From positions 1 through 64,000 of the forward strand of contig NZ_BATP01000007.1 in NCBI RefSeq assembly GCF_000739615.1: a stretch of 64,000 bases of DNA. Reading direction: 5' to 3'. The DNA comes from Haloferula sp. BvORR071. Lineage in GTDB: Bacteria; Verrucomicrobiota; Verrucomicrobiia; Verrucomicrobiales; Akkermansiaceae. Of this stretch, positions 1 through 64,000 are shown piece by piece (within the stretch, counting starts at the first letter, position 1; every line of letters starts with the position of its first letter). Below the pieces are notes generated by a model that worked only from the letters and a program-made list of their open reading frames with translations, searched no databases and was not told where the DNA came from. The position numbers were made by a program, and so were the translations under genes.

Positions 1-245
1 AAGGGCACTTTCTGCTCCTTGGCGTATCCCGCCCACTCGCCCGGAGTGGCACTGTGGCGGCCGGCGGTGAAGTCCTCCCGCGCCGTCTTGAAGGCCTTGG
101 AGAGATAGTAAACGTAGTTCTGGTCGCGGTAACCGTGGCTGCCGTCCTTGTAGAACATCGCCGCGAAAATTCCGAACATCAGCAGCATCGCCACAGCACG
201 GAACAGGAACCAGGGGGTGGGTTTCAGGACGAGGCGTTCGCTCAT
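1..245 (-). CDS. Hypothetical membrane-anchored protein, N-terminal fragment
   Basis: The ATG is at 245 on the minus strand, and 81 codons stay open to the window edge, so the C-terminus is missing. The N-terminus reads MSERLVLKPTPWFLFRAVAM, followed by a hydrophobic stretch at about residues 14-27 that looks like a single membrane anchor or uncleaved signal. The visible remainder is Tyr/Lys-rich and soluble in character. It diverges from thiH across a gap of about 140-165 bases. I do not recognise the family from this fragment. The call as a gene rests on the anchor, the clean frame and GC-rich codon use. Confidence 0.55.
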   Translation of the reverse strand, partial: MSERLVLKPTPWFLFRAVAMLLMFGIFAAMFYKDGSHGYRDQNYVYYLSKAFKTAREDFTAGRHSATPGEWAGYAKEQKVP

Positions 246-387
246 GGGTATCGGCAGCAGGGGGAGGAAAGCCGCCCGGGAGGCGCATGGCAAGCTCCGG
301 CGGCTCCCCCAAAATCCGGGGGTCTACGCCCGGGCCGCGGCAATTCTCCCGTTTTTTCCCGCCTGACAGCAATGCAGGGATCCCGCT

Positions 388-1563
388 TTGACGTCCCCCC
401 TTCCCCGCTCCATGCTGCCGCCGTCCGTGAGTTTTTCCGCCCAATTTGCCGCCGCCCTGGCGAACCCGTCTCCCCTGTTGCGCCGTTTCGAGCGGCTGAT
501 CGCCCCGGTCCAAGACCGCGGGCTGGAAGCCCTCGCCCGGGAGAGCCAGCGCCTGACCCGCCACCACTTCGGCCGCACCATGCGGCTTTTCGCGCCGCTC
601 TACCTCTCCAACGAGTGCGTGAACAACTGTTCCTACTGTGGCTTCTCCCGGGACAATGGGATCTTCCGGGTGACCCTGACCGTGGACCAGGTGGTCCGCG
701 AGGCGCGGTACCTGCATGACCTTGGCTTCCGCAATGTGCTGCTGGTCGCCGGCGAGCACCCGAAATTCGTCTCGGATGGCTATCTCCAGGAGTGCATCGA
801 TGCCCTGAAGGGCTTCTTCCCGACCATCGGTATCGAAGTCGGCCCGATGGAAGATGACCAGTATGCCGAAATCGTCCGCCACGGCGCGGAGGGTCTGGTG
901 GTCTATCAGGAGACCTACCACCGCGAGACTTACCAGCGCCTGCATACCGCGGGACCCAAGAAGAACTTCGACTGGCGCCTCGATTGCCCCGAGCGCGCTT
1001 ACGCGGGCGGCTTCCGGAGGATTGGTATAGGGGCTCTCTTCGGTCTCGCGGAATGGCGGCATGAGGCACTCGCCCTGGCCGCCCACCTCGAATACCTCTA
1101 CAAGCATTGCTGGAAGGCGCAGTTCACCGTGGCCTTCCCTCGGATGCGTCCCTACGCCGGGAACTACCAGTACGAGCCGGACGAAAATCTCTATCTCTCG
1201 GACCGGGCGCTGGTGCAGCTCGTCTGTGCATTCCGGACCTGCTTCCCGCAGGTCGGCATCGTGTTGTCCACCCGCGAACCCGCAAACTTCCGCGACTCTC
1301 TCGTTCATCTGGGCGTGACCACCATGTCCGCCGGCGCGCGCACCGAACCCGGCGGCTACACCGGTGCGGGCAGCGATGACCTGCACCTGACCGTGAAGGG
1401 CCGCCGCGTCGAACTGGAGCAGACCACCGGCTGCGAGAAGGCAACCGAGCAATTCAAGATCGACGACACCCGCTCGCCCGCCGAGGTCGCCGCGATGCTG
1501 CGCTCGAAGCAGATCGAGCCGGTGTGGAAGGACTGGGATGAGGCGATCCTGGCCACCCCGTAG
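388..1563 (+). CDS. thiH: 2-iminoacetate synthase ThiH (radical SAM)
   Basis: ThiH cleaves tyrosine with S-adenosylmethionine to give dehydroglycine (2-iminoacetate) for the thiazole half of thiamine. The radical-SAM cluster motif CxxxCxxC is at residues 77, 81 and 84 counting from 388. It is followed by ThiH-like blocks (VYQETYHRETYQRLHTAGPK; ERAYAGGFRRIGIGALFGL), and the length of 391 aa is near the usual 370-390. The start is uncertain. Position 388 is a TTG with an AGGGA about 7 bases upstream, while the first ATG is at 412. ThiS lies two genes downstream and supports the pathway. thiG, the usual partner, is not in the window. I see no TPP riboswitch in the leader. Confidence 0.93.
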   Translation: MTSPLPRSMLPPSVSFSAQFAAALANPSPLLRRFERLIAPVQDRGLEALARESQRLTRHHFGRTMRLFAPLYLSNECVNNCSYCGFSRDNGIFRVTLTVDQVVREARYLHDLGFRNVLLVAGEHPKFVSDGYLQECIDALKGFFPTIGIEVGPMEDDQYAEIVRHGAEGLVVYQETYHRETYQRLHTAGPKKNFDWRLDCPERAYAGGFRRIGIGALFGLAEWRHEALALAAHLEYLYKHCWKAQFTVAFPRMRPYAGNYQYEPDENLYLSDRALVQLVCAFRTCFPQVGIVLSTREPANFRDSLVHLGVTTMSAGARTEPGGYTGAGSDDLHLTVKGRRVELEQTTGCEKATEQFKIDDTRSPAEVAAMLRSKQIEPVWKDWDEAILATP

Positions 1564-1570
1564 ACAGTCC

Positions 1571-2296
1571 ATGCGCGGCTTCCTGATCTTCTTCAATCTG
1601 GCAGGTGCGATTCTATCGATCGCCCTTCTCGTTTCAACCTTTGCCGCAAAGGGGATCATTACATCGCAGGCACAGCGAATCGCGGTGGAGAAGTCCCGCA
1701 AGTATTCCGACCCTCTCGCGGGCAAGCTTCAGGAAACGCTCGACCGCCCCTTGATCGGGAAACTGATCGTCGGCAAGCCGCGCGAGGTGCTGGAACGCGA
1801 GCTTCAGGATTACCGCAGCTCACCCGGCGACTGGCTCGAGGAGCTCGCCAGGGGAGGCGCGGACAAGGCCAAGCAGATCGACTTCCCCGAGATCACCCAG
1901 CCGCTCGCCCGCAAGGCTCTCGATGCACTGAAAAGCGAGATGACGGGGCTCAAGGCTCAGGTGCAGGACAGCTACCGCAATCTCATCGCGGACCTGCGCC
2001 TGTTTGCGACCACGAACCTGATCGTATTCCTCCTCATCGCTTGGCTCTGCTGGATCGCCCGCTCACCCTCGGCCATCCACTGGCTGGTCGGTTATTCTCT
2101 CGCGATGAGCTTGGCTCTCGTCATCTCGATCTACTTCTACGCCCAGCAGAACTGGGCGTGGTCAATCCTGCGCAACGACTATATGGGCTGGCGTTATCCA
2201 AGCCTGCTTGGCATTGCCACTGCCTACCTCATGCTCCGCTTCACACCGGAGATCGCGTTCCAATACGACTGGAAGAAAAAGGAACCCTTGCCATGA
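1571..2296 (+). CDS. Hypothetical four-helix membrane protein between thiH and thiS
   Basis: This 241-aa protein has a hydrophobic N-terminal segment (about residues 4-27), a charged extracytoplasmic or coiled middle (about 30-150), and three more hydrophobic segments towards the C-terminus (about 150-172, 178-202 and 215-232). It starts 7 bases after the thiH stop, at the first ATG in frame, and its stop overlaps the thiS start as ATGA. It is therefore almost certainly co-transcribed with the thiamine genes. I do not recognise the family, and nothing in it suggests a thiamine transporter. Its position may be coincidental operon membership. Confidence 0.75.
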   Translation: MRGFLIFFNLAGAILSIALLVSTFAAKGIITSQAQRIAVEKSRKYSDPLAGKLQETLDRPLIGKLIVGKPREVLERELQDYRSSPGDWLEELARGGADKAKQIDFPEITQPLARKALDALKSEMTGLKAQVQDSYRNLIADLRLFATTNLIVFLLIAWLCWIARSPSAIHWLVGYSLAMSLALVISIYFYAQQNWAWSILRNDYMGWRYPSLLGIATAYLMLRFTPEIAFQYDWKKKEPLP

Positions 2297-2496
2297 CCCT
2301 CTTGATCAACGGAAACAGCCGGAGCTTCGATGCCGATGCCTTCAGCGTCGACAGCCTGCTCGACACCCTCGGCCTCGGCGGCAAGCCGGTGGTGGTGGAA
2401 CTGGATCAGGAAGCGGTCTTCGCGAAGGACTACGCGGGCACACCGGTGAAGGACGGGGCGGAGGTCGAGATCGTGATGATCGCGGCGGGGGGCTGA
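2293..2496 (+). CDS. thiS: Sulfur carrier protein ThiS
   Basis: This 67-aa ubiquitin-fold protein ends in Ala-Ala-Gly-Gly. That tail is adenylated and thiocarboxylated so that ThiS can donate sulfur to ThiG during thiazole formation. Length and tail are exactly those of ThiS, and the N-terminus (MTLLINGNSRSFDADAF) matches the family's first beta-hairpin. The ATG overlaps the stop of the preceding membrane gene by four bases (ATGA), which implies translational coupling. A MoaD-like role is the only real alternative and is less likely with thiH in the same operon. Confidence 0.9.
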   Translation: MTLLINGNSRSFDADAFSVDSLLDTLGLGGKPVVVELDQEAVFAKDYAGTPVKDGAEVEIVMIAAGG

Positions 2497-2502
2497 CCCT
2501 TC

Positions 2503-3210
2503 TCACTCCGGCAATTGCTCCTTGTCCCCCAAGTGTCTCGGACGGGTGCCGAGGATATTGACGTCGAGCCACATCTTCACCCGGGCCCCGACTTCTCGGA
2601 CCTTGGTTTTGAATCCTCCGCTGCTGACGACGTCCTGGGCATTGAAGCCGGTGACCTTCATGCCATTCGCTTGGGCGAGGTAAACGGCGCGCTCGTTGTG
2701 GAAGCGCTGTGAGATCATGACCACCTCCGTCAGCCCGAAGATCTCCTTGGCACGCACCACCGAGTCCAGGGTCCTTAGGCCGGCGTAGTCGCAGACGATC
2801 TTGTTCTTCGGGATGCCGCGCTCGACCAGCGCCCGCCGCATCTTCTCGGGCTCGTTGTAGTACTTCTCGCTGTTGTCCCCGGAGACTAGGATCACTTGGA
2901 TCTTGCCGGCCTTCCACAGCTTCTCCGCGGCATCGATGCGATAGCGGAAGTAGAGATTTTCGCGCTCCTGCGCCCGGTCAGTGGTGCCGAAGACCAGACC
3001 CACCTTGGTCGGCGGGACCAGGTTCACGTCATCGTACAGGATACCCCGGGACGCTTGGACGGCGGCGAGGTTCGCCCACGCAATAAACGCGACTCCCAAG
3101 AGGCCGACCGCCATGGCCGCCAAGAGAGTTCGCTTCAGCCAAATCCGCCAGCGGAGTCTATTCCCCGCTCGGGTCACGCCTTCTGTTCCGCCGGTTTCCA
3201 CTTGGTCCAT
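2503..3210 (-). CDS. sanA: SanA/YdcF family (DUF218) envelope protein
   Basis: This 235-aa protein has one N-terminal membrane helix (about residues 27-48) and a DUF218 domain. Family motifs are visible: VGLVFGTTDR after the anchor, ILVSGDNSEKYYNEPEKMR, and CDYAGLRTLDSVVRAKEIFG. SanA of enterobacteria affects envelope permeability to vancomycin at high temperature; the biochemical activity of the family is unsettled. The proposed start at 3210 overlaps the 3' end of the lipid kinase by 37 bases, so the two are probably coupled. It ends 6 bases from the convergent thiS stop. Confidence 0.85.
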   Translation of the reverse strand: MDQVETGGTEGVTRAGNRLRWRIWLKRTLLAAMAVGLLGVAFIAWANLAAVQASRGILYDDVNLVPPTKVGLVFGTTDRAQERENLYFRYRIDAAEKLWKAGKIQVILVSGDNSEKYYNEPEKMRRALVERGIPKNKIVCDYAGLRTLDSVVRAKEIFGLTEVVMISQRFHNERAVYLAQANGMKVTGFNAQDVVSSGGFKTKVREVGARVKMWLDVNILGTRPRHLGDKEQLPE

Positions 3211-4205
3211 GCCACCATCGACTTCACCGCCTCCGCAAACCGGCTGCCGATCGGCTCCTCCGGAGCGATCACCCGGAGCCGACCGGGATCCTCATTGCTG
3301 AATTGCACCTCACGCCAGCGGCCGGCCAATTCGCCATCCACCTGCACCGGCACCTCGCGGTCCGCTATGACCTTGCAGGAATGGGCCTGCAGGTAGGCCA
3401 CGGTGGTCCCCGCCGCCTCCACACCGCCGAAGGCGATGCCCCGGAGAGAGTCCAGCACCAGCTTGTAGCCGGCTTCCTTGAAGACCAGCACGTCGAGCAT
3501 GCTGTCGCGGTTGTCGGCCTTGTGGAAAAGCTTGAATTGGCCGCCGTAGAGCGAGCCGTTGCCGGTCAGCACCGCCACGCCTTCCTCGCGGCGGCCGTCG
3601 TCGCAAATCACCTCCATCCGCGGCGGATCCTCGCCGAGGACCTTCACCGCCGCCAGCAGGTAGGCGAGCGGCCCGAGCATCTTCTTGGTCTCCCAAGTCG
3701 TTTCCTCGATCACCATGGCGTCGAAGCCGACACCCGCCATCTGGACGAAAGGAATACCGTTGGCCTCGAACAGGTCGATCTCCTGGACCAGACCGGCCTC
3801 GATGACCTCGAAGGCCCGCGGCAGGTTGTCGAAGGGGATGCCCAGCTCGCGGGCGAAAACGTTCATGGTCCCGGCCGGCAGCACGCCGAGGGCGGTCTGG
3901 GAGCCAGCCAAGCCTTGGACCACGGCATTCAGGGTGCCGTCGCCGCCCGCAGCCACCACAACCGGCGCGCCTTGGCGCGCGAACATCGCCGCCAACTCAC
4001 GCGCCTCCGCAGCGCTACTGGTGGCATGCAGCGCGAAGCGCGTGGCATGATCCATGAGGAAGCGAAGGGCCCGCTGCCCTTTTTGGCTGCGCGCCCTCGG
4101 ATTGAAAATCAGCGGATACCGCGGCAGCCCGGTCACGGGCCTGAATGGAACCCGGCGACGGCCAAGTTCCAAGTGCGAAGTAGCGCCGGAATTCCAGTCG
4201 TGCAT
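3174..4205 (-). CDS. Diacylglycerol kinase-family lipid kinase
   Basis: The 343-aa protein carries the DAGK catalytic core. An NPRA substrate/nucleotide loop lies at about residues 35-38, the GGDGTLN motif at 87-93, and LGVLPAGTMNVFARELGIP follows. The usual second half has a Gly-rich GVGFDAMV block. It should phosphorylate a lipid acceptor such as diacylglycerol, phosphatidylglycerol or a long-chain base; sequence alone does not say which. It sits 9 bases after maf and overlaps sanA, giving a three-gene minus-strand unit maf - kinase - sanA. Confidence 0.88.
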   Translation of the reverse strand: MHDWNSGATSHLELGRRRVPFRPVTGLPRYPLIFNPRARSQKGQRALRFLMDHATRFALHATSSAAEARELAAMFARQGAPVVVAAGGDGTLNAVVQGLAGSQTALGVLPAGTMNVFARELGIPFDNLPRAFEVIEAGLVQEIDLFEANGIPFVQMAGVGFDAMVIEETTWETKKMLGPLAYLLAAVKVLGEDPPRMEVICDDGRREEGVAVLTGNGSLYGGQFKLFHKADNRDSMLDVLVFKEAGYKLVLDSLRGIAFGGVEAAGTTVAYLQAHSCKVIADREVPVQVDGELAGRWREVQFSNEDPGRLRVIAPEEPIGSRFAEAVKSMVAWTKWKPAEQKA

Positions 4206-4214
4206 CGCAGGCGC

Positions 4215-4769
4215 TCAATCCCCGCGAAGCGCCTCGATCACCTTGGAGACCGGAAGCCCCATCACGTTGTCAAAGGCTCCTTCGATGGATTCCACCAGCA
4301 GATCTCCGCGCTCCTGAATGCCGTAGGCACCTGCCTTATCCAGTGTATCGACCGTTTGAATGTATTCTTCGATCACGGACTCATCGAACTCCTTGAAACG
4401 AACCAAGGTAAGATCATGAAATCGATTTACACGATCGATTGAATCAAAAATACAAACACCTGTGCAAACCGTGTGAGCGCGTCCCGATAATTTCCGTAAC
4501 ATTTCACGGGATTCATTCAAGGACTTAGGCTTGCCCAGTGGCTCGCCCTCAATCCAAACAAGTGTATCAGCTCCTATCACCGTGGCCTTGGGATGCTGCT
4601 CAGCAACGGCCCGCGCCTTGAGCTCGGCATTTTGTTCACACAAATTCACAAGCGGGATACTTGCGTCGTGGATCTCCTCGGCGGGTGAAACAACCACTTC
4701 AAACTCCACCCCTGCCTCGGCAAGGAGCTGCTGACGACGAGGCGAGGCGGAGGCGAGGATCAGGTGCAC
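4215..4769 (-). CDS. maf: Maf-like nucleoside triphosphate pyrophosphatase
   Basis: Maf proteins hydrolyse non-canonical or modified dTTP/UTP/CTP and are linked to septum inhibition. The start is taken as GTG at 4769, giving 184 aa, the normal family length. No ATG lies at the right place and the family signature SASPRR falls at residues 7-12. Other family features are GADTLVW (67-72), the EPLGKP segment and a C-terminal YGIQERG with the NVMGLP block. Codon use in the middle of the gene (about 4330-4680) is clearly more AT-rich than the neighbours. The gene diverges from the zinc-receptor gene. Confidence 0.88.
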   Translation of the reverse strand: MHLILASASPRRQQLLAEAGVEFEVVVSPAEEIHDASIPLVNLCEQNAELKARAVAEQHPKATVIGADTLVWIEGEPLGKPKSLNESREMLRKLSGRAHTVCTGVCIFDSIDRVNRFHDLTLVRFKEFDESVIEEYIQTVDTLDKAGAYGIQERGDLLVESIEGAFDNVMGLPVSKVIEALRGD

Positions 4770-4835
4770 GAGCGGGGTGTATCGACTCCCCTTCCCTCTG
4801 CAAACCTTTGATCGAAGACAGCAAGCTATCGCAAT

Positions 4836-4848
4836 CGATTTGCAAAAC
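4836..4848. promoter_or_regulatory. Small palindrome in the maf / zinc-receptor divergent region
   Basis: GCAATCGATTTGC contains the perfect 8-bp palindrome AATCGATT. It is the only obvious dyad in the roughly 100-base region between the divergent maf and znuA-type genes. A metal-responsive repressor such as Zur would be expected to bind somewhere here, but this does not match a consensus I can vouch for. It is recorded as a weak candidate only. Confidence 0.15.
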
Positions 4849-4874
4849 CGCGCTTGCCGCCCAAAGCTCTGGCC

Positions 4875-5762
4875 ATGCGTTTTGTCGTCGCCCTTCTCGC
4901 CAGTCTCCTGCCCCTGTCCGCCGCGGAATTGAAGGTGGCCTCCCTGCATCCTCTGGTGGGCGACCTCGCCCGACAGGTCGGCGGCGCGCGGGTGGAGGTG
5001 GTCGACCTGATCGGCAAGAACGGCGATCCGCACCACTTCGAACCGGTTGCAGCTGACCTGGAGAAGGTGGGAGACGTAAAGCTCTACCTCGCCTCCGGGA
5101 TGGGCCTGGAGAGCTACCTGACTTCCCTGCGCGGGATCGTGGGAGGGAAGGCTACGGTCGTGGAGATCGGCAAGGATCTGCCCGCGATCGAGGAGGAGGA
5201 CGACCATGATCACGGAGCGGAGGATCACGAGCACCATCACCACGAGCAGGACCCGCACTGGTGGCACTCCATCGACCTCTTCCGCCGGGCCACGACCGCG
5301 ACGGCGGAGGCCCTGAGCGCCGCAGACCCTGCTGGCGCAGAGAGTTACACCAAGAATGCCGCCGCCTACCGCACCAAGCTGGACGAGCTACAGCGCTGGA
5401 GCCGCAAGGAGATCGCCCGGATCCCGCGTGAGCGCCGCCAACTTGCCACCGCCCACGCCGCCTTTGCCTATTTCTGCAAGGACAATGGCTTCGAGGCCAT
5501 CCCCCTGCAGGGCCTGAACCGCGAGCAAATGCCAGACCCGAAGCAGCTCGCAGCCCTCATTACCAAGCTGAAGGAGCACAAGGTGGCGGCGATCTTCCCT
5601 GAGAAGGAATCCAACCCCAAGATTCTGGAGATCCTAACCAAGGACACCGGGATCAAGGCCGGCAAGCCGCTCTACGCCGATGGCTCCGGGGTGGACAGCT
5701 ACGAGGCGATGATTCGCCACAATGTTTCGGCGATCGTGACCGGCTTGGCACCCTCTCCTTGA
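4875..5762 (+). CDS. Zinc/manganese ABC transporter substrate-binding protein (ZnuA/TroA family)
   Basis: A secreted metal receptor of 295 aa with a signal peptide (MRFVVALLASLLPLSAA). Likely metal ligands are His53/His54 in DPHHFEP, His128 in DPHWWHS, His194 in TAHAAFAYF, and an acidic residue in ADGSGVDSYEAM near the C-terminus. Between domain strands there is a His/Asp/Glu-rich loop (about residues 107-125), typical of zinc-specific ZnuA. The start chosen is the ATG at 4875, directly before the signal peptide. No permease or ATPase gene is adjacent: upstream is divergent maf and downstream a sensor kinase. It must work with components encoded elsewhere. Confidence 0.88.
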   Translation: MRFVVALLASLLPLSAAELKVASLHPLVGDLARQVGGARVEVVDLIGKNGDPHHFEPVAADLEKVGDVKLYLASGMGLESYLTSLRGIVGGKATVVEIGKDLPAIEEEDDHDHGAEDHEHHHHEQDPHWWHSIDLFRRATTATAEALSAADPAGAESYTKNAAAYRTKLDELQRWSRKEIARIPRERRQLATAHAAFAYFCKDNGFEAIPLQGLNREQMPDPKQLAALITKLKEHKVAAIFPEKESNPKILEILTKDTGIKAGKPLYADGSGVDSYEAMIRHNVSAIVTGLAPSP

Positions 5763-5910
5763 GGCTGGCGGCAACCGGACGGCGACGCCGGCAACCCGGC
5801 TCAAAGCTAGGAAGACAACGCAATTTTGCGGGCGTTCAAAAGTTTCCGACAAAATAATTTCCCAGATTTTTAAAATATGTTAAAGACTTCCCCGCTGTCG
5901 CCCATAAAAC

Positions 5911-7941
5911 ATGAAAAACCAACACTCGAGGTTGCCCCACCTCTGCGTTGGCCTGATTGCCCTGAACACCCTGCTCCCCGCGTCCCTCTCCGCCGCTGAA
6001 ACGGCGCAGACCACCAACCCGATCGGTCGGGTAGCCAGGATTTTCAACCGCAAGCTGGTCGAGGTCGAAGACCGCATCCATTGGCTGGAAGACCGCCGGG
6101 ATGCCCTCGCGGTGTTTGCGGAACGCCCCCTCAAGGAAAGCATTTGCTGGCGTTGCGGGCAGTCCGACGAGTCGGCAGGCAATCCGTGGATCTCCCTCGA
6201 TCTGGGACGCGAAGTTCCCTTGGACCAGATTTTCCTTGTTCCAGCCCAGCGCGAGGCGGGCGATTCGAACGACCTTTTCCCGCGCCGCTACATGATTGAG
6301 GCGGCTACCCAAGCGGACTTCTCCGACGCCCGGACGGTCTACAAGACCGGCCAGCTTCCCCAGCCCTCCCCCAACGGCTACCCGGTCCGGATCAATGCTG
6401 ACGGGCAGCCCGCGCGCCACGTGCGGCTCACCCTTCTGGAGGGCCACCGCCGCGGCCTGCCGAATGTCTGCGCGCTCTCCGAGATCTTTGTCTTCTCCGA
6501 CCGCAATCCGGTTTCCTTCGGGGCGACCGTGACCAGCAACCAATCGGTGGAAATCCCCAACCGATGGGCCCCGCAATACATCGTCGACGGCCGCACGCCG
6601 CTCGGAATCTGGCAGGGTGGCCTGTGGACCGCCTCGCACGGTGACTGTCTGGAAGTGCCAATCGACAACCAGCGGGTCGAGTGGATCATTGATCTGGGCG
6701 AGAGCACGACGGTGGACCGTATGGTCTTCTTCCCCTACGCGCTGCCGGAGCTCTCCGGTCCGGGTGCGGTGCCGCCGCGCCTGAATGTGGAGGTTTCGGA
6801 CACCCCGGATTTCGCCAAGCCCACGCGGATTGCCAGCAGCGGCGATCGCGATCTGCCGGTTGACCTGACCACGCCGATCGTGATGCCGACGAGCACCCGG
6901 ACGGCCGGCCGCTATCTGCGGGTGGTCTCCGAAAAGGCCTGGCAACTGGGCAACCGCCAGCTGCAAGCCTTGGGCGAGATCGAAGTCTGGTCCGGCACCC
7001 GTAACGTGGCCTTCGGTAAGGAAGTCACCGCCCGCCAGGACGGGCTGGAACATCCCTCCGAAGAACTCACCGATGGCTCCGGCGGCAGTGTGCAGATCCT
7101 GCCGATGCACGTCTGGCTTAACCAACTCGTCGAGCGCAGCCAGATCGACGGTGAACTTCAAAGCCTGAAGTCCTCGCACACGACCATGGCGTCGGAGAGC
7201 GAGTTGAACACCACCTGGGGTGCGGCGATCGGGCTTGGCCTGACTTTCCTGATCCCGGTGGCAATCGTCGAACGACGCCGTCTGGTGTCCCGCACCCAGC
7301 TCGACAAGCTGCGCAAGCGTATCGCCTCCGACCTGCACGACGACATCGGCAGCAACCTCGGCTCCATCTCGCTGATCGCCCGCTCCGCGAAGCGCGACCT
7401 CGAGCGTCTGCACGGCCCCGATGTGGTGGCCAACGACCTGGGCGAAGTGGAAACGATCGCCCGCGAAAGCTCCCTGGCGATGCGCGACATCGTGTGGCTG
7501 CTAGAACGCCGCCAGGACACGATCGGCGACTTGGTGCAGCGGATGCGCGACTGCGCTGCCCGCCTGCTGCGCGAGATCGAATACTCTCTGGTCTGCCGGT
7601 CCTCCAAGACCGCGGCCAAGCTGACGCTCGATTCCAAGCGTCACCTCTTCCTTTTCTACAAGGAAGCGCTTCACAACGTGGTGAAGCACTCGAAGGCGAC
7701 CCAAGTGACCGTGCGCCTCTTCGACGAGCGCGAACGCCTGGTCATGGAGGTCTCCGACAATGGCATCGGCCTGCCCCGCAACGAGGACGACCAGATGGCC
7801 GCCGTGAAGAAGCTCGCTGACCGCGCCCGGGTGCTGGAAGGCACCCTGCACGTGGAATCCAAGCCCGGCGCGGGCACCACCCTCCGACTCTCCGTCAAAC
7901 GAACCAGCCTGATGGCAACCAAAGCAACCGCCCATGAGTAA
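5911..7941 (+). CDS. Sensor histidine kinase with periplasmic discoidin-like domains
   Basis: A 676-aa NarX/DesK-class kinase. It has a signal peptide at residues 1-28 and a large extracytoplasmic region (about 30-430) with two segments resembling F5/8 type C (discoidin) domains: NPWISLDLGREVPLDQIFLV in the first, VEWIIDLGESTTVDRMVFFP in the second. One membrane helix lies near 436-453. The HisKA_3 dimerisation motif DLHDDIGSNLGS carries the phospho-acceptor His476. A HATPase_c domain follows, with the N box (ALHNVVKHSKA, about 586-596) and the G boxes (DNGIGL, GAGTTL). The stop overlaps the response-regulator start by 8 bases, so the two form a pair. Discoidin folds often bind carbohydrate, so a glycan ligand is plausible but not shown. 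Confidence 0.88.
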   Translation: MKNQHSRLPHLCVGLIALNTLLPASLSAAETAQTTNPIGRVARIFNRKLVEVEDRIHWLEDRRDALAVFAERPLKESICWRCGQSDESAGNPWISLDLGREVPLDQIFLVPAQREAGDSNDLFPRRYMIEAATQADFSDARTVYKTGQLPQPSPNGYPVRINADGQPARHVRLTLLEGHRRGLPNVCALSEIFVFSDRNPVSFGATVTSNQSVEIPNRWAPQYIVDGRTPLGIWQGGLWTASHGDCLEVPIDNQRVEWIIDLGESTTVDRMVFFPYALPELSGPGAVPPRLNVEVSDTPDFAKPTRIASSGDRDLPVDLTTPIVMPTSTRTAGRYLRVVSEKAWQLGNRQLQALGEIEVWSGTRNVAFGKEVTARQDGLEHPSEELTDGSGGSVQILPMHVWLNQLVERSQIDGELQSLKSSHTTMASESELNTTWGAAIGLGLTFLIPVAIVERRRLVSRTQLDKLRKRIASDLHDDIGSNLGSISLIARSAKRDLERLHGPDVVANDLGEVETIARESSLAMRDIVWLLERRQDTIGDLVQRMRDCAARLLREIEYSLVCRSSKTAAKLTLDSKRHLFLFYKEALHNVVKHSKATQVTVRLFDERERLVMEVSDNGIGLPRNEDDQMAAVKKLADRARVLEGTLHVESKPGAGTTLRLSVKRTSLMATKATAHE

Positions 7942-8590
7942 CACCGCTACTGTCCCGTTGCGGATCTGGATCTGCGAAGACCATGCGAACTTCGCCAAAC
8001 AGATCTCGCGTCTCATCGCCGGTGAAGATGACCTCGTCTGTGAGAAGGCATTCTCGCACCCGGACGACCTCTTCGCCGAACTGAACTACTGTTCCGCCCC
8101 GCCGGATCTCCTGATGCTCGACCTCGGCCTGCCCGGCAAGGACGGCCTGCAGGTGCTGCGCGAGGTCAAGGCCAAGGTCCCGGCACAGAAGATCGTCATC
8201 CTCACCTCCTTCGACGACCGCGAGCGCGTTTACCGCGCCATCTGCAACGGCGCCTCCGGATACCTGCTCAAGACCGCCGATCCGGACGACATCCTCTCCG
8301 GCATCCGCGACGTGATGCAGGGCACCGCCGCGCTGAGCAGCCCGATCGCCACAATGATCCTGGAAGGCTTCTCCAAGCACGGCCCGGTGGAAGAAACCGA
8401 GCCCCTCACCTCCCGTGAGGAAGAAGTGCTGCGCCTGCTGGTGAAGGGCTTCATCAAGAAGGAAATCGGCGACCAGCTCGACATCTCCCAGCACACCGTG
8501 GACATGCACCTGCGCAGCGTTTACCGCAAGCTGCACGTCCGCACCCAGACCGAAGCCGTCTCCAAAGCGCTCCGGAAGGGCCTGGTCTGA
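7934..8590 (+). CDS. NarL/FixJ-family response regulator
   Basis: A 218-aa transcription regulator. The receiver domain (about residues 8-125) has the acidic pair Glu15/Asp16, phospho-acceptor Asp63 in MLDLGLPGKDG, Thr91 and Lys113. A LuxR-type helix-turn-helix follows at about 153-215 (LTSREEEVLRLLVKGFIKKE, then ISQHTVDMHLRSVYRKL). It overlaps the discoidin-sensor kinase by 8 bases, so that kinase is the natural partner. No third gene belongs to the unit; the next gene lies 87 bases on. Confidence 0.92.
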   Translation: MSNTATVPLRIWICEDHANFAKQISRLIAGEDDLVCEKAFSHPDDLFAELNYCSAPPDLLMLDLGLPGKDGLQVLREVKAKVPAQKIVILTSFDDRERVYRAICNGASGYLLKTADPDDILSGIRDVMQGTAALSSPIATMILEGFSKHGPVEETEPLTSREEEVLRLLVKGFIKKEIGDQLDISQHTVDMHLRSVYRKLHVRTQTEAVSKALRKGLV

Positions 8591-8677
8591 TCGTTCGCTC
8601 GCTTCACTCCCCGACGCTCCCCGCTTCCGCCGGATTCCATTGTCGCGGCTCGCGGCTCCGTGTAATTCCCTCTATCA

Positions 8678-9955
8678 ATGACGGGAAAACGCGGGCTGAC
8701 GCAGCAACATGTGGCAAGGATTCTCGGAGGCGAGAGCCCGGAGGTGGTGGCAGCGCGACTTGGCCCCAACTTCGACAATCTGCCAGCGGTTCCTGCGGGT
8801 AGCGCCAAGGTGACGGCGCAGCGTGCGGAGGCATTGTGGCAGGAAGCCGGGCTGGATTTAGAGCTACAGGCGATCCTGTTGAATGAAGCCGCAGTCCAGG
8901 AGCTACCAGTCTACCAGGGCAATATTGAGAATGCCATCGGCCTGCTGAAGCTGCCGCTGGGCCTGGCGGGGCCCTTGCGGATCAATGGCACTACGGCGCG
9001 GGGTGACTATCCCATTCCCCTGGCGACCACCGAGGCGGCGCTGGTGGCTAGCTACCATCGCGGATGCCGGCTGCTGACGGAGGCAGGCGGTTGCACCGCG
9101 CTGGTGCTCTTCGAAAGCCTGAGCCGCGCGCCCGCTTTCGTTCTCCGCACGGCGGCAGAGGCCTGCCGTTTCACGATCTGGGCGATGGAGAACTTCGAGG
9201 TTTTCCAAGAGATCGCGAATGCCACGACCTCCCACGGCAAGATGGTGGATGTGGGGGTCACACTGGAGGGCAACCACGTGTATCTGAACTTCGAGTTCAC
9301 CACCGGCGATGCCTCGGGCCAGAACATGGTGACCATCGCCTCGCAGGCGGTCTGCGACTACATTGTCGAACACACGCCGGTGCCATTACAGCGGCACTAT
9401 GTGGAATCGAATCTCTCGGGCGACAAGAAGGCCAGCACCAAGGCCTATACCAGTACCCGCGGCAAGAAGGTGACGGCGGAGGCGCTGATCCCGGCGGAAC
9501 TGGTGAAGAAGCACCTGCACACCACGCCACGGGCGATGGAGCAGTACTGGCAGATGTCGGCGATCGGCGGGGTGCTCAGCGGCACACTCGGCATCCATGG
9601 CCACTTTGCAAACGGACTAACAGCCCTCTACCTCGCCACCGGCCAGGATGCAGCCTGCGTGGCGGAATCCGCAACGGGTGTGACGCGCTTCGAGGTTACG
9701 GAGGAAGGCGATCTTTACTCCACGGTGACCTTGCCGGGAATCATGGTCGGCACGGTCGGCGGGGGGACGCGATTACCCACGCAGAAGGCCTGCCTGGAGC
9801 TGATGGGGCTCGCCGGGGCTGGCAAGGCGCGGGCACTGGCGGAAGTGTGCGCGGGGCTGCTGTTAGCCGGAGAGCTTTCGATCATCGGGGCGCTGAGTGC
9901 GGGGCACTTCGCGCGGGCGCACCGCAAGCTGGCGCGGGGGAAGAAGAATGAATGA
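8678..9955 (+). CDS. Hydroxymethylglutaryl-CoA reductase, class I type
   Basis: It reduces HMG-CoA to mevalonate with NADPH. The 425-aa soluble protein has no membrane domain. HMGR signatures are present in order: ENAIGLLKLPLGLAGPL (84-100), the catalytic Glu119 in ATTEAALVAS, the NADP-binding TGDASGQNM (209-217), catalytic Lys250 in SGDKKAS, Asp324 in TGQDAACV, VGTVGGGTRLPTQ (357-369), and His410 in SAGHFARAH. The spacing fits the class I (archaeal/eukaryotic-like) form. No other mevalonate-pathway gene is in the window. The glycosidase gene starts inside its 3' end (8-base overlap). It heads the eight-gene lipid-like cluster. Confidence 0.93.
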   Translation: MTGKRGLTQQHVARILGGESPEVVAARLGPNFDNLPAVPAGSAKVTAQRAEALWQEAGLDLELQAILLNEAAVQELPVYQGNIENAIGLLKLPLGLAGPLRINGTTARGDYPIPLATTEAALVASYHRGCRLLTEAGGCTALVLFESLSRAPAFVLRTAAEACRFTIWAMENFEVFQEIANATTSHGKMVDVGVTLEGNHVYLNFEFTTGDASGQNMVTIASQAVCDYIVEHTPVPLQRHYVESNLSGDKKASTKAYTSTRGKKVTAEALIPAELVKKHLHTTPRAMEQYWQMSAIGGVLSGTLGIHGHFANGLTALYLATGQDAACVAESATGVTRFEVTEEGDLYSTVTLPGIMVGTVGGGTRLPTQKACLELMGLAGAGKARALAEVCAGLLLAGELSIIGALSAGHFARAHRKLARGKKNE

Positions 9956-11168
9956 TCCCTGTGGTATGGCCCGACTTCTCCCGGTTCTCGCCTGTGCGGC
10001 GATTCTAACAAACGCCTCTGCGTCTGTAGAGGTCGCCACGATCAGCAGCTTCGGCCAAGCGGTGAAATGGCTGGAGGTGGCGGCTCCAGTGCTCGTCCGT
10101 GCCAGCACACGGGAGATGAGTAGTGGGGCGACGGCTTTCCCGCCTCAGGCAGGCCCCGGCTATGAGGCATTCTGGCTGCGCGACTACTCCTATGTGCTGG
10201 AAGGCTGTAGTAACTCGCTCTCCGACACCGAAGTGCGCCGGGCCTGCACGCTCTTCCTCGATGCGCTCGATCCCAAGGGCGCTGGTGTGGATTGCATTAA
10301 ATTCGATGGCACCAGGATCTATCAGCCCGGCTACGGCAGCATGGGCAAGAACCCGGTGGCGGATGGCTCCCTCTTCACTATCGAGGTAGCATGGCAGACG
10401 CATCAGCGGCTGCGGGACAAGGACTACCTTGCCGGCATCATCGGGAAGCTCCTGCTCGCGCACCAGGGCGTGCCACGAAACCCTAGCACCGGCTTGGTCC
10501 ACATCACCAGCGAGGGCTGGGATCGTTGTCCTTATGGCTTCACGGATTCCGTACGCAAGCAGGGCGACGAGCTGTTTTGCTCGCTGCTATTGATCGAGGC
10601 GGATCGGCATCTTGCGACGATGCTTCGCGAACTTGGGCGGAGCGATGAAGCTGCAAAGTTCGAGGACGAGGCAAGCGCCCTAACAAAGACGGTGCAGGCT
10701 ATCTTCTGGGACGGCGAAGCGGGATTGTTCCTCGCAGCTACCGGCCAAGGCCGCCAGCCGGACCTGTGGGGCTCGGCCTTTGCGGTGTATGCCGGCATTG
10801 CCTCACCAGAGCAGGCCATCGCCATCGCCCGTTATTTCCAGCAACATCATGCGGAAATCGTGCAGAAGGGGCAGATGCGACACCTGCCGAAAGGCATGTA
10901 TTGGGATGCCGCCTGCGAGCGCGACACCTATCAGAACGGCGGCTACTGGGCCACGCCCACGGGTTGGCTGATCTACACGCTCGATCTCGTCGATCCCAAG
11001 CTCGCCGAGCAAACGCTAGTGGACCTGGTCCGCGACTTCCAGGAGCGCGGGGTGAACGAATGGATCTTCGGAGAGGGCGTCCACACCCGGAACTACCTCT
11101 CCAGCGCCACCCTGCCATTGGCGGGGGCGAAGAAGATGCTGGAGCGCCGGGCCAAGGCCAACAAGTGA
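9948..11168 (+). CDS. Secreted six-hairpin glycosidase-like protein
   Basis: A 406-aa protein with an N-terminal signal-like segment (MARLLPVLACAAILTNASAS after a second ATG at 9966; the first ATG is 9948). The rest has the repeated helical-hairpin look of (alpha/alpha)6 glycosidases such as GH15/GH63 or amylo-1,6-glucosidases. Examples are the segment YEAFWLRDYSYVLEGC with its Arg-Asp pair, DGSLFTIEVAW, and NEWIFGEGVHTRNYL with a possible catalytic Glu. It overlaps the HMGR stop by 8 bases, so it is translated with it. The substrate cannot be read from sequence, and its place in a lipid-type cluster is unexplained. Confidence 0.65.
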   Translation: MNDPCGMARLLPVLACAAILTNASASVEVATISSFGQAVKWLEVAAPVLVRASTREMSSGATAFPPQAGPGYEAFWLRDYSYVLEGCSNSLSDTEVRRACTLFLDALDPKGAGVDCIKFDGTRIYQPGYGSMGKNPVADGSLFTIEVAWQTHQRLRDKDYLAGIIGKLLLAHQGVPRNPSTGLVHITSEGWDRCPYGFTDSVRKQGDELFCSLLLIEADRHLATMLRELGRSDEAAKFEDEASALTKTVQAIFWDGEAGLFLAATGQGRQPDLWGSAFAVYAGIASPEQAIAIARYFQQHHAEIVQKGQMRHLPKGMYWDAACERDTYQNGGYWATPTGWLIYTLDLVDPKLAEQTLVDLVRDFQERGVNEWIFGEGVHTRNYLSSATLPLAGAKKMLERRAKANK

Positions 11169-11252
11169 GCGACTGCACCTTTCGGCCCACCCGGAAAGCA
11201 GCCCCTGCCTTGCCAGCGGACAAATCCACCCGCTAGACTGCGGACAAGGTCA

Positions 11253-12182
11253 ATGGGGACGCCAAACGAAACTCCACCTCCAAGTTTCTCGGGGAAATGG
11301 TGGACCTATCAGAAGGAGCGTTTCCCGCTCCTAGCGCACGGGCCGCTGATCGCGGCATTCAGTGCCTGCGCGGTCTCCTACTCCTCCCTGCTGCGCCAAG
11401 CGCCGGTGCCGGGATGGGAGATGTATTTCACTGCCTTCGTGGTCTGTCTGCTGATGTTTTTGCAGCTTCGGATTGCGGATGAATTCAAGGACTTCGAGGA
11501 TGACTCCCGCTGGCGCCCCTACCGTGCGGTGCCGCGGGGTCTGGTTAAGTTGTCTGAGTTGCGTGTGGTGTTCATTCTCGCCGCGGCGATCCAACTCGGG
11601 CTGGTGCTGTGGCTGGACCTGCGGCTGCTGTGGGTGCTGGGGATTGCCTGGACCTATCTGGCGCTGATGAGCGTGGAGTTCTTCTGCCGGGAATGGCTGA
11701 AGGCACGGCCGGTGGTCTATCTGGTGAGCCACATGGGCATCATGCCGCTGGTGGATTTCTTCGGCACCGCCTGCGAGTGGCTGCCGCGCGCAGGCAAGGC
11801 GCCGGCGGGGCTGGGCTGGTTCCTCGCGGCGAGCTTCTGCAACGGGATCGTGATTGAGCTGGGCCGCAAGCTGCGCCAGCCTGCCGATGAGGAGGAGGGC
11901 GTGGAGACTTACAGCGCGCTATGGGGTGTGCAAGGCGGGGCGACCGTGTGGGTGTTCATGTTGTTCTGGACCTGGTACTGCGCGCTCAAGGCATCCCAGG
12001 CGATCGGTTTTGCATTCCCGGTTTCTTGCGGGCTCGGCGCGGTCTTGTTAGTCGCTATGGCAGCGGTCTTTGGCTACGCTCATCGCGGGATGTCCGGGAA
12101 GAAGATCGAAGCGGTCTCCGCCGTATGGACGCTAGCCCTCTACCTGCTCCTCGGCTTGGTGCCGCTAGTCCTGAGACGCTGA
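11253..12182 (+). CDS. UbiA-family prenyltransferase-like membrane protein
   Basis: A 309-aa integral membrane protein with about eight or nine hydrophobic segments. The first UbiA Asp-rich motif appears in a variant form at residues 73-84 (RIADEFKDFEDD), followed by PYRAVPRG (89-96), as in UbiA enzymes that transfer a prenyl chain from a prenyl diphosphate to an acceptor. A second conserved polar block lies near VIELGRKLRQPADEEEG (about 206-222). It lies 84 bases after the glycosidase and 7 bases before the dikinase-like gene. Acceptor and chain length are unknown. Confidence 0.7.
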   Translation: MGTPNETPPPSFSGKWWTYQKERFPLLAHGPLIAAFSACAVSYSSLLRQAPVPGWEMYFTAFVVCLLMFLQLRIADEFKDFEDDSRWRPYRAVPRGLVKLSELRVVFILAAAIQLGLVLWLDLRLLWVLGIAWTYLALMSVEFFCREWLKARPVVYLVSHMGIMPLVDFFGTACEWLPRAGKAPAGLGWFLAASFCNGIVIELGRKLRQPADEEEGVETYSALWGVQGGATVWVFMLFWTWYCALKASQAIGFAFPVSCGLGAVLLVAMAAVFGYAHRGMSGKKIEAVSAVWTLALYLLLGLVPLVLRR

Positions 12183-12189
12183 ACCGATC

Positions 12190-14622
12190 ATGAGCTTTCT
12201 CTTCCCCGGAACCCCCAGTTCACGCCTCGGCGGCAAGGGCGCAGCCCTCGCCAAACTGGGCGAGGCGGGCTTCGACGTGCCGGCGTGGTTCGCGGTGCCT
12301 CCAGAGGCGCAGTGGAGCGAGGGTGAACTGGCGGCTTGCCTAACAGACCTTGGCGCGGGTCCCTTCGCGGTGCGCTCCTCCGCCACGATGGAGGATGGTG
12401 CAGGGCATTCCTTCGCGGGGCAGTTCGAGACCTTCCTGGAAGTTCCCGCGGCTGAAGTTGCGGAGCGGATCGCGGCCGTGCGGGACTCGGCACGGCGGGA
12501 GGCGGTGCTCACCTATTGCCGCGAGCGCGGGCTGCCGCTGCCGGAGCCGCCGACCGTGCTGGTGCAGCGGATGATCCTGCCGCGTTATGCGGGCGTAGCT
12601 TTCTCGGCGGATCCGGTCAGCGGCAGGCGCTCGCTCGCGGTGGTGTCCGCGGTTGCGGGAACCGGTGAGAAGTTGGTATCGGGCGAGGTGGATGGTGAGA
12701 CTTGGCGCATCAGTAGCGAGTCCAGCGAGATGCCGGAAAATGCTCTGCTAAAGGAAGCTGAGGCCCGAGAGCTTGCTAAACTTGCCCGCGATTGCGCGGC
12801 TTACTTTGGACGGCCACAGGATATCGAGTGGGCGATCGACGAAGCAGGCAAGCTCTGGCTGCTGCAATCGCGGCCGATCACGACCTTGGCCGGCGTGCCG
12901 GACCCCGACGATACATTGCGGGTCTGGGACAACAGCAACATCGCGGAGAGCTACGGCGGTGTGACCACTCCCCTCACCTTCTCCTTCGCCCGGCGGATCT
13001 ACGAGTCAGTCTACCGCGAGTTTTGCCGCCTGATGTCGGTGCCGGCGGAGCGGATCACGCGCGCGGACGATGTCTTTCCGCAGATGCTGGGGCTGATCCG
13101 GGGGAGGACCTACTACAACCTTGCGAGTTGGTACCGGGTGCTGGCGCTGCTGCCCGGCTTCCAGCTCAACCGCTCCTTCATGGAGCAGATGATGGGCGTG
13201 AAGGAACCGCTGCCCGAGCCGCTGGTGCAGAAGATCATCGCAGAATCGAGCGTCAGCCGCGGCGCGGACATGCGGGCCTTGGTCGGCACCTGCATTGGAT
13301 TGATCCGGCAGTTGCGGGGACTGAAGAAGCAGGTGGCGGAGTTCCAGGCGCGGCTGGATACCGCGCTCGCACCGCCCCCGGTGCCGCTGGAATCCATGAG
13401 CGGGGAGGACCTGGTAATTCACTACCGCGACCTCGAGCGCCAGCTGCTCAAGCGCTGGGACGCGCCGCTGGTGAATGACTTCTTCGCGATGATCTACTAC
13501 GGCCTGCTCCGTGGCCTGTGCGGCAAATGGGCCGGCGATCAGGATGGCACGCTGCAGAATGAGTTACTCGCTCACACTGGCGGGATCATCAGTGCGGAGC
13601 CACCGCGCCGGATCATCCGCATGGCCAAGCTGGCCGCGGAGCTTCCCGGCCTGCCCGAGCTGCTGGTGAATCCGGATACACCAGCGCAGGAGAAGCTCGC
13701 CGCGGTCAAACGCCACGGCTCGCTGAGCGCGGAGTTCCAGCGATATCTGGATGACTTCGGCGACCGCTGCCTGGAGGAACTGAAGCTCGAAAGCCCAACC
13801 GTCCGCGACGACGCCTCGACCCTGCTATCTTCCATCGGCGCGCTGGCGATGCGCGGGAACCTGCCGGAGGAGGTCGCGACATCGCAGGCTGAGGCGCCTT
13901 CGCTGGGCAATCCCCTGAAGCAGATCGTCTTCGGCCATGTGCTCAAGCATGCGCGGGAGAAGGTCCGCTGCCGCGAGAACCTGCGCTTTGAGCGCACGCG
14001 GCTGTTCGGGCGGGTGCGGGCGATCTTGCGCGAGCTGGGCAAACGCTTGCATGCCGACGACCGCCTGGCGGCTCCCGAGGATATCTTCTATCTGGAACTC
14101 GACGAAGTGCTCGCGGCATGGGAGGCGACCGGCACCATCGTGGACTTCGCCGCACTGGCCCAACAGCGCCGCATCGAGTTCGATAGCTTCCGGAACGAAG
14201 CGGCACCGCCGGATCGCTTCGAGACCCACGGCCCGGTGCATCGCTATTCGGCATTCGAAGCCAGCCGCAAGGAGGAACCAGTGGTCGCGGGCGAGCACAT
14301 CAAGGGCATCGGTGCCTGCCCCGGCAAGGTGAAGGGCCGCGTGCGCGTCGTGCTCGATCCCCGCGGCGCACGCTTGGAGCCCGGCGAGATCCTCGTGGCT
14401 CAGCAGACCGACCCTGGCTGGGTCGTGCTGTTCCCGGCGGCCTCAGGTCTACTGGTGGAACGCGGCAGCCTCCTATCCCACTCCGCCATCGTCTCCCGCG
14501 AACTTCGCCTCCCCTGCATCGTCTCCCTCTCTCGCATCACCACCATCCTCAAGACCGGTGACCTCGTCGAAATGGACGGCAGCACCGGCGAAGTGCGAAT
14601 CCTAACAGAGGAGGAAGCATGA
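12190..14622 (+). CDS. PEP synthase / pyruvate phosphate dikinase-like phosphotransferase without a PEP-binding barrel
   Basis: This 810-aa enzyme begins with a PPDK ATP-grasp domain: LGGKGAALAKL (13-23), VRSSATMEDG (61-70) with GHSFAGQFET, and DIEWAIDEAGKLWLLQSRPI near 216-235. It ends with a swivelling phosphohistidine domain whose catalytic His764 lies in GSLLSHSAIVSREL. Between them is a long helical region (about 240-690). True PEP synthases continue into a C-terminal TIM barrel that binds pyruvate/PEP; here the protein stops about 46 residues after the His. That ATP / substrate / His order is the one known for rifampin phosphotransferase, so it probably phosphorylates a small molecule or lipid precursor bound by the middle domain. 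Confidence 0.8.
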   Translation: MSFLFPGTPSSRLGGKGAALAKLGEAGFDVPAWFAVPPEAQWSEGELAACLTDLGAGPFAVRSSATMEDGAGHSFAGQFETFLEVPAAEVAERIAAVRDSARREAVLTYCRERGLPLPEPPTVLVQRMILPRYAGVAFSADPVSGRRSLAVVSAVAGTGEKLVSGEVDGETWRISSESSEMPENALLKEAEARELAKLARDCAAYFGRPQDIEWAIDEAGKLWLLQSRPITTLAGVPDPDDTLRVWDNSNIAESYGGVTTPLTFSFARRIYESVYREFCRLMSVPAERITRADDVFPQMLGLIRGRTYYNLASWYRVLALLPGFQLNRSFMEQMMGVKEPLPEPLVQKIIAESSVSRGADMRALVGTCIGLIRQLRGLKKQVAEFQARLDTALAPPPVPLESMSGEDLVIHYRDLERQLLKRWDAPLVNDFFAMIYYGLLRGLCGKWAGDQDGTLQNELLAHTGGIISAEPPRRIIRMAKLAAELPGLPELLVNPDTPAQEKLAAVKRHGSLSAEFQRYLDDFGDRCLEELKLESPTVRDDASTLLSSIGALAMRGNLPEEVATSQAEAPSLGNPLKQIVFGHVLKHAREKVRCRENLRFERTRLFGRVRAILRELGKRLHADDRLAAPEDIFYLELDEVLAAWEATGTIVDFAALAQQRRIEFDSFRNEAAPPDRFETHGPVHRYSAFEASRKEEPVVAGEHIKGIGACPGKVKGRVRVVLDPRGARLEPGEILVAQQTDPGWVVLFPAASGLLVERGSLLSHSAIVSRELRLPCIVSLSRITTILKTGDLVEMDGSTGEVRILTEEEA

Positions 14623-15001
14623 CGACCACCTGCCGTGCTCCCTTCAAAGTCGACCTAGGGAATGCCCGCTCAAAAGCCCCAAAGGGGCGGCCGGGAGATA
14701 GCCGAGGGCAAGCGATAGCGCAGCCCTGGGTTTTGCCCGAAGCTATATTGCCCCCTGAATTGGGGGCCGGGAGTGTGGTGACTCCAGACCGTTTTCCCAT
14801 CGGCGACCTCGCTGCTCCCCTACAGGGAGCCAATCTTGTTAGGCACCGTGCCCAGGGTTGCGCGCGCTATCGCTTGCTTACCCGGGGCTATCTCCCTGCC
14901 GCCCCGTTGGGGCTCTTGAACAAGCGGCCTCTGTCCTCGATGCCATCTCGTGGAGGCTCATCGGAAAAGGACGGCTTATCCCACCGCACCTCACATCGCC
15001 C
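14623..15001. repeat. Intergenic hairpin array with an inverted REP-like pair
   Basis: This 379-base gap holds no convincing gene. It contains two inverted, imperfect copies of a roughly 56-64-base element: 14675-14730 on the plus strand and 14851-14914 on the minus strand. The copies share AGCCCCAA/CGGGGCGGC, GGGAGATAGCC and AAGCGATAGCG. Small hairpins lie inside and between them, including CCCCCTGAATTGGGGG, GGAGTGTGGTGACTCC and GCTCCCCTACAGGGAGC. The arrangement is like a pair of REP sequences. It splits the lipid-type cluster into two runs of genes, and the hairpins may attenuate or terminate transcription. No U-run typical of a terminator follows. Confidence 0.6.
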
Positions 15002-16108
15002 ATGAGCAAATCCGAGATCCAGCACCGCGCCGACTTCTCGAAGGTCCGCTATGCCCAATGCTGGGAGGACTCGCTCCTGCTGGTCCAAGCCCTTCAGCCC
15101 GCGGGCCGGCACTGCCTGAGCATCGGCTCGGCTGGTGACAATAGCTTCTCCTTGCTTGCGGCTGGCGCGGCCTCGGTTACGGCGGTGGAAATGAACCCTG
15201 CCCAAGTCGCCTGCATCGAATTGCGCAAGGCGGCGTACTTGAGGCTCGACCATGCTACCTTCCTGGAGCTCCACGGCTCGCGTCCCTCAAGCCGCCGCCC
15301 GACCCTCTACGCCGAGTGCCGGGCCATCATGCCCGAAGAAGCCCGCACCTTCTGGGATGCAAATCCGGAAGACGTCGCCAGCGGCATCGGTGGCTGCGGG
15401 AAGTTCGAGAACTACTTCCGCCTTTTCCGCAGCCGGGTGCTGCCACTGGCACATCCGCGGAAGCGCGTGCTCTCCTTGTTAGAGCCCCGGTCCCACGACG
15501 AGCGCCGCCGTTTCTACGACAAGGTCTGGAACAACCGCCGCTGGCGCGCGATCTTCCAAGTCTTCTTCTCCCGCGCGTTGATGGGTGCCTTGGGCCGGGA
15601 TCCGGAGTTCTTCAAGTACGTCGAGGGCTCCGTGGCCGAGCGAATCCTCAGCCGCACCGAGCACGCCTTGGCGGCGCTGGATCCTTCCGCGAATCCTTAT
15701 CTCCACTGGATCCTCACCGGCACCCACGGCGAGACGCTGCCCCACGCCCTGGAAGAGGCGAACTTCGAGCCGATCCGCAAGGGTCTGCAGGAAGGCCGCT
15801 TCCGTGTGATTGGTTCTCCCATCGAGGCCTTGTTAGAAGCCGAGCCGGACAAACGCTTCGACGCCTATAACCTGAGCGACATCTTCGAATACATGAGCGA
15901 GGAAAACACCGAGGCCCTGCTGCGTCGCCTAGTCGCGGCCTCGAATCCCGGTGCCCGGCTCGCATATTGGAACATGCTCGCACCGCGCTCGCGCCCGGAA
16001 TCCATGGCGAAGCTGCTGCAACCGCGAGCCAGCGAGGCCGCCAGCTTGTTTCATGAGGATCGGGCCTTCTTCTACAGCCGATTCGTCGTGGAGGAGGTAC
16101 TGAGGTGA
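15002..16108 (+). CDS. DUF3419 / BtaA-like S-adenosylmethionine 3-amino-3-carboxypropyltransferase
   Basis: A 368-aa protein of the BtaA type. BtaA transfers the aminocarboxypropyl group of S-adenosylmethionine to diacylglycerol, the first step of betaine-lipid synthesis. Family features are YAQCWED at 17-23, the SAM-binding loop SIGSAGDNSFSLLAAG (40-55), AVEMNPAQ (61-68), and the late NLSDIFEYMSEENTEALLRR block. The ATG at 15002 was chosen because the motifs begin directly after it; the open frame further upstream runs through the repeat region. Its stop overlaps the next gene's start as GTGA. No BtaB methyltransferase is present, so the product may not be a classical betaine lipid. Confidence 0.75.
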   Translation: MSKSEIQHRADFSKVRYAQCWEDSLLLVQALQPAGRHCLSIGSAGDNSFSLLAAGAASVTAVEMNPAQVACIELRKAAYLRLDHATFLELHGSRPSSRRPTLYAECRAIMPEEARTFWDANPEDVASGIGGCGKFENYFRLFRSRVLPLAHPRKRVLSLLEPRSHDERRRFYDKVWNNRRWRAIFQVFFSRALMGALGRDPEFFKYVEGSVAERILSRTEHALAALDPSANPYLHWILTGTHGETLPHALEEANFEPIRKGLQEGRFRVIGSPIEALLEAEPDKRFDAYNLSDIFEYMSEENTEALLRRLVAASNPGARLAYWNMLAPRSRPESMAKLLQPRASEAASLFHEDRAFFYSRFVVEEVLR

Positions 16109-17433
16109 GCGGGCATGAATGGCTGGCTGTCCTTGGTGTGCTGGCCGCCTTACTGGCAGGCCTGCCCCTGATCCGCAAATTGTGCAGTGCCGGCGGCAGC
16201 TCCTCTGAAGTGGCGCGCAAGTCGGTACACGTCGCGATGGGTTTGGCCTGCGCGGCCTTCCCTTGGATCTTCGACAGGCCGCTGCCGGTGTGGGTCCTGG
16301 CTGGTCTCGCCACCCTGCCACTGCTGCTCTTGCGCTGTGTGCCGGCCCTGCGCAAGGGCGTCGGCTCTGCCCTGCATGGGGTGGAGCGCTTCTCCTATGG
16401 CGAGATCCTATTCGCTCCCGCGGTCGCCGCGGTCTTCGCTCTCTCGAAGGGCGATCCCCTGCTCCATGCCATTCCGGTCGGCATTCTAACCGTGGCGGAT
16501 GCCGCGGGCGCGATTGCCGGAACGCGCTGGGGTCATCGCTTCTACGTCTGTGGCACGGGCCGCAAGAGTGCGGAAGGTTCCGCCGCCTTCCTGGTGGTAG
16601 CTTTCCTTTGCACCTTCCTGCCGCTCTTCTACAGCGGCCGCGTGGATGCCATCCACGCGATGGCCATCGCGCTCACGCTGGCCATCGTCTCCATGATGGC
16701 CGAGGGCATCTCGGACCGCGGCTTCGACAACCTCGTGATCCCGGTGGGCTGCCATCTCCTGCTCGCGCGCTTCCTGGCGAGCAGCATGCTGCAGATGGAG
16801 ATTCGCTTCGGGGCTGCGGTGCTTCTGTTAGGCTTGGTGGCGTGGAGTTCCCGCTGGAGCACGCTCAGTGGCAGTGCCTTGATCGGCGGCGCTCTGCTCG
16901 GCTATGGCTGTGCGATTCTGGGCGACCCACGCTTTCTCCTGCCGCTGCTGGCCATCTTCATCTGCCACCTCGTCACCACCGGGCGTCATCGCCTCGGCGG
17001 GACCTTCGACCATCGGCTGGATGCCGTGATCTCGCATGCCATCGGCTCGCTGCCGTGGTGTCTCGCGGTGGATCGCGGCTTCCTCGATTCGCGGGTAGCC
17101 CTGACCGGGCTGTCCTTCGCGATGGCGATTCATCTCACGATGACCACACTCGCCACCCGCCGCTACCTCCACCCCGGCAGAGCCGCGCTGTTGTATTCCG
17201 TGGTGAAGGGCTGGGGTGTCGCTGGTCTCGCCGGGCTGCTCTGGCTGTGGAAGGACAACCAAGCGCTGGCGTGGCCAGCCACCATCGCGCTGGTCCTGAC
17301 ACCCGCCGTGGCCTTACTCTCGGATGCCTTGGAATCCCGTCTCTCCGCTTCCGTGGTGTGGACCCTGCGCGGAACCTTGGCCCTGCTCTGCTCCACTCCC
17401 GCCCTGCTCATGCTGAAGCAACTCGCGCCATGA
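16105..17433 (+). CDS. Fused prenol kinase-like (VTE5/dolichol kinase) and DUF92 membrane protein
   Basis: A 442-aa polytopic membrane protein with two halves. Residues 30-220 look like the CTP-dependent dolichol/phytol kinase family: RKSVH at 39-43, ADAAGAIAGTRWG at 131-143, and RKSAEGS at 153-159. Residues about 235-430 resemble DUF92 (the plant VTE6 phytyl-phosphate kinase family), with the Gly-rich stretch GSALIGGALLGYG. Together these activities would turn a free prenol into its diphosphate, the substrate of a UbiA prenyltransferase such as the one upstream. The start is GTG at 16105, overlapping the preceding stop (GTGA). Its stop overlaps the GNAT gene (ATGA). The DUF92 assignment is the less certain half. 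Confidence 0.65.
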   Translation: MSGHEWLAVLGVLAALLAGLPLIRKLCSAGGSSSEVARKSVHVAMGLACAAFPWIFDRPLPVWVLAGLATLPLLLLRCVPALRKGVGSALHGVERFSYGEILFAPAVAAVFALSKGDPLLHAIPVGILTVADAAGAIAGTRWGHRFYVCGTGRKSAEGSAAFLVVAFLCTFLPLFYSGRVDAIHAMAIALTLAIVSMMAEGISDRGFDNLVIPVGCHLLLARFLASSMLQMEIRFGAAVLLLGLVAWSSRWSTLSGSALIGGALLGYGCAILGDPRFLLPLLAIFICHLVTTGRHRLGGTFDHRLDAVISHAIGSLPWCLAVDRGFLDSRVALTGLSFAMAIHLTMTTLATRRYLHPGRAALLYSVVKGWGVAGLAGLLWLWKDNQALAWPATIALVLTPAVALLSDALESRLSASVVWTLRGTLALLCSTPALLMLKQLAP

Positions 17434-18419
17434 ACCCTCCCCTCATCCACATCCTGGAAGGCCCCGCTACGGACTGGAGCTCCCTGCCTGCGGCCCAAGC
17501 GATCTCCGAACAAGTCGCCGGCCCGGAGGAGAAGCCCGACGCGCGCCTGATTGCAGTCGATCCAGAAGGACGGATCGCCACCGCCGCCCTGTGGTGGAGC
17601 GACGTGCCTGCTTACGGAGACCACAAGGTTGGCACCATCGGCGGCTTCGAATCCTTCAGCGCCGAAGCGAGTGCGCAACTCCTGGAAGCCGCGGAGGAGC
17701 GCTTGCGGGAAGCGGGCTGCACCATCGCCATCGGCCCGATGAACGCCAACACCTGGCGCCGGCACCGCTTCGTGATCGAGAGCAGCGGGCGCGGGCCGTT
17801 CCTGTTAGAGCCGCGGAACAACCCCGCTTTTCCCGAATGGTGGCGCGCCGCGGGCTATCAAGAGCTGTCCCGCTACTCCTCCTCCCTCATGCCGCTGGAT
17901 GGCAGTTCGGTGGTCTCGCCGACCCTCAAGGAGCGACTGGAACGATCCGGCATCGCCATCCGTCCGCTGCATGGGGATCGCTATGATGACGAGCTGCGGG
18001 CGATCTACGCAATCAGCCTGCGCAGCTTCGCAAACAACTTCCTTTACACGCCGCTGGAGGAGGAAGGCTTTCTCGGTGCCTACCGCAAGGTGCAGTCACG
18101 CGTCGATCCCGACTTCGTGAGGATCGCGGAAAAGGACGGCGTTCCCTGCGGCTTCGTCTTCGCGATCGCGGATTTGGAAGCCGCCGCCCGCGGCGAGAAG
18201 CCGGCCCTGATCGTGAAGACCCTGGCGGTTGATCCGGAGTCGCGCTGCGCCGGGCTCGGCAGCCTGCTGGTCGATGAAGTTCACCGCCTGGGCCGCGAGA
18301 AGGGCTTCACCGAGGCGATCCACGCCCTGCAGCACGAGAACAACACCTCGCTTAAAATCACGGGCCGCCACCACGGCGACCCCATCCGCCGCTACGCCCT
18401 GTTCTCAAAACTACTATGA
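17430..18419 (+). CDS. GNAT-family N-acyltransferase-like protein
   Basis: A 329-aa protein. The C-terminal half has a GNAT acyl-CoA-binding segment, VDPESRCAGLGSLLVDEVHR near 267-286, after a beta-strand (LIVKTLAV). The N-terminal half is less clear and may be a second, degenerate GNAT fold. The Trp/Arg-rich stretch FPEWWRAAGYQELSRYSSS resembles large GNAT proteins found in lipid and natural-product clusters. Both ends overlap neighbours by ATGA, so it is tightly coupled to the prenol-kinase and ligase genes. The acceptor is unknown. Confidence 0.7.
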   Translation: MNPPLIHILEGPATDWSSLPAAQAISEQVAGPEEKPDARLIAVDPEGRIATAALWWSDVPAYGDHKVGTIGGFESFSAEASAQLLEAAEERLREAGCTIAIGPMNANTWRRHRFVIESSGRGPFLLEPRNNPAFPEWWRAAGYQELSRYSSSLMPLDGSSVVSPTLKERLERSGIAIRPLHGDRYDDELRAIYAISLRSFANNFLYTPLEEEGFLGAYRKVQSRVDPDFVRIAEKDGVPCGFVFAIADLEAAARGEKPALIVKTLAVDPESRCAGLGSLLVDEVHRLGREKGFTEAIHALQHENNTSLKITGRHHGDPIRRYALFSKLL

Positions 18420-19969
18420 ACCTCGTGGCACTCCTCCGCGAGCGGGCGGCACTCCATCCCGGGCGTCCCGCCTTGATCGATCGCCACAAGGGCTGCGACC
18501 GCAGCGTGGGCTTCGCGGAACTGCTCCAGCGGGTCGAGCGGGGTGCCGGCAGGCTAAAGGAATTGGGCCTCAAGCGCGGTAGCACGATCCTGGTCTTCCA
18601 ACCGGTTTCAATTGAACTCTACGAGATCCTTCTGGCGGCCTTCCACGGTGGTTTGCGGGTGATGCTCGCGGATCCATCGGCCGGACGTGCCTTTCTCTCG
18701 CTCTGCTGCCAGCGCCTGCCGCCCGATGCTTTCTTCGGTCCATGGAAAGCCCACCTGCTCAAGCTCGCCGTGCCAGGACTGCGGCGGATCCCGCGTGCCA
18801 TTTGCTCAACTGGATGGTTTCCCGCGGCCTCCGCATGGTCACCGGGCCACCCAGCGAGCATGGAAGAGGTTCCCGACGAAGAGCCCGCGCTGATTACTTT
18901 CACCAGCGGCAGCACCGGCGTGCCGAAGGCCGCGGTCCGCAGCCACGGCTTCCTGATGGCCCAGCACCGGGCTTTGGAGAAGGCACTCGATTTCTCGGAA
19001 GCTGAGGTCGACCTGATCACCCTGCCGGTCTTCGTGCTCGCCAACCTCGCTTCTGGTCTGACCAGCGTGTTGGCCGATACCGACCTGCGCTCGCCAGGCA
19101 AGGCAGATGCCGCGGCTATCCGCGCGCAATGCGAGCGCCATGGCGTGACCCGCTGCGCCGCCTCCCCTGCCTTCTTCGAGGCGCTGCTTGCCGGTCCCGA
19201 TTCGTTGCCACAAGTAAGCAAAGTCTACACGGGCGGCGCACCGGTTTTTCCCGATCTGCTAGAACGACTCCAAGCGGCGCTGCCGGATGCGGAAGTCACC
19301 GCGGTCTTCGGCTCCACGGAAGCGGAGCCGATGAGCCACCTCGGCGCGCACGAATACAGTGCGGATCTCGTCGCGCAGACGGCCGCGGGCTTCGGTCTCT
19401 GCGCGGGGGTGCCAGTGCCGGAGGTTGAGCTGCGGATCATCCGCGATCACTGGGGCCAGTCCTTGGCCAAGCTCACGCCGGAAGAACTCGACAATATCAC
19501 CGTGGCGCCCGGGGAGCCGGGTGAGGTCATCGTGACCGGTGATCACGTGCTCAGCGGCTATCTCGGCGGCGTGGGTGACAAGGAAACCAAGATCCACGTG
19601 GCGGGCAAGGTCTGGCACCGGACCGGCGATGCGGCGTGGCTGGATGAATCCGGCCGCTTGTGGCTGTTAGGTCGCTGTGCGGCGAAGCTTCCGGCCAGTT
19701 CACTCGCTCGCGCCGGACTTCCCGAAGGCGCGCTCGACTATCCCTTCGCGATCGAATCGGCATTGCGGGCCCGGCATCCCGGCACTCGTACCGCGGCCCT
19801 CGGCTTGAAGGGTCGGCGGGTGCTCGTCACGACGGTTGCGGACATGGAGGCCGAGGCCGCGGAGTTTGGGATCGACGAGGTCATCCGGGTGGAGGCCATC
19901 CCCCTGGACCGGCGGCACAATGCCAAGATCGACTATCCCGCCTTACTGAAACTGCTCGGGGAAGCCTGA
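18416..19969 (+). CDS. OleC-like AMP-dependent synthetase/ligase
   Basis: A 517-aa ANL-superfamily enzyme. The phosphate-binding A3 motif TFTSGSTGVPKAA begins near residue 161. A5-like VFGSTEAEPMS, the A7 block HRTGDAAWLDESGRLWLLGR and a catalytic Lys504 in RRHNAKID complete the set. The RHNAKI ending is like that of OleC, the beta-lactone synthetase of olefin biosynthesis, more than of ordinary acyl-CoA ligases. This is recalled, not searched. The activated acid is unknown. It is the last gene of the overlapping run (15002-19969) and starts within the GNAT stop codon. Confidence 0.78.
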   Translation: MNLVALLRERAALHPGRPALIDRHKGCDRSVGFAELLQRVERGAGRLKELGLKRGSTILVFQPVSIELYEILLAAFHGGLRVMLADPSAGRAFLSLCCQRLPPDAFFGPWKAHLLKLAVPGLRRIPRAICSTGWFPAASAWSPGHPASMEEVPDEEPALITFTSGSTGVPKAAVRSHGFLMAQHRALEKALDFSEAEVDLITLPVFVLANLASGLTSVLADTDLRSPGKADAAAIRAQCERHGVTRCAASPAFFEALLAGPDSLPQVSKVYTGGAPVFPDLLERLQAALPDAEVTAVFGSTEAEPMSHLGAHEYSADLVAQTAAGFGLCAGVPVPEVELRIIRDHWGQSLAKLTPEELDNITVAPGEPGEVIVTGDHVLSGYLGGVGDKETKIHVAGKVWHRTGDAAWLDESGRLWLLGRCAAKLPASSLARAGLPEGALDYPFAIESALRARHPGTRTAALGLKGRRVLVTTVADMEAEAAEFGIDEVIRVEAIPLDRRHNAKIDYPALLKLLGEA

Positions 19970-20027
19970 GCCGCTAAGACGTCGATTCCGCATTGGCGAA
20001 TCCGCGATCTCTCCGCATGCTCCGCGC

Positions 20028-21113
20028 ATGCCGACGGTGCACGTGGATCTGGGAGCGCGTTCTTATGACGTGAAGGTGGAGCAAGGCCTGCTGGTGCGGG
20101 CTGGCGAGGCGATCCGCGAGGCTGGCCTGAAGGGCCGCGCAGCGGTGATCTCCGACGAAACCGTGGCCGGGCACCACGCGCAGGCATTGCTCACAGCTTT
20201 GGAGACTGCCGGTTACACTGCAGATCTCCATCTGGTCCCCAGTGGCGAGAGCTCGAAGTCGATGGCGCGGGTCGAGCAACTCTGCTCCTCGATGGCAGCG
20301 GCGGGACATGACCGGCGATCCTTCGTCATCGCCCTGGGCGGTGGCGTGGTGGGCGATCTGGCCGGCTTCGTGGCCTCTGTCTTCTACCGCGGTATCCCCT
20401 TCGTGCAGATTCCCACGACCATCGTCGCGCAGGTCGATTCCTCGGTCGGCGGCAAGACCGGGGTGAATCTGGCGGAGGGCAAGAATCTGCTAGGCGCCTT
20501 CCACCAGCCGGCGCTGGTGCTGGTGGACCCACTGGTGCTGGCAACCCTGCCGGACCGCGAATATCACGAGGGTTTCGCCGAGGTCATCAAGCATGCGGCG
20601 ATCCGCGATGCCGCGATGCTGGCGGACATCAAGGCGCTGGATCCCGCGACCCGCGATGTGCCGGCGGATCTCATCGCCCGCAACATCGCCATCAAGGCCC
20701 GCATCGTGGAAGTGGACGAGCATGAGACCAAGGGCGTCCGTGCCCTGCTTAATCTTGGCCACACCATCGGGCACGGGATCGAGGCCTCGGTACCCTACGG
20801 TGAGATGCTGCACGGTGAGGCGATCTCGCTAGGCCTGCGCGCCGCCCTGCAGCTCTCTGAAAAGCACGCCGGCCTACCAGCCGACCAAAGCGGCACCATC
20901 CTCGGGCTCCTGCAGCATTTCCATCTCCCCCTGCAACTCGATCCCGCGATCACGACCGAGCGCGTGATGGAGAAGCTGGGCCGCGACAAGAAGTTCGAGG
21001 GCGGCAAAGTCCGCTTCGTCCTCCTGCGCGCTGCCGGTGATGCTTTCGTGAGCGCCGAGGTTACGCCCGACGATATGCGTGAGGCGATTGAGCTCCTGAG
21101 GACAAAGGCGTGA
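20028..21113 (+). CDS. aroB: 3-dehydroquinate synthase
   Basis: AroB converts DAHP to 3-dehydroquinate, the second step of the shikimate pathway, using NAD and a divalent metal. The 361-aa protein shows GGGVVGDLAGFVASVFYRG, the IPTTIVAQVDSSVGGKTGVN block and metal ligands in HEGFAEVIKHA and NLGHTIGHGIE; the Glu and His residues are present. It starts 58 bases after the ligase and is followed by a strong terminator at 21164-21200. It is probably a separate function from the lipid-type cluster even if read through. Confidence 0.96.
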   Translation: MPTVHVDLGARSYDVKVEQGLLVRAGEAIREAGLKGRAAVISDETVAGHHAQALLTALETAGYTADLHLVPSGESSKSMARVEQLCSSMAAAGHDRRSFVIALGGGVVGDLAGFVASVFYRGIPFVQIPTTIVAQVDSSVGGKTGVNLAEGKNLLGAFHQPALVLVDPLVLATLPDREYHEGFAEVIKHAAIRDAAMLADIKALDPATRDVPADLIARNIAIKARIVEVDEHETKGVRALLNLGHTIGHGIEASVPYGEMLHGEAISLGLRAALQLSEKHAGLPADQSGTILGLLQHFHLPLQLDPAITTERVMEKLGRDKKFEGGKVRFVLLRAAGDAFVSAEVTPDDMREAIELLRTKA

Positions 21114-21163
21114 GGGAACAAGGAAGGGCACTCTCCCCGTCCTCCACGCCTCTTCCAGGCAAA

Positions 21164-21200
21164 GAAAAAGGCGGAGACTCTCGTCTCCGCCTTCTTTAAA
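21164..21200. terminator. Bidirectional rho-independent terminator
   Basis: The 9-bp stem GGCGGAGAC / GTCTCCGCC (21170-21178 and 21183-21191) encloses a TCTC loop. It is flanked by AAAGAAAAA on the left and TTCTTT on the right, so it can end transcription in both directions. It lies between the convergent aroB and pseudopilin genes. Confidence 0.9.
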
Positions 21201-21217
21201 ATCTCAGATCGCGTCCC

Positions 21218-22159
21218 TTACATCCCCGGCATCTCCACCGTGCGGGAGAACTGGAAGGACTCTTGGGCGAGGATCTTCTCGCGAACCTTCTGGTCGAGGT
21301 TGCCGGCACCAAGGCGGATCACCGCGGCATCGGAGAGAACCGTGACACCGATTTCCACACCGGTGAGGCGGCCGGCCTTCAGCTCGTCGTCGCTGACCTG
21401 CGGCTTCAGGCTGCCGGACTTGGCGTCGGTCTTGATGCCGTCGCCACGCATCCGCAGTTCCTTGCCCGCCCCGGTCTCGCCGAGGGTCACGCGGACCGGC
21501 ACCGTGGTGGTGGTGTTACCCGTCTGCTGGGTCACATCGACATGGAAGGTCAGCGTGAACTGGTAGATATTCTCACAGACGAAGTTCTCCGGCTTCTTGA
21601 GGTCCGTCTTGAAGCTCTGGAAGGCACTTTCAAGATCGTCATGGCCCAGCAGCTTGTCGAAGGTGTCCTTCGGGTCCACCAGCTTGCGGTAGAAGACGAA
21701 GGTGTTCGCATCGTGGTTATCGTTGTTGTCCTTGCCGCTGATCGGGTCCTGATACTCGAGGCCGTAGCCGACACAGGAAACGTCGCCGCCCAAATCCTTT
21801 TGGCCGCCGATGTCACCCAGGTAACGGTCGGTCGCGGCGGTGAAGAGGATCAGGCTTGCGGCATTCGAACTCTGGTTCGAGGTCGGACCAGGAAGATCGT
21901 CGCTGACCTTGGCATAGAGCCAGTCGAAGTTGTTGCCACGGCGTGAGACGAAGGACTCGAAGTCCTTGGCCATCGTGTCGAGCATCGACTTGGCTTGGCG
22001 CGAGGCGCGGATCTCAGCACGGCCACGCTGCCATGCGTCCATGGCGATGCCGGTGATGGAGACAAGCACCGTCACGATGACCGTAGTGATGGCCATGGCG
22101 ACCATCAGCTCGATCAGGGTGAAGCCGCCTTTGCGCTTGGAAAATTGCGGGGTTTTCAT
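21218..22159 (-). CDS. Prepilin-like protein, Verru_Chthon cassette C-like
   Basis: A 313-aa protein with a type IV prepilin leader. A positively charged N-terminus leads into GFTLIELMVA, where cleavage and methylation would occur, then a hydrophobic helix of about 20 residues. The rest is soluble with no motif I know. It is the third of three consecutive minus-strand prepilin genes (23580 to 21218), an arrangement known in Verrucomicrobia as the Verru_Chthon cassette (proteins A-D). Length and position suggest protein C; this assignment is from memory. The large protein A of that cassette is not next to it. Confidence 0.8.
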   Translation of the reverse strand: MKTPQFSKRKGGFTLIELMVAMAITTVIVTVLVSITGIAMDAWQRGRAEIRASRQAKSMLDTMAKDFESFVSRRGNNFDWLYAKVSDDLPGPTSNQSSNAASLILFTAATDRYLGDIGGQKDLGGDVSCVGYGLEYQDPISGKDNNDNHDANTFVFYRKLVDPKDTFDKLLGHDDLESAFQSFKTDLKKPENFVCENIYQFTLTFHVDVTQQTGNTTTTVPVRVTLGETGAGKELRMRGDGIKTDAKSGSLKPQVSDDELKAGRLTGVEIGVTVLSDAAVIRLGAGNLDQKVREKILAQESFQFSRTVEMPGM

Positions 22160-22180
22160 GGAAGCGGGTTTTCGCCGGGA

Positions 22181-22900
22181 TTAACGGCGCACTGCGAGAT
22201 TACGGGTGAAGACGGGTTTTTCGAGATTCTTCGGATCGAACTTACCGCCCTGCTTCACGTAGTTCGGGTCGCTCGTCGGGATGATGTAGAATTCAGCGGC
22301 GAAGGCGATCACGGCCTCCACATAACCGTTGGAGCCCTGTCCGCCGGAGCTATCGCCAGTGTCGTTCGGATCCTGGTTGATACCGTCGTCCTCACGCTTC
22401 ACGAGCTGGCCGTTCTTGAATTCGAGCTGCGTCAGCTTGGCGGTGAAGATCCGGCCTTCCAGCGCGTTCAGGTCCTTCTGGAAAAGAGGATCATCGCGCT
22501 TGCGGACCGCAGGCTGGACGATGAAGTCCTTACCGGCAACACCGCCACCCTGCTCGTAAGGCTCCATCGAACCGTCCGAGCGGATCTCATCAGGCTTGCC
22601 GCGATACTGGTAGAGGAAGATCGACTCCTTGCCGGCGGAGGCGCCTTCGATCCACTTGTAGGCCTTGTCGAAGCCGGTGCTGTAATCGGAGGTGGTGCCC
22701 GGACGGACCGTCACGAGCTCACGCTCAAGGGCGGCGGCAAGGCGATCGGCCTCCTGCACGCTGATGGCCTTGCGCAGGCCTTGGGTGGCAGGACCAAAGA
22801 CCGCGAGGAACGCTGTGAGAAGAAGGGCCAAAACGCCAATGGCGATGACCGTCTCCATCAAGGTGAAGCCGCGGTGCTTGCGAATGGAAGTGAACTTCAT
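22181..22900 (-). CDS. Prepilin-like protein, Verru_Chthon cassette B-like
   Basis: A 239-aa protein beginning MKFTSIRKHRGFTLMETVIA. The GFTLMET site is a standard prepilin peptidase cleavage and methylation motif with the invariant Glu at +5, followed by a hydrophobic helix. The C-terminal part is Gly/Asp-rich and probably exposed. It lies 8 bases after the first prepilin gene and 21 bases before the third, so the three form one transcription unit. It is likely a minor pseudopilin of a type II secretion or type IV pilus-like machine encoded elsewhere. Confidence 0.8.
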   Translation of the reverse strand: MKFTSIRKHRGFTLMETVIAIGVLALLLTAFLAVFGPATQGLRKAISVQEADRLAAALERELVTVRPGTTSDYSTGFDKAYKWIEGASAGKESIFLYQYRGKPDEIRSDGSMEPYEQGGGVAGKDFIVQPAVRKRDDPLFQKDLNALEGRIFTAKLTQLEFKNGQLVKREDDGINQDPNDTGDSSGGQGSNGYVEAVIAFAAEFYIIPTSDPNYVKQGGKFDPKNLEKPVFTRNLAVRR

Positions 22901-22908
22901 GGGCGGAA

Positions 22909-23580
22909 TCAGAAAGTGGTAACTTGCGCGGGAAGACCGATTTGTTCGGGGTCGCGGAACAAGGAAGTGCGGCCGTTCCGCCAGACGACGAAGCCACCGA
23001 AGTCACGCTTGCCTTCCGCGGCGGGCCGGGGCGCTTGACCCAGAGGGCGGACGCCGGAACCGATCACAAAACTCGTTCCCGGACTGGTGCAAATGCCCTC
23101 AGAGTTGAACTCATAGGCGATGTACTTCCCGTCGTAGATGTCCTTGCCGAAGGTATAGGACTTTTCCTCCATGTCGCCTTCGCCGGTCTCGTGGTTCTTC
23201 TTGCTGAACTCCTTGCTGAAGTAGGTCTTCTCGGGGAGATTCTGGCCACGGCTGGAAAGCACCCACTTCTCCTTCATCGGCTGACCTTGCTCATCGAGTT
23301 CCTCGTAGCAGAGGACCAGGCGGCGGAGGTAGGTTTCTTCATTCTGCGGATCGTTGACATCGACCAGCACGCGGGCACGGGTGCCCTTGCCGACGGCAAT
23401 GGCGCGGGCCTCATCGAACAAGGCCTCGGAAGTCGCGACCGCGGAGCCAAGGCTGTTGCCGCTGCCAATGCTTTTCATCACGCCAGCGCCCAAGGTGAGC
23501 AGTAGCGAAATGATCAGAATTACCACAAGCAACTCGACCAGGCTGAAGCCTGTGAGGTGACTTTTTCGGGACGGAATCAT
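22909..23580 (-). CDS. Prepilin-like protein, Verru_Chthon cassette D-like
   Basis: A 223-aa protein, first in its transcription unit, starting at ATG 23580. The leader MIPSRKSHLTGFSLVELLVV carries the prepilin motif GFSLVEL and a long hydrophobic helix. A GspH-like body is plausible from the small residues after the helix (GSAVATSEALFDEARAIAVG), a pattern shared by many GspH/FimT-type pseudopilins. Its length and motif fit the D-type member of the Verru_Chthon set. Cargo and partners are unknown. Confidence 0.8.
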   Translation of the reverse strand: MIPSRKSHLTGFSLVELLVVILIISLLLTLGAGVMKSIGSGNSLGSAVATSEALFDEARAIAVGKGTRARVLVDVNDPQNEETYLRRLVLCYEELDEQGQPMKEKWVLSSRGQNLPEKTYFSKEFSKKNHETGEGDMEEKSYTFGKDIYDGKYIAYEFNSEGICTSPGTSFVIGSGVRPLGQAPRPAAEGKRDFGGFVVWRNGRTSLFRDPEQIGLPAQVTTF

Positions 23581-23670
23581 GGTGGGTTTTGTTTTGTGAA
23601 CTTATGGTGCGGTCTAGTGCCGGATGCAAGCGGTAATGTGTTTACATCGCAATTACCTGAATTTTCCTGA

Positions 23671-24672
23671 TTACGATTCGTAGCGGCCCTTCCGCGGGCC
23701 GGACATCCAGGCCCAGGCGGAGCTCACCATGTCGCGAACGTCCGTGTGCTTGGCGGACCAGCCCAGCGTTTGTTTGGCAAAAGACGGATCGGCAAGGAGT
23801 TGCGGTGGGTCACCGGCGCGCCGCGGGCTGTATTTCACGGGGACCGTACGGCCCGTGACTTCCTCCACGGCGGTGATGATTTCCTTTACGGAGACCCCTA
23901 CCCCGGTGCCGAGATTGCAGGCCACAGAGCTGCCGCCGGCCGCCAAGTGGGTGATCGCCGCGGCGTGCGCAGAGGCGAGATCGTCCACATGGATGTAGTC
24001 GCGGATGCAGGTGCCGTCCGGCGTCGGGTAGTCGGTGCCGAAGACATCGAGGTGGGAAATCTCTCCGGTCACGGCCATCAGGACCCGCGGGATGAGGTGG
24101 GTCTCCGGATCGTGGTCCTCGCCGATCTTGCCGTCTGCGGAGGAACCGCTGGCGTTGAAATAGCGCAGGGAGGCGGTCTTCAGGCCCCAAGCGGCGTCGC
24201 AGTCCCGTAGGATCCACTCCAGCATCAGCTTGCTGCGGCCGTAGGGATTGATCGGGTCCTGTGGGTTGGTTTCGACGATCGGGATGCTCGCCGGCACGCC
24301 GTAAGTCGCGCAGGTCGAGGAGAATACGAAATTCTTGCAGCCCTTCTCCTGCATCACTTCGAGCAGGGCCAGCGGGGCGGCGGTGTTGTTCCGGTAGTAC
24401 TTCAGCGGATTCGTGACCGACTCGCCGACGTAGGCGTAGGCGGCGAAGTGGATCACCGCAGCAAAGCCGTGGCGGTCGAAAAGCCCGGCAATCAGCTCCT
24501 TGTCGCCGATATCGCCCACCACGAGTTCCACGCCCTCGTCGACGATGGCATCCCGGTGACCGAAGACCAAATTATCGAGAACCACCACCTTGTAACCTTG
24601 GGCGGCGAGAAAACGGACGGTGTGGGAGCCGATGTAGCCGGCTCCGCCTGTGACCAAAACGGGGGTACTCAT
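23671..24672 (-). CDS. galE: UDP-glucose 4-epimerase
   Basis: GalE interconverts UDP-glucose and UDP-galactose with bound NAD, feeding galactose use and cell-surface polysaccharide synthesis. The protein of 333 aa starts at ATG 24672, directly before the Rossmann motif TGGAGYIGS (8-16). The catalytic SDR residues are SST (118-120) and Tyr144-xxx-Lys148 in NPYGRSK. FNASG and RDYIHVDDLA are also typical. The gene is alone on its strand here. It diverges from the lipoprotein gene at 24933, with 260 bases between. Confidence 0.95.
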   Translation of the reverse strand: MSTPVLVTGGAGYIGSHTVRFLAAQGYKVVVLDNLVFGHRDAIVDEGVELVVGDIGDKELIAGLFDRHGFAAVIHFAAYAYVGESVTNPLKYYRNNTAAPLALLEVMQEKGCKNFVFSSTCATYGVPASIPIVETNPQDPINPYGRSKLMLEWILRDCDAAWGLKTASLRYFNASGSSADGKIGEDHDPETHLIPRVLMAVTGEISHLDVFGTDYPTPDGTCIRDYIHVDDLASAHAAAITHLAAGGSSVACNLGTGVGVSVKEIITAVEEVTGRTVPVKYSPRRAGDPPQLLADPSFAKQTLGWSAKHTDVRDMVSSAWAWMSGPRKGRYES

Positions 24673-24932
24673 GAAATCGGATGAAAGAAAGGCAGCGTGT
24701 GCAGGGAGGAAATGGGTTTGGCGGGGCTGTGTCAACGGCGGGAGTGGCGCAGGGCACGGGCCGGAGGCGGATTTGGCGGCAAAGGCACCCGTGGCTCGAT
24801 TTCCCGCGGTGCCCTCCCCTTCTAAAGCCGCCGGAGGGGTTCCGTGTCACCATTCCGCATCCAGCCGCAAATGAGCCGCTGGACTTCGTTCGAATCGGTT
24901 GAATAATTGTCTCCAGCAATCGTCACAAAACC

Positions 24933-25853
24933 ATGATCCGGACATCCCGTTGGATTCAAGCCGCAGCGCTCGCGCTGGTCACCCTCAGTGCCACTTCCTG
25001 TTTCTATGACCCCTATGCCGGAGGCGGCGGCGGCGGATATTATGGAGGCGGCGGTGGTGGCGGCTACTACGGCGGGGGCAGCAGCGTGAATTTCGTCTAC
25101 ACCAGCAGCGACCGCTGGCTCTATGACCCGGTCGTCTATTGCTACTACGACCGCTACCGCGGCTGCTACTACGATCCCTACCTCTACGGCTACTACCCTG
25201 CCGGCTACTGCCCGCGTCCGCTCTACGGCGCCCATCACCCGTATGGCTGGGGTGGCCATGGCTACATCGGCGCGCCCACGGGCTTCCGCGACCGCGCTCT
25301 GCCGAACTACCAGAACCGCGTCCAGCAGTTGAAGGCCCAGAACTACAACTGGGCAAACAAGGTCCGCGAGCAGAACGACCGCGCCGCCGACAACCTCCGT
25401 AACCAGCGCGCTCGCGCTGCGGAGAAATACAAGGACGCGCAGTACTACCAGAAGCAGCGCAACCAGAACATGCAGTCCAACCAGGCGCAGAAGATGGAGA
25501 ACATGCGCGAGCAGCAGCAGCAGTTCAACAACAAGGCCCGCGGCCGCACTCCTTACAACCAGCCGCAATACCAGCAGCAGCAACAACAGCAGCCGCGCCA
25601 GTATCCGCAGCAGTACAAGAAAAAGAGCAACAATCCCTATGAGCAGCCGGTGACAACCGGTGGTGGCGGCAATTCCCGCCAGGCCCGCATCGCGCAGCAA
25701 CAAGCCCAAGCGCAGCAGTATGGCCGGGGTCATGGCCAGCAAGCTCAGCCCGCACCGCAGCACCAAGGTGGCGGTAACGGTGGCGGCGGCAACAACGCCG
25801 CAGCCAAGTGGAAGGAAAAGATGAAGGAGAAGAACGGCAACGGCGGCAACTGA
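24933..25853 (+). CDS. Gly/Tyr- and Gln-rich low-complexity lipoprotein
   Basis: A 306-aa protein with a lipoprotein signal peptide ending in LSATSC (lipidated Cys at about residue 23). Then come a Gly-rich stretch with Tyr (about 29-48), a Tyr/Asp-rich region (about 50-95), a charged helical region rich in Asn/Arg/Lys/Gln (about 120-190), and a Gln/Gly-rich tail ending in Lys/Asn repeats. The composition suggests an outer-membrane-associated, intrinsically disordered protein. There is no family I can name. A good terminator follows at 25880-25910. Confidence 0.75.
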   Translation: MIRTSRWIQAAALALVTLSATSCFYDPYAGGGGGGYYGGGGGGGYYGGGSSVNFVYTSSDRWLYDPVVYCYYDRYRGCYYDPYLYGYYPAGYCPRPLYGAHHPYGWGGHGYIGAPTGFRDRALPNYQNRVQQLKAQNYNWANKVREQNDRAADNLRNQRARAAEKYKDAQYYQKQRNQNMQSNQAQKMENMREQQQQFNNKARGRTPYNQPQYQQQQQQQPRQYPQQYKKKSNNPYEQPVTTGGGGNSRQARIAQQQAQAQQYGRGHGQQAQPAPQHQGGGNGGGGNNAAAKWKEKMKEKNGNGGN

Positions 25854-25879
25854 GGATCCCGCTGCAGCACGATTTCAAG

Positions 25880-25910
25880 AGCCCGTCCACGAGAGTGGAC
25901 GGGCTTTTTC
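25880..25910 (+). terminator. Rho-independent terminator after the lipoprotein gene
   Basis: The 11-bp stem AGCCCGTCCAC / GTGGACGGGCT with a GAGA loop is followed directly by a run of five T on the plus strand. It starts 27 bases after the lipoprotein stop codon. Confidence 0.92.
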
Positions 25911-25921
25911 ATTTGGACCAC

Positions 25922-26045
25922 GCCCGGTAGGGCGCGCTGGCCTCAGCGCGCCGCGGGCGATGTGGGGATCACCTTCATGCATTGCACCCGCTTGAGATCC
26001 ACGGGGATCGCACGCGGCGGCCTGGGCCAGGCCGCCCTACCGGGC
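25922..26045. repeat. Inverted REP-like pair
   Basis: Two 30-base palindromic units face each other: 25922-25952 and 26016-26045. Both begin with GCCCGGTAGGGC when read inward, and each carries its own hairpin (GGCGCGCTGGCCTCAGCGCGCC in the first; GGCGGCCTGGGCCAGGCCGCC in the second). Paired REPs of this kind (REPIN-like) are usually spread by a RAYT transposase, and one lies at 58.2 kb. The gap between the lipoprotein and decarboxylase genes (25854-26158) holds no gene. Confidence 0.65.
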
Positions 26046-26158
26046 ACGCCAGGGAGTTCCGGCACCTCAAGCTGTGGGTAAGGAGCAGATCCTGCCGGCG
26101 TACACCACAAGATCCGTCTCGCAATCAGGGCCGCTAGGCCGTTGAATGATTACCCTCC

Positions 26159-27760
26159 ATGGACCGCGCTCTCCACGAACAGATCCTGCAGACCTTCTTC
26201 CACTGCGACCCGCAGGCGATTACCGGGATCTTCCGTGAATTCCTGAACGCCTTGATCGCGGAGGACACACTGCCGCCGGTCGCGCAGATGGAGCAGAACT
26301 ACGAGACCGCGCGGGCGAATCCGGAGATCCACGTGCTGCCCGGCAATCTCAAGGACGCGCGCGATGCGGTCTTCCCCTTCTTCTGGGGCACCGACAGTTG
26401 GTCCTCGCCGCTGCACCTGGAGAACGTGAAGGGCCCGGCGAACTACGCGTCGCTCATCGGCGCACTGGCCTGCCTGCTCAAGAACCCGAACCTGTGCACG
26501 GACACCTACAGCCAGCGCTCGAACGAACTGGAGGTGAAGTCCGTGACTGCGCTCGCGAATCTACTGTTCTATCACACCAAGGACCCGTGGGGCGTGTTCA
26601 CCATGGGCGGGACGATTTCTAACATGTACGGCGGCCGGATCGGGATCGAGAAGGTCCTGCCCGGCGCGATGCAGAAGGGCCTGGGCAGCGCGAAGCTCGC
26701 GGGCATCGTCTCCGCCGCCGCGCACTACAGCAACCGCAGCGTCGCCGGTTGGCTGGGGCTTGGCACGGAGCAGCTGCATGCGATCCCGACCGATGGCAAG
26801 ATGGCGATGCGGCTCGACCTGTTAGGCGAGAAGCTGGAGGAACTCTACAGCGCCGGGACCAAGGTCGCCTTCGTCACCGCCACCTTCGGCACTACCGATG
26901 CTTGCGGGGTCGATGACATCGTGGGCATCCGCGGGGTGATCGAGTCGGTCGCCGCCAAGCATGGCCAGCCGGTGCCGCAGTTGCATGTCGATGCCGCGGT
27001 CGGCTGGGCGCTCAGTTTCCTCAGCGAGTATGACCGCGCGGCCAATCCGCTGGGCTTTTGCCCGGAACTCCTGCCGCTGGTACACCGCGCCCAGCAGCAC
27101 GCCCTCGGCCTCCGCCAGGCGGACAGCATCACAATCGACTTCCACAAGATGGGCTGGGGCCACTACCCCGGCAGCGCCTTCCTGGTGAACAACCGCAGCG
27201 ACCTCCGCTACCTCGCCCGCGACGTCAGCGAGACACCCTACTTCTCCGAAGCCGACGGCCGCCGCGACCCCGCCCTCTTCACCCTCGAGTGCTCGCGGCC
27301 CGCCCTCGGCCCCTACTCCGTCATGGCCTCGCTCAATGGCATCGGCATGACCGGCTGGCAGATGCTCATCGCCCGCTCCCTCGAACTCGCCCAACGCCTC
27401 AAGGACCGCCTCGAACAACTCGACCACTGCAAGGTCCTCAACCTCGAGACCACCGGCCCCGGCGTCGTCTGGTGGGTCCTCCCCAAGGGCCGCAACGCCA
27501 AGGACATCTTCGCCCGCCTCGAAGCCGGCGAACTCCCGCCCGCGAAGTTCGCCGGCTACGCCGCCGAGATCCGCCGCCTCTTCGACAAGCGCCAGCAATC
27601 CCTCGACCCCGCCCGCGACGCCCGCCTCAGCTTCACCACCAGCATCGGCTACCGCCCCCACGGCATCGACATCCCCGCCTGGAAGGCCGTCCTCTTCAAC
27701 CCGCGGACGGATGAGGCGATTATTGATCGTCTTGCTGCGGGGATTGAGGAGTTGGTTTGA
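26159..27760 (+). CDS. Group II pyridoxal-phosphate-dependent amino acid decarboxylase
   Basis: A 533-aa fold-type I PLP enzyme. The PLP Schiff-base Lys330 sits in SITIDFHKMGWGHYPG. Upstream are the cofactor-binding HVDAAVGWA and the phosphate-binding MGGTISNMYGG. The group includes glutamate, aspartate, diaminobutyrate and aromatic amino acid decarboxylases; the sequence does not let me choose. The long N-terminal region and FWGTDSW motif argue for the aspartate/glutamate side rather than the aromatic side. The gene stands alone, between a REP-like pair and the defence island. Confidence 0.82.
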   Translation: MDRALHEQILQTFFHCDPQAITGIFREFLNALIAEDTLPPVAQMEQNYETARANPEIHVLPGNLKDARDAVFPFFWGTDSWSSPLHLENVKGPANYASLIGALACLLKNPNLCTDTYSQRSNELEVKSVTALANLLFYHTKDPWGVFTMGGTISNMYGGRIGIEKVLPGAMQKGLGSAKLAGIVSAAAHYSNRSVAGWLGLGTEQLHAIPTDGKMAMRLDLLGEKLEELYSAGTKVAFVTATFGTTDACGVDDIVGIRGVIESVAAKHGQPVPQLHVDAAVGWALSFLSEYDRAANPLGFCPELLPLVHRAQQHALGLRQADSITIDFHKMGWGHYPGSAFLVNNRSDLRYLARDVSETPYFSEADGRRDPALFTLECSRPALGPYSVMASLNGIGMTGWQMLIARSLELAQRLKDRLEQLDHCKVLNLETTGPGVVWWVLPKGRNAKDIFARLEAGELPPAKFAGYAAEIRRLFDKRQQSLDPARDARLSFTTSIGYRPHGIDIPAWKAVLFNPRTDEAIIDRLAAGIEELV

Positions 27761-28001
27761 GGTTGGGGCAACGGCACTTCAGCTACCGCAAACCTTCCAG
27801 GGTCGCGCCCTCATCCGTCGCACTAAGATTCAAGGAGTAAAGAAGTGGCGACATTCAGCAATTTCAGATTGGTGATGCTAAAATGCTAGAACTGATTTCG
27901 TCCGACAACAGCCCAAAGAATCGAAGTCGTGCAGGCGCTCGAGCCTTTTACACCACTGCCTTTTCGATATTGCCCTTTGATAGGTAGTTTGGCATCGCGT
28001 G
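27761..28001. other. AT-richer gap at the left edge of the defence island
   Basis: This 241-base gap between the decarboxylase and the HNH gene holds no gene I can support. Base composition drops in GC sharply at about 27840, where the low-GC defence genes begin. This suggests the left boundary of inserted DNA. I see no tRNA, integrase or direct repeat at the edge. Confidence 0.4.
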
Positions 28002-28862
28002 CTAGGTTGGAATGAACCCGCCATCACAAAACCAGTCACTCGCGACAGCGGCTCGATACATCGCCGCAACCCAAGAATTCCGGTGGTCAGCCTCAATACT
28101 CACGAGTTCTTCCTTCAAATGATCTCGGACGACGGATTTCCCGCCAAGTTTGAATAGGCCGGTCAGACGGCCACGAATCTCCGCAAGCCGACTTCCAGCA
28201 TTAGAAGCAAACAACGTCGGGAGATTGAGCTCCTTGAGGTGGGATGCCGTCCGTGCCTGATCGTCGCCTGACCAATGGCTTGGCGGAGCGGCAAAGAATC
28301 GAAAAGCGACTGGCGAACCTACGATGACCTCAGCCACTAGCCAAATCTCGCCGTCAAAGTCGTCGAAGTACGGATGCAGCAGCTGTCCAGCTTTGTTCGC
28401 GGGAAAGTACTCGGATTTCTCACCTTGGCACCACTTGCAGGCGGCAACCAGATTGTCGGGCGCAACTGCATAAACGGGGTAATGAGTTTTCGGCAAATAG
28501 TGATCAAGCGTATTGACAGTTCCAATGCCACACATCGGACACCGGCTGTGTGCTGGAGTGGTCATGATCCGATCATAGATCGGGCGTCCCTTGGACTTTT
28601 TGGGAACCATTCTAAGGGTATAAACTCCTACCATCTCCTCACCAGAAACCATTCCAACCGGATCATAGCCGACCAACTGGTAGAGATCTGCCCCGCGAGC
28701 TTTGGCAAAGTAGTCTTTAGCATCGGACTCGACCATCGGCCTAGTTGCCCTCAGGCGATTTTTAAGGTCCTTGTCTCTCACCATCGAGACGCACGTCTCG
28801 AAGACCTCACCCGGGTCATAGGCCTGCAAAGTTTCATCAGTGGGTCTAGGCAACGATCTCAT
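28002..28862 (-). CDS. HNH endonuclease, Septu PtuB-like
   Basis: A 286-aa nuclease. A zinc-binding pair Cys108/Cys111 (CPMC) and a second pair Cys142/Cys145 (CKWC) frame the beta-beta-alpha metal site. His121 lies in LDHYLPK and Asn137 in DNLVAACKWC. The LDHYLPK...NLVAAC arrangement is the one seen in PtuB nucleases of Septu anti-phage systems. The start ATG (28862) overlaps the stop of the upstream ATPase by four bases, so the two are one unit. Codons are clearly AT-richer than in flanking genes, which indicates horizontal transfer. Target and trigger are unknown. Confidence 0.8.
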   Translation of the reverse strand: MRSLPRPTDETLQAYDPGEVFETCVSMVRDKDLKNRLRATRPMVESDAKDYFAKARGADLYQLVGYDPVGMVSGEEMVGVYTLRMVPKKSKGRPIYDRIMTTPAHSRCPMCGIGTVNTLDHYLPKTHYPVYAVAPDNLVAACKWCQGEKSEYFPANKAGQLLHPYFDDFDGEIWLVAEVIVGSPVAFRFFAAPPSHWSGDDQARTASHLKELNLPTLFASNAGSRLAEIRGRLTGLFKLGGKSVVRDHLKEELVSIEADHRNSWVAAMYRAAVASDWFCDGGFIPT

Positions 28863-30454
28863 GACTCGATCCTCCCGGCATAGAATAGCCCCCGCAGAAC
28901 CGCTCTTCCTTCAGAGCCAAGCTGGCCTTCCAGCCGCCCAATGGCGACCTCGTAGGTCGATGCCGCCTTCCTCACTTCCCCGAGTAACTGGTGATATCCC
29001 GACTGAGAAAGTTCTAACTGAAACACTTCTCGACTTAGAATCCCCACACTTTCGGCAAAAGTTTCGATCGCTGGTCGCTCGGCTTTCGCCGCTGTCAAAA
29101 TCCGATTAAGGATCCAAACGCACGACTTGGGTACCTCTTGGAGAATGACGGGGGAATGCGTGGCCACGATCGCAACTCCGTTTCGCGCCACCATGAGGGC
29201 GGAAACAGCTCGTGTCATTGCGGACAACAACGGAGGATGGAGATGCGCTTCGGGCTCATCAATCAGAACCAGCGTTTTTTCTTCTACTTTCTCCACCAAG
29301 CGAGTCAACGTCAGGAGGACAATCTTATGACCCGAACTAAGGGCCTTGAACGTCTTCAGAACTGAATCACAATCTTCCTTATCCGAAAGATTCTTTTCGA
29401 TAAGCAAAGTCAGTTGAGCTGCTTGGAAGACTGGGTCGGATTGAAGGATTTCGATGACTCTCACCCACCTACGCTTTCGAGCGCCGATTCGGCACTCGCT
29501 CAAGCTGTCCACGAACTCCCGTGCAAGGACCGCGGGAGACTTTGGCTTTATGGGAGCCGTAGGCGAATCGCTCGACCAACCACGTAGCCCAATATAAGAA
29601 TATCCTAGACCATTCGGACCAAGGCGTTTCTCAGGAAGAAGGTCGCCTTCATCAAAGGCGCTAAATGACACCGCTACTACGTTTGCGAAGGCCCCACCCC
29701 GACCCCAAGTTTCATTGAATTCAAACTTCCCGGATTGTGCCGCCGACGCATCGGTGGCGACCAACGCCTTTGCCATCAATGCGAGCAATCGAGTCTTGCC
29801 CACTCCATTCCTCCCAATAAGGACGTGCACATTGGTAGGAATCGGCGATTCAGGATCAACACTGAAGTCCAAGATAAATGGAGGAGCGCCGTCACCCAGC
29901 CGCTTTGGGGGCGAATACACGAAATTAAATCGCGTTAACCCCGCGTCTCCGTGTGCCATCCGGCGGAATTGGCCTTCCACTGTGGTCCGCGTGATCGATC
30001 GGAGAAGGGATTCACCCATCACATATTCTTCCTTCGCCCACGCCCACCTCTCCGCATCCCATGCAACGTCGCGAAGACAACGAAGAACCCATTCGCGGAC
30101 CTCATCGCCAAGTGAATTGAGATTTGAATAGTACTCGTCGTCCTGCCCTACGGAGAAAAAGTAATCTCCCAGCCAATCAAAGTTTGATCGAATGTTGGGC
30201 TTTCGAAATCCGACGGGAAGATTGGACGCCGCAGCATGCGGCTTGAGCCCCCACTCCCCGATCTTCACGTGCCCTATGCCATGATGCTTACCCTCTGGAT
30301 CAACTATTGTCAGGTAAAACTGGGTGCAATACTTACCCCAGTCGTCCCATCTATCTCGGTTCAGGAATCCTAGCCATCCCTTCACATTCGAGGGAACCCT
30401 GTCGCTTTGCGCAATTACTCGGAATGGGCTGGGTGAAGGCTCAGACAGATTCAT
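28859..30454 (-). CDS. SMC/ABC-type AAA ATPase, Septu PtuA-like, with long N-terminal extension
   Basis: A 531-aa ATPase. Walker A is GRNGVGKT (214-221), an ABC-like signature LSSGHK lies at 372-377, Walker B LVLIDEPEAHLHP at 395-407, and a switch His in ATHSP at 431-435. This is the AAA_21/AAA_15-like set seen in PtuA and OLD-type defence ATPases. The first roughly 200 residues are extra, with a conserved-looking WDDWGKY...GIGHVKIGEW region that may sense a ligand. It is translationally coupled to the HNH nuclease (ATGA overlap). Low GC sets it apart from the chromosome around it. Confidence 0.82.
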   Translation of the reverse strand: MNLSEPSPSPFRVIAQSDRVPSNVKGWLGFLNRDRWDDWGKYCTQFYLTIVDPEGKHHGIGHVKIGEWGLKPHAAASNLPVGFRKPNIRSNFDWLGDYFFSVGQDDEYYSNLNSLGDEVREWVLRCLRDVAWDAERWAWAKEEYVMGESLLRSITRTTVEGQFRRMAHGDAGLTRFNFVYSPPKRLGDGAPPFILDFSVDPESPIPTNVHVLIGRNGVGKTRLLALMAKALVATDASAAQSGKFEFNETWGRGGAFANVVAVSFSAFDEGDLLPEKRLGPNGLGYSYIGLRGWSSDSPTAPIKPKSPAVLAREFVDSLSECRIGARKRRWVRVIEILQSDPVFQAAQLTLLIEKNLSDKEDCDSVLKTFKALSSGHKIVLLTLTRLVEKVEEKTLVLIDEPEAHLHPPLLSAMTRAVSALMVARNGVAIVATHSPVILQEVPKSCVWILNRILTAAKAERPAIETFAESVGILSREVFQLELSQSGYHQLLGEVRKAASTYEVAIGRLEGQLGSEGRAVLRGLFYAGRIES

Positions 30455-30470
30455 GCTTCTCTCGTTAGAG

Positions 30471-30719
30471 TTAGGTCATACTAGCCAAAGATCGGATGTC
30501 GAGGTTCTCGACAGACAGCTTGACGGAAATTAGTCGATCACTCGATCGCGCCAGAAGCTGATTTACCTCCTCCAAGGCGAGTGCCTGCTCGTGGAAGGGT
30601 AAAACGATCTCGCTGAACTTGGCTCGCAACACCCTGCCCGGAATAACCATCGGCAGACCTTGGAGGTCACCCCGGTTCAAGATCCATCGTGAAGCATAGA
30701 ACTCGTTGGACTCAACCGC
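30471..30719 (-). pseudogene. Remnant of a type I restriction specificity subunit (hsdS), C-terminal part
   Basis: An 82-codon open frame without a proper start reads like the end of an HsdS half: NRGDLQGLPMVIP, then a FSEIVLPFHEQ block (compare the family pattern of Pro/Leu then EQ), then a helix with paired Leu. A TGA in frame at 30720-30722 cuts off any upstream continuation, and no target-recognition domain remains. It lies 16 bases upstream of the Septu-like ATPase start. A TTG at 30680 could in principle start a 69-aa peptide. No hsdR or hsdM is present. Confidence 0.4.
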
Positions 30720-30777
30720 TCAACGAAAAGCCTCGCCATGTCCGCAGCCCCAAGCAGCCTCATAATAGGATGAGACC

Positions 30778-31488
30778 TCACGCCGACTCCCGCTTGGCCC
30801 GCTCCTTGAGCAGATCCTCGCGGGTCAGCATCGGGCCGAGTTTCTTGCGCGCCAGCCACCAGCCGATGATGCCGCCGCCGAGGTGGCAGCCGTTGCCGAC
30901 GATGGCGAGGCCGGAGTCCGGCAGGCACCAAGCCGTTACCAGCAAGCCGGCTTCTGCCAGCATCAGACCGATCCCCAGGTTCCGGGCAGAGACGGGGATG
31001 GGCCACATGCGTTCGCTGGGCGAGACGGTGACCAGCCAGAGGACGACGGCGAAGATGCCGCCGGAGGCACCGACGAGGAGTTTCTCGGGGTTGGGGGTGA
31101 CGGCGAGTTGGACCAAGCCACCCGCCAGGACGCCAGCGAGGAAGACCTTGAGCAGGACCGCGGCATCCGCGATGCGTTCGAGGCGGGCACCCGCCACCAG
31201 AAGCGCTAGGGCATTCAGCGCGAGGTGCCACCACATCATCGGCCAAGGGCCGTGGATGAAGGCGTGAGTGAGGAGTTCCCAGATGCGGCCGGCCCGGATG
31301 CCGTCGCGGGAGAGGCCGAAGGTCTCGTAGATCCAGTCGGGCTGGCCGAGCAGGGAGAGGATGATCTGGACGACGCAGAGGGAGGCGGCGAGGCCCATGG
31401 TCAGCTTGGCGGCGCGGATATCCGCACCGAGCCGGCGCCATCGTTCCATCCGCTTTCCGCTACCGCTCACAGGGCCATCCTTTCGCAT
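30778..31488 (-). CDS. Rhomboid-family intramembrane serine protease
   Basis: A 236-aa membrane protein with about six helices. Rhomboid residues are in place: the amphipathic ELLTHAFIHG loop with the following WWHLALN (71-92), the nucleophile Ser142 in VGASGGIFA, and the catalytic His202 in GNGCHLGGGIIGWWLARKK. The ATG at 31488 was chosen; a second ATG at 31449 would drop 13 residues. It lies 92 bases downstream of nuoC on the same strand, so it may be read from the nuoBC promoter. The substrate is unknown. Confidence 0.82.
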   Translation of the reverse strand: MRKDGPVSGSGKRMERWRRLGADIRAAKLTMGLAASLCVVQIILSLLGQPDWIYETFGLSRDGIRAGRIWELLTHAFIHGPWPMMWWHLALNALALLVAGARLERIADAAVLLKVFLAGVLAGGLVQLAVTPNPEKLLVGASGGIFAVVLWLVTVSPSERMWPIPVSARNLGIGLMLAEAGLLVTAWCLPDSGLAIVGNGCHLGGGIIGWWLARKKLGPMLTREDLLKERAKRESA

Positions 31489-31580
31489 GCGGGCACAAAG
31501 GTCCAATGGGAAGGACCTTGGTGCGCTCGGGGTTGCTGTTCCGGATTCTGCGGCGGCCAGGAGGAGTTCCGTCGCCTGCC

Positions 31581-32150
31581 TTACTTGACCACGCGGGCGC
31601 GCGGCTCGCGCGTCACCACATCACCCGTGCCGGGGCTGGTGACGAAGGGACCGCCTTCCAGCGGGGCGACGCCGGTGAAGGCGACGTCCGGCATTTCGCT
31701 CGGGCGGCCGGCCAGCGGGAAATCCTTGCGCAAGGGGTAGAAGGGATAGCCCTCCCACATGAGGATGCGGCGGAGGTCGGGGTGGCCGCTGAAGCGGATC
31801 CCCATCATATCGTAAACTTCGCGCTCATGCCAATCGGCACCCACCCACAGGTCGGTGCAGGTCGGGACTTCCTCGTCCTCGGAGACCTTGGACTTCACGC
31901 GCAGGTGCTTGGAGTCATCGACGGTGACCAGCTCATAGACCATCTCGAAGCGCGGGTCCTCGCCGAAGTGGTCGAGGCTCGAGATATCGATGATCATCGC
32001 GTAGCCGAGCTCGTTCTTGGCGGTAGCCAGAAGCTCATGGAGCACGGAGAGCTTCACCGAGATGGTGTGCTCGCCGCGGAACTCCTTGGTTCCGACGACA
32101 TCCGCGCCGAACTTGGCGGAGAGAGTGGCAATATCCTGGGCAGCCGACAT
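31581..32150 (-). CDS. nuoC: NADH-quinone oxidoreductase subunit C
   Basis: NuoC is part of the peripheral arm of respiratory complex I. The 189-aa protein has the 30-kDa subunit signature WHEREVYDMMGIRFSGHPDL, followed by RRILMWEGY and PLRKDFPLAG. It follows nuoB by 19 bases. The next gene on the strand is a rhomboid protease and not nuoD, so the complex I genes are split in this genome. Confidence 0.95.
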   Translation of the reverse strand: MSAAQDIATLSAKFGADVVGTKEFRGEHTISVKLSVLHELLATAKNELGYAMIIDISSLDHFGEDPRFEMVYELVTVDDSKHLRVKSKVSEDEEVPTCTDLWVGADWHEREVYDMMGIRFSGHPDLRRILMWEGYPFYPLRKDFPLAGRPSEMPDVAFTGVAPLEGGPFVTSPGTGDVVTREPRARVVK

Positions 32151-32169
32151 GGGAGAATGAATCTAACGA

Positions 32170-32706
32170 TCAGGCGAGGTCCTCGATCAGTTCCTTCTTC
32201 TGGTTGCTGAGGGCGGGATCGCTCTCGATCTTCCGCTGCAGCTTCATGAGCCCTTCGATCAGAGCCTCGGGCCGCGGCGGGCAACCGGAAATGTAAACGT
32301 CCACCGGGATCAGGCGGTCGATCCCCTGCAGCACGGCGTAAGAGCGATACATGCCGCCGGAGGAGGCGCAGGCGCCCATGGCGATGCACCACTTGGGCTC
32401 CGGCATCTGGTCCCAGATCCGCTTCACAGCGAGGGCCATCTTGTAAGTCACGGTGCCGGCCACGATCATTACGTCCGCCTGGCGGGGCGAGAAGCGCATG
32501 ACCTCCATGCCGAAGCGACTGAGGTCGAAGCGGCTGCACGCGGAAGCCATCATCTCGATCGCGCAGCAGGCGAGGCCCATGGGCATCGGCCACATGGAAT
32601 TCTTGCGCATCCAGTTCATCGCCGCGTCCACGCGGGTGAAGATGATGTTGCCCTCGATCTTCGAATCGTAGGCGGCGTGGGCGGTCTGGGTGGAATCGCT
32701 GACCAT
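32170..32706 (-). CDS. nuoB: NADH-quinone oxidoreductase subunit B
   Basis: NuoB carries iron-sulfur cluster N2, which hands electrons to quinone. The four ligands are visible: Cys47 and Cys48 in [10 protein letters not shown], Cys113 in MGACASSGG and Cys142 in [10 protein letters not shown]. The protein is 178 aa from the ATG at 32706. A longer frame to 32751 is open, but the ATG gives the usual length. It heads the transcription unit. nuoA, normally upstream, is absent, and a Crp-like site lies 52 bases upstream of the start. Confidence 0.95.
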
Positions 32707-32757
32707 AGGTGGCTCCGGCGGGACGATGCGCCCGGTGAGGACGCCCCTCAAGCCCGT

Positions 32758-32775
32758 TTGTGAAATTTTTCACAA
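32758..32775. promoter_or_regulatory. Perfect Crp-type palindrome in the nuoB / 32845 divergent promoter
   Basis: TTGTGAAATTTTTCACAA contains TGTGA-N6-TCACA (32759-32774), the exact consensus of the Crp branch of the Crp/FNR family. It lies between divergent genes, 52 bases from the nuoB start and 70 from the start of the secretin-domain gene. A Crp/FNR-like regulator could therefore act on either. No such regulator is encoded in the window. Confidence 0.6.
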
Positions 32776-32844
32776 GCTCCCCTGCCTGGGCCCGGCGACG
32801 CATCCTTGCCAGCCTGCCAGGAAACCCGCTAAGGATCACGCCGA

Positions 32845-34164
32845 ATGGCGAGAAACCGGACCAGACGCAATTGGGCCTATGGGGTGGCGATCCTCATTTT
32901 GTGCCTCTTTTTCGCTTGGAACAATCGCGAAGCGCTGATGGCGGCCAAAACCGGTGGCGAAGCATCGAAACAGGGAATCGCCGGCAACCCAGCGACTCCG
33001 GACGAAACATCCCCTTCCAAGTCCGGCAAAAGCGGAGCCCGGCCCACCGCCCCGAAACCGGCAAGTGACAAGGAACAGGAGAAATTCAAACGCTTCTTTC
33101 TGCCGCCGATCAAGTTGGAGGGTGCGACAATCGAGGAAGCGGTGGCTGCGATCGTGGCCGCCTATCGCGAGACGGCGACAGCCACGGGCGAAACCGCGCT
33201 GGATCTACGCGTCGATCTTGCCTCCGCCCGGACCCGCAAGCCGCTCACCTGCACCACGCCGCGGGCTCCGGCCGGCACGGTCCTGCGCTACGTGGCGGCG
33301 ATGGCCGGCAATAGCACAAAGGGCAGTTTGCCGAATTTCCGCCTAGAGGCGCTGTCTGACGTGGCGGATCGCAAGGGCAAGATGGAGGTTCCGCCCGACT
33401 GGGCCTCCCAGGTGGCGGACCTGCTGACTTCCGGGACGAAGGCATCGGAGGCCAAGCTGGCGGAAGATCCCTTCGCCGAGACCAAGAAGAAAGACCCGCC
33501 GCAGGACGATCCTTTCTCCGAAAACCCGCCACGCCCGAGGCCAAATCTCCGCGATCTGCTGATCGCCCAAGGATTCAACCCCGAGCTGGTATGCGCACAG
33601 TCGGGACCCAGCTTCACCTACGAGCACATGAGCGAAGCCGAGCAAGAGTTGCTCGCGGCATTGGCAGAGACCGGCGGGCTTGGCGGGCTGGGGCCGGTGC
33701 AGCTCAAGATCGATGCCAAGGTGATCGAGCTCCCCGAGGATCTCGCCCATTCGCTGAATTCCGGCGCAGCCCTTACGGACGCCGAGGTCCAACTCACAAT
33801 GCGCGAACTCGCCCAGAAGAAGGGCGTCGATCTGATGACCCTGCCATCGATCACGGCACGTGCCGGCGAAGATGCGATGATCGAGCTTATCAACACCAAG
33901 CCGACCCAGGAGGGAGGAGAGACTTGGACCGGGGTAAAACTGGCGACCACGGCGGTTCCCTACGGACTCGGGAGCCAAGTCGAATTTGCCTTCAAGGGTC
34001 GCGGGGAAGGCGGCGATGAAACCTTAGCCCGGGAGCAAGTCACGCTGCCGGAGAACGCCAACGGTGTGGCCCTTTCGCAGGCGAACGGCGGCCAGAAGTT
34101 GGTGGTGATGGTCGGGAACACATTGATCGACGCCATCGGACGGCCGATCGCCCCGCCGCCCTGA
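32845..34164 (+). CDS. Membrane-anchored secretin-domain-like protein of unknown function
   Basis: A 439-aa protein with a cytoplasmic Arg/Asn-rich N-terminus, one membrane helix (about residues 10-24) and a Ser/Pro/Lys linker. At about 88-160 a segment resembles an STN/secretin N0 fold (IKLEGATIEEAVAAIVAAY). After a Pro-rich linker, a part at about 285-435 resembles the secretin core (LKIDAKVIELPED, then KKGVDLMTLPSITARAGEDA), like strands of GspD/PilQ. It is too short to form a normal secretin pore. It diverges from nuoB, and its role may be in secretion or envelope assembly. Confidence 0.6.
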   Translation: MARNRTRRNWAYGVAILILCLFFAWNNREALMAAKTGGEASKQGIAGNPATPDETSPSKSGKSGARPTAPKPASDKEQEKFKRFFLPPIKLEGATIEEAVAAIVAAYRETATATGETALDLRVDLASARTRKPLTCTTPRAPAGTVLRYVAAMAGNSTKGSLPNFRLEALSDVADRKGKMEVPPDWASQVADLLTSGTKASEAKLAEDPFAETKKKDPPQDDPFSENPPRPRPNLRDLLIAQGFNPELVCAQSGPSFTYEHMSEAEQELLAALAETGGLGGLGPVQLKIDAKVIELPEDLAHSLNSGAALTDAEVQLTMRELAQKKGVDLMTLPSITARAGEDAMIELINTKPTQEGGETWTGVKLATTAVPYGLGSQVEFAFKGRGEGGDETLAREQVTLPENANGVALSQANGGQKLVVMVGNTLIDAIGRPIAPPP

Positions 34165-34217
34165 GCCGAAAACCCGCACTTGTCACCGGGGGGCGAAGTG
34201 AAGAGGCTCCGCGCCCC

Positions 34218-35012
34218 ATGAATCGCATCGACGCCGCATTCGCCCGGCTCCGCTCGGAAGGCAAGAAGGCCTTTGTCGCCTATGTCGCCGCGGGTGACCC
34301 CTCCTTCGAAGCCTCGCTTGAAGTGGTGAAGGCCTTGGCCGATGCCGGGGCGGACGTGATCGAGCTGGGCCTGCCCTTCTCTGATCCGCTTGCGGACGGG
34401 ATCGTGAACCAGATGGCCGCGGATCGCGCCCTGAAGGCAGGCATGAGCACGCCGCGCTCGCTGGATCTGATCCGGGAATTCCGCAAGACGCACGAGACGC
34501 CGATCGTGCTCTTCACCTACCTCAATCCGATTTTCACCTACGGCTTCGAGAAGTTCCATGCGGACGCTGCCGCCGCTGGTGCCGATGGGATCCTGCTGCT
34601 CGACCTGCCGCCGGACGAGGCGAAGCTCAATGCCGATCTCGCCAAGGGCGAAGGGCTGAAGCACATCCGCCTGATCGCACCGACCACTCCCGATGAACGC
34701 GTAGGCCTGTTGGCCCAGTCCGGGGATGGCTTCATCTACGCCCTCTCCCGCACCGGCGTGACCGGCGCGCATGGCGTGCCCTCCGAGGGCATCGGCGCTC
34801 AGGTCGCCAAGATCAAGGCGCACACGCAGATCCCGGTTTGCGTCGGCTTCGGCATTACCAAGCCGGAGCAGGCCTCGATGGTTGCGAAAACCTGCGATGG
34901 GGTGATCGTCGGGTCGGCGATCGTGAAGCAGATTGAGCTGAATCCCGAGCGCGCCGCCGAAGCGGTCCGCGAGTTCGTCACTCCCCTGATCGAAGCCACC
35001 AAGGCAGCCTAA
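34218..35012 (+). CDS. trpA: Tryptophan synthase alpha subunit
   Basis: TrpA cleaves indole-3-glycerol phosphate to indole and glyceraldehyde 3-phosphate. The 264-aa TIM barrel has the catalytic Glu49 (IELGLPFSDPLADG) and Asp60, the FTYLNPIFTYG block and the C-terminal phosphate loop GFGITKPEQ. trpB is not adjacent; the gene is followed 12 bases later by dapF in the same direction. Confidence 0.96.
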   Translation: MNRIDAAFARLRSEGKKAFVAYVAAGDPSFEASLEVVKALADAGADVIELGLPFSDPLADGIVNQMAADRALKAGMSTPRSLDLIREFRKTHETPIVLFTYLNPIFTYGFEKFHADAAAAGADGILLLDLPPDEAKLNADLAKGEGLKHIRLIAPTTPDERVGLLAQSGDGFIYALSRTGVTGAHGVPSEGIGAQVAKIKAHTQIPVCVGFGITKPEQASMVAKTCDGVIVGSAIVKQIELNPERAAEAVREFVTPLIEATKAA

Positions 35013-35024
35013 GACTTTCCGACC

Positions 35025-35837
35025 ATGCTACTCCACTTCTACAAGATGAACGGTGCCGGCAACGATTTCGTTGTCATCGATAACCGCGATCTTTCCGTCG
35101 CCCTGGACAAGGACCAGATCGAAGCGCTCTGCGACCGCCACCGCGGTGTCGGCGCCGATGGCTTGCTGGCCGTGGAGCCGGCGGAGAACGGCGCCGACTT
35201 CAGGTTCCGTTACTACAATGCGGACGGCGGCGAGGCCGAGATGTGCGGCAATGGTGCCCGCTGCTTCGGCCGCTTCACCGCGGCGCTCATGGACGGTGAG
35301 CCAGAGCGCGTGACCTTCGAGACCATCGCTGGCACCCTGGCCGCGGAGCTGGTGGACGAGGAGGTCCGGATCGCGATGTCCGAGCCGAAGGACCTCAAGA
35401 TTGATACCGGCGTGAAGATCCCGGAGCTGAACGCCACCTTGCATTTCATCAATACCGGCGTGCCCCACGTCGTCGCTTTTGTGGCGGATCTGCCAGGCAC
35501 CGAGGTCGTGCGCCACGGTGCGGCGGTCCGCTATCACCAGGCTTTCGCCCCCGCTGGCACGAACGCGAACTTCGCCACCGTGCTCGCCCCCGGTCACATC
35601 GCCATCCGCACCTATGAGCGCGGCGTGGAAGATGAGACCCTCGCCTGCGGCACCGGCATGGTGGCCTGCGCCCTCATGCACCATCTGCTCGATGGTGCAC
35701 CTTCCCCCATCAAGGTGGACGTGAAGGGCGGCGACACCTTGGAGATCGGCTTCGAGAAGACCGGCGAAAGCAGCTTTACGAATGTGACGCTGACCGGCCC
35801 CGCCGACTTTGTTTTCGAGGGCGACATCGAGATTTGA
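35025..35837 (+). CDS. dapF: Diaminopimelate epimerase
   Basis: DapF converts LL- to meso-diaminopimelate for lysine and peptidoglycan. The 270-aa protein has the two catalytic cysteines: Cys74 in EMCGNGARC and Cys208 in LACGTGMVA. The N-terminus MLLHFYKMNGAGNDF is diagnostic. It is 12 bases after trpA. dapA and dapB lie further downstream, separated from it by a toxin-antitoxin pair. Confidence 0.96.
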   Translation: MLLHFYKMNGAGNDFVVIDNRDLSVALDKDQIEALCDRHRGVGADGLLAVEPAENGADFRFRYYNADGGEAEMCGNGARCFGRFTAALMDGEPERVTFETIAGTLAAELVDEEVRIAMSEPKDLKIDTGVKIPELNATLHFINTGVPHVVAFVADLPGTEVVRHGAAVRYHQAFAPAGTNANFATVLAPGHIAIRTYERGVEDETLACGTGMVACALMHHLLDGAPSPIKVDVKGGDTLEIGFEKTGESSFTNVTLTGPADFVFEGDIEI

Positions 35838-35839
35838 TC

Positions 35840-35868
35840 CATATGATGCCAAAAAATGGCATCATATG
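35840..35868. promoter_or_regulatory. 12-bp inverted repeat upstream of the antitoxin gene, probable operator
   Basis: CATATGATGCCA and its exact reverse complement TGGCATCATATG are separated by five A. It is 44 bases upstream of the antitoxin ATG, in a short AT-rich stretch. Further ATGCC/GGCAT half-sites follow nearby, at about 35896-35917. Such dyads are typical binding sites through which ribbon-helix-helix antitoxins repress their own operon. It could also form a terminator-like hairpin for dapF, but it has no T-run. Confidence 0.65.
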
Positions 35869-35912
35869 ATGATAAAACTTGCCATCACTGGGGCAGATGC
35901 CATGCTCGAGGC

Positions 35913-36179
35913 ATGGAAAGGAAGAAGGTCAGCTATCGAAGTGCCAGCAAGCGCACCATCGTGGACTTGCCGGACGAAGACCTGAGCCGCTTGGATGAAG
36001 TGGCCGAACAGCAATCGGTCTCGCGGGCTGCTCTCCTCCGGGAAGCGGTGGCCGAATACGTGATACGCAAGAGCAAGGCCCCCGCAGTGCCCAAGCCGCT
36101 AACCGGTTTTGGCTCGCTGAAGGGCTACTACGGTGAGGCCCTCGCTTATCAGGATGAACTTCGCGGAGAGTGGGAATGA
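35913..36179 (+). CDS. Ribbon-helix-helix antitoxin (VapB-type)
   Basis: An 88-aa DNA-binding protein. The start is the ATG at 35913 (MERKKVSYRS), because the ribbon-helix-helix begins right after it: the beta-strand RTIVDLPDEDLSRLDEVA, then the helix SVSRAALLREAVAEYV. The C-terminal tail (GFGSLKGYYGEALAYQDELR) is the likely toxin-wrapping region. It overlaps the PIN toxin by ATGA. The palindrome at 35840-35868 is its probable operator. Confidence 0.85.
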   Translation: MERKKVSYRSASKRTIVDLPDEDLSRLDEVAEQQSVSRAALLREAVAEYVIRKSKAPAVPKPLTGFGSLKGYYGEALAYQDELRGEWE

Positions 36180-36547
36180 CCGGCTTCTTCGACACGAATA
36201 TCCTGATCGACTTCCTTAATGGCGTGCCGGAGGCGCAGGTCGCCACCTCGCCTTACGGCCGCCGGTGCATCAGCCGGATTACCTGGATGGAAGTGCTGGC
36301 CGGGGTGAAAGATACCCCGGGCGAGGACATCGCGCGGACCTTCCTCGCCCAGTTCGACGTGGTTGAGATGAGCGAGGATGTCGCCGAAGCGGCCCTCACC
36401 TTACGTCGACACCATGTGCCGCGCCTGAAGTTACCGGACGCGATCATCCTCGCCTCGGCACGGATGCTGGGCTGCCGCCTGATTACACGGAACACGCGGG
36501 ACTTTCCTCAAGACTCGGCGGACGTGCTGGTGCCTTACCGTCTGTGA
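36176..36547 (+). CDS. PIN-domain ribonuclease toxin (VapC-type)
   Basis: A 123-aa PIN nuclease. The acidic active-site residues are visible: Asp6 in FFDTNILIDFL, Glu in ITWMEVLAG, Asp in KLPDAIILASARM and the late Asp in TRNTRDFP. VapC toxins cleave tRNA or rRNA when freed from the antitoxin. It starts inside the antitoxin stop (ATGA), the standard antitoxin-first order. The pair sits between dapF and dapA. Confidence 0.88.
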   Translation: MTGFFDTNILIDFLNGVPEAQVATSPYGRRCISRITWMEVLAGVKDTPGEDIARTFLAQFDVVEMSEDVAEAALTLRRHHVPRLKLPDAIILASARMLGCRLITRNTRDFPQDSADVLVPYRL

Positions 36548-36614
36548 CGGAAAATTTCATATTCCCCGGGTTCCGGGTTGAAGAGCGGCAAATCACGTTC
36601 ATTCTCCGCCCGCC

Positions 36615-37499
36615 ATGACGTTCCGAGGCACTTACACCGCGCTGATTACGCCCTTCCGTGACGACCGTATTGATGCCGCGGCCTTCAAAGCCCTGATCGA
36701 GCGGCAGATCGCCGCCGGCATCACCGGTATCGTCCCCGTCGGCACCACCGGCGAATCGCCCACCGTCGATACCGACGAGCACATCGAGGTGATCCGCCTC
36801 GCCGTGGAATACGCCGCGGGCCGCTGCCAAGTGGTCGCGGGCACGGGGGCAAATGCCACCAAGGAGGCGATCGAGCTGACCCAAGCCGCCGAGAAGGTCG
36901 GCGCGACCGGCACGCTCCAAGTCTGCCCCTACTACAACAAGCCTTCGCAGGAAGGGATCTACCGCCACTTCCGTAGCGTGGCCGAAAACACCGGCCTGCC
37001 GGTGATGCTCTACAGCGTGCCCGGCCGTAGCGGCGTGGAGATTGGCGTGGAAACCGCCGCCCGCCTTGCCGCCGACTGCAAGAACATCGTCTCCATCAAG
37101 GAGGCCGGTGGTTCGGTCGAGCGCGTGAACCAGCTTTTCCAAGCGGTGCCCGCGGATTTCTCGATCCTCTCCGGCGATGACCCGCTGACGCTGCCCTTCA
37201 TGTCCTGCGGCGCGGTCGGTCTCGTCTCCGTGGCCTCTAACCTCGTTCCCGAGGTGCTGGTGAAGCTGGTGCAGACCTGCCTCGACGGTGACTTCGTGGC
37301 GGCCCTGGCCCAGCAGAAGCAGTGGTACCCCCTCTTCCGCGGCCTGATGTCGCTGGACGTGAACCCGGTGCCGATCAAGACCGCCGTGGCCCTGCAAGGT
37401 CACTGCACTGAGGAACTGCGCCTGCCGCTGGCACCGCTTACCGACTCCGGGAAGGCCCAGCTCCGCTCGCTCCTCACCGAATTCGGACTTCTCCGCTAA
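36615..37499 (+). CDS. dapA: 4-hydroxy-tetrahydrodipicolinate synthase
   Basis: DapA condenses aspartate semialdehyde with pyruvate. The 294-aa TIM barrel has the Schiff-base Lys162 in VSIKEAGG, Tyr133 in MLYSVPGRSG, and the GTTGES carboxylate-binding loop (43-48). It starts 67 bases after the toxin gene and 28 bases before dapB, in the same direction. It probably has its own promoter downstream of the toxin gene. Confidence 0.96.
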   Translation: MTFRGTYTALITPFRDDRIDAAAFKALIERQIAAGITGIVPVGTTGESPTVDTDEHIEVIRLAVEYAAGRCQVVAGTGANATKEAIELTQAAEKVGATGTLQVCPYYNKPSQEGIYRHFRSVAENTGLPVMLYSVPGRSGVEIGVETAARLAADCKNIVSIKEAGGSVERVNQLFQAVPADFSILSGDDPLTLPFMSCGAVGLVSVASNLVPEVLVKLVQTCLDGDFVAALAQQKQWYPLFRGLMSLDVNPVPIKTAVALQGHCTEELRLPLAPLTDSGKAQLRSLLTEFGLLR

Positions 37500-37527
37500 A
37501 AAGGACAGCCACCATCCGGAAAGCGCC

Positions 37528-38265
37528 ATGATCCAACTTCTAGTCACCGGCAAGTCAGGCCGAATGGGCCAAGCCGTCCTCCAAGCCGCGAGCCAAGAGC
37601 CCGCGGTTACCGTGACCGCTACTCACGACGCCGGCGAGAATCTCGCCGCGGCGATCGCCCAAGCCAACACGGTGATCGACTTCACCATGCACAAGTTCAC
37701 CAGGGAGCTGCTCGACGCGGCGCTGGTGAACAAAACGCACTTGGTGATCGGCACCACCGGCCACACCGATGAAGAGCGCGCGGCCATCCGCGAGGCCTCC
37801 AAGACCCTGCCGATCGTTTACGCACCGAACTTCTCGATCGGGGTGAATACCCTCTTCTGGCTGACCCAGAAGGCCGCGCAAGTGCTTACCCAGGACCGCT
37901 TCGACATCGAAGTGACGGAGATGCATCACCGCCACAAGATCGACGCGCCCTCCGGTACCGCCCGCCGACTGCTGGAAATCCTCAACGAGGAAACCGGCAC
38001 GAAATACGAGGAGGACATCGCCCACGGCCGCTTCGGCAACGTCGGCCCGCGGGCGCCCCGCGAGATCGGCATGCACACCCTGCGTGGTGGCGATGTGGTC
38101 GGCGACCACACGGTGATCTTCGCCGCGGATGGCGAGCGGGTGGAACTGACCCACAAGGCCAGCTCGCGCCTGACCTTCGCTGCCGGTGCCGTGCGTGCTG
38201 CGGTCTGGCTCTATAACAAGCCGGCCGGCATCTACGACATGCAGGATGTGTTGGGCTTGAAATAG
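37528..38265 (+). CDS. dapB: 4-hydroxy-tetrahydrodipicolinate reductase
   Basis: DapB reduces the DapA product with NAD(P)H. The 245-aa protein has an N-terminal Rossmann segment (LVTGKSGRMGQAV), FTMHKF and TTGHTDEE of the cofactor site, NFSIGVN, and the signature EMHHRHKIDAPSGTA with catalytic His/Lys. It forms a unit with dapA. An imperfect inverted repeat follows its stop. Confidence 0.96.
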   Translation: MIQLLVTGKSGRMGQAVLQAASQEPAVTVTATHDAGENLAAAIAQANTVIDFTMHKFTRELLDAALVNKTHLVIGTTGHTDEERAAIREASKTLPIVYAPNFSIGVNTLFWLTQKAAQVLTQDRFDIEVTEMHHRHKIDAPSGTARRLLEILNEETGTKYEEDIAHGRFGNVGPRAPREIGMHTLRGGDVVGDHTVIFAADGERVELTHKASSRLTFAAGAVRAAVWLYNKPAGIYDMQDVLGLK

Positions 38266-38353
38266 ACAGAAGATCTGAAGGCTACAGACGACAGACTTGA
38301 GAATCACCCGGTGCCTTCCAGTCTTATGTCTGTAGTCTTGCCGTCTTCCGTCT
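38264..38353. repeat. Imperfect inverted repeat (REP-like) between dapB and folK
   Basis: 38264-38299 and the reverse complement of 38319-38353 match at most positions (shared blocks AGAC-GAAGA, AAG-CTACAGAC, AGACT), separated by about 19 bases. It would form a long stem in RNA. The left arm starts right at the dapB stop codon and the right arm ends just before the folK ribosome-binding site. The pattern looks like a dispersed palindromic element and may also act as a transcription or decay barrier. Confidence 0.6.
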
Positions 38354-38367
38354 CTCAAGGGATACGT

Positions 38368-38862
38368 GTGGGCATTGCCTTGGGGTCAAACTTGGGCAAC
38401 CGCCTGAAGCACTTGCAGGAGGCCCGGGACCTGTTGAAGCGGGTCGCGGTGCCGGACTCGCTGCTCCAAGCATCCGTTTACCAGACGGAGCCGGTGGATT
38501 GTCCGGACGATTCGCCCGATTTCTACAACACGGTGGTCGAAATCGGCTACACGGGCACCGCGCATGAGCTACTGGATGCAACCCAGGCGATCGAGTTCCG
38601 GCTCGGCCGCACGGCGGTTCCGGAGCGGAACGCGCCGCGGGTGATCGATGTGGACATCCTCTACTTCGGCGAGGAGCGGATCGATGGCGAAATCCTCGAC
38701 CTCCCCCACCCCCGGCTGACCTCGCGGCGCTTTGTGCTTCAGCCGCTCGCGGAGATCCGGCCGGACCTGATCCTGCCTGGCGATCAAGTTTCGATTGCGG
38801 AACACCTCCGCCACCTTGATTCTAACGAACCGCCGCTGGTGACTGTCCAAGCGACGTGGTAA
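38368..38862 (+). CDS. folK: 2-amino-4-hydroxy-6-hydroxymethyldihydropteridine pyrophosphokinase
   Basis: FolK transfers pyrophosphate from ATP to the pterin in folate synthesis. Signature elements are GIALGSNLGNRLKHL at the N-terminus and RVIDVDILYFGE with the metal-binding Asp pair. The start is set at GTG 38368 because AAGGGA lies 5 bases upstream and the family motif follows at once. A longer open frame from 38311 runs through the inverted repeat. It is 164 aa, the usual length. Its end overlaps panB. Confidence 0.92.
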   Translation: MGIALGSNLGNRLKHLQEARDLLKRVAVPDSLLQASVYQTEPVDCPDDSPDFYNTVVEIGYTGTAHELLDATQAIEFRLGRTAVPERNAPRVIDVDILYFGEERIDGEILDLPHPRLTSRRFVLQPLAEIRPDLILPGDQVSIAEHLRHLDSNEPPLVTVQATW

Positions 38863-39665
38863 GCCATCCGCCCGCCGTGACCGCATCCGAAAAAGCCGCC
38901 GCCATCCTCCGCCGGAAAGCTTCAGGCCCGCCGGTGACGATGCTAACGGCCTACGACTATCCGACCGCCCGTCTCTTCGATGATGGCGGTGTGGATATCC
39001 TGCTGGTCGGCGATTCGCTTGGCATGGTGGTTCTTGGCTATCCGGACACCACCCACGTGACGCTCGAGCAGATGCTGCACCACGTGGCAGCCGTGGCCCG
39101 GGCCAAACCACGGGCGATGGTGGTGGGAGACCTTTCGATCGGCACCTATCCCGACGCCGCAACCGCACTCGCCAATGCCAAGCGCTTGGTGGAGGCCGGG
39201 GCTGAGGCAGTGAAGCTGGAAGGCGGCTTGCGCCAGGCGGACAAGGTCCACGCGATCGTGGACGCCGGAATCCCGGTTTGTGGCCATCTAGGCATGCTCC
39301 CGCAGCGGGTGCTGGAAGAAGGTGGCTACCGCAAGAAGGGCAAGACCCCCGAGCAAAGCGCCGCTCTGCTGGAAGGCGCGCAGGCGTTGGTGGATGCCGG
39401 GGTCTTCGCGATCGTGCTGGAGAGCGTGGTCCCCTCCGTCGCGGAGTGGATCAGCAGTCAAATTGCTGCACCGACTATCGGCATCGGCAGTGGCGAGCAT
39501 ACTTGCGACGGCGAGGTGGCGGTGGCCACAGACCTGATCGGCACCTTTCCTTGGTTCGTGCCACCCTTCGCGAAGCCGGAGGCTAATCTTGCGCCCCAAA
39601 TCGCCGCCGCTGCCGCTGCCTATTGCAAGCGGGTGCAGGACGCGCCGGCCCGCCACCCAGGCTAG
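38856..39665 (+). CDS. panB: 3-methyl-2-oxobutanoate hydroxymethyltransferase
   Basis: PanB makes ketopantoate for coenzyme A. The 269-aa protein has LTAYDYPTARLFDDGGVD, LLVGDSLGMVVLG and the catalytic Glu region near IVLESVVPSVAEWI. The start is GTG either at 38856 (overlapping folK by 7 bases) or at 38877; neither has a clear ribosome-binding site. Folate and pantothenate genes next to each other are common because both pathways use one-carbon or branched precursors. Confidence 0.94.
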   Translation: MVSHPPAVTASEKAAAILRRKASGPPVTMLTAYDYPTARLFDDGGVDILLVGDSLGMVVLGYPDTTHVTLEQMLHHVAAVARAKPRAMVVGDLSIGTYPDAATALANAKRLVEAGAEAVKLEGGLRQADKVHAIVDAGIPVCGHLGMLPQRVLEEGGYRKKGKTPEQSAALLEGAQALVDAGVFAIVLESVVPSVAEWISSQIAAPTIGIGSGEHTCDGEVAVATDLIGTFPWFVPPFAKPEANLAPQIAAAAAAYCKRVQDAPARHPG

Positions 39666-39684
39666 AGCCAGCAAGCCCTACGGC

Positions 39685-40083
39685 ATGCCATCCATCGTTC
39701 TGCGCCATGCCAGCGACTCGGACAGCTTGACCCGGGCGGTCGAATCGCTTGCCAAGCCCTTGGATGCCAGATGGTCCCCCGGCGACCGCCGTTCGAAGTC
39801 CCGGCAGCACGAGAATTTCGGCTTCAATCTCTGCCTGGTGGACCGGGAAGGCCCCGTCGGCGAATGCTTGGAGGAAGCGCTGCGACGGTTCGGCGAACTG
39901 GAACAGCAGCTTTCCGCCCTCGGCCAGTCGTTGCGGGGATGCGTGGTGGACATCGGGATCTTCGGGGATCCCGCTTACTTCACCCGCTCCGTGAGGCTCA
40001 GCGCCAGTCAATGCGCCCGCTGGGCAAACTTGGGAGTGGATTTCGAGGTCTCCTTCTACCCATCCTCCCAGCCGGAACCATGA
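39685..40083 (+). CDS. Small DUF4279-like protein
   Basis: A 132-aa soluble protein from ATG 39685. The layout resembles DUF4279: a start with a PLDARWSPGDRR segment, an amphipathic helix (CLEEALRRFGELEQQLSAL), a strand VVDIGIFGD, and a final helix-strand SASQCARWANLGVDFEVSFY. This family is sometimes found as immunity or accessory proteins of unknown function. It overlaps the release-factor-like gene by ATGA. The family call is tentative. Confidence 0.55.
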   Translation: MPSIVLRHASDSDSLTRAVESLAKPLDARWSPGDRRSKSRQHENFGFNLCLVDREGPVGECLEEALRRFGELEQQLSALGQSLRGCVVDIGIFGDPAYFTRSVRLSASQCARWANLGVDFEVSFYPSSQPEP

Positions 40084-40484
40084 CCAGCCCCGAAAAACAA
40101 GCCGCGCTCGAAGAGCGCATGGCCCGGCTGGGCATCGAGGAGGAGGACCTCCACGAGAGCTTCATCCTCGGCTCCGGCTCGGGCGGGCAGAAGATCAACA
40201 AGACGAACTCCTGCGTCTTCTTGAAGCATATCCCCAGCGGCTTACAGGTGAAGTGTCAGGAAAGCCGTTCGCGCGAGGCGAACCGTTACCTGGCGCGGGA
40301 GTCACTCTGCGACACCTTTGAGGGCATCAAGCGCGACAAGGCGACGGCGCAGAAGCAGGCGATCGAAAAAGCCCGCCGCACCAACCGCAAGCGCTCGCGC
40401 CGCTCCAAGCAACGTTCGGTGGCCGAAAAGCGTCAGCTTTCTGAAAAGAAGTCGCTCCGGAAAGCTCCTGGAGCTGAAGATTGA
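40080..40484 (+). CDS. RF-1-domain peptide-release / ribosome-rescue factor-like protein
   Basis: A 134-aa protein with only the catalytic domain of class I release factors. GSGSGGQKINKTNSCVFL contains the GGQ that triggers peptidyl-tRNA hydrolysis. The basic C-terminal tail (RTNRKRSRRSKQR, then KRQLSEKKSLRK) resembles the ArfB/ICT1 tail that enters the empty mRNA channel. There is no stop-codon recognition domain. It is therefore likely to rescue stalled ribosomes. It is coupled to the upstream small gene by ATGA overlap. Confidence 0.82.
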   Translation: MTSPEKQAALEERMARLGIEEEDLHESFILGSGSGGQKINKTNSCVFLKHIPSGLQVKCQESRSREANRYLARESLCDTFEGIKRDKATAQKQAIEKARRTNRKRSRRSKQRSVAEKRQLSEKKSLRKAPGAED

Positions 40485-40519
40485 TTCCAGCAGCAAGCCT
40501 GCTAACCCTGTAGTCAGCC

Positions 40520-41329
40520 ATGAAAGCCTACCTCGATCTGATGCGCGATGTCCTGCAGAACGGCGAGGAACGTTCCGACCGCACGGGCACCGGCACACTT
40601 TCCGTATTCGGACGGCAGGTCCGTTACGATCTCCGTGAGGGCTTCCCCTGCCTGACCACCAAGAAATTGCACCTGCGCTCGATCATCCACGAGCTGCTCT
40701 GGTTCATTAAAGGCGACACCAACGTGGCCTACCTGCAGGAGAACGGCGTGCGGATCTGGGATGAATGGGCGGACGAGAGCGGCGATCTCGGCCCGGTCTA
40801 TGGGCGCCAGTGGCGCTCCTTCCCCGCCCCCGACGGCCGTGAGGTCGACCAGATCGCGGAACTCGTCCACGGGCTGCGGGGCGACCCGCATTCACGGCGA
40901 CATCTGGTGGTGGCGTGGAACCCCGGCGAGCTGAATCGCATGGCCCTCCCGCCCTGCCATTGCCTGTTCCAATTCTTCGTTCACGAACCGGAGTCCGACC
41001 GTCCGGGGCTATCCTGCCAGCTCTACCAGCGCTCGGCGGACCTCTTCCTCGGGGTGCCTTTCAACGTGGCCTCCTACGCGCTGCTCACGATGATGCTGGC
41101 CCAAGTCTGCGGCTTCGAGGCGCGCGACTTCGTCCACACCTTCGGCGACCTGCACCTCTACAAGAATCACCTCGACCAAGCGCGCGAACAACTCACCCGC
41201 GATCCGAAGGCTCTGCCCAAGATGTGGATCAACCCGAAGGTCCGCGAGCTGGACGACTTCAGCTTCGATGATTTCCGGCTGGAGAACTACGATCCACACC
41301 CGCACATCAAGGCGGAAGTCTCGGTTTAA
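40520..41329 (+). CDS. thyA: Thymidylate synthase
   Basis: ThyA methylates dUMP with methylene-tetrahydrofolate. The 269-aa protein has catalytic Cys146 in [10 protein letters not shown] and the dUMP-binding SRRHLV. It also has the folate/dUMP motif [16 protein letters not shown] and the [12 protein letters not shown] segment. folA follows two genes later, supporting a thymidylate/folate group from 40.5 to 42.2 kb. Confidence 0.97.
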
Positions 41330-41337
41330 GTGCATCC

Positions 41338-41700
41338 ATGTTCCACTTCGAGCACCGCGAGGATAAACCCATCAGCACGCACCGCTTCGCGTGGCGGATG
41401 TTGCGCTGCTTTTCCTACGCGCTGGTGACGGTGCTTGCGGCGCTGGTGATCGGCGTCGTCGGCTATCACACGATCGGCGGCTTGGGGTGGATCGATGCCT
41501 TTCTCAATGCCTCGATGATCCTCGGCGGGATGGGACCGGTGGATGCGATGACGACGGATGCCGGCAAGATCTTCGCTGGTTGCTACGCACTCTTCTCGGG
41601 CTTGTTCTTCGTGGCGCTGGCAGGCTTCCTCTTCGCGCCGGTGATGCACCGGATTTTGCACCGCTTTCACTACGAGGAGGACCAGGAAGGAGAATCTTGA
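41338..41700 (+). CDS. Small membrane protein resembling a two-helix potassium-channel module
   Basis: A 120-aa protein with a hydrophobic helix at about 26-47 and another at about 77-101, joined by a loop containing ILGGMGPVDAMTTDAGKIFAG. That loop sits where a K+ channel pore loop would be and precedes a small-residue helix (FSGLFFVALAG), like Ion_trans_2 proteins. The canonical TVGYG filter is missing, so channel function is doubtful. It starts 8 bases after thyA, and its stop overlaps the folA start (TGATG). Confidence 0.6.
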   Translation: MFHFEHREDKPISTHRFAWRMLRCFSYALVTVLAALVIGVVGYHTIGGLGWIDAFLNASMILGGMGPVDAMTTDAGKIFAGCYALFSGLFFVALAGFLFAPVMHRILHRFHYEEDQEGES

Positions 41701-42167
41701 TGCGTTTGATTGCCATTGTCGCGATGACCCCGGAGCGTGTGATCGGTCGGAACGGAACCCTGCCCTGGCACCTGCCGGAGGACCTTGCCTTCTTCAAGCG
41801 GACCACCTCCGGCCATGCGATCGTGATGGGCCGCAAGACCTACGAGTCGATTGGCAGGCCGCTGCCCAAGCGCCGCAATATCGTGCTGACCCGGGACCAG
41901 TCTTGGTCAGCCCCGGGAATCGAGGTGATCCACGCGCCGGAAGAGCTGGCCATGCTTCCCGGTCTGGAGGGAGATGTCTTCGTGATCGGCGGGGCCGAGA
42001 TCTACGCCGCCTTCCTCGACCAACTGGACGAATTGCTGGTTTCCCGCGTTTTCGAGAATTACCCGGGTGACACGCAGCTCCCGGTATTCGAACATGCCTT
42101 CGCGGAGCCGGAGCTGATCGAGACGCACGACGCCTTCGAAGTCCGCCGCTACCAACGCCAACCTTAA
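41700..42167 (+). CDS. folA: Dihydrofolate reductase
   Basis: FolA regenerates tetrahydrofolate used up by ThyA. The 155-aa protein has the N-terminal IVAMTPERVIGRNGTLPWHL with the catalytic acidic residue in LPEDLAFF, the NADPH motif MGRKTYESIGRPLP, and VIGGAEIYAAFL. The ATG at 41700 shares one base with the stop of the upstream membrane gene. Confidence 0.96.
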   Translation: MRLIAIVAMTPERVIGRNGTLPWHLPEDLAFFKRTTSGHAIVMGRKTYESIGRPLPKRRNIVLTRDQSWSAPGIEVIHAPEELAMLPGLEGDVFVIGGAEIYAAFLDQLDELLVSRVFENYPGDTQLPVFEHAFAEPELIETHDAFEVRRYQRQP

Positions 42168-42182
42168 CTCCACTAGCCAGCC

Positions 42183-42560
42183 ATGCCCCAATCATTCGAA
42201 CTCGAAGGCACCCTGAAGCTCATCTTCGACGTGCAGACCTTCTCCAGCGGCTTCATCAAGCGGGAGTTCGTGGTGGAAGTGCCGGACGGCAAGTTCCCGC
42301 AGATGATCAAGTTCGAGTGCGTGAAGGACAAGACCGCCATGCTCGACAAGCTGAGCATCGGCGACAACGTCAAGGTCTCCTTCGACGTCCGTGGCAGCGA
42401 ATACAAGGAGCGCTTCTACGTGAACCTGAACGCTTGGAAGCTCGTGAAATCCGGCGGCGGCAGTGGCGATGACTTCAGCCAAGAGCCGCCGCGCGGCAAC
42501 TCCTCGCTGGATGATGCCTTCGACCGCGAGCCGAATTACTCGGACGACGTGCCGTTCTGA
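42183..42560 (+). CDS. DUF3127 OB-fold protein with SSB-like acidic tail
   Basis: A 125-aa protein of the DUF3127 family. Residues 1-88 form the predicted OB-fold ([40 protein letters not shown]). A Gly/Ser-rich linker and an acidic tail end in SDDVPF, very close to the DDDIPF tip with which single-stranded DNA-binding proteins recruit repair and replication partners. Role in DNA metabolism is inferred from fold and tail. It lies 15 bases after folA. Confidence 0.75.
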
Positions 42561-42884
42561 AGCGGTGCACGCCTGCGGCGTGTAAGAGTCCGCGCCGGCC
42601 TCCGGCTGGCGGACTTCCCCTCAGGAGGGATGCGCCTTTGCTGCGCCATCCGCCTCCCTGTATTCTGCAATCTAGCAGACGGGGGCACCTATCTCGCGGC
42701 CGGGCTTGTGACGAGGCCGTAACGCAGGCCCCCCGGGACGCGCGGAGCCCCGGAAATCATCGCTTTTTTACAATTCGGAGATGGACCGTCTCCCTATCTT
42801 ACGGTTGTTTGAATGGGATAAGTTAGGTCTTGGGCCGGGTCTCGCTACCCGGCCCATACTCAACCGCCTTGCTTACCCCCCACG
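42561..42884. repeat. Intergenic palindrome cluster before the FG-GAP genes
   Basis: This 324-base gap has no gene I can support. It holds CACGCCTGCGGCGTG (42568-42582), a 27-base hairpin GTCCGC...GCGGAC (42588-42614) and a nested palindrome GGAGGGATG...CATCCGCCTCC (about 42624-42657). Just before the next gene is GGGCCGGGT/ACCCGGCCC (42832-42855). The first three look like dispersed REP-type units; the last lies 29 bases upstream of the FG-GAP start and could act on its mRNA leader. The stretch around 42760-42830 is AT-rich and may hold the promoter. Confidence 0.55.
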
Positions 42885-45440
42885 ATGAAAACCCTCGCGC
42901 CCCTCTTAGCTGCAGCTTTGTCCGGCATCGCCTTTGCTGGTATGCCTCCGGATTCAGGCAAGGTGCCCGAAGGTCTGGCACCTTCCGAATGGGCCGATAT
43001 CCACGCCGCCTATGAGGCCGCCCGGCATGCGCCGCGGCGTCAGGAAAGCGGCCATTTCCTCGCCCGCAATCCCGGCCAGCAATGGTCCGCGGAGTTCGAT
43101 GGCAAGGGGTTTGTCGTTACCCCCGACCTCGGCGCTTGGACCTGGGGCTTGGAATTGACCGGGTATGGGGAGCGCACCCTTCCATCCCCTTCCCAGCTTC
43201 GCCACGAAGGCGGAAAGATCACCTGCCAGCGGGATAGCAATCTCACCGAGTGGTTCATCAACGACAGCCGTGGCCTCGAACAAGGCTGGGACTTCCAACA
43301 GCGCCCCGAGCGCGCTGACCCGACCGCCCCGCTGCGCCTTCATCTAGCCATCCGTGGCAGTGTCCAAGCACAGGTTTCCGCCAGTGGCGACAGCGTTTCT
43401 TTCCAAGAGAAAGACGGCGACAGCACCTTGAGCTATGGTGGACTAAAGGCATGGGACGCGGACGGTAAGAAGCTCGCCGTCCGTTTCGAGCCAGCCGATG
43501 GGAAGGGCATCCGCATCGCGGTCGATGACCGGAGCGCCCGCTACCCGATCACCGTCGATCCGGTCGCCATTCAGCAAAGCAGCCTGCTTGGACCCGCCGG
43601 AATTGCCGTCTCCGGCGACACCGTGGTAGTCGGGGCCCGTGTCCTCACCCGCAGTGGCGGGGCTTGGGCCCAGCAGGCTTTGCTCGCTGGCAGCAATACC
43701 GCAGCAGATGACAGCTTCGGCAACGCGGTCGCGATCTCGGGTGACACGCTGGTGATCGCGGCTTTGAATGAAGACAGCGCCGCCACCGGCGTGAACGGCG
43801 ATCAGAACAACAACGATGCCACCAATTCCGGGGCTGTCTATGTCTTCACCCGCAGCGGATCGACATGGACCCAGCAGGCTTATCTCAAAGCCAGCAACAC
43901 CGGCGCGAATGACGCGTTTGGCACCTCTGTCGCAATCTCCGGCGACTCCATCGTAGTGGGTGCCTACGCTGAAGACAGCAATGCCACCAGCGTGAACGGG
44001 GACGGCAGCAATGATGCGGCGGCCAATTCTGGAGCCGCCTATGTCTTCGTCCGCAACGGCAACACCTGGACCCAAGAAGCCTACCTCAAGGCCAACAACG
44101 GCGTGGCAGGAGATGGCTTTGGCGGCGCGGTGGGAATCTCCGGCGACCACGTGGTGCTAGGTGCTTCCGCGAAGAACAACAGTGGCGGAGCCGCATTTAT
44201 GTTCAGCCGTAGCGGGACGACCTGGACGCAAGAGGCCTACTTCCCGGGCAGCTCCAACGGACACTTTTTCGGTGGCACCGTGGATATCTCCGGTGAAACG
44301 GTGGTGGTAGGGGCTCCCCGCGATAACTTCTACAACTGGGCGGGAGCTGCCTATATCTACGTCCGCAATGGCAGCACTTGGAGCCTGCAGGGTTATCTAA
44401 AGGGCAGCAATACGGAAGACCTCGACCAGTTCGGCTATTCCGTAGCGATCTCCGGCGACACCGTGGTGGTGGGAGCCAATTGGGAAGACAGCCGGGCCAC
44501 CGGCGCGAACGGCGATCAGTCGGACAACGTCGCGCTCGACTCCGGTGCCGCCTACATTTTCACCCGCAGCGGCACGACCTGGACCCAGCAGACCTATCTC
44601 AAGGCACCCTACACCCTGAACGGTAAGCAAGAGTTCGCCCGGAGAGTGGCGTTTTCAGACGGAGTGCTCGTCGCGGCAAGCTTGACCAACACCTTCGTCA
44701 CGGACTTTTTCACCTCGGGATCCGAGATCCATATCAAACAAGGGACTGCCGATGTCTTCAGCGGCGGGACGACGGCCTTCGGACCGATTGTGGAAAACAG
44801 CGGTTCCACGGAGCTGACCTTCACCTTGGCCAACCTGGCCGTGGACGACCTCCTGCTGACCGGCACTCCAAAGGTCGCCCTGAGCGGCAGCAGCGACTTC
44901 ACCCTCACCGCCCAGCCTAATAGCCCGATCGCCGGGTATGGGGCCAGCACCACGTTCAAGGTGCTCTTCACCCCCATCACCGGAGGTCTCAAGACGGCTT
45001 CCCTTGCGATTCCCAACAGTGATTCAGATGAAGGCCTCTTCACCATCAATCTGGCCGGGACCTCGCTGTCCTTCACGACCGACACGGATGGTGACGGCCT
45101 GAACGACGCCGCGGAATTCAACATGGCCAGCCTCAACTTCAACTGGCAGGTGGCGCAACCGGCCTTGGTAGACACCTACTTCGCCAATGCGGGCGGCACC
45201 GGGTTCGCGACCTTGGCACAAGTCCAGGCCCTCTATCCGGGGAAAACCTTGGTCGCCAGGAATCCAGCGAACGGCCGCTTCAAGGTGAGCACGCAATGGA
45301 AGAAATCCACCAACCTCGTCGATTTCTTCAACTTCCCGGCACCGGCGGATTCCGCGGTTTCGATTAGCCCTTCCGGGAAGATCGAGTTCGAATTCACAGC
45401 GCCGGAGAGGGCCGCTTTCTTCCGGATCGGGCAGCCGTAA
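42885..45440 (+). CDS. Secreted FG-GAP beta-propeller protein, paralogue 1
   Basis: An 851-aa protein with a signal peptide (MKTLAPLLAAALSGIAFA). Residues about 20-225 are an N-terminal domain shared by all three paralogues here (KITCQRDSNLTEWFINDSRG). Then come seven FG-GAP-type blades (about 230-610), each built on a core like FGxxVAISGDTVVVGA and YVFTRSGSTWTQQAYLKA. A choice-of-anchor-D-like beta-sandwich (about 630-725) follows, then a DTDGDGLNDAAEF calcium-loop-like motif and a conserved C-terminal tail with ISPSGKIEFEF. It is probably a cell-surface or secreted adhesion or recognition protein; the ligand is unknown. Confidence 0.85.
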   Translation: MKTLAPLLAAALSGIAFAGMPPDSGKVPEGLAPSEWADIHAAYEAARHAPRRQESGHFLARNPGQQWSAEFDGKGFVVTPDLGAWTWGLELTGYGERTLPSPSQLRHEGGKITCQRDSNLTEWFINDSRGLEQGWDFQQRPERADPTAPLRLHLAIRGSVQAQVSASGDSVSFQEKDGDSTLSYGGLKAWDADGKKLAVRFEPADGKGIRIAVDDRSARYPITVDPVAIQQSSLLGPAGIAVSGDTVVVGARVLTRSGGAWAQQALLAGSNTAADDSFGNAVAISGDTLVIAALNEDSAATGVNGDQNNNDATNSGAVYVFTRSGSTWTQQAYLKASNTGANDAFGTSVAISGDSIVVGAYAEDSNATSVNGDGSNDAAANSGAAYVFVRNGNTWTQEAYLKANNGVAGDGFGGAVGISGDHVVLGASAKNNSGGAAFMFSRSGTTWTQEAYFPGSSNGHFFGGTVDISGETVVVGAPRDNFYNWAGAAYIYVRNGSTWSLQGYLKGSNTEDLDQFGYSVAISGDTVVVGANWEDSRATGANGDQSDNVALDSGAAYIFTRSGTTWTQQTYLKAPYTLNGKQEFARRVAFSDGVLVAASLTNTFVTDFFTSGSEIHIKQGTADVFSGGTTAFGPIVENSGSTELTFTLANLAVDDLLLTGTPKVALSGSSDFTLTAQPNSPIAGYGASTTFKVLFTPITGGLKTASLAIPNSDSDEGLFTINLAGTSLSFTTDTDGDGLNDAAEFNMASLNFNWQVAQPALVDTYFANAGGTGFATLAQVQALYPGKTLVARNPANGRFKVSTQWKKSTNLVDFFNFPAPADSAVSISPSGKIEFEFTAPERAAFFRIGQP
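43580..44720 (+). repeat. Seven FG-GAP coding repeats, paralogue 1
   Basis: Repeating units of about 150-220 bases, each with a GGCGACACCGTGGTGGTGGG-like core and a TGGACCCAGCAGGCTTATCT-like end. They encode one blade each of the predicted beta-propeller. The same units recur in paralogue 2 at 46190-47460. Confidence 0.75.
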
Positions 45441-45492
45441 AACCAAGGTTCGAGACCCACCGCGTCCCCTTTTCCTTCATCCCTCACTCCCG

Positions 45493-48276
45493 ATGAAAAC
45501 CCTTCTCCTCCTTCTCTCCTCCGCCTGGTCGGGCTTGGCCCTCGCCGCAGCGCCAGCCGATCATGAGACTATACCAGAAGGCCTTGCTGCCTCCGATTGG
45601 GCCGGCATCCGTGCCGCCCACGATACCGCCCGGCATGCCGTGCAGCGTGAGGAAGGCGGGGGCGATCTCATCGCCCGCAATCCCGGCCAGCAGTGGTCCG
45701 CCGAGTTCGATGGCAAGGGCTTCACAATCACTCCGGATGAAGGCGCCTGGACCTGGGGCCTCGATCTAACAGGATATGGAAGCCGGACGCTTTCCGCGGC
45801 TACCTCCCCGCAGCTCCGCCACGAGGGCGGGAAGATCACCTGCCAGCGGGATGAGAATCTAACGGAATGGTTCATCAATGACAGCCGCGGGCTCGAGCAG
45901 GGCTGGGATATCAAGCTGCGTCCCGAGCGCGCCGATCCTTCCGCCCCGCTGCGGCTCCATCTCACAAGCCGAGGCGGCTTCCGCCCGCAGGTTTCCGCGA
46001 GTGGGGAGAGCGTCTCCTTCCAGCCTGAAGACGGCGGCAATGCCCTGACCTACCGAGGTCTCAAGGCTTGGGATGCCGAGGGCAAGGTGCTCGCGGTCCG
46101 TTTCGAGCAAGGCGGTGAGGACAGGATCCGCATCGCGGTAGATGATCAGAATGCCCGCTATCCCATCACCATCGACCCCGTCGTCCAGCAGGCTTACCTC
46201 AAGGCCAGCAACGCCGGAGATTCTGACCGGTTCGGTTTCTGCGTGGCGATCTCGGACGATACGGTAGTCGTGGGAGCCCCCTACGAAGGCAGTGCAGCCA
46301 CCGGTGTGAATGGCGATCAAACAAGCAACGCGGCCGGGGAGGCCGGTGCCGTCTATGTCTTCGTTCGCAATGGCAGCATCTGGACCCAGCAGGCTTACCT
46401 GAAGGCCAGCAACACCGAAGCCGGGGACCGCTTCGGTTGCTCGGTGGCAATCTCAGGCGATACCTTGGTCGTGGGCGCGCGCTGGGAAGACAGCGCTGCA
46501 ACCGGTGTGAACGGCGATCAATCGAACAACCTCGCGTCCGCTGCCGGTGCCGCTTACGTCTTTGTCCGCAGCGGGACGACCTGGACCCAGCAAGCCTATC
46601 TCAAGGCCAGCAACGCCACAGATAACGACAACTTCGGATGCTCGGTGGCGGTCTCCGGCGATACGCTGCTGGTAGGAGCTTTGTGGGAAAGCAGTGCGGC
46701 CACCGGCGTGAATGGCGACCAGGCAAGCACCGCTGCAAGTGGATCCGGTGCCGCTTACGTCTTCACCCGCGGCGGCACCACCTGGACCCAGCAAGCCTAT
46801 CTCAAAGCCAGCAACACCCAGGCAAGTGACTATTTCGGCATATCCACCGCAATTTCCGGCGATACAGCCGTCGTGGGAGCGGAGGAGGAAGATGGCAGCC
46901 TCCCCGGCGTGAACCCGAACCAAGCCGACAACCAACGCAGCGGTGCGGGGGCCGCCTACGTCTTCACCCGCAGCGGCGCGACATGGACCCAGCAGGCCTA
47001 TCTCAAGGCCAGCAATCCTGGCAACGATAACCTTTTTGGCAGGTCGGTCGCAATTGCGGGCGACACCTTGATCGTCGGAGCCAGAGGGGAGCGCAGCACC
47101 ACCACCGGCGTGAACAATCCTCCTGCGGGATATGGCAACGTCATCGGTGCCGCCTATATCTTCGCCCGCAACAGCGGATTGTGGACGCAGGAGGCCTACC
47201 TCAAGCCGCATATCAACACCGGGGTCGGATCTTTCGGCTCCGCCGTGGCAATCTCCGGCGACAAGGTGATCGTGGCGGCAATGAATGGCTCGCTCAGATC
47301 GGCCTATGTCTTCAGCCGCAGCGGCACAACTTGGACACAACTCGCCTACTTTCCTGGTGACGTCTCCAGTTCGACTGGCAACTACTACGACTTCCACGGT
47401 TGCGTCGGAATCGCCGGGGACACGGTGGTCGTCGGGGCCCATGAGGCCTCTAGTGCCAGCACCGGCGTGACACGGCTTGAGCCGCCACGCCTGAGCTCCA
47501 TTTATCAATCCGGTTCCGCGTTTATCACGCATCTCGACTACAATGGGCCGCTGCCTGCCGACCTCGCGGTCCGATTGGCCACCGCCCCCATCCTGCGTGG
47601 CGGCACAGCGGCCTTGGGTCCCGCGGTCACGGGCAGCTCGCGGGAGACCAGCTTCGAGATCGCGAGCACCGGGCCGGGAACCCTGGAACTGAGCGGCAGT
47701 CCGCGGGTGAGCGTCTCGGGCAGCAGCGAGTTCACCGTGAGCGCCCAGCCCGATCCCGGCACCCTGCCCGGCCCCAGTGGCAGCACCACCTTCAAGGTGC
47801 TCTTCACCCCCACCAGCGGCGGCACCAAGACGGCCGCCCTCTCCATCCCCACCAATGACGGATACAATTCCAACTTCATCCTCAATCTGACCGCCCCCGG
47901 CTTGTCGTTCGTCAACGACACGGATGGCGACGGCATGAGCGATGCCTCCGAATACAACATGCCGGGACTCAACTTCGACTGGCAGGTCAAGCAGACCGCG
48001 CTGGTCAACACCTACCTCACCAATGCGAACGGCGCGGGGCTCTATACTCCCTCGCAGGTCCAAGCCCTCCGGACCGGGACGCCGTCGATCGCCCGGAATC
48101 AGGCCAATGGCCGGGTGAAGCTGACGATGGACTGGAAGAAGGCGACCAATCTCAGCGACTTCTCCAACTTCCCCGCCCCGGCGGGCTCCTCTGTCGCGAT
48201 CAGTCCTAGCGGTGCCATCGAATTCGAATTCGCGGTTCCGGACAACGCGGCGCTCTTCAGGATCGACCAGGAGTGA
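45493..48276 (+). CDS. Secreted FG-GAP beta-propeller protein, paralogue 2
   Basis: A 927-aa protein with the same architecture as the gene 52 bases upstream. It has a signal peptide (MKTLLLLLSSAWSGLALAAA), a shared N-terminal domain (to about 230) and seven longer, more regular FG-GAP blades (about 235-660; VAISGDTLVVGARWEDSAAT is typical). A beta-sandwich of the choice-of-anchor type (about 690-800), DTDGDGMSDASEY, and the tail ending ISPSGAIEFEF follow. Blades are more alike within this protein than in paralogue 1, which suggests recent internal repeat amplification. Confidence 0.85.
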   Translation: MKTLLLLLSSAWSGLALAAAPADHETIPEGLAASDWAGIRAAHDTARHAVQREEGGGDLIARNPGQQWSAEFDGKGFTITPDEGAWTWGLDLTGYGSRTLSAATSPQLRHEGGKITCQRDENLTEWFINDSRGLEQGWDIKLRPERADPSAPLRLHLTSRGGFRPQVSASGESVSFQPEDGGNALTYRGLKAWDAEGKVLAVRFEQGGEDRIRIAVDDQNARYPITIDPVVQQAYLKASNAGDSDRFGFCVAISDDTVVVGAPYEGSAATGVNGDQTSNAAGEAGAVYVFVRNGSIWTQQAYLKASNTEAGDRFGCSVAISGDTLVVGARWEDSAATGVNGDQSNNLASAAGAAYVFVRSGTTWTQQAYLKASNATDNDNFGCSVAVSGDTLLVGALWESSAATGVNGDQASTAASGSGAAYVFTRGGTTWTQQAYLKASNTQASDYFGISTAISGDTAVVGAEEEDGSLPGVNPNQADNQRSGAGAAYVFTRSGATWTQQAYLKASNPGNDNLFGRSVAIAGDTLIVGARGERSTTTGVNNPPAGYGNVIGAAYIFARNSGLWTQEAYLKPHINTGVGSFGSAVAISGDKVIVAAMNGSLRSAYVFSRSGTTWTQLAYFPGDVSSSTGNYYDFHGCVGIAGDTVVVGAHEASSASTGVTRLEPPRLSSIYQSGSAFITHLDYNGPLPADLAVRLATAPILRGGTAALGPAVTGSSRETSFEIASTGPGTLELSGSPRVSVSGSSEFTVSAQPDPGTLPGPSGSTTFKVLFTPTSGGTKTAALSIPTNDGYNSNFILNLTAPGLSFVNDTDGDGMSDASEYNMPGLNFDWQVKQTALVNTYLTNANGAGLYTPSQVQALRTGTPSIARNQANGRVKLTMDWKKATNLSDFSNFPAPAGSSVAISPSGAIEFEFAVPDNAALFRIDQE
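46190..47460 (+). repeat. Seven FG-GAP coding repeats, paralogue 2
   Basis: Tandem units of about 190 bases. The first five are very similar at the DNA level (for example AGGCCAGCAACxCC and GTGAACGGCGATCAA cores), enough to recombine. The last two are more divergent. Confidence 0.75.
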
Positions 48277-48323
48277 AGCCCGAGGCTCAAGGCATCCGCC
48301 TTCCACCTTTTCCTCAAGCCGCG

Positions 48324-49198
48324 ATGAAAACCCTCGCTCCCCTCTTCGCCGCTCTGCCAGGCCTTGCCTTCGCCGCTGACCTTGGGACCGTTCCCAAAGA
48401 CCTCGCGCCTGCCGGGTTGGCCGATATCCGTACCACTTATGACGCCGCCCGGCATGCTCCGCAGCGTCAGGAAGACGGCGACTTCGTGGCCCGCAATCCC
48501 GGCCAACAATGGTCGGCTGAATTCGATGGCAGGGCTTCACGGTCATTCCCGATCACGGAGCCTGGACTTGGGGCTTGGATCTAAAAGGATATGGAGAGAC
48601 CTTACGCTGTCCGCAGCTTCCTCCTCACAGCTCCGCCACGAGGGCGGGAAAATCACCTGCCAGCGCGATGAGAACCTGACCGAGTGGTTCATCAACGACA
48701 GCCGGGGCCTGGAACAGGGCTGGGATATCCGGCAACGCCCGGAGCGGGCCGACCCGGCCGCTCCGCTGCTGCTCCGGCTGGCAACCCGCGGCAGTGTCCA
48801 CCCGCAGGTCTCCACCGGCGGGGACAGCATTTCCTTCCAAGACCAGGGCGGTGCCAGCGCGGTGACCTACGGCGGGCTCAAGGCATGGGATTCGAATGGC
48901 ACGATGCTCCCCGTCGGTTTCGAGCAGGCCGGGGAGAATGGCATCCGCATTGCCGTGGATGACCGGAGCGCCCGCTATCCTCCACGCCATCCGCCAGTCA
49001 GCCCCCGAGATCGACGTGGATCCAAGGAGCGGCCGGATCAAGCTGACGCCCCGCTGGGAAAAGGCCGCAGACATGATCAGCTTTTCCGTGTTCCCCGTTC
49101 CGGCAGGCTCCGACGTTTCGATCACGCCTTCCGGAGGCATCGAATTCGAATTCCCGTCTCCGGACAGCACGGCCTTCCTCAAGATCGAGCAGGACTAG
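48324..49198 (+). pseudogene. Broken third FG-GAP paralogue lacking the propeller
   Basis: It begins with an intact signal peptide (MKTLAPLFAALPGLAFA) and the shared N-terminal domain. A one-base deletion near 48531 (GATGGCAGGGC against GATGGCAAGGGC in paralogue 2) shifts the frame, and a second shift occurs near 48595. The N-terminal domain then continues in another frame to about 48980. There DDRSARYP is joined directly to sequence matching the C-terminal tail (NGRVKL / SGRIKL; ITPSGGIEFEF), in a third frame, to 49198. All seven blades and the beta-sandwich are gone. Three lesions make function very unlikely. Confidence 0.88.
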
Positions 49199-49204
49199 GC
49201 CTGG

Positions 49205-50437
49205 CTACTTCGAGGCCAGCCTTCTCACCCCATCCAGCGCCGCCTGGCTCACCGCCAGCTTGAAGTCCTTCCGATTGCGCGGGTGAATCTGTTTCACCGC
49301 GAGCGTCGCCTGGCCCTTGGCAGCCCAAGCCAGCCACACCGTGCCGACCGGTTTCTCCGGTGTGCCTCCGTCCGGTCCGGCGATGCCGGTGACGGCCACG
49401 GCGATATCCGCGCCGCTGACCCGCAAGGCACCTTCAGCCATCGCCCGGACGACCGGTTCGCTGACCGCACCGTGTTCATCCAGTATCTCCTGCGGCACAC
49501 CTAACAGATCGCGCTTGGCCTCGTTCGCATAGGTCACGAAGCCATGCGTGAAGACGGCACTGCTGCCGGGCACATCGGTAATCCGATTCGCGATCAGTCC
49601 GCCGGTGCAGCTCTCCGCCGTCGCAAGCTTCAGCCCTGCGCCGCTCATCAAGCGCACCACTGTTGCCTCCAAGCTCGATCCATCCTCGGAGAAAGTCTGC
49701 TTGGCAAAAGCCGCCAAGGTCACATCACGCCCCGCGGCAATCGCCGCTTCGTCGCCGATCAAGCGCACGTCCACCTCACCCACGCGGGCGCAGTATCCGA
49801 CCTCAAGGCCGGGGACCTCCGCGAGCTTGGCATCGATCTCCTCCTGGATATCGCTCTCCCCCACCCCGGTGATCTTGAGTTCCAGCATGCCCGGAGGATT
49901 TGCGAGACCCGCAAGCGCCACCAAGCGCGGCGCGACCTCGGCGCGGAACATCGGATAAAGCTCACGTGGCGGTCCCGGCAGCAGGAAGACGGCGCAGTTC
50001 GCCGCTCCATTCAGGCGCGGCGGGATGTAGATCCCCGGCGCGGTGCCATTCGGGTTCGGCAGCACGTCCGCTCCCACCGGCACCTGGGCCTGCTTGCGGT
50101 TCGACTCCGCCATCACCTTGTTCCGCGCGGCGAAGAAGGCCTCCAGCGAACGCACCGCGGCCTCGTCCTCAATCAGCTCGATGCCAAGAACCTCGCAAAC
50201 GCATTCGCGCGTCAGGTCATCGCTGGTCGGCCCGAGGCCGCCGGTGATGATCAATACATCGGCGCGGACCACGGATTCGCGGATCGCCTGCGTGATCGCA
50301 TCGCCATCCGGCACCGTGGTCAGGCGCTGGATGCGCATGCCCAGTTTGAAAAGCTCCTCCCCGAACCACTTGCCGTGGGTGTTCAGAACCTTGCCGAGCA
50401 GAAGCTCGGTGCCCGTGGTCAGGATCTCAATGCGCAC
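49205..50437 (-). CDS. cinA: CinA-family protein (nicotinamide-nucleotide amidase)
   Basis: A 410-aa two-domain protein. The N-terminal MoCF-like domain (EILTTGTELLLGKVLNTHG; ITGGLGPTSDDLT) is followed by a CinA C-terminal amidohydrolase domain at about 255-410, with the catalytic Ser/Lys region TAESCTGGLIANRITDVPGS and VTGIAGPDGGTPEKPVGTVW. Full-length CinA can remove ADP-ribose-type damage and deamidate NMN in pyridine-nucleotide recycling. rsfS lies 57 bases upstream on the same strand. It converges on the broken FG-GAP gene. Confidence 0.94.
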   Translation of the reverse strand: MRIEILTTGTELLLGKVLNTHGKWFGEELFKLGMRIQRLTTVPDGDAITQAIRESVVRADVLIITGGLGPTSDDLTRECVCEVLGIELIEDEAAVRSLEAFFAARNKVMAESNRKQAQVPVGADVLPNPNGTAPGIYIPPRLNGAANCAVFLLPGPPRELYPMFRAEVAPRLVALAGLANPPGMLELKITGVGESDIQEEIDAKLAEVPGLEVGYCARVGEVDVRLIGDEAAIAAGRDVTLAAFAKQTFSEDGSSLEATVVRLMSGAGLKLATAESCTGGLIANRITDVPGSSAVFTHGFVTYANEAKRDLLGVPQEILDEHGAVSEPVVRAMAEGALRVSGADIAVAVTGIAGPDGGTPEKPVGTVWLAWAAKGQATLAVKQIHPRNRKDFKLAVSQAALDGVRRLASK

Positions 50438-50494
50438 GCACGAGACAGAAGGCGGGAAGGCCCCGGACGCAAGAGCGGACTCAAACCGGCCGCG

Positions 50495-50848
50495 TCAGCC
50501 TTTCCACTCGATTTCCTTCGCGTCGGCCCAGAGGTCTTCCAGACCGTAGTAGTCGCGCAGTTCCTCGTGCATCACGTGCACCATCACGTCGATGTAGTCG
50601 AGCACCACCCACTTGGTGTCGGCGTTACCCTCGGCATTCGCCGGGCGGGCACCGTACTGCTCCTCCACGTTGCCGCGGATATCACGCAAGATCGCGCGCA
50701 GGTGGGGCATGGACGAGCCGGAGCAGACGATCATGAAATCGGTCAGATTCGAGAGCCCGCGGAGGTCCCAGACACGGATCTTCTCCGCTTGGATTTCGTC
50801 CGCTGCCTTTGCGCAAGCCTTTGCCAATTCCAGTCCTTGGATCGCCAT
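50495..50848 (-). CDS. rsfS: Ribosomal silencing factor RsfS (Iojap family)
   Basis: RsfS binds uL14 on the large ribosomal subunit and blocks subunit joining under starvation. The start is set at ATG 50848 (MAIQGLELAK), giving 117 aa, the family size, with GGGAAA just upstream. A TTG at 50914 would add a basic 22-residue tail. Family features are KIRVWDLRGLSNLTDFMIVC, SGSSMPHLRAI and WVVLDYIDVMVHVM with DYYGLEDLW at the end. Confidence 0.93.
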   Translation of the reverse strand: MAIQGLELAKACAKAADEIQAEKIRVWDLRGLSNLTDFMIVCSGSSMPHLRAILRDIRGNVEEQYGARPANAEGNADTKWVVLDYIDVMVHVMHEELRDYYGLEDLWADAKEIEWKG

Positions 50849-51073
50849 ATCTTTCCCGTCCGGGGCGCGGAGCCTAGCGTGCCTGCGGCGCTTGGCCAAT
50901 TCATTTTCGATCAATGCCGAATGAAGAATTTTCGAATGCCGGATGAAGTGACGGCCAGTTCGGAAACCCCCTCCCCACCGTCACAAACCCTTCGCTACCC
51001 GGGATTTGTGAATTTGCTGTGAGGTCAGCAGGGAGTTGTTCCCCTCTCCCACGGGCTTCCCTATACCCCGAGC

Positions 51074-54000
51074 ATGAGAAAAATCCTCTTCTCGCTGCTA
51101 TTTTCCCTGCCCCTGTCCCTGGCGGCGGAGGATCTCGAGTTCAAGGAGGCTTTCGCCGATCCCGCGAGCCGCGAGGCAGCCTTGGCCCGGCTGGTTCCCC
51201 AGACCCGCGACTGGTTCTTCTACCAAGCGCTCAACCATCAGCTCGCCGGTCGTACGGACGCCTACCGGAAGACCATGGCCGACTGGAAAACCGCCGCCCA
51301 GAAGCCCGGCGTGGGTGCCGCCACTCTCGAAGGTTACGACATCCTGGAAAACCGCGAGATCCTGCTCCGCTTCGACGCGGACCCGAAAAAGGCCACGGAC
51401 GAGATGATCCACCGGGCCGGGATGACGTTCGACGACGCCAAGCCCGACGCCCGCGCCGACGAGAAACTCCCTGACCGCCTCGATCCCGCCCGGATTTCCG
51501 TCCAGGCCTTCGAGCAGGAAGCCATCGATCGCGGCAACGAGGCACCCTATCGACAGTTGAAGGGCGAGCGCCTGGCTGCGGAGCTGGCGAAGGTCGTGGA
51601 GTTCGACGAAGCCAAGCTGCTCTATTTCCGCCAGACACTCACCCAGGCGGATCTGCCCGGCGTCGTGGCCCTGCTCACCCGGGTCCACCGCCTGCCCCAG
51701 CCACCCCGCTTCGGCTCCGCAAGCATCGAGAACCGCTTGACCCGCGCCCAGCTCGATGAATTGGCCGCCGCAGTCCCGGCCCTGCGTGGCAATCAGGAGT
51801 TCGCAACCCGCTGCATGACCACCTTGCTGCCCGGGGCGGAGACCGACTTCGAGCTCGATCCCTCCGCGCATGCCGCACATCTCGCCGCCTGCCGGGATTT
51901 CGCGCTGACCCTGCCGCCCGCGCTGAATTCCCTGAAGGCCCACGTGCTTTTCCACCACCTGCGACTCCAGCGCGATCTGGGGCAGTATCCGCAGGAGGAC
52001 TTCCTCGCCTACCTGCGCTTGCCGCGGAATGAGCATCCAATTTTGCGGCCTGTTCAGCAACGCGCCGCGGATCCCTTCATCAACCCGGCAGCCGACTACT
52101 CCCCTGCCACGGGCTGCCCGCCGATCGGGGACGACAGCGCTCTCGTCAGCGAGTACCTCCAGCATTTCCTCGGCAGTGCCGAAACGCCCGATCTCTTCAA
52201 GGATCTCATCGAGGAGAAGAAGCTGCGTCTCTTCCATGCCCGGGCCCGGCTCTTGGCCGGGGCAGATCCAGTGGCATGGGGTGCGTCGATTCCTCCGGCC
52301 GAGCTACTGGAAATGCAGAAGGAGACCCGCATCGTCTTCGCGCCAGGACAAGGCCAGGCGCTTCCCGCTGACGCGGAGGTGAAGCTCGCGCTCGATCTCA
52401 AGAATACGCCGGATCTGCTGGTGCGGATCTTCGAGCTGGATCTGCCAGCATGGATCGAGCGCGAGGGTAGCGAGCCGCCGGTGGACCTCGATCTGGAGGG
52501 CTTGGTGCCCCACCACGAGAAACGCCTGAGCTTCGCGCAACCGCCGCTGGTACTGCACCGCGAGACGCTGGATCTGCCGGAGCTCGCCGGGCCCGGCGCA
52601 TGGGTCGTGGAGTGCGTGTCGAAGGAAGTCTCTTCACGCGCGCTCATCCGCAAGGGCCGCTTGATCGCCTTCGTGGATCACGAGGCCCGAGGGCAATCGG
52701 TGAAGGTCTTCGGTGAGGACGGCACCCTGCTCAAGGATGCGAGCGTCTCCCTCGGCACCGAAACCTTCGCTCCCGATGCGAGTGGCAAGATCGTGATTCC
52801 CGACAAGACCAGCTCGTCGCGCACGACTGGCTTGGTCCGCCAGGGCAAGCTCGCCGTGCCGCTCTCTCTGGAGGCACGCCGCGATGAGATCTCGCTCGAC
52901 GCCCGCTTCCATGTGGACCGCGAGCAACTACTGGCCGATCAGCAGGCCAGCCTCTTCATCCGCCTGCGCCTGAATAGCCATGGCAGGGAGATCCCGCTGG
53001 AGTGGATCGATAAGCCCTCGCTGGTGATGCAGGCAACCTTGGCTGGCGGCCTCACTACCGAGCGCGTGATCGGTGGCGATCTCAAGCTATCCCCACGGAT
53101 GTTCATCCCCTTCCAAGTCCCCGCAGACACCATCGCGCTGACCATGAAGCTCACCGGCTCGGTGACACCTCGCGACGGCGATGATCCGAAACCGCTGGAA
53201 GCCAGCAAGAGCTGGGAGCTGAACAACATCGTCACCAGCGGACGAATCGCTGCGGGCTTCTTCACGCGCGATACCGAGGGCTATCGAATGGAAGTCCGTG
53301 GCCGCAATGGCGAGCCCTTGTCCTCCCGCCCCGTCACCTTCCAGTTCACCCACCGCAACTATGCCAGCCCGATCGAAGTCACGCTGCGCAGTGATGATCG
53401 CGGCCGCGTGGCACTTGGCACCCTGCCGGAGATCGTGAAGATCGGGACTCGCAGCTCGGACATCGGCGAGGTCAATTTCAAGCCTGATGAGGAAGCCGGC
53501 TGGAGTGACTTCCCCGCTGAATTCCAGCTCGCCGCTGGCGATGAGATCCGCTTGCCGCTGCTGCGACCGATGGCAGTTCTTGATCGGGCTCGTGTGAGCT
53601 TGAGCGAATGGCGTGGCGAGGCATTGCTCCGTGATCACTTCGACAAGCTGGCGCTTGATAAGCGGCAGCTGGTCTTACGCGGTTTGCCCGCCGGCGACTT
53701 CCGGCTCGTGATCGATGGCAAGGCTATCCTCATCCGCTCCTCTGCCGCGGCGGAGCGCGACGGTCTGTTAGTCTCGGCCGCGCGCATCATGCCGCGCTTC
53801 CTGCCGCCATTGCCCTTCGTCATGGCCGCCACACCTGAAGCCGGTGCTCTGGTGGTGAAGGTGGATGGTGCTTCACCGGGTACCAGGGTCTCGCTGTTGG
53901 GGCGGCGCTATCTCCACGATTGGTCCGGCGGAGCGGCGCTGCAGCCCTTCGGGAATCCCCTGCCTGCTCTCCTGACCCCCGGCTTCACCGGGAATGCCTT

Positions 54001-57000
54001 CCTTGAATCGAAGCGCCTGAGCGACGAGATGCGCTACATCCTGGATCGGCGCGCCGCGAAGACCTTCCCCGGTTCCATGCTGCCGCGCGCGGGCCTGCTG
54101 GTGAACCGCTGGAGCGAGGACGACGTAGTACAGGCCGAGCAAAAGGGTGAAGGCGGCCGCGTTGGCCACGGCACCGGTGGCGGGCGGTCTGGCGGGAGGG
54201 AACCAGCGCCCTCTACTCCCCCAGAGGAACGTGAGGGTGATTCCAACGGCGAAGCCACGCTCGACTTCCTGGCTCGCACCTCGGTGCTTCGGCTCGATCT
54301 ACCGCTCGGTGCGGATGGCACCGTGCAGGTGCCCGCGGCGGACTTCGCACAGTGCCAGTATCTGGAGATCGTGGCCGCTGACACAGCGGGCCGTCATCAC
54401 CTGACGGTGCCGCTGGTGCCGAGCGACACCCCGCTGCGCGACCGCCGCCTGGCGAAGCCGCTGGATGCCAAGACATACCACGTCGGCACCCGCCGCGCGG
54501 CGGCCCTTGCCAAGGGCGCCGAGGCCAGCATCGAGAGCGTGCTTGATGCCGACTGGCGGGCCTTCACCACCCTGGCGGAGGCGCACCAGTTCCTGTTAGG
54601 CGCTTCGAGCGATACCCGTCTGAATGACTTCCTACCGCTGCTCGATTGGCCCTCGCTCGATGAGCAGAAGAAGCTGGCCTTCCTCTCCGAGCACGCCTGT
54701 CACGAGCTGCACCTCTTCCTGATGCGGAAGGACCCGGACTTCTTCACCAAGCACGTGAAGCCGATGCTGGCGGAGAAGCAGGAGCCAACGGTGGTCGACA
54801 ACATCCTGTTAGGCCGCGACCTCACGGCTTACCTGCGGCCCTACGCCTGGCAGCGGCTGAATGCCGCGGAGAAGGCACTGCTGTCTCAAGCAATGCCGGA
54901 GGCCCGGGAACGGGTCGCGCGCGAGCTGAACTTGCGCTGGGAACTCGAAGCTCCCACGCCCGAGCAGGAGACCCAGCTCTTCACCCAGACCCTGCGCGGG
55001 AATGAACTGGCGACGGAGGACTCCCTCGGCCTGGCCGCAAAGGATACAGATGGTTCGATGACGCTCGGGGGAACCTCATATCTCCTCGAAAAAACCCGCA
55101 ACACTATCATCCCCGTCATTGATTTTGAGGACACCTCGGTCGAAGAAGCCATCGACTTCCTGCGCCTGCGCTCCCGCGAGCTGGATACCCGTGAAACCGA
55201 TCCGACCAGGAAGGGTATCAACTTCGTGATCCGCAAACCGCGGGCAGGCCTGGATGCCGCGTCGGATCCCGGTGCCCTCCGCATCAAGGAACTGCGCCTG
55301 CGCAATGTTCCCATGGCCGAAGCGCTCAAGTACATCTGCGAGGCTACCCGGCTGCGCTACAAGGTCGATGAATATGCCGTTACGCTGGTGCCGGGAACCG
55401 AGTCCGATGAGGACCTTTTCACCCGCACCTTCAATGTCCCGCGGGATTTCCTGAACCTGCTCACCGGCCCCAACGGCGCCATCAGAGAGGAAGATCCCTT
55501 TGGCACGACCGAGGCGCGCAAACGCGGAGGCCGCCTTACCATCACCGAGGCACTGAAGGAAAAAGGCGTCGCGGATGTCGCCGGTTCCTCCGCCACCCTA
55601 ACAGGATCGAGGCTCGTAGTCCGCAATACATCCACCAATATCGACCTGATCGAGAGTCTTGTGGACGTGGTGCTGGAGGACCGTCCCGTGGCCAAGCCTC
55701 GTGCTGCGCATCGCGGCCTCTCTGCCGGTGTCCCGGGTGGCCTATCCGACAACTCCGGCATACTGCCACCACTACCTTCTTCTGCTGCCGAGGCCGATGG
55801 TTTCGCCTCCGGTGGCGGTGGCGCTGATCATTTTGCCGAGGCCGATCCGTTCGGAGGAGACGGGAGCACGGGTGCGGCACTGAAGCCGCGCCCCCCCATG
55901 GACCACCCCTTCTCCCGTCCTTCCTGGAGTTCCGAACGCGACCAGACCCGCCTGTGGCGCGAGTCGAACTACTATCGTTATCGTGGCAAGACCGACGAAA
56001 GCTTCATCCCGCTCAACCGCTTCTGGCTCGATCTCGCGCTGTGGGATGGCAAGGGCGCTTTCATCTCGCCGAACTTCAATGCCTGCACCCACAACGCCAA
56101 CGAGGCGCTGTTTTGCCTGGCGATGCTCGACCTGCCCTTCAAGGCCCAGCGCCCGGAGACGCAGGTGGACGGCTCAACCCTCAAGGTGAAGGCCCGCGAG
56201 CCGATGCTGCTCTTCTACAAGGACACGCGCGAGACCCAGAAGGTCGCGCAGGATGCCCCGGTGCTGGTGCGCCAGATCTTCCACCGCCTCGATGACCGCT
56301 TCCGCACCGTGGACGGCCGTCAGGTGGAGAACAGCATCAGCGGCGACTTCGTGGCGGGGGTGCCCTACGGCGCCTCGATGGTGGTGACCAATCCCAGCGG
56401 TGCGGGCCGGCGGATTGATGTGCTGGCCCAGATCCCTGCAGGTGCGATCCCGCTGGCGGGATCACCGGCCACGACCTCGGAGACGTACGAGCTGGAGCCC
56501 TATGGCGTCCAGAGCCTGGAGCTTGCCTTCTATTTCCCGCTGGCCGGGGAATACGCGGTCTATCCTCTGCAAGTGTCGGAGAACGATACCATTCTCGCAC
56601 GCGGCGATGCCCGGGTGCTGCGGGTCAGTGCCGAGCCGCCGCCTGCGGACGCCGACTCTTGGCCGGTCCTCGCGCGCGACGCCAGCAACGATGCCGTGCT
56701 CGCCCGCATGAAGATCGCAAACCTGCGCACGCTGGACTTCAAGCTGATCCGCTGGCGCCTGCAGGACCGCGGTTTCTTCAACGAGGCCTCCAAAATCCTG
56801 CGCGAACGGCTGCACTACTCTGCGGATGTTGCCTCTTACGGCTTCCTGCACGGCGATGTCCCCGCCATGCGCGAACTGGTCGAGAACTCCTCGCTGGCGC
56901 AGCGCTTGGGTGATTGGCTCGATAGCCCGATTATCCAAGTGCGGCCCTTGGTTCATCGCGACTGGGAGAGCCTGGAATTCGATCCACTGGTGAATCCCCG

Positions 57001-57967
57001 CGCCCACCGCTTCGCGGACAAGGAACGCCTGACCCACGCCGACGCCACGGCCCACTACACCGCGCTGTTAGACACGCTGGCCTGGAAGCCAGCGCTTGAA
57101 GCCGGTGACCAACTGGCCCTCACCGCGCATCTCCTGTTGCAGGACCGCGTGCCGGAGGCGCTGGAGCGTTTCGACAAAGTCGACTCTAACAAACTGCCCG
57201 CAACCATGGCCTACGATTACATCGCCGCGGTGGTGGATTTCTATCGGTCCAAGCCGGAGGACGCACGCGCTCTCGCGGTGCGTCACAGCACCTTGCCGCC
57301 CGGCCAGTGGAAGCAGCGCTTCGACGCGATCCGCACCCAGGCCGACGAGATCGTAGCGCTACAGGCACCACGCGCGGCCGAACCGCAGAAGCCGCAGGAA
57401 GAAGCGCCGAGCCTCGACCTCGCGCTCGCCCCGGACGGCAAGCTCGTGATCAAGCAGCAGCGGCTCGACAAGACCCTGCTGCAGCTCTTCAGCGTGGATT
57501 TAGAAATGCTCTTCTCCAAGGATCCCTTCCTCACCGGTGAAGGAGCCTCGCAGCCCGGCATCCGCGCCAACGATAGCCGCGAGGTATTACTCGCCGCGCC
57601 AGAAACCGCAGTCGACCTGCCCGAGAACTTCCGTCACGGCAACGTCCTTGTCGCCGCCAAGTCCGGCACCACCAAGGTCCTCAAGGTTCTCGACAGCCGC
57701 TCTCTGGAAATCACCCGCACGCCTTTGGAGCGCACCTTGCAGGTTTTCGACTCCGCCAGCCGACTGCCCGTGCCGCAGTGCTACGTGAAGGTCTATGTCG
57801 AAGACAGCAGTGGCCACCCCGTCTTCCACAAAGACGGCTACACCGACCTGCGCGGGAAGTTCGACTACCTCAGCCACACCGGCAGCGACCTCGGGGAGAT
57901 CCACAAGATCGCCGTGCTCGTGAACCATCCGGAGAAAGGCGCGAGGATCGAGGTGTTTGATTTGTGA
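51074..57967 (+). CDS. Giant secreted protein with secretin-N-like insert, function unknown
   Basis: A 2,297-aa protein with a signal peptide (MRKILFSLLFSLPLSLAAED). The first 400 residues are helical, repeat-like and charged. About 420-1000 is beta-rich, with segments such as VEVRGRNGEPLSSRPVTFQF-type modules resembling the MG/bacterial macroglobulin style. A Gly-rich linker lies near 1030-1050. About 1335-1545 looks like secretin N-domains (VIDFEDTSVEEAIDFLRLR; LRLRNVPMAEALKYICEATR; SRLVVRNTSTNIDLIESLV). A Gly/Ser/Pro linker (about 1555-1610) and a further beta/alpha region with TPR-like helices (about 1890-2100) end the protein. I find no thioester or protease motif. No neighbours are in its transcription unit. 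Confidence 0.7.
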   Translation: MRKILFSLLFSLPLSLAAEDLEFKEAFADPASREAALARLVPQTRDWFFYQALNHQLAGRTDAYRKTMADWKTAAQKPGVGAATLEGYDILENREILLRFDADPKKATDEMIHRAGMTFDDAKPDARADEKLPDRLDPARISVQAFEQEAIDRGNEAPYRQLKGERLAAELAKVVEFDEAKLLYFRQTLTQADLPGVVALLTRVHRLPQPPRFGSASIENRLTRAQLDELAAAVPALRGNQEFATRCMTTLLPGAETDFELDPSAHAAHLAACRDFALTLPPALNSLKAHVLFHHLRLQRDLGQYPQEDFLAYLRLPRNEHPILRPVQQRAADPFINPAADYSPATGCPPIGDDSALVSEYLQHFLGSAETPDLFKDLIEEKKLRLFHARARLLAGADPVAWGASIPPAELLEMQKETRIVFAPGQGQALPADAEVKLALDLKNTPDLLVRIFELDLPAWIEREGSEPPVDLDLEGLVPHHEKRLSFAQPPLVLHRETLDLPELAGPGAWVVECVSKEVSSRALIRKGRLIAFVDHEARGQSVKVFGEDGTLLKDASVSLGTETFAPDASGKIVIPDKTSSSRTTGLVRQGKLAVPLSLEARRDEISLDARFHVDREQLLADQQASLFIRLRLNSHGREIPLEWIDKPSLVMQATLAGGLTTERVIGGDLKLSPRMFIPFQVPADTIALTMKLTGSVTPRDGDDPKPLEASKSWELNNIVTSGRIAAGFFTRDTEGYRMEVRGRNGEPLSSRPVTFQFTHRNYASPIEVTLRSDDRGRVALGTLPEIVKIGTRSSDIGEVNFKPDEEAGWSDFPAEFQLAAGDEIRLPLLRPMAVLDRARVSLSEWRGEALLRDHFDKLALDKRQLVLRGLPAGDFRLVIDGKAILIRSSAAAERDGLLVSAARIMPRFLPPLPFVMAATPEAGALVVKVDGASPGTRVSLLGRRYLHDWSGGAALQPFGNPLPALLTPGFTGNAFLESKRLSDEMRYILDRRAAKTFPGSMLPRAGLLVNRWSEDDVVQAEQKGEGGRVGHGTGGGRSGGREPAPSTPPEEREGDSNGEATLDFLARTSVLRLDLPLGADGTVQVPAADFAQCQYLEIVAADTAGRHHLTVPLVPSDTPLRDRRLAKPLDAKTYHVGTRRAAALAKGAEASIESVLDADWRAFTTLAEAHQFLLGASSDTRLNDFLPLLDWPSLDEQKKLAFLSEHACHELHLFLMRKDPDFFTKHVKPMLAEKQEPTVVDNILLGRDLTAYLRPYAWQRLNAAEKALLSQAMPEARERVARELNLRWELEAPTPEQETQLFTQTLRGNELATEDSLGLAAKDTDGSMTLGGTSYLLEKTRNTIIPVIDFEDTSVEEAIDFLRLRSRELDTRETDPTRKGINFVIRKPRAGLDAASDPGALRIKELRLRNVPMAEALKYICEATRLRYKVDEYAVTLVPGTESDEDLFTRTFNVPRDFLNLLTGPNGAIREEDPFGTTEARKRGGRLTITEALKEKGVADVAGSSATLTGSRLVVRNTSTNIDLIESLVDVVLEDRPVAKPRAAHRGLSAGVPGGLSDNSGILPPLPSSAAEADGFASGGGGADHFAEADPFGGDGSTGAALKPRPPMDHPFSRPSWSSERDQTRLWRESNYYRYRGKTDESFIPLNRFWLDLALWDGKGAFISPNFNACTHNANEALFCLAMLDLPFKAQRPETQVDGSTLKVKAREPMLLFYKDTRETQKVAQDAPVLVRQIFHRLDDRFRTVDGRQVENSISGDFVAGVPYGASMVVTNPSGAGRRIDVLAQIPAGAIPLAGSPATTSETYELEPYGVQSLELAFYFPLAGEYAVYPLQVSENDTILARGDARVLRVSAEPPPADADSWPVLARDASNDAVLARMKIANLRTLDFKLIRWRLQDRGFFNEASKILRERLHYSADVASYGFLHGDVPAMRELVENSSLAQRLGDWLDSPIIQVRPLVHRDWESLEFDPLVNPRAHRFADKERLTHADATAHYTALLDTLAWKPALEAGDQLALTAHLLLQDRVPEALERFDKVDSNKLPATMAYDYIAAVVDFYRSKPEDARALAVRHSTLPPGQWKQRFDAIRTQADEIVALQAPRAAEPQKPQEEAPSLDLALAPDGKLVIKQQRLDKTLLQLFSVDLEMLFSKDPFLTGEGASQPGIRANDSREVLLAAPETAVDLPENFRHGNVLVAAKSGTTKVLKVLDSRSLEITRTPLERTLQVFDSASRLPVPQCYVKVYVEDSSGHPVFHKDGYTDLRGKFDYLSHTGSDLGEIHKIAVLVNHPEKGARIEVFDL

Positions 57968-58032
57968 GATCCAATACGGGAGGGTCGATTCGTGATCGCA
58001 GATTGCGAATCGGACCTCACGGTTCTGCCTTT

Positions 58033-58150
58033 GATCCCTAAGGGATCTCCGCCTGATCCCAATAGGGATCAAAGCGGCAGTAGCCGGGGGTTGAGCGCAG
58101 CGACACCCCCGGTATCCGCCCCACGGAATAACTCGATCCCGAAGGGATCG
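58033..58150. repeat. REP-like palindromes left of the RAYT gene
   Basis: Three short palindromes of the form GATCCC-N-GGGATC: GATCCCTAAGGGATC at about 58033, GATCCCAATAGGGATC at about 58055, and GATCCCGAAGGGATC at about 58136. The 36-base arm at 58078-58113 (CAGTAGCCGGGGGTTGAGCG to ACACCCCCGGT) is matched exactly, inverted, at 58722-58757. Together with the right side they bracket the transposase gene. Confidence 0.85.
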
Positions 58151-58186
58151 CAGCCCGGCCATATTCCACCTCTACCTCCCCGCATC

Positions 58187-58630
58187 ATGTCCACCTACCT
58201 CGGCCTGCACTACCACATCATCTTCGGAACGAAACATCGCGAACCTTCCATCACCCCCGACATCCGCCACCGCCTCCACGAATACCTCGGCGGTCTCGTC
58301 CACGGCCTCGGCGCCGAAACCCACGGAATCGGCGGGGTCGCGGATCACGTCCACCTCCTCGTCACCCTCAAGGCCACCCATTGCCTCGCCGACTTCATGC
58401 GTGAATTGAAGAAGGCCTCATCCATCTGGATGAAAACCGAAGGAGCCAAACCCAAGTTCGAATGGCAAGAAGGCTACTGCGCCATCACCGTCAGCCCATC
58501 CGCAAGAGGTGCAGTGAGCAAATACATCGCAGGGCAAGAAGAGCATCATCGTGTGAGGACCTTCAGCGAAGAACTCGTCGATCTGCTGAAAAAGGCAGGC
58601 CTTCCCTACGACGAGCGCCATCTGCCCTGA
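58187..58630 (+). CDS. REP-associated tyrosine transposase (RAYT, IS200/IS605-like)
   Basis: A 147-aa Y1 transposase. The metal-binding HUH motif is HVH at 54-56 (VADHVHLLVTL). FEWQEGYCAITVSPS is the RAYT/TnpA core block, and the candidate nucleophile Tyr113 lies in SKYIAGQEEHHR. The ATG at 58187 was chosen; an open frame extends upstream through the palindromes but lacks family sequence. RAYTs are single-copy, domesticated relatives of IS200 that process REP palindromes, which lie on both sides here. Confidence 0.9.
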   Translation: MSTYLGLHYHIIFGTKHREPSITPDIRHRLHEYLGGLVHGLGAETHGIGGVADHVHLLVTLKATHCLADFMRELKKASSIWMKTEGAKPKFEWQEGYCAITVSPSARGAVSKYIAGQEEHHRVRTFSEELVDLLKKAGLPYDERHLP

Positions 58631-58685
58631 GTCACGTCCACCAATCCATCTCCGGCAACACGTAGAGCAAATCGTATGACGCTAC

Positions 58686-58780
58686 GATCCCTCCGGGATC
58701 GAGATCTTCTCTTCGTGCCTGACCGGGGGTGTCGCTGCGCTCAACCCCCGGCTACTGTCGCTGTGATCCCTTCGGGATCG
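58686..58780. repeat. REP-like palindromes right of the RAYT gene
   Basis: The right-hand 36-base arm (58722-58757) is an exact inverted copy of 58078-58113. GATCCCTCCGGGATC at about 58686 and GATCCCTTCGGGATC at about 58766 repeat the small palindrome found on the left. The region between the transposase stop and the tRNA has no other gene. Confidence 0.85.
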
Positions 58781-58845
58781 AGACAAGGATCGCCACTTGC
58801 GCGTGCGGGGAAAGGCCACCGGATCAAACTCCTAGGCCGAAGACG

Positions 58846-58918
58846 TGGAGGATAGCGGATTCGAACCGCTGACCCCTTGCATGCCATGCAAGTGCTCTAC
58901 CAACTGAGCTAATCCCCC
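58846..58918 (-). tRNA. tRNA-Ala (anticodon GGC)
   Basis: A 73-nt cloverleaf on the minus strand. The acceptor stem GGGGGAT / ATCCTCC includes the G3-U70 pair that identifies alanine tRNAs. The D arm is in TAGCTCAGTTGGTAGAGC, the anticodon arm is CTTGC-ATGGCAT-GCAAG, and the T arm contains GGTTCGAATCC. The anticodon GGC reads GCC and GCT codons. The discriminator base is A. CCA is not encoded. Confidence 0.96.
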
Positions 58919-58996
58919 TTTGTCAGGTGCGGCCGGTTGGGGCCGCGCGAGGGCGGTTTGGTAGGGGATGGACCCCCTCTCGCGCAAGAGGTTTTT

Positions 58997-59899
58997 TCAA
59001 GAATCCGAAAGCTTTTCGATCAAAGCCACCAATGCCTTGGTCGCAGCGGCATGAAGAAGCGGATCAGGTGGGCTTGTATCGGCCTCGTCGGCCTTCACCA
59101 CCGGGCGGGTGGAGACCCTGACTGCAGGCGCTCCAACTTCGAAAAGACTCGAGGACAAGTCGAAATCATCCTGCATGCAAACGTTCTCCGCTCCGACCAC
59201 TTCGCCTAGGCCCGTGGCCAGGCGCAGCGCCCGGTTCTCCGCATCGCGGGAGCTGAGCAGGAGCTTCTCCCCTGCCCCGGTGGCCTCCACGACCAACACC
59301 TCCGAGCAGGTGCCCAAATTCTTGTCGAGCGCCGCCAAGCTCTGCATGACCGGGGCATCCAGATCGTAGGCATGCGGCATGAAGGCGAACTTCACGGTCC
59401 GCTTCGGTCTGGAGTTCGAAAGGGCGCCGGCGGCAGCCATCACGCTGGTCACGCCGCTGGCATTTGCCTCCATTCCCGGCGAGCCGCGGCGCGAGTCGTA
59501 GGCGGCCACGACCCACAAGGCCGACAAAGAGGCATCCGAACCGCGGAGAGTCACCATAAGGAGCGGCCAAGTGCCTGCACTGGTCCGGAATTGCTCCACC
59601 TTGTAGCCGGCATTGGCCGGCCCGAGCGCGCCCTCGATCATGGCCGCGGCCCGGTCGAGTCCCTTCGGGCTACCTTGATTCCGCTCGCCCACGAAGCTGA
59701 GGAATTTGCCCATGTCGTCCTTCAGCACCTCCGCGGAGACAGCGGTGGCGAAGCGCGGCTGCTCCTTCTGCGCCTCAATTCCCTGACGGTGAAAGTAGTA
59801 CCAGATTCCCAGCCCGGCGGAGACGACGAGTCCCAGCGGCAGCAGCCAGAGCAGGATTGCGATGCGGGGGTCACGGCGTGGAGCGGTTTCCTCGGTCAC
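58997..59899 (-). CDS. Degenerate M28-like (Zn-peptidase fold) membrane-anchored protein
   Basis: A 300-aa protein with one N-terminal membrane helix (about residues 14-36). The body resembles M28 aminopeptidases: a VVAAYDSRRGSPGMEANASG segment stands where active enzymes have AHYDS...GADDNASG. The metal-ligand His is Ala and the bridging Asp is missing (GMEAN), so hydrolytic activity is unlikely. VKFAFMPHAYDLDAPVMQS and VGAENVCMQDDFDLSSSLFE match later structural blocks. It could be a binding or regulatory relative. It diverges from the LON-domain gene. Confidence 0.65.
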   Translation of the reverse strand: MTEETAPRRDPRIAILLWLLPLGLVVSAGLGIWYYFHRQGIEAQKEQPRFATAVSAEVLKDDMGKFLSFVGERNQGSPKGLDRAAAMIEGALGPANAGYKVEQFRTSAGTWPLLMVTLRGSDASLSALWVVAAYDSRRGSPGMEANASGVTSVMAAAGALSNSRPKRTVKFAFMPHAYDLDAPVMQSLAALDKNLGTCSEVLVVEATGAGEKLLLSSRDAENRALRLATGLGEVVGAENVCMQDDFDLSSSLFEVGAPAVRVSTRPVVKADEADTSPPDPLLHAAATKALVALIEKLSDS

Positions 59900-60024
59900 G
59901 CGGCATCCGTGGTCGATGCAGCGGCGCGAGGCAAGGCCGATTGATGGTGCGACCGGCCGGGAGAACTCCGCGGCTCCGGGTTTTTTGGATTGCGCGGCGC
60001 GGCGGGCACGCCTCCCTTGCGGCG

Positions 60025-60639
60025 ATGTCCTCGCTCAACATCCCCCAGACCTGCGGTGTGATGCTGCTGCCGGACTGCACACTCTTTCCCCACGGCGGCC
60101 TGCCGCTGCACATCTACGAGGACCGCTACCGCGAAATGCTCTCCGATGCGCTTCACGGCAGCTGCTTTTTCGCCGTGGCCCGGCTGCTAGGCAAGGAAAC
60201 CGACGATCCCTCGCTCTGCACCGCGCCCGTCGGGACCATGGGCCTGGTCCGGGCCTCGCGAGAGCTTGACGACGGAACTTCCAACCTACTGCTACACGGG
60301 GTGATCCGGGTGCGCTTCATGGAGTGGCTCGACTCCCCCTATCCGAAGGCGCGGATCGAGCCAGTTCCCTCCGTCTTCGAGCCGGAATCTCAGTCCCGCG
60401 GCGCACTGGAAGCGCTTCAGGAGGCTGCGGAAATCGTGACCCGGGACCTACCCGACGAGGTCCGCGATGCGCTGACCTCGATGACCGCGCAGATCGATGA
60501 CCCCTCGATCCTGGCGGACGTGATGGCGCAGCAGTTCCTGCACAATCCCGACGAGCGCCAGGATCTCCTGGAAATGGAGTCCGCAGCCGCCCGGATCGCG
60601 TGGATCTGCAAGAAATTCGAGTCCGGCGCGCCCCAGTGA
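60025..60639 (+). CDS. LON substrate-binding domain protein
   Basis: A 204-aa stand-alone LON N-terminal domain: MLLPDCTLFPHGGLPLHIYE, then RYREMLSDAL and the PVGTMGLVRAS and NLLLHGVIRVRF blocks. The C-terminal half is helical (MAQQFLHNPDERQDLLEME). There is no AAA or protease domain. Such proteins may act as adaptors or substrate-binding factors. The ATG at 60025 was chosen because the fold begins there. Its stop overlaps the rarD start (GTGA). Confidence 0.85.
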   Translation: MSSLNIPQTCGVMLLPDCTLFPHGGLPLHIYEDRYREMLSDALHGSCFFAVARLLGKETDDPSLCTAPVGTMGLVRASRELDDGTSNLLLHGVIRVRFMEWLDSPYPKARIEPVPSVFEPESQSRGALEALQEAAEIVTRDLPDEVRDALTSMTAQIDDPSILADVMAQQFLHNPDERQDLLEMESAAARIAWICKKFESGAPQ

Positions 60640-61535
60640 AAGAGCGCAAGGACGGAGTAATCAGCGCGGTGGCCGCCTTCCTTATGTGGGGGGTGCTGCC
60701 GATTTTCTGGAAGGGTCTGATCTTCCTGCCGCCGGTCACGATCATCGCCCAGCGCACGGTTTGGTCGCTGGTCCTACTGGCCATCGTGATCGGCCTCCAG
60801 CGCCAGACCGGCAAGGTGCTGCGCGGACTGGCCTCTTGGCGTAGCGTGGGCTGGCACCTGCTTTCCGGCGGTCTACTGGCCTCGAACTGGCTACTCTACG
60901 TCTGGGCCACGCTGAACGGCCACATCCTGGAGGCGGCGCTGGGCTACTACCTGAATCCCTTCCTGAACATGCTGTTCGGCGCTATGTTCTTCGGCGAGCG
61001 CCAGACCCGGCTGCAGATGCTCGCGGTGGCCGTGGCGGCCGCGGGCGTGGCCATCCAGGTCTATGCTCTGAGGGGCATCCCTTGGATCGCGCTAGTGCTG
61101 GCGCTGACTTTTGCGCTCTACGGCGTGGTCCGGAAGCGGGCACCGCTGGAAGCACTGCCGGGACTGACGGCGGAAACCATCTTGCTGGCCCCCCTGGCCT
61201 TGGGCTGGCTGATCTGGGAAAACGTCCACGGAGTGCCAGTCTTCGGCGGCAACATGCACCAAGCCGGCTTGGTCGTCTTCACCGGCGTGGCGACCGCCCT
61301 GCCGCTGCTCTGCTTCGGTCATGCCGCGCGGACGATCCGGCTGACGACCTTGGGGATCTTGCAATTCATGGCCCCCACCCTGCAGTTCGTGATCGGTTGG
61401 AAATTCTACGGCGAGCCGATGACTCAGGCTCGGCTGATGTCCTTTGCCCTGATCTGGACGGCCGTGGCGGTCTATGCCGCGGATGCCCTCACCCGTGGCA
61501 AAAGAAAAGCCGCCCCGGATGAGGCGGCTTCCTGA
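60636..61535 (+). CDS. rarD: RarD-family EamA transporter
   Basis: A 299-aa transporter with ten hydrophobic segments in two EamA halves. It begins VKERKDGVISAVAAFLMWGV from GTG 60636, which overlaps the LON gene stop. RarD landmarks are NWLLYVWATLNGHILEAALGYYLNP and GILQFMAPTLQFVIGW. E. coli RarD is chloramphenicol-sensitive, but the natural substrate is not known. A hairpin over its last codons also serves the convergent bactofilin gene. Confidence 0.9.
   Translation: MKERKDGVISAVAAFLMWGVLPIFWKGLIFLPPVTIIAQRTVWSLVLLAIVIGLQRQTGKVLRGLASWRSVGWHLLSGGLLASNWLLYVWATLNGHILEAALGYYLNPFLNMLFGAMFFGERQTRLQMLAVAVAAAGVAIQVYALRGIPWIALVLALTFALYGVVRKRAPLEALPGLTAETILLAPLALGWLIWENVHGVPVFGGNMHQAGLVVFTGVATALPLLCFGHAARTIRLTTLGILQFMAPTLQFVIGWKFYGEPMTQARLMSFALIWTAVAVYAADALTRGKRKAAPDEAAS
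61499..61530 (-). terminator. Terminator of the bactofilin gene, inside the 3' end of rarD
   Basis: On the minus strand AAGCCGCC-TCATCCGG-GGCGGCTT (61530 to 61507) is followed by TTCTTTTGCC. This is a stem and T-rich tail placed 30 bases after the bactofilin stop. On the plus strand the same stem overlaps the last rarD codons but lacks a T-run, so it would act mainly on the bactofilin message. Confidence 0.7.
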
Positions 61536-61560
61536 AAAATGATTGCGCGTCCGGGCTGGC

Positions 61561-61878
61561 TCAGCCGATCTCGGTGCGGCCGGAAAGCTGCGCGCCTTCC
61601 TCCATCGAGAACATCTTGGCCTTGATGTCACCATCGAGGCGGGACTTGGCCTTCAGCTCGCAGCGCTCGCCGGTGATCTTGCCCTCGACCTTGCCGAAGA
61701 CCTTCACGTCGCCAGCGGTCACGTTGCCCTTGATCATGGCGTTTTCGCCGATGGTCACGCGGCCCTTCTCGGAGATGATCTCGCCCTCGATCTTCCCGTC
61801 GATGATCATGTCATTGGAGAAGCGAATGGAGCCGGTGATTTCGATCCCGCTCGCGAGCACGTTCGTTGCGTTGGCCAT
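61561..61878 (-). CDS. Bactofilin-family cytoskeletal protein
   Basis: A 105-aa bactofilin, with the regular beta-helix signature of alternating hydrophobic residues: IEITGSIRFSNDMIIDGKIEG, VTIGENAMIKGNVTAGDVKVFGKVEG, and LDGDIKAKMFSMEEGAQLSG. Bactofilins polymerise without nucleotide and position cell-wall or surface-associated enzymes. It is divergent from the FHA gene and convergent with rarD. Confidence 0.93.
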   Translation of the reverse strand: MANATNVLASGIEITGSIRFSNDMIIDGKIEGEIISEKGRVTIGENAMIKGNVTAGDVKVFGKVEGKITGERCELKAKSRLDGDIKAKMFSMEEGAQLSGRTEIG

Positions 61879-62088
61879 GGTGCAGAGAATTCAGCAGAGC
61901 TTGAGCGGCTTGGCAATCGGATTTCCCCGGGCAAAACAGGCCAAAAAGGCCCTGTCGGGGTCCGAAAAAAGGCTTAGAGGGCCCCTGGCGGCGTCATTCG
62001 CCCCCAAGTCCTTGAAGAGACGGACTTTTTCCGTGCAGAGTTGCTGGTTTTGGCGCTAGAAAGGGCGGCAGATTCACGTCTTTCACCC

Positions 62089-62748
62089 ATGCCGCGCGTC
62101 ACCATTACTATCGCCGATCGCAGTCCCCAGCCCTACCGCTTCCAGCTTGACCGGATGAAGGTCAACATCGGCCGCGGCAGCGAGAACGACATTGTGATCG
62201 ATGACGGCTCGGCTTCGGTGCGCCATGCGGTGATGGAGCGGATCGACGGCGGCTACCAGCTCCGCGATTTGGGCTCCACCAACGGTATCAAGCTGGACGG
62301 CGAGCGGCACGAGGTGATCCCGCTGCGGCATGGCCTGACCGTGAAGGTCGGTGATGTGGCCTTCGATTTCACGCTGACCGAAGAGGAGCGCGAGGCGCTC
62401 GCCCGCGAAAAACCGCAACAGGAATCGCCGATTGTCCGCGAGGACTTCGGAGGTGCCCCGAAGAAGCCCGCTGTAGCCGGCGGCCCGGCCCGCCCCGCCC
62501 CGGCACCGGCGCGCCAGGTGATCTACGAGACCCAGCCGAGCGCCTCGGCGAGCTTCTTCATGACCCTGTTCTTCTTGGCCTTGGCGATCGGTGCCTTTTG
62601 GCTGGGCATGGACCTCCGCCACAAGAGCTTGAACCAAGGACGCTCCCTGATGCAAGACATCCAGGGTTCCGCGGCTGGAGTGAAGGTTCCCCCGCCAGCT
62701 ACCGGCGGCGAAGAGAAGAAGGAGGAAACGCCTCCGCCCGCCAAGTGA
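62089..62748 (+). CDS. FHA-domain membrane protein
   Basis: A 219-aa protein. The FHA domain at about 1-105 shows the phosphothreonine-binding motifs: NIGRGSENDIVIDDGSAS with the conserved Arg and Ser, then H in VRHAVMER, and LRDLGSTNGIKLDG. A Pro/Ala-rich linker, one membrane helix (about 160-180) and a charged, Pro-rich tail follow. It would bring a phospho-protein signal to the membrane. The ATG at 62089 was chosen. No kinase gene is adjacent. Confidence 0.9.
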   Translation: MPRVTITIADRSPQPYRFQLDRMKVNIGRGSENDIVIDDGSASVRHAVMERIDGGYQLRDLGSTNGIKLDGERHEVIPLRHGLTVKVGDVAFDFTLTEEEREALAREKPQQESPIVREDFGGAPKKPAVAGGPARPAPAPARQVIYETQPSASASFFMTLFFLALAIGAFWLGMDLRHKSLNQGRSLMQDIQGSAAGVKVPPPATGGEEKKEETPPPAK

Positions 62749-62758
62749 GAGCCTGAGC

Positions 62759-63811
62759 TTATTCCTCCTCGCCCACCGTCTCGTCCCGCTGGTAAATCGG
62801 GAGCTGGCGGTAGGGCACGGTGAAGGCGAGCACCATCATGGCGGTGCCGTAGATGCTGCCGGCCTCGCGGCTATTCCATGAGCCGTCTTCCTGCTGCTTC
62901 TTGACGTAGGTATCGTACATCCAGTTCGCGTAGTCGTTCCAGTAGCGGCCACCGATCTGGAAGGTGCCTTGGGCATTGTAGTAGTTGCCGTAGAACTCGA
63001 ACTGGTCTCCGGGCAGGTCCCGGAAGGTCTTCATCACATAGTCGGCGGCAGCGATGGTCTCCGGCGAGCCGTGCTTGCCGCAGAGTTCCAGGCAGAGCAG
63101 GCCCATACCCGTAAGCGAGCGCTGGTGGTTGTCCTGATCCATGTAGCCGAAGTGGCCCTCCTTCTTGTTCTGGTGCCGGGCGAGGTAGGCCACGGCATCG
63201 GCTATCGCCTTGTCCGGCACCGCCGCGCCATTGAGCTTCGCCGAGCGTAGCGCCATGAGGGCCCAGCCGCTGCAGGAGGTATCGCTATCGCGGGACCCGG
63301 GGTGGTAGCGCCAACCGCCTTGATGGCGCTCCTCTTTGTCCATGGCTTGGGCGCGGAGGATCAACTGGAGTGCGCGCGGAAGGGCCTTCGCGATCTTCTC
63401 TTGACGCGTGGGATCGACCATGCCGCTGACTTCGGAAAGGAAGAGCGTCGAGATGTTGTGGGCATACATCGGCCCGCTGCCGGCGTTGCCCTTCTCGAAG
63501 AGGCCGTTCTCAAGCTGGTTATCGAGGACGAAGTCGATGCACTTGTTCAGAGTGACGACATAGGGTCCTTCGGTGGGAAGATGGCCCTTCGAAAGGATCG
63601 CCATTCCTGCGAGCGCTGGGACACCGGTGGAATCGCCGTAACCTTCCGGAAAGGAGCCGTCTTCGCGCTGGACCCGCGAAAGATATTCCAAGGCGCGCTC
63701 AACCGCGGGATCGACGCGGTCCTTCCACTCTGCGAAGACCGGATCGGCGGTCTCCGCAGCAAAGGCGGAAGCACCTGTTAGAAGGAGAATAGCAGCGGCG
63801 AGTGATCTCAT
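62759..63811 (-). CDS. Secreted alpha/alpha-toroid (squalene-cyclase/prenyltransferase-fold) protein
   Basis: A 350-aa protein with a signal peptide (MRSLAAAILLLTGASAFAAE). It has repeated QW-like helical units: LEYLSRVQREDGSFPEGYG, DFVLDNQLENGLFEKG, GGWRYHPGSRDSDTSCSGWA and VKKQQEDGSWNSRE. These match the prenyltransferase/squalene-oxidase repeat, but no DXDD cyclase motif is visible. Such toroids in Verrucomicrobia and Planctomycetes are common and of unknown function. Its ATG overlaps the stop of the upstream gene (ATGA). Confidence 0.8.
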   Translation of the reverse strand: MRSLAAAILLLTGASAFAAETADPVFAEWKDRVDPAVERALEYLSRVQREDGSFPEGYGDSTGVPALAGMAILSKGHLPTEGPYVVTLNKCIDFVLDNQLENGLFEKGNAGSGPMYAHNISTLFLSEVSGMVDPTRQEKIAKALPRALQLILRAQAMDKEERHQGGWRYHPGSRDSDTSCSGWALMALRSAKLNGAAVPDKAIADAVAYLARHQNKKEGHFGYMDQDNHQRSLTGMGLLCLELCGKHGSPETIAAADYVMKTFRDLPGDQFEFYGNYYNAQGTFQIGGRYWNDYANWMYDTYVKKQQEDGSWNSREAGSIYGTAMMVLAFTVPYRQLPIYQRDETVGEEE

Positions 63812-64000
63812 TTCGCGCTCATCGTTTCGAAGTATTTCTTCACCAGCCCGCGGTATTCCTCGGGCACCCCGGCACCGCCGCCGCCGACATCAGACTTCAG
63901 GGTGGCTTGGATCTTTTCCCAATCGGAGGCGCTGATGCCGAGCTTGGCCAGCTCCGGCGGCACGCCCGGATCGGCTTCCGGAGTGCGCTGGTTCTCATCC
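63808..64000 (-). CDS. C-terminal fragment of a hypothetical protein
   Basis: 64 codons enter from the window edge and end at TGA 63808-63810. The tail reads PPELAKLGISASDWEKIQATL, then a Gly-rich turn and VPEEYRGLVKKYFETMSAK. This is a helical C-terminus typical of proteins encoded just upstream of secreted toroid proteins in this phylum. The stop overlaps the toroid gene start by ATGA, so the two are coupled. The family is not identified. Confidence 0.6.
   Translation of the reverse strand, partial: DENQRTPEADPGVPPELAKLGISASDWEKIQATLKSDVGGGGAGVPEEYRGLVKKYFETMSAK

Follow-up and report, generated by a model that had tools for sequence, protein, structure and literature searches.

Seven genes that are conserved and probably horizontally mobile across many bacterial phyla may direct the synthesis of an unusual membrane lipid

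Seven genes of Haloferula sp. BvORR071, encoding an HMG-CoA reductase (HMGR)-like enzyme, a UbiA-family prenyltransferase, a PPDK/RPH-like phosphotransferase, a BtaA-like transferase, a prenol-kinase-like protein, a GNAT acyltransferase, and an acyl ligase, almost certainly constitute one dedicated, conserved pathway. The most likely role for them, which we propose tentatively as an explanation of the pathway as a whole, would be the synthesis of an unusual membrane lipid. The genes lie at positions 8678 to 19969 of a 64,000-nucleotide stretch of contig NZ_BATP01000007.1 (the window; Table 1). The original prediction of eight same-strand genes with short overlaps was confirmed: all eight ORFs are present on the + strand, with overlaps of 8 or 4 bases at four of the seven junctions and gaps of 84, 7, and 379 bases at the other three. 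The 379-base gap contains a dispersed repeat; in relatives, the PPDK and BtaA genes overlap by a few bases at this position. Pfam and NCBIfam profiles identified HMG-CoA_red, UbiA, PPDK_N plus PEP-utilizers, DUF3419, GNAT, and AMP-binding in the window proteins, and the families that had been predicted (UbiA, RPH-like phosphotransferase, BtaA-like protein, prenol kinase, GNAT, and OleC-related ligase) were correct. The secreted glycosidase, also predicted as a pathway member, was ruled out, since none of the relatives examined has such a gene in its cluster.

Table 1. Features of the gene cluster in the window
Feature	Position	Strand	Remarks
HMGR-like acyl-CoA reductase, class I fold	8678..9955	+	catalytic residues retained; human S684 and K735 of the HMG-carboxylate pocket are changed to E243 and M293
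MGH1-like/trehalase-like glycoside hydrolase, N-terminal signal-like stretch	9948..11168	+	this cluster only
Divergent UbiA-family membrane prenyltransferase	11253..12182	+	motifs DEFKDxxxD and ExGRKxRxPxxEExGVxTY
PPDK-like protein: PPDK_N, middle domain, and phospho-His (H764) domain, without PEP barrel	12190..14622	+	
Dispersed inverted-repeat element between PPDK-like and BtaA-like genes	14650..14960	.	about 49 matches in the genome
BtaA-like DUF3419 protein, predicted S-adenosylmethionine:3-amino-3-carboxypropyl transferase	15002..16108	+	
Polyprenol/phytol-kinase-like membrane protein	16105..17433	+	RKxxH, ADAxxAxxG, KSxEGS, and DN motifs; C-terminal membrane half poorly conserved
Tandem GNAT N-acyltransferase	17430..18419	+	
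Acyl-AMP/acyl-CoA ligase, PRK09274 (OleC-related) group	18416..19969	+	adenylation motifs intact

Conservation of the neighborhood had been set beforehand as a refutation test; when the test was run, the neighborhood proved to be conserved across many phyla. A scan with the BtaA-like protein as the query returned at least 523 relatives, and gene content and order were read in the best 80 loci, which carry 16 phylum labels. All seven genes were found together in 53 of these 80 loci, with the order HMGR-UbiA-PPDK-BtaA-PK-GNAT-OleC in 42 and GNAT-OleC-HMGR-UbiA-PPDK-BtaA-PK in 11; other orders occur in distant relatives (e.g., HMGR-BtaA-PK-GNAT-OleC-UbiA-PPDK). Three pairs adjoin in every case among the best 80 loci: BtaA with the kinase (80/80), UbiA with PPDK (73/73), and GNAT with the ligase (66/66). 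Synteny comparison of the loci of 18 relatives revealed the seven genes in order in most of them, with differing flanks, and in one genome the HMGR-UbiA-PPDK and BtaA-PK-GNAT-OleC blocks lie 440 kb apart, with both retained. Cultured isolates that carry the cluster include Haloferula luteola YC6886, Luteolibacter pohnpeiensis KCTC 22041, Natronospirillum operosum G-116, and Desulfobulbus rhabdoformis DSM 8777. In the BtaA tree, which was built partly on metagenome bins, some of them possibly mislabeled, the phylum labels are intermixed. The pathway is probably horizontally mobile; its genes travel as a unit and stay together through reshuffling. This recurrence of seven genes across many phyla is far beyond chance, and the conserved set bears out the prediction that the genes are a real functional unit. 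No fusions among the seven genes, which were sought as a hint to the order of steps, were found.

The HMGR-like enzyme has the class I fold, approximately 34 to 40% identity to class I HMGRs of the phylum that lie outside the cluster, and the catalytic Glu, Lys, Asp, and His residues (E84, K250, D324, and H415, equivalent to human Glu559, Lys691, Asp767, and His866), which are conserved in 63 to 64 of 64 orthologues. The invariant His is H415, the equivalent of human H866, and H410 is variable. The equivalents of R590, D690, and K692 are likewise kept. Unlike class I HMGRs, however, the cluster enzyme has lost the Lys and Ser of the HMG-carboxylate pocket. Human K735 forms a salt bridge to this carboxylate (PMC9500038); the equivalent position is Lys in none of the 64 orthologues (Met, Val, or Thr instead), and the S684 equivalent is Glu in all 64. 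The 21 HMGRs from outside the cluster that were examined in the phylum all have both Ser684 and Lys735. The cluster enzyme also scores below the TIGR00533 cut-off. To judge from these residues, it is very likely not an HMG-CoA reductase and would be unlikely to make mevalonate; a basic residue beside the lost Lys (Arg one position before it in 47 of 64 orthologues) makes an acidic substrate still conceivable.

The original prediction treated HMG-CoA as the entry step to isoprenoids: HMGR would feed the mevalonate supply, and the prenol kinase and DUF92 would salvage prenols to prenyl diphosphate for UbiA. The intact catalytic residues of the HMGR-like enzyme are consistent with such a supply, and leucine breakdown could in principle provide HMG-CoA without HMG-CoA synthase. 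Nevertheless, neither HMG-CoA synthase nor mevalonate-diphosphate decarboxylase scored over its cut-off in any of the 20 genomes tested, and the MEP gene IspG was present in all 20. The mevalonate route was rejected because of the missing synthase and decarboxylase, the presence of MEP, and the altered pocket residues. HMG-CoA entry is also countered by nine cluster genomes without an HMGR of the cluster type; where the gene is missing, no replacement gene adjoins. In a phylum sample, the cluster-type HMGR was found in 9 of 13 cluster genomes versus 0 of 182 others. None of the 16 cluster genomes tested for other HMGRs, which rely on MEP and have no HMG-CoA synthase, contains a second one.

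The salvage half of the same proposal turns on the kinase-like protein, a multi-helix membrane protein in which the residues of the RKxxH, aspartate/KS.EGS, and DN motifs are invariant in 64 orthologues. We take the RKxxH, KS.EGS, and DN pattern to be that of VTE5/dolichol-kinase-type prenol kinases. All 19 invariant residues are in the N-terminal, prenol-kinase-like half and none in the DUF92-like half. CTP_transf_1 matches 2 of the 64 orthologues; a fold search gave CDP-DAG synthase as the sole relevant match, a weak one, and sequence searches gave no solved-structure relatives. The window protein has no Pfam match to DUF92 at E ≤ 0.1. DUF92 matches weakly in 10 of the 64 orthologues (best E = 0.0056, below the domain cut-off), and in the two orthologues whose match location was seen, it is in the C-terminal half. 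Thus, of the predicted prenol kinase-DUF92 fusion, the prenol-kinase half stands and a catalytic DUF92 is not supported, given the weak matches and the lack of invariant residues. Prenol-kinase motifs and UbiA in one pathway recall the salvage of prenols for tocopherol by a VTE5-type kinase, VTE6/DUF92, and UbiA, but the C-terminal half of the cluster kinase is only weakly DUF92-like, genes for an aromatic headgroup are missing from the cluster, and an S-adenosylmethionine (SAM) aminocarboxypropyl transferase is present. Altogether, we regard the combined mevalonate and salvage scheme as very improbable.

The GNAT protein has a tandem GNAT fold resembling that of mycothiol synthase. The best profile of the ligase is PRK09274, and it matches the OleC profiles NF045786 and NF045785 at 195 and 178 bits, far below their cut-offs of 900 and 850. 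No OleA, OleB, or OleD is encoded among the window cluster genes, no such family recurs in the 80 loci, and, unlike OleC beta-lactone synthetase, the cluster ligase always adjoins a GNAT gene. An OleC-type function was not upheld, given these low scores. The ligase and the HMGR-like enzyme might act in sequence to build a lipid with a 1,3-diol or amino-alcohol backbone: the substrate activated by the ligase would be either a 3-hydroxy acid or the BtaA product, at its carboxylate, and the HMGR-like enzyme would reduce the CoA ester to an alcohol for phosphorylation, giving a ceramide-like lipid by another route. A pocket that keeps the R590, D690, and K692 equivalents, has lost the carboxylate Lys, and has fixed an acidic residue would fit a hydroxyacyl-CoA or an ammonium-bearing acyl-CoA, and the set contains both an N-acyltransferase and an acyl ligase. 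We consider this backbone unlikely, as HMGR adjoins the ligase in only 12 of the 57 loci holding both and several clusters keep the ligase without HMGR.

The UbiA domain (PF01040) of the window protein scored 39.9 bits, above its cut-off; motif 1 (DxxxDxxxD) is kept, and motif 2 has Glu for Asp. The PPDK-like protein contains PPDK_N and the phospho-His mobile domain, and its closest solved relatives are rifampin phosphotransferases (5fbs and 5hv1). It resembles rifampin phosphotransferase, PigC, and RedH in having ATP-grasp, middle, and phospho-His domains without a PEP barrel, and it also scores against prodigiosin and undecylprodigiosin ligases and rifamycin phosphotransferase. Unlike these proteins, it is below every curated cut-off (235 bits versus 999 for NF041857, rifampin phosphotransferase) and always adjoins UbiA. 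The BtaA-like, UbiA, and PPDK-like proteins are all distant from characterized members, and their acceptors could differ.

Such similarities raise the alternative that the product is not a membrane lipid but a specialized, prenylated metabolite, antibiotic- or siderophore-like and probably secreted; the ligase and GNAT would then attach an acyl group, the RPH/PigC-like protein would ligate or phosphorylate, and UbiA would prenylate. The patchy, mobile distribution of the cluster is in keeping with this, as are the P450 and sulfotransferase genes that flank it in four genomes. As clues to the product, the recurring groups of flanking ORFs were mostly rejected as antisense artifacts; the only real cases are the P450 and sulfotransferase genes, at few loci, plus single ones such as an MMPL-family exporter gene, which lies inside one cluster. 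However, the flanks examined show no recurring gene for regulation, transport, or self-resistance, near-identical gene content across very different bacteria is unusual for such a product, and the set includes two integral membrane enzymes and a lipid-type transferase. A secreted metabolite thus appears rather unlikely. The product might also be a small non-membrane molecule.

The preferred reading, a membrane lipid, centers on the BtaA-like protein, which matches DUF3419 (PF11899) with E = 1.6e-64 and has no solved-structure relatives by sequence. As in BtaA/BtaB synthesis of the betaine lipid DGTS, an aminocarboxypropyl transferase of the DUF3419 family and an amino-acid-headed lipid are predicted; unlike that system, no trimethylating methyltransferase (BtaB) gene recurs at the cluster loci examined, and the set has in its place an N-acyltransferase, UbiA, two kinases, and an acyl ligase. 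In the proposed pathway, the HMGR-like enzyme would use NADPH to reduce an acyl-CoA other than HMG-CoA, yielding a primary alcohol; other enzymes could take over this supply step. Lipid alcohols would be phosphorylated by the CTP-type prenol kinase and by the RPH-like enzyme, which would convert ATP to AMP and Pi, and UbiA would attach to an acceptor the prenyl chain of a prenyl diphosphate made through MEP. The BtaA-like enzyme would transfer the 3-amino-3-carboxypropyl group of SAM to a lipid hydroxyl, the ligase would activate a fatty acid, and the tandem GNAT would N-acylate the new amino group in place of BtaB trimethylation. The need for two kinases in one lipid is not explained by this proposal.

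Hints of a lipid are the predicted membrane and lipid enzymes and the exporter gene noted above, and the product is probably a lipid. It is doubtful whether the product is precisely a homoserine-type aminolipid that is N-acylated and bears a prenyl or alkyl chain. An amino-acid-headed lipid, as first predicted, continues to be the best guess, and the HMG-CoA entry to isoprenoids is not retained. The prediction that no described pathway has this gene set agreed with the open-access papers searched, in which no description was found; subscription papers and preprints were outside this coverage. It is conceivable, at somewhat short of an even chance, that a mobile, seven-enzyme pathway of many phyla makes a new class of lipid, in which the HMGR fold has been retooled, through a charge-altered acyl pocket, for another acyl-CoA and a BtaA-type group is N-acylated rather than methylated.

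If so, many bacteria would share an overlooked component, probably a membrane lipid, that recurs across hundreds of genomes. In these bacteria, a mevalonate pathway should not be deduced from genes annotated as HMG-CoA reductase. The operon is self-contained and, at approximately 11 kb, small enough to be expressed whole for direct identification of its product.

Pfam and NCBIfam place the ORFs of the operon in the HMG-CoA reductase (HMGR), MGH1-like glycoside hydrolase, UbiA, PPDK_N plus PEP-utilizers, DUF3419 (BtaA-like), GNAT, and AMP-binding families; the membrane protein in the interval between BtaA and GNAT (kinase-like) received no family from either database. The HMGR and glycosidase genes overlap by 8 bases, the BtaA/kinase, kinase/GNAT, and GNAT/ligase junctions overlap by 4 bases each, and the other three junctions are gaps of 84, 7, and 379 bases. 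Thus, the same-strand arrangement with overlaps at most junctions was borne out. The 379-base gap between PPDK and BtaA holds a dispersed element that is matched about 49 times in the source genome (7.8 Mb, 66 contigs). Since these two genes overlap by a few bases at this point in the nearest relative, the repeat has inserted into an operon that is otherwise tightly packed. The glycosidase, counted as a cluster member in the original prediction, was absent from every relative's locus fetched and does not belong to the set; it is an insertion confined to this genome's operon. The regulatory pair directly upstream of the operon is kept in the two nearest relatives (L020 and L021) and not in others.

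Features of the window and of related loci (L-numbers, local coordinates)
Feature	Position	Strand	Remark
Histidine kinase with F5/8 type C (discoidin-like) domain, LuxR-type response regulator	5911-8590		
Eight-gene operon	8678-19969	+	ORFs with Pfam and NCBIfam families
Glycoside hydrolase, MGH1/trehalase-like	9948-11168		
Dispersed inverted-repeat element, REPIN/MITE-like	14650-14960		Arms at 14670-14713 and 14876-14919
Two FG-GAP-repeat proteins, one 2297-aa ORF	42885-57967	+	
MMPL-family exporter	L065:7854-10001		Inside cluster, PPDK and BtaA on either side
P450 and sulfotransferase	L039:14931-17410		
P450 and sulfotransferase	L025:13998-16447		
P450 and sulfotransferase	L072:2441-4857		
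P450 and sulfotransferase	L081:2427-4996		
P450 and sulfotransferase	L024:13576-16055		
1118-aa protein with ligase-like region, lipase-like protein, B12-binding/radical-SAM-like protein	L150:2616-8432		Upstream of reshuffled cluster

Neighborhood conservation, on which the original prediction had staked itself, was found: the seven-gene set recurs in relatives and in many phyla. Of the 97 genomes searched, 19 carry the kinase-like protein, counting that of the window; a same-genus genome (G016) carries the cluster, and the order HMGR-UbiA-PPDK-BtaA-kinase-GNAT-ligase recurs in the fetched relatives' loci with differing flanks. Scanning GTDB genomes with the BtaA-like alignment yielded at least 523 confirmed relatives. 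The window's gene order is present in 42 of the best 80 loci, 11 have GNAT-ligase shifted to the front, and the remainder are partial, many ending at contig ends; no fusion among the seven genes was found. Phylum labels include Verrucomicrobiota, Pseudomonadota, Acidobacteriota, Planctomycetota, Gemmatimonadota, Rhodothermota, Bacteroidota, Chloroflexota, Cyanobacteriota, Thermodesulfobacteriota, Lentisphaerota, Deinococcota, Actinomycetota, and candidate phyla. These labels interleave in the BtaA tree (24 changes for 16 groups, against the least possible 15), which has starred clades of mixed phyla. Horizontal transfer is the simpler overall account, although wrongly labelled bins could lie behind some of the mixing.

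Among more distant relatives within the phylum, the genes stand in other orders, such as HMGR-BtaA-kinase-GNAT-ligase-UbiA-PPDK and ligase-UbiA-PPDK-HMGR-BtaA-kinase, and G025 retains both blocks (BtaA-kinase-GNAT-ligase and HMGR-UbiA-PPDK) about 440 kb apart. With all loci counted, no core gene ever intervenes in BtaA-kinase (80/80), UbiA-PPDK (73/73), or GNAT-ligase (66/66). Retention of the seven genes together through such reshuffling is strong evidence for a single pathway. No description of this set was found among 5.39 million open-access papers, in which DUF3419 appears just four times by paper; provisionally, within that literature, the set is undescribed.

The HMGR had been read as an isoprenoid entry step, a role that the following results do not support. 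It is the sole HMGR in 16 cluster genomes, and four cluster-free congeners have none. HMG-CoA synthase was found in 0 of 20 genomes, mevalonate-diphosphate decarboxylase did not exceed the cut-off in the genomes searched, and the MEP enzyme IspG was found in 20 of 20. The cluster HMGR falls short of the TIGR00533 cut-off (344 bits, with 442 required). Alignment with solved class I enzymes, with 64 orthologues scored, showed that all four catalytic residues (Glu, Lys, Asp, and His) are retained. The equivalent of human S684 is Glu in all 64. Human K735, which forms a salt bridge to the carboxylate of HMG (PMC9500038), is replaced throughout by M, V, T, A, L, I, or F. Another type of class I HMGR (L129-L149), widespread elsewhere in the phylum, served as an internal control: all 21 examined members retain the canonical Ser and Lys. 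Judged by score, both kinds occur together in 5 genomes. An acidic substrate keeps some possibility, because Arg immediately precedes the lost Lys in 47 of 64 (Gln in the window protein). Most likely, judging from these residues and the gene inventory, the cluster HMGR is not a mevalonate enzyme.

In the phylum sample, 9 of the 13 cluster genomes carry cluster-type HMGR, against none of the 182 others (Fisher p = 8e-13, only a guide because the genomes are related). The cluster-type alignment had no match in five genomes holding the rest of the cluster, and no HMGR of any kind was found in four Verrucomicrobiota-phylum genomes (93-99% complete) with strong BtaA-like hits. Because some clusters lack HMGR, its step would be replaceable, supplying something that other enzymes can supply (e.g., an alcohol) or modifying the product.

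The UbiA protein is divergent (first motif DEFKDxxxD; Glu replacing Asp in the second), with digeranylgeranylglyceryl phosphate synthase as its nearest solved relative (E = 0.011). The PPDK-like protein has intact ATP-grasp and phospho-His motifs and is nearest to rifampin phosphotransferases among solved proteins, but it scores under the cut-off of every named family. The BtaA-like protein matches PF11899 at 1.6e-64, and a sequence search found no solved relative. All 19 invariant residues of the kinase-like protein lie in its N-terminal half and match the phytol/dolichol-kinase pattern. Its structure model is confident (pLDDT 95), and the only relevant fold match, to CDP-DAG synthase, is weak. 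Of the predicted prenol kinase-DUF92 fusion, the kinase half is supported; the C-terminal half is at best a degenerate DUF92 relative. The GNAT model (pLDDT 93) has a tandem GNAT fold like MAB_4324, glucosamine N-acetyltransferase, and mycothiol synthase. The ligase has intact adenylation motifs; its best profile is PRK09274 and OleC profiles score far under cut-off, so OleC-type function is not supported.

The three pairs that are never separated suggest coupled steps: ligase with GNAT (an acid would be activated, then an amine acylated), BtaA with kinase, and UbiA with PPDK. A chain alcohol would be a component, the UbiA-type step would transfer a prenyl group, the BtaA-like step would take an aminocarboxypropyl group from SAM, and GNAT would N-acylate its amine. 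With steps assigned from protein families, a lipid would be the simplest chemistry giving every enzyme a place. The genes upstream of the reshuffled L150 cluster are possible extra pathway steps. Four genomes, drawn from two phyla, have the P450 and sulfotransferase pair beside the cluster, which suggests that the product could be hydroxylated and sulfated. Together with the MMPL exporter, this pair agrees with, though does not prove, an exported or decorated lipid.
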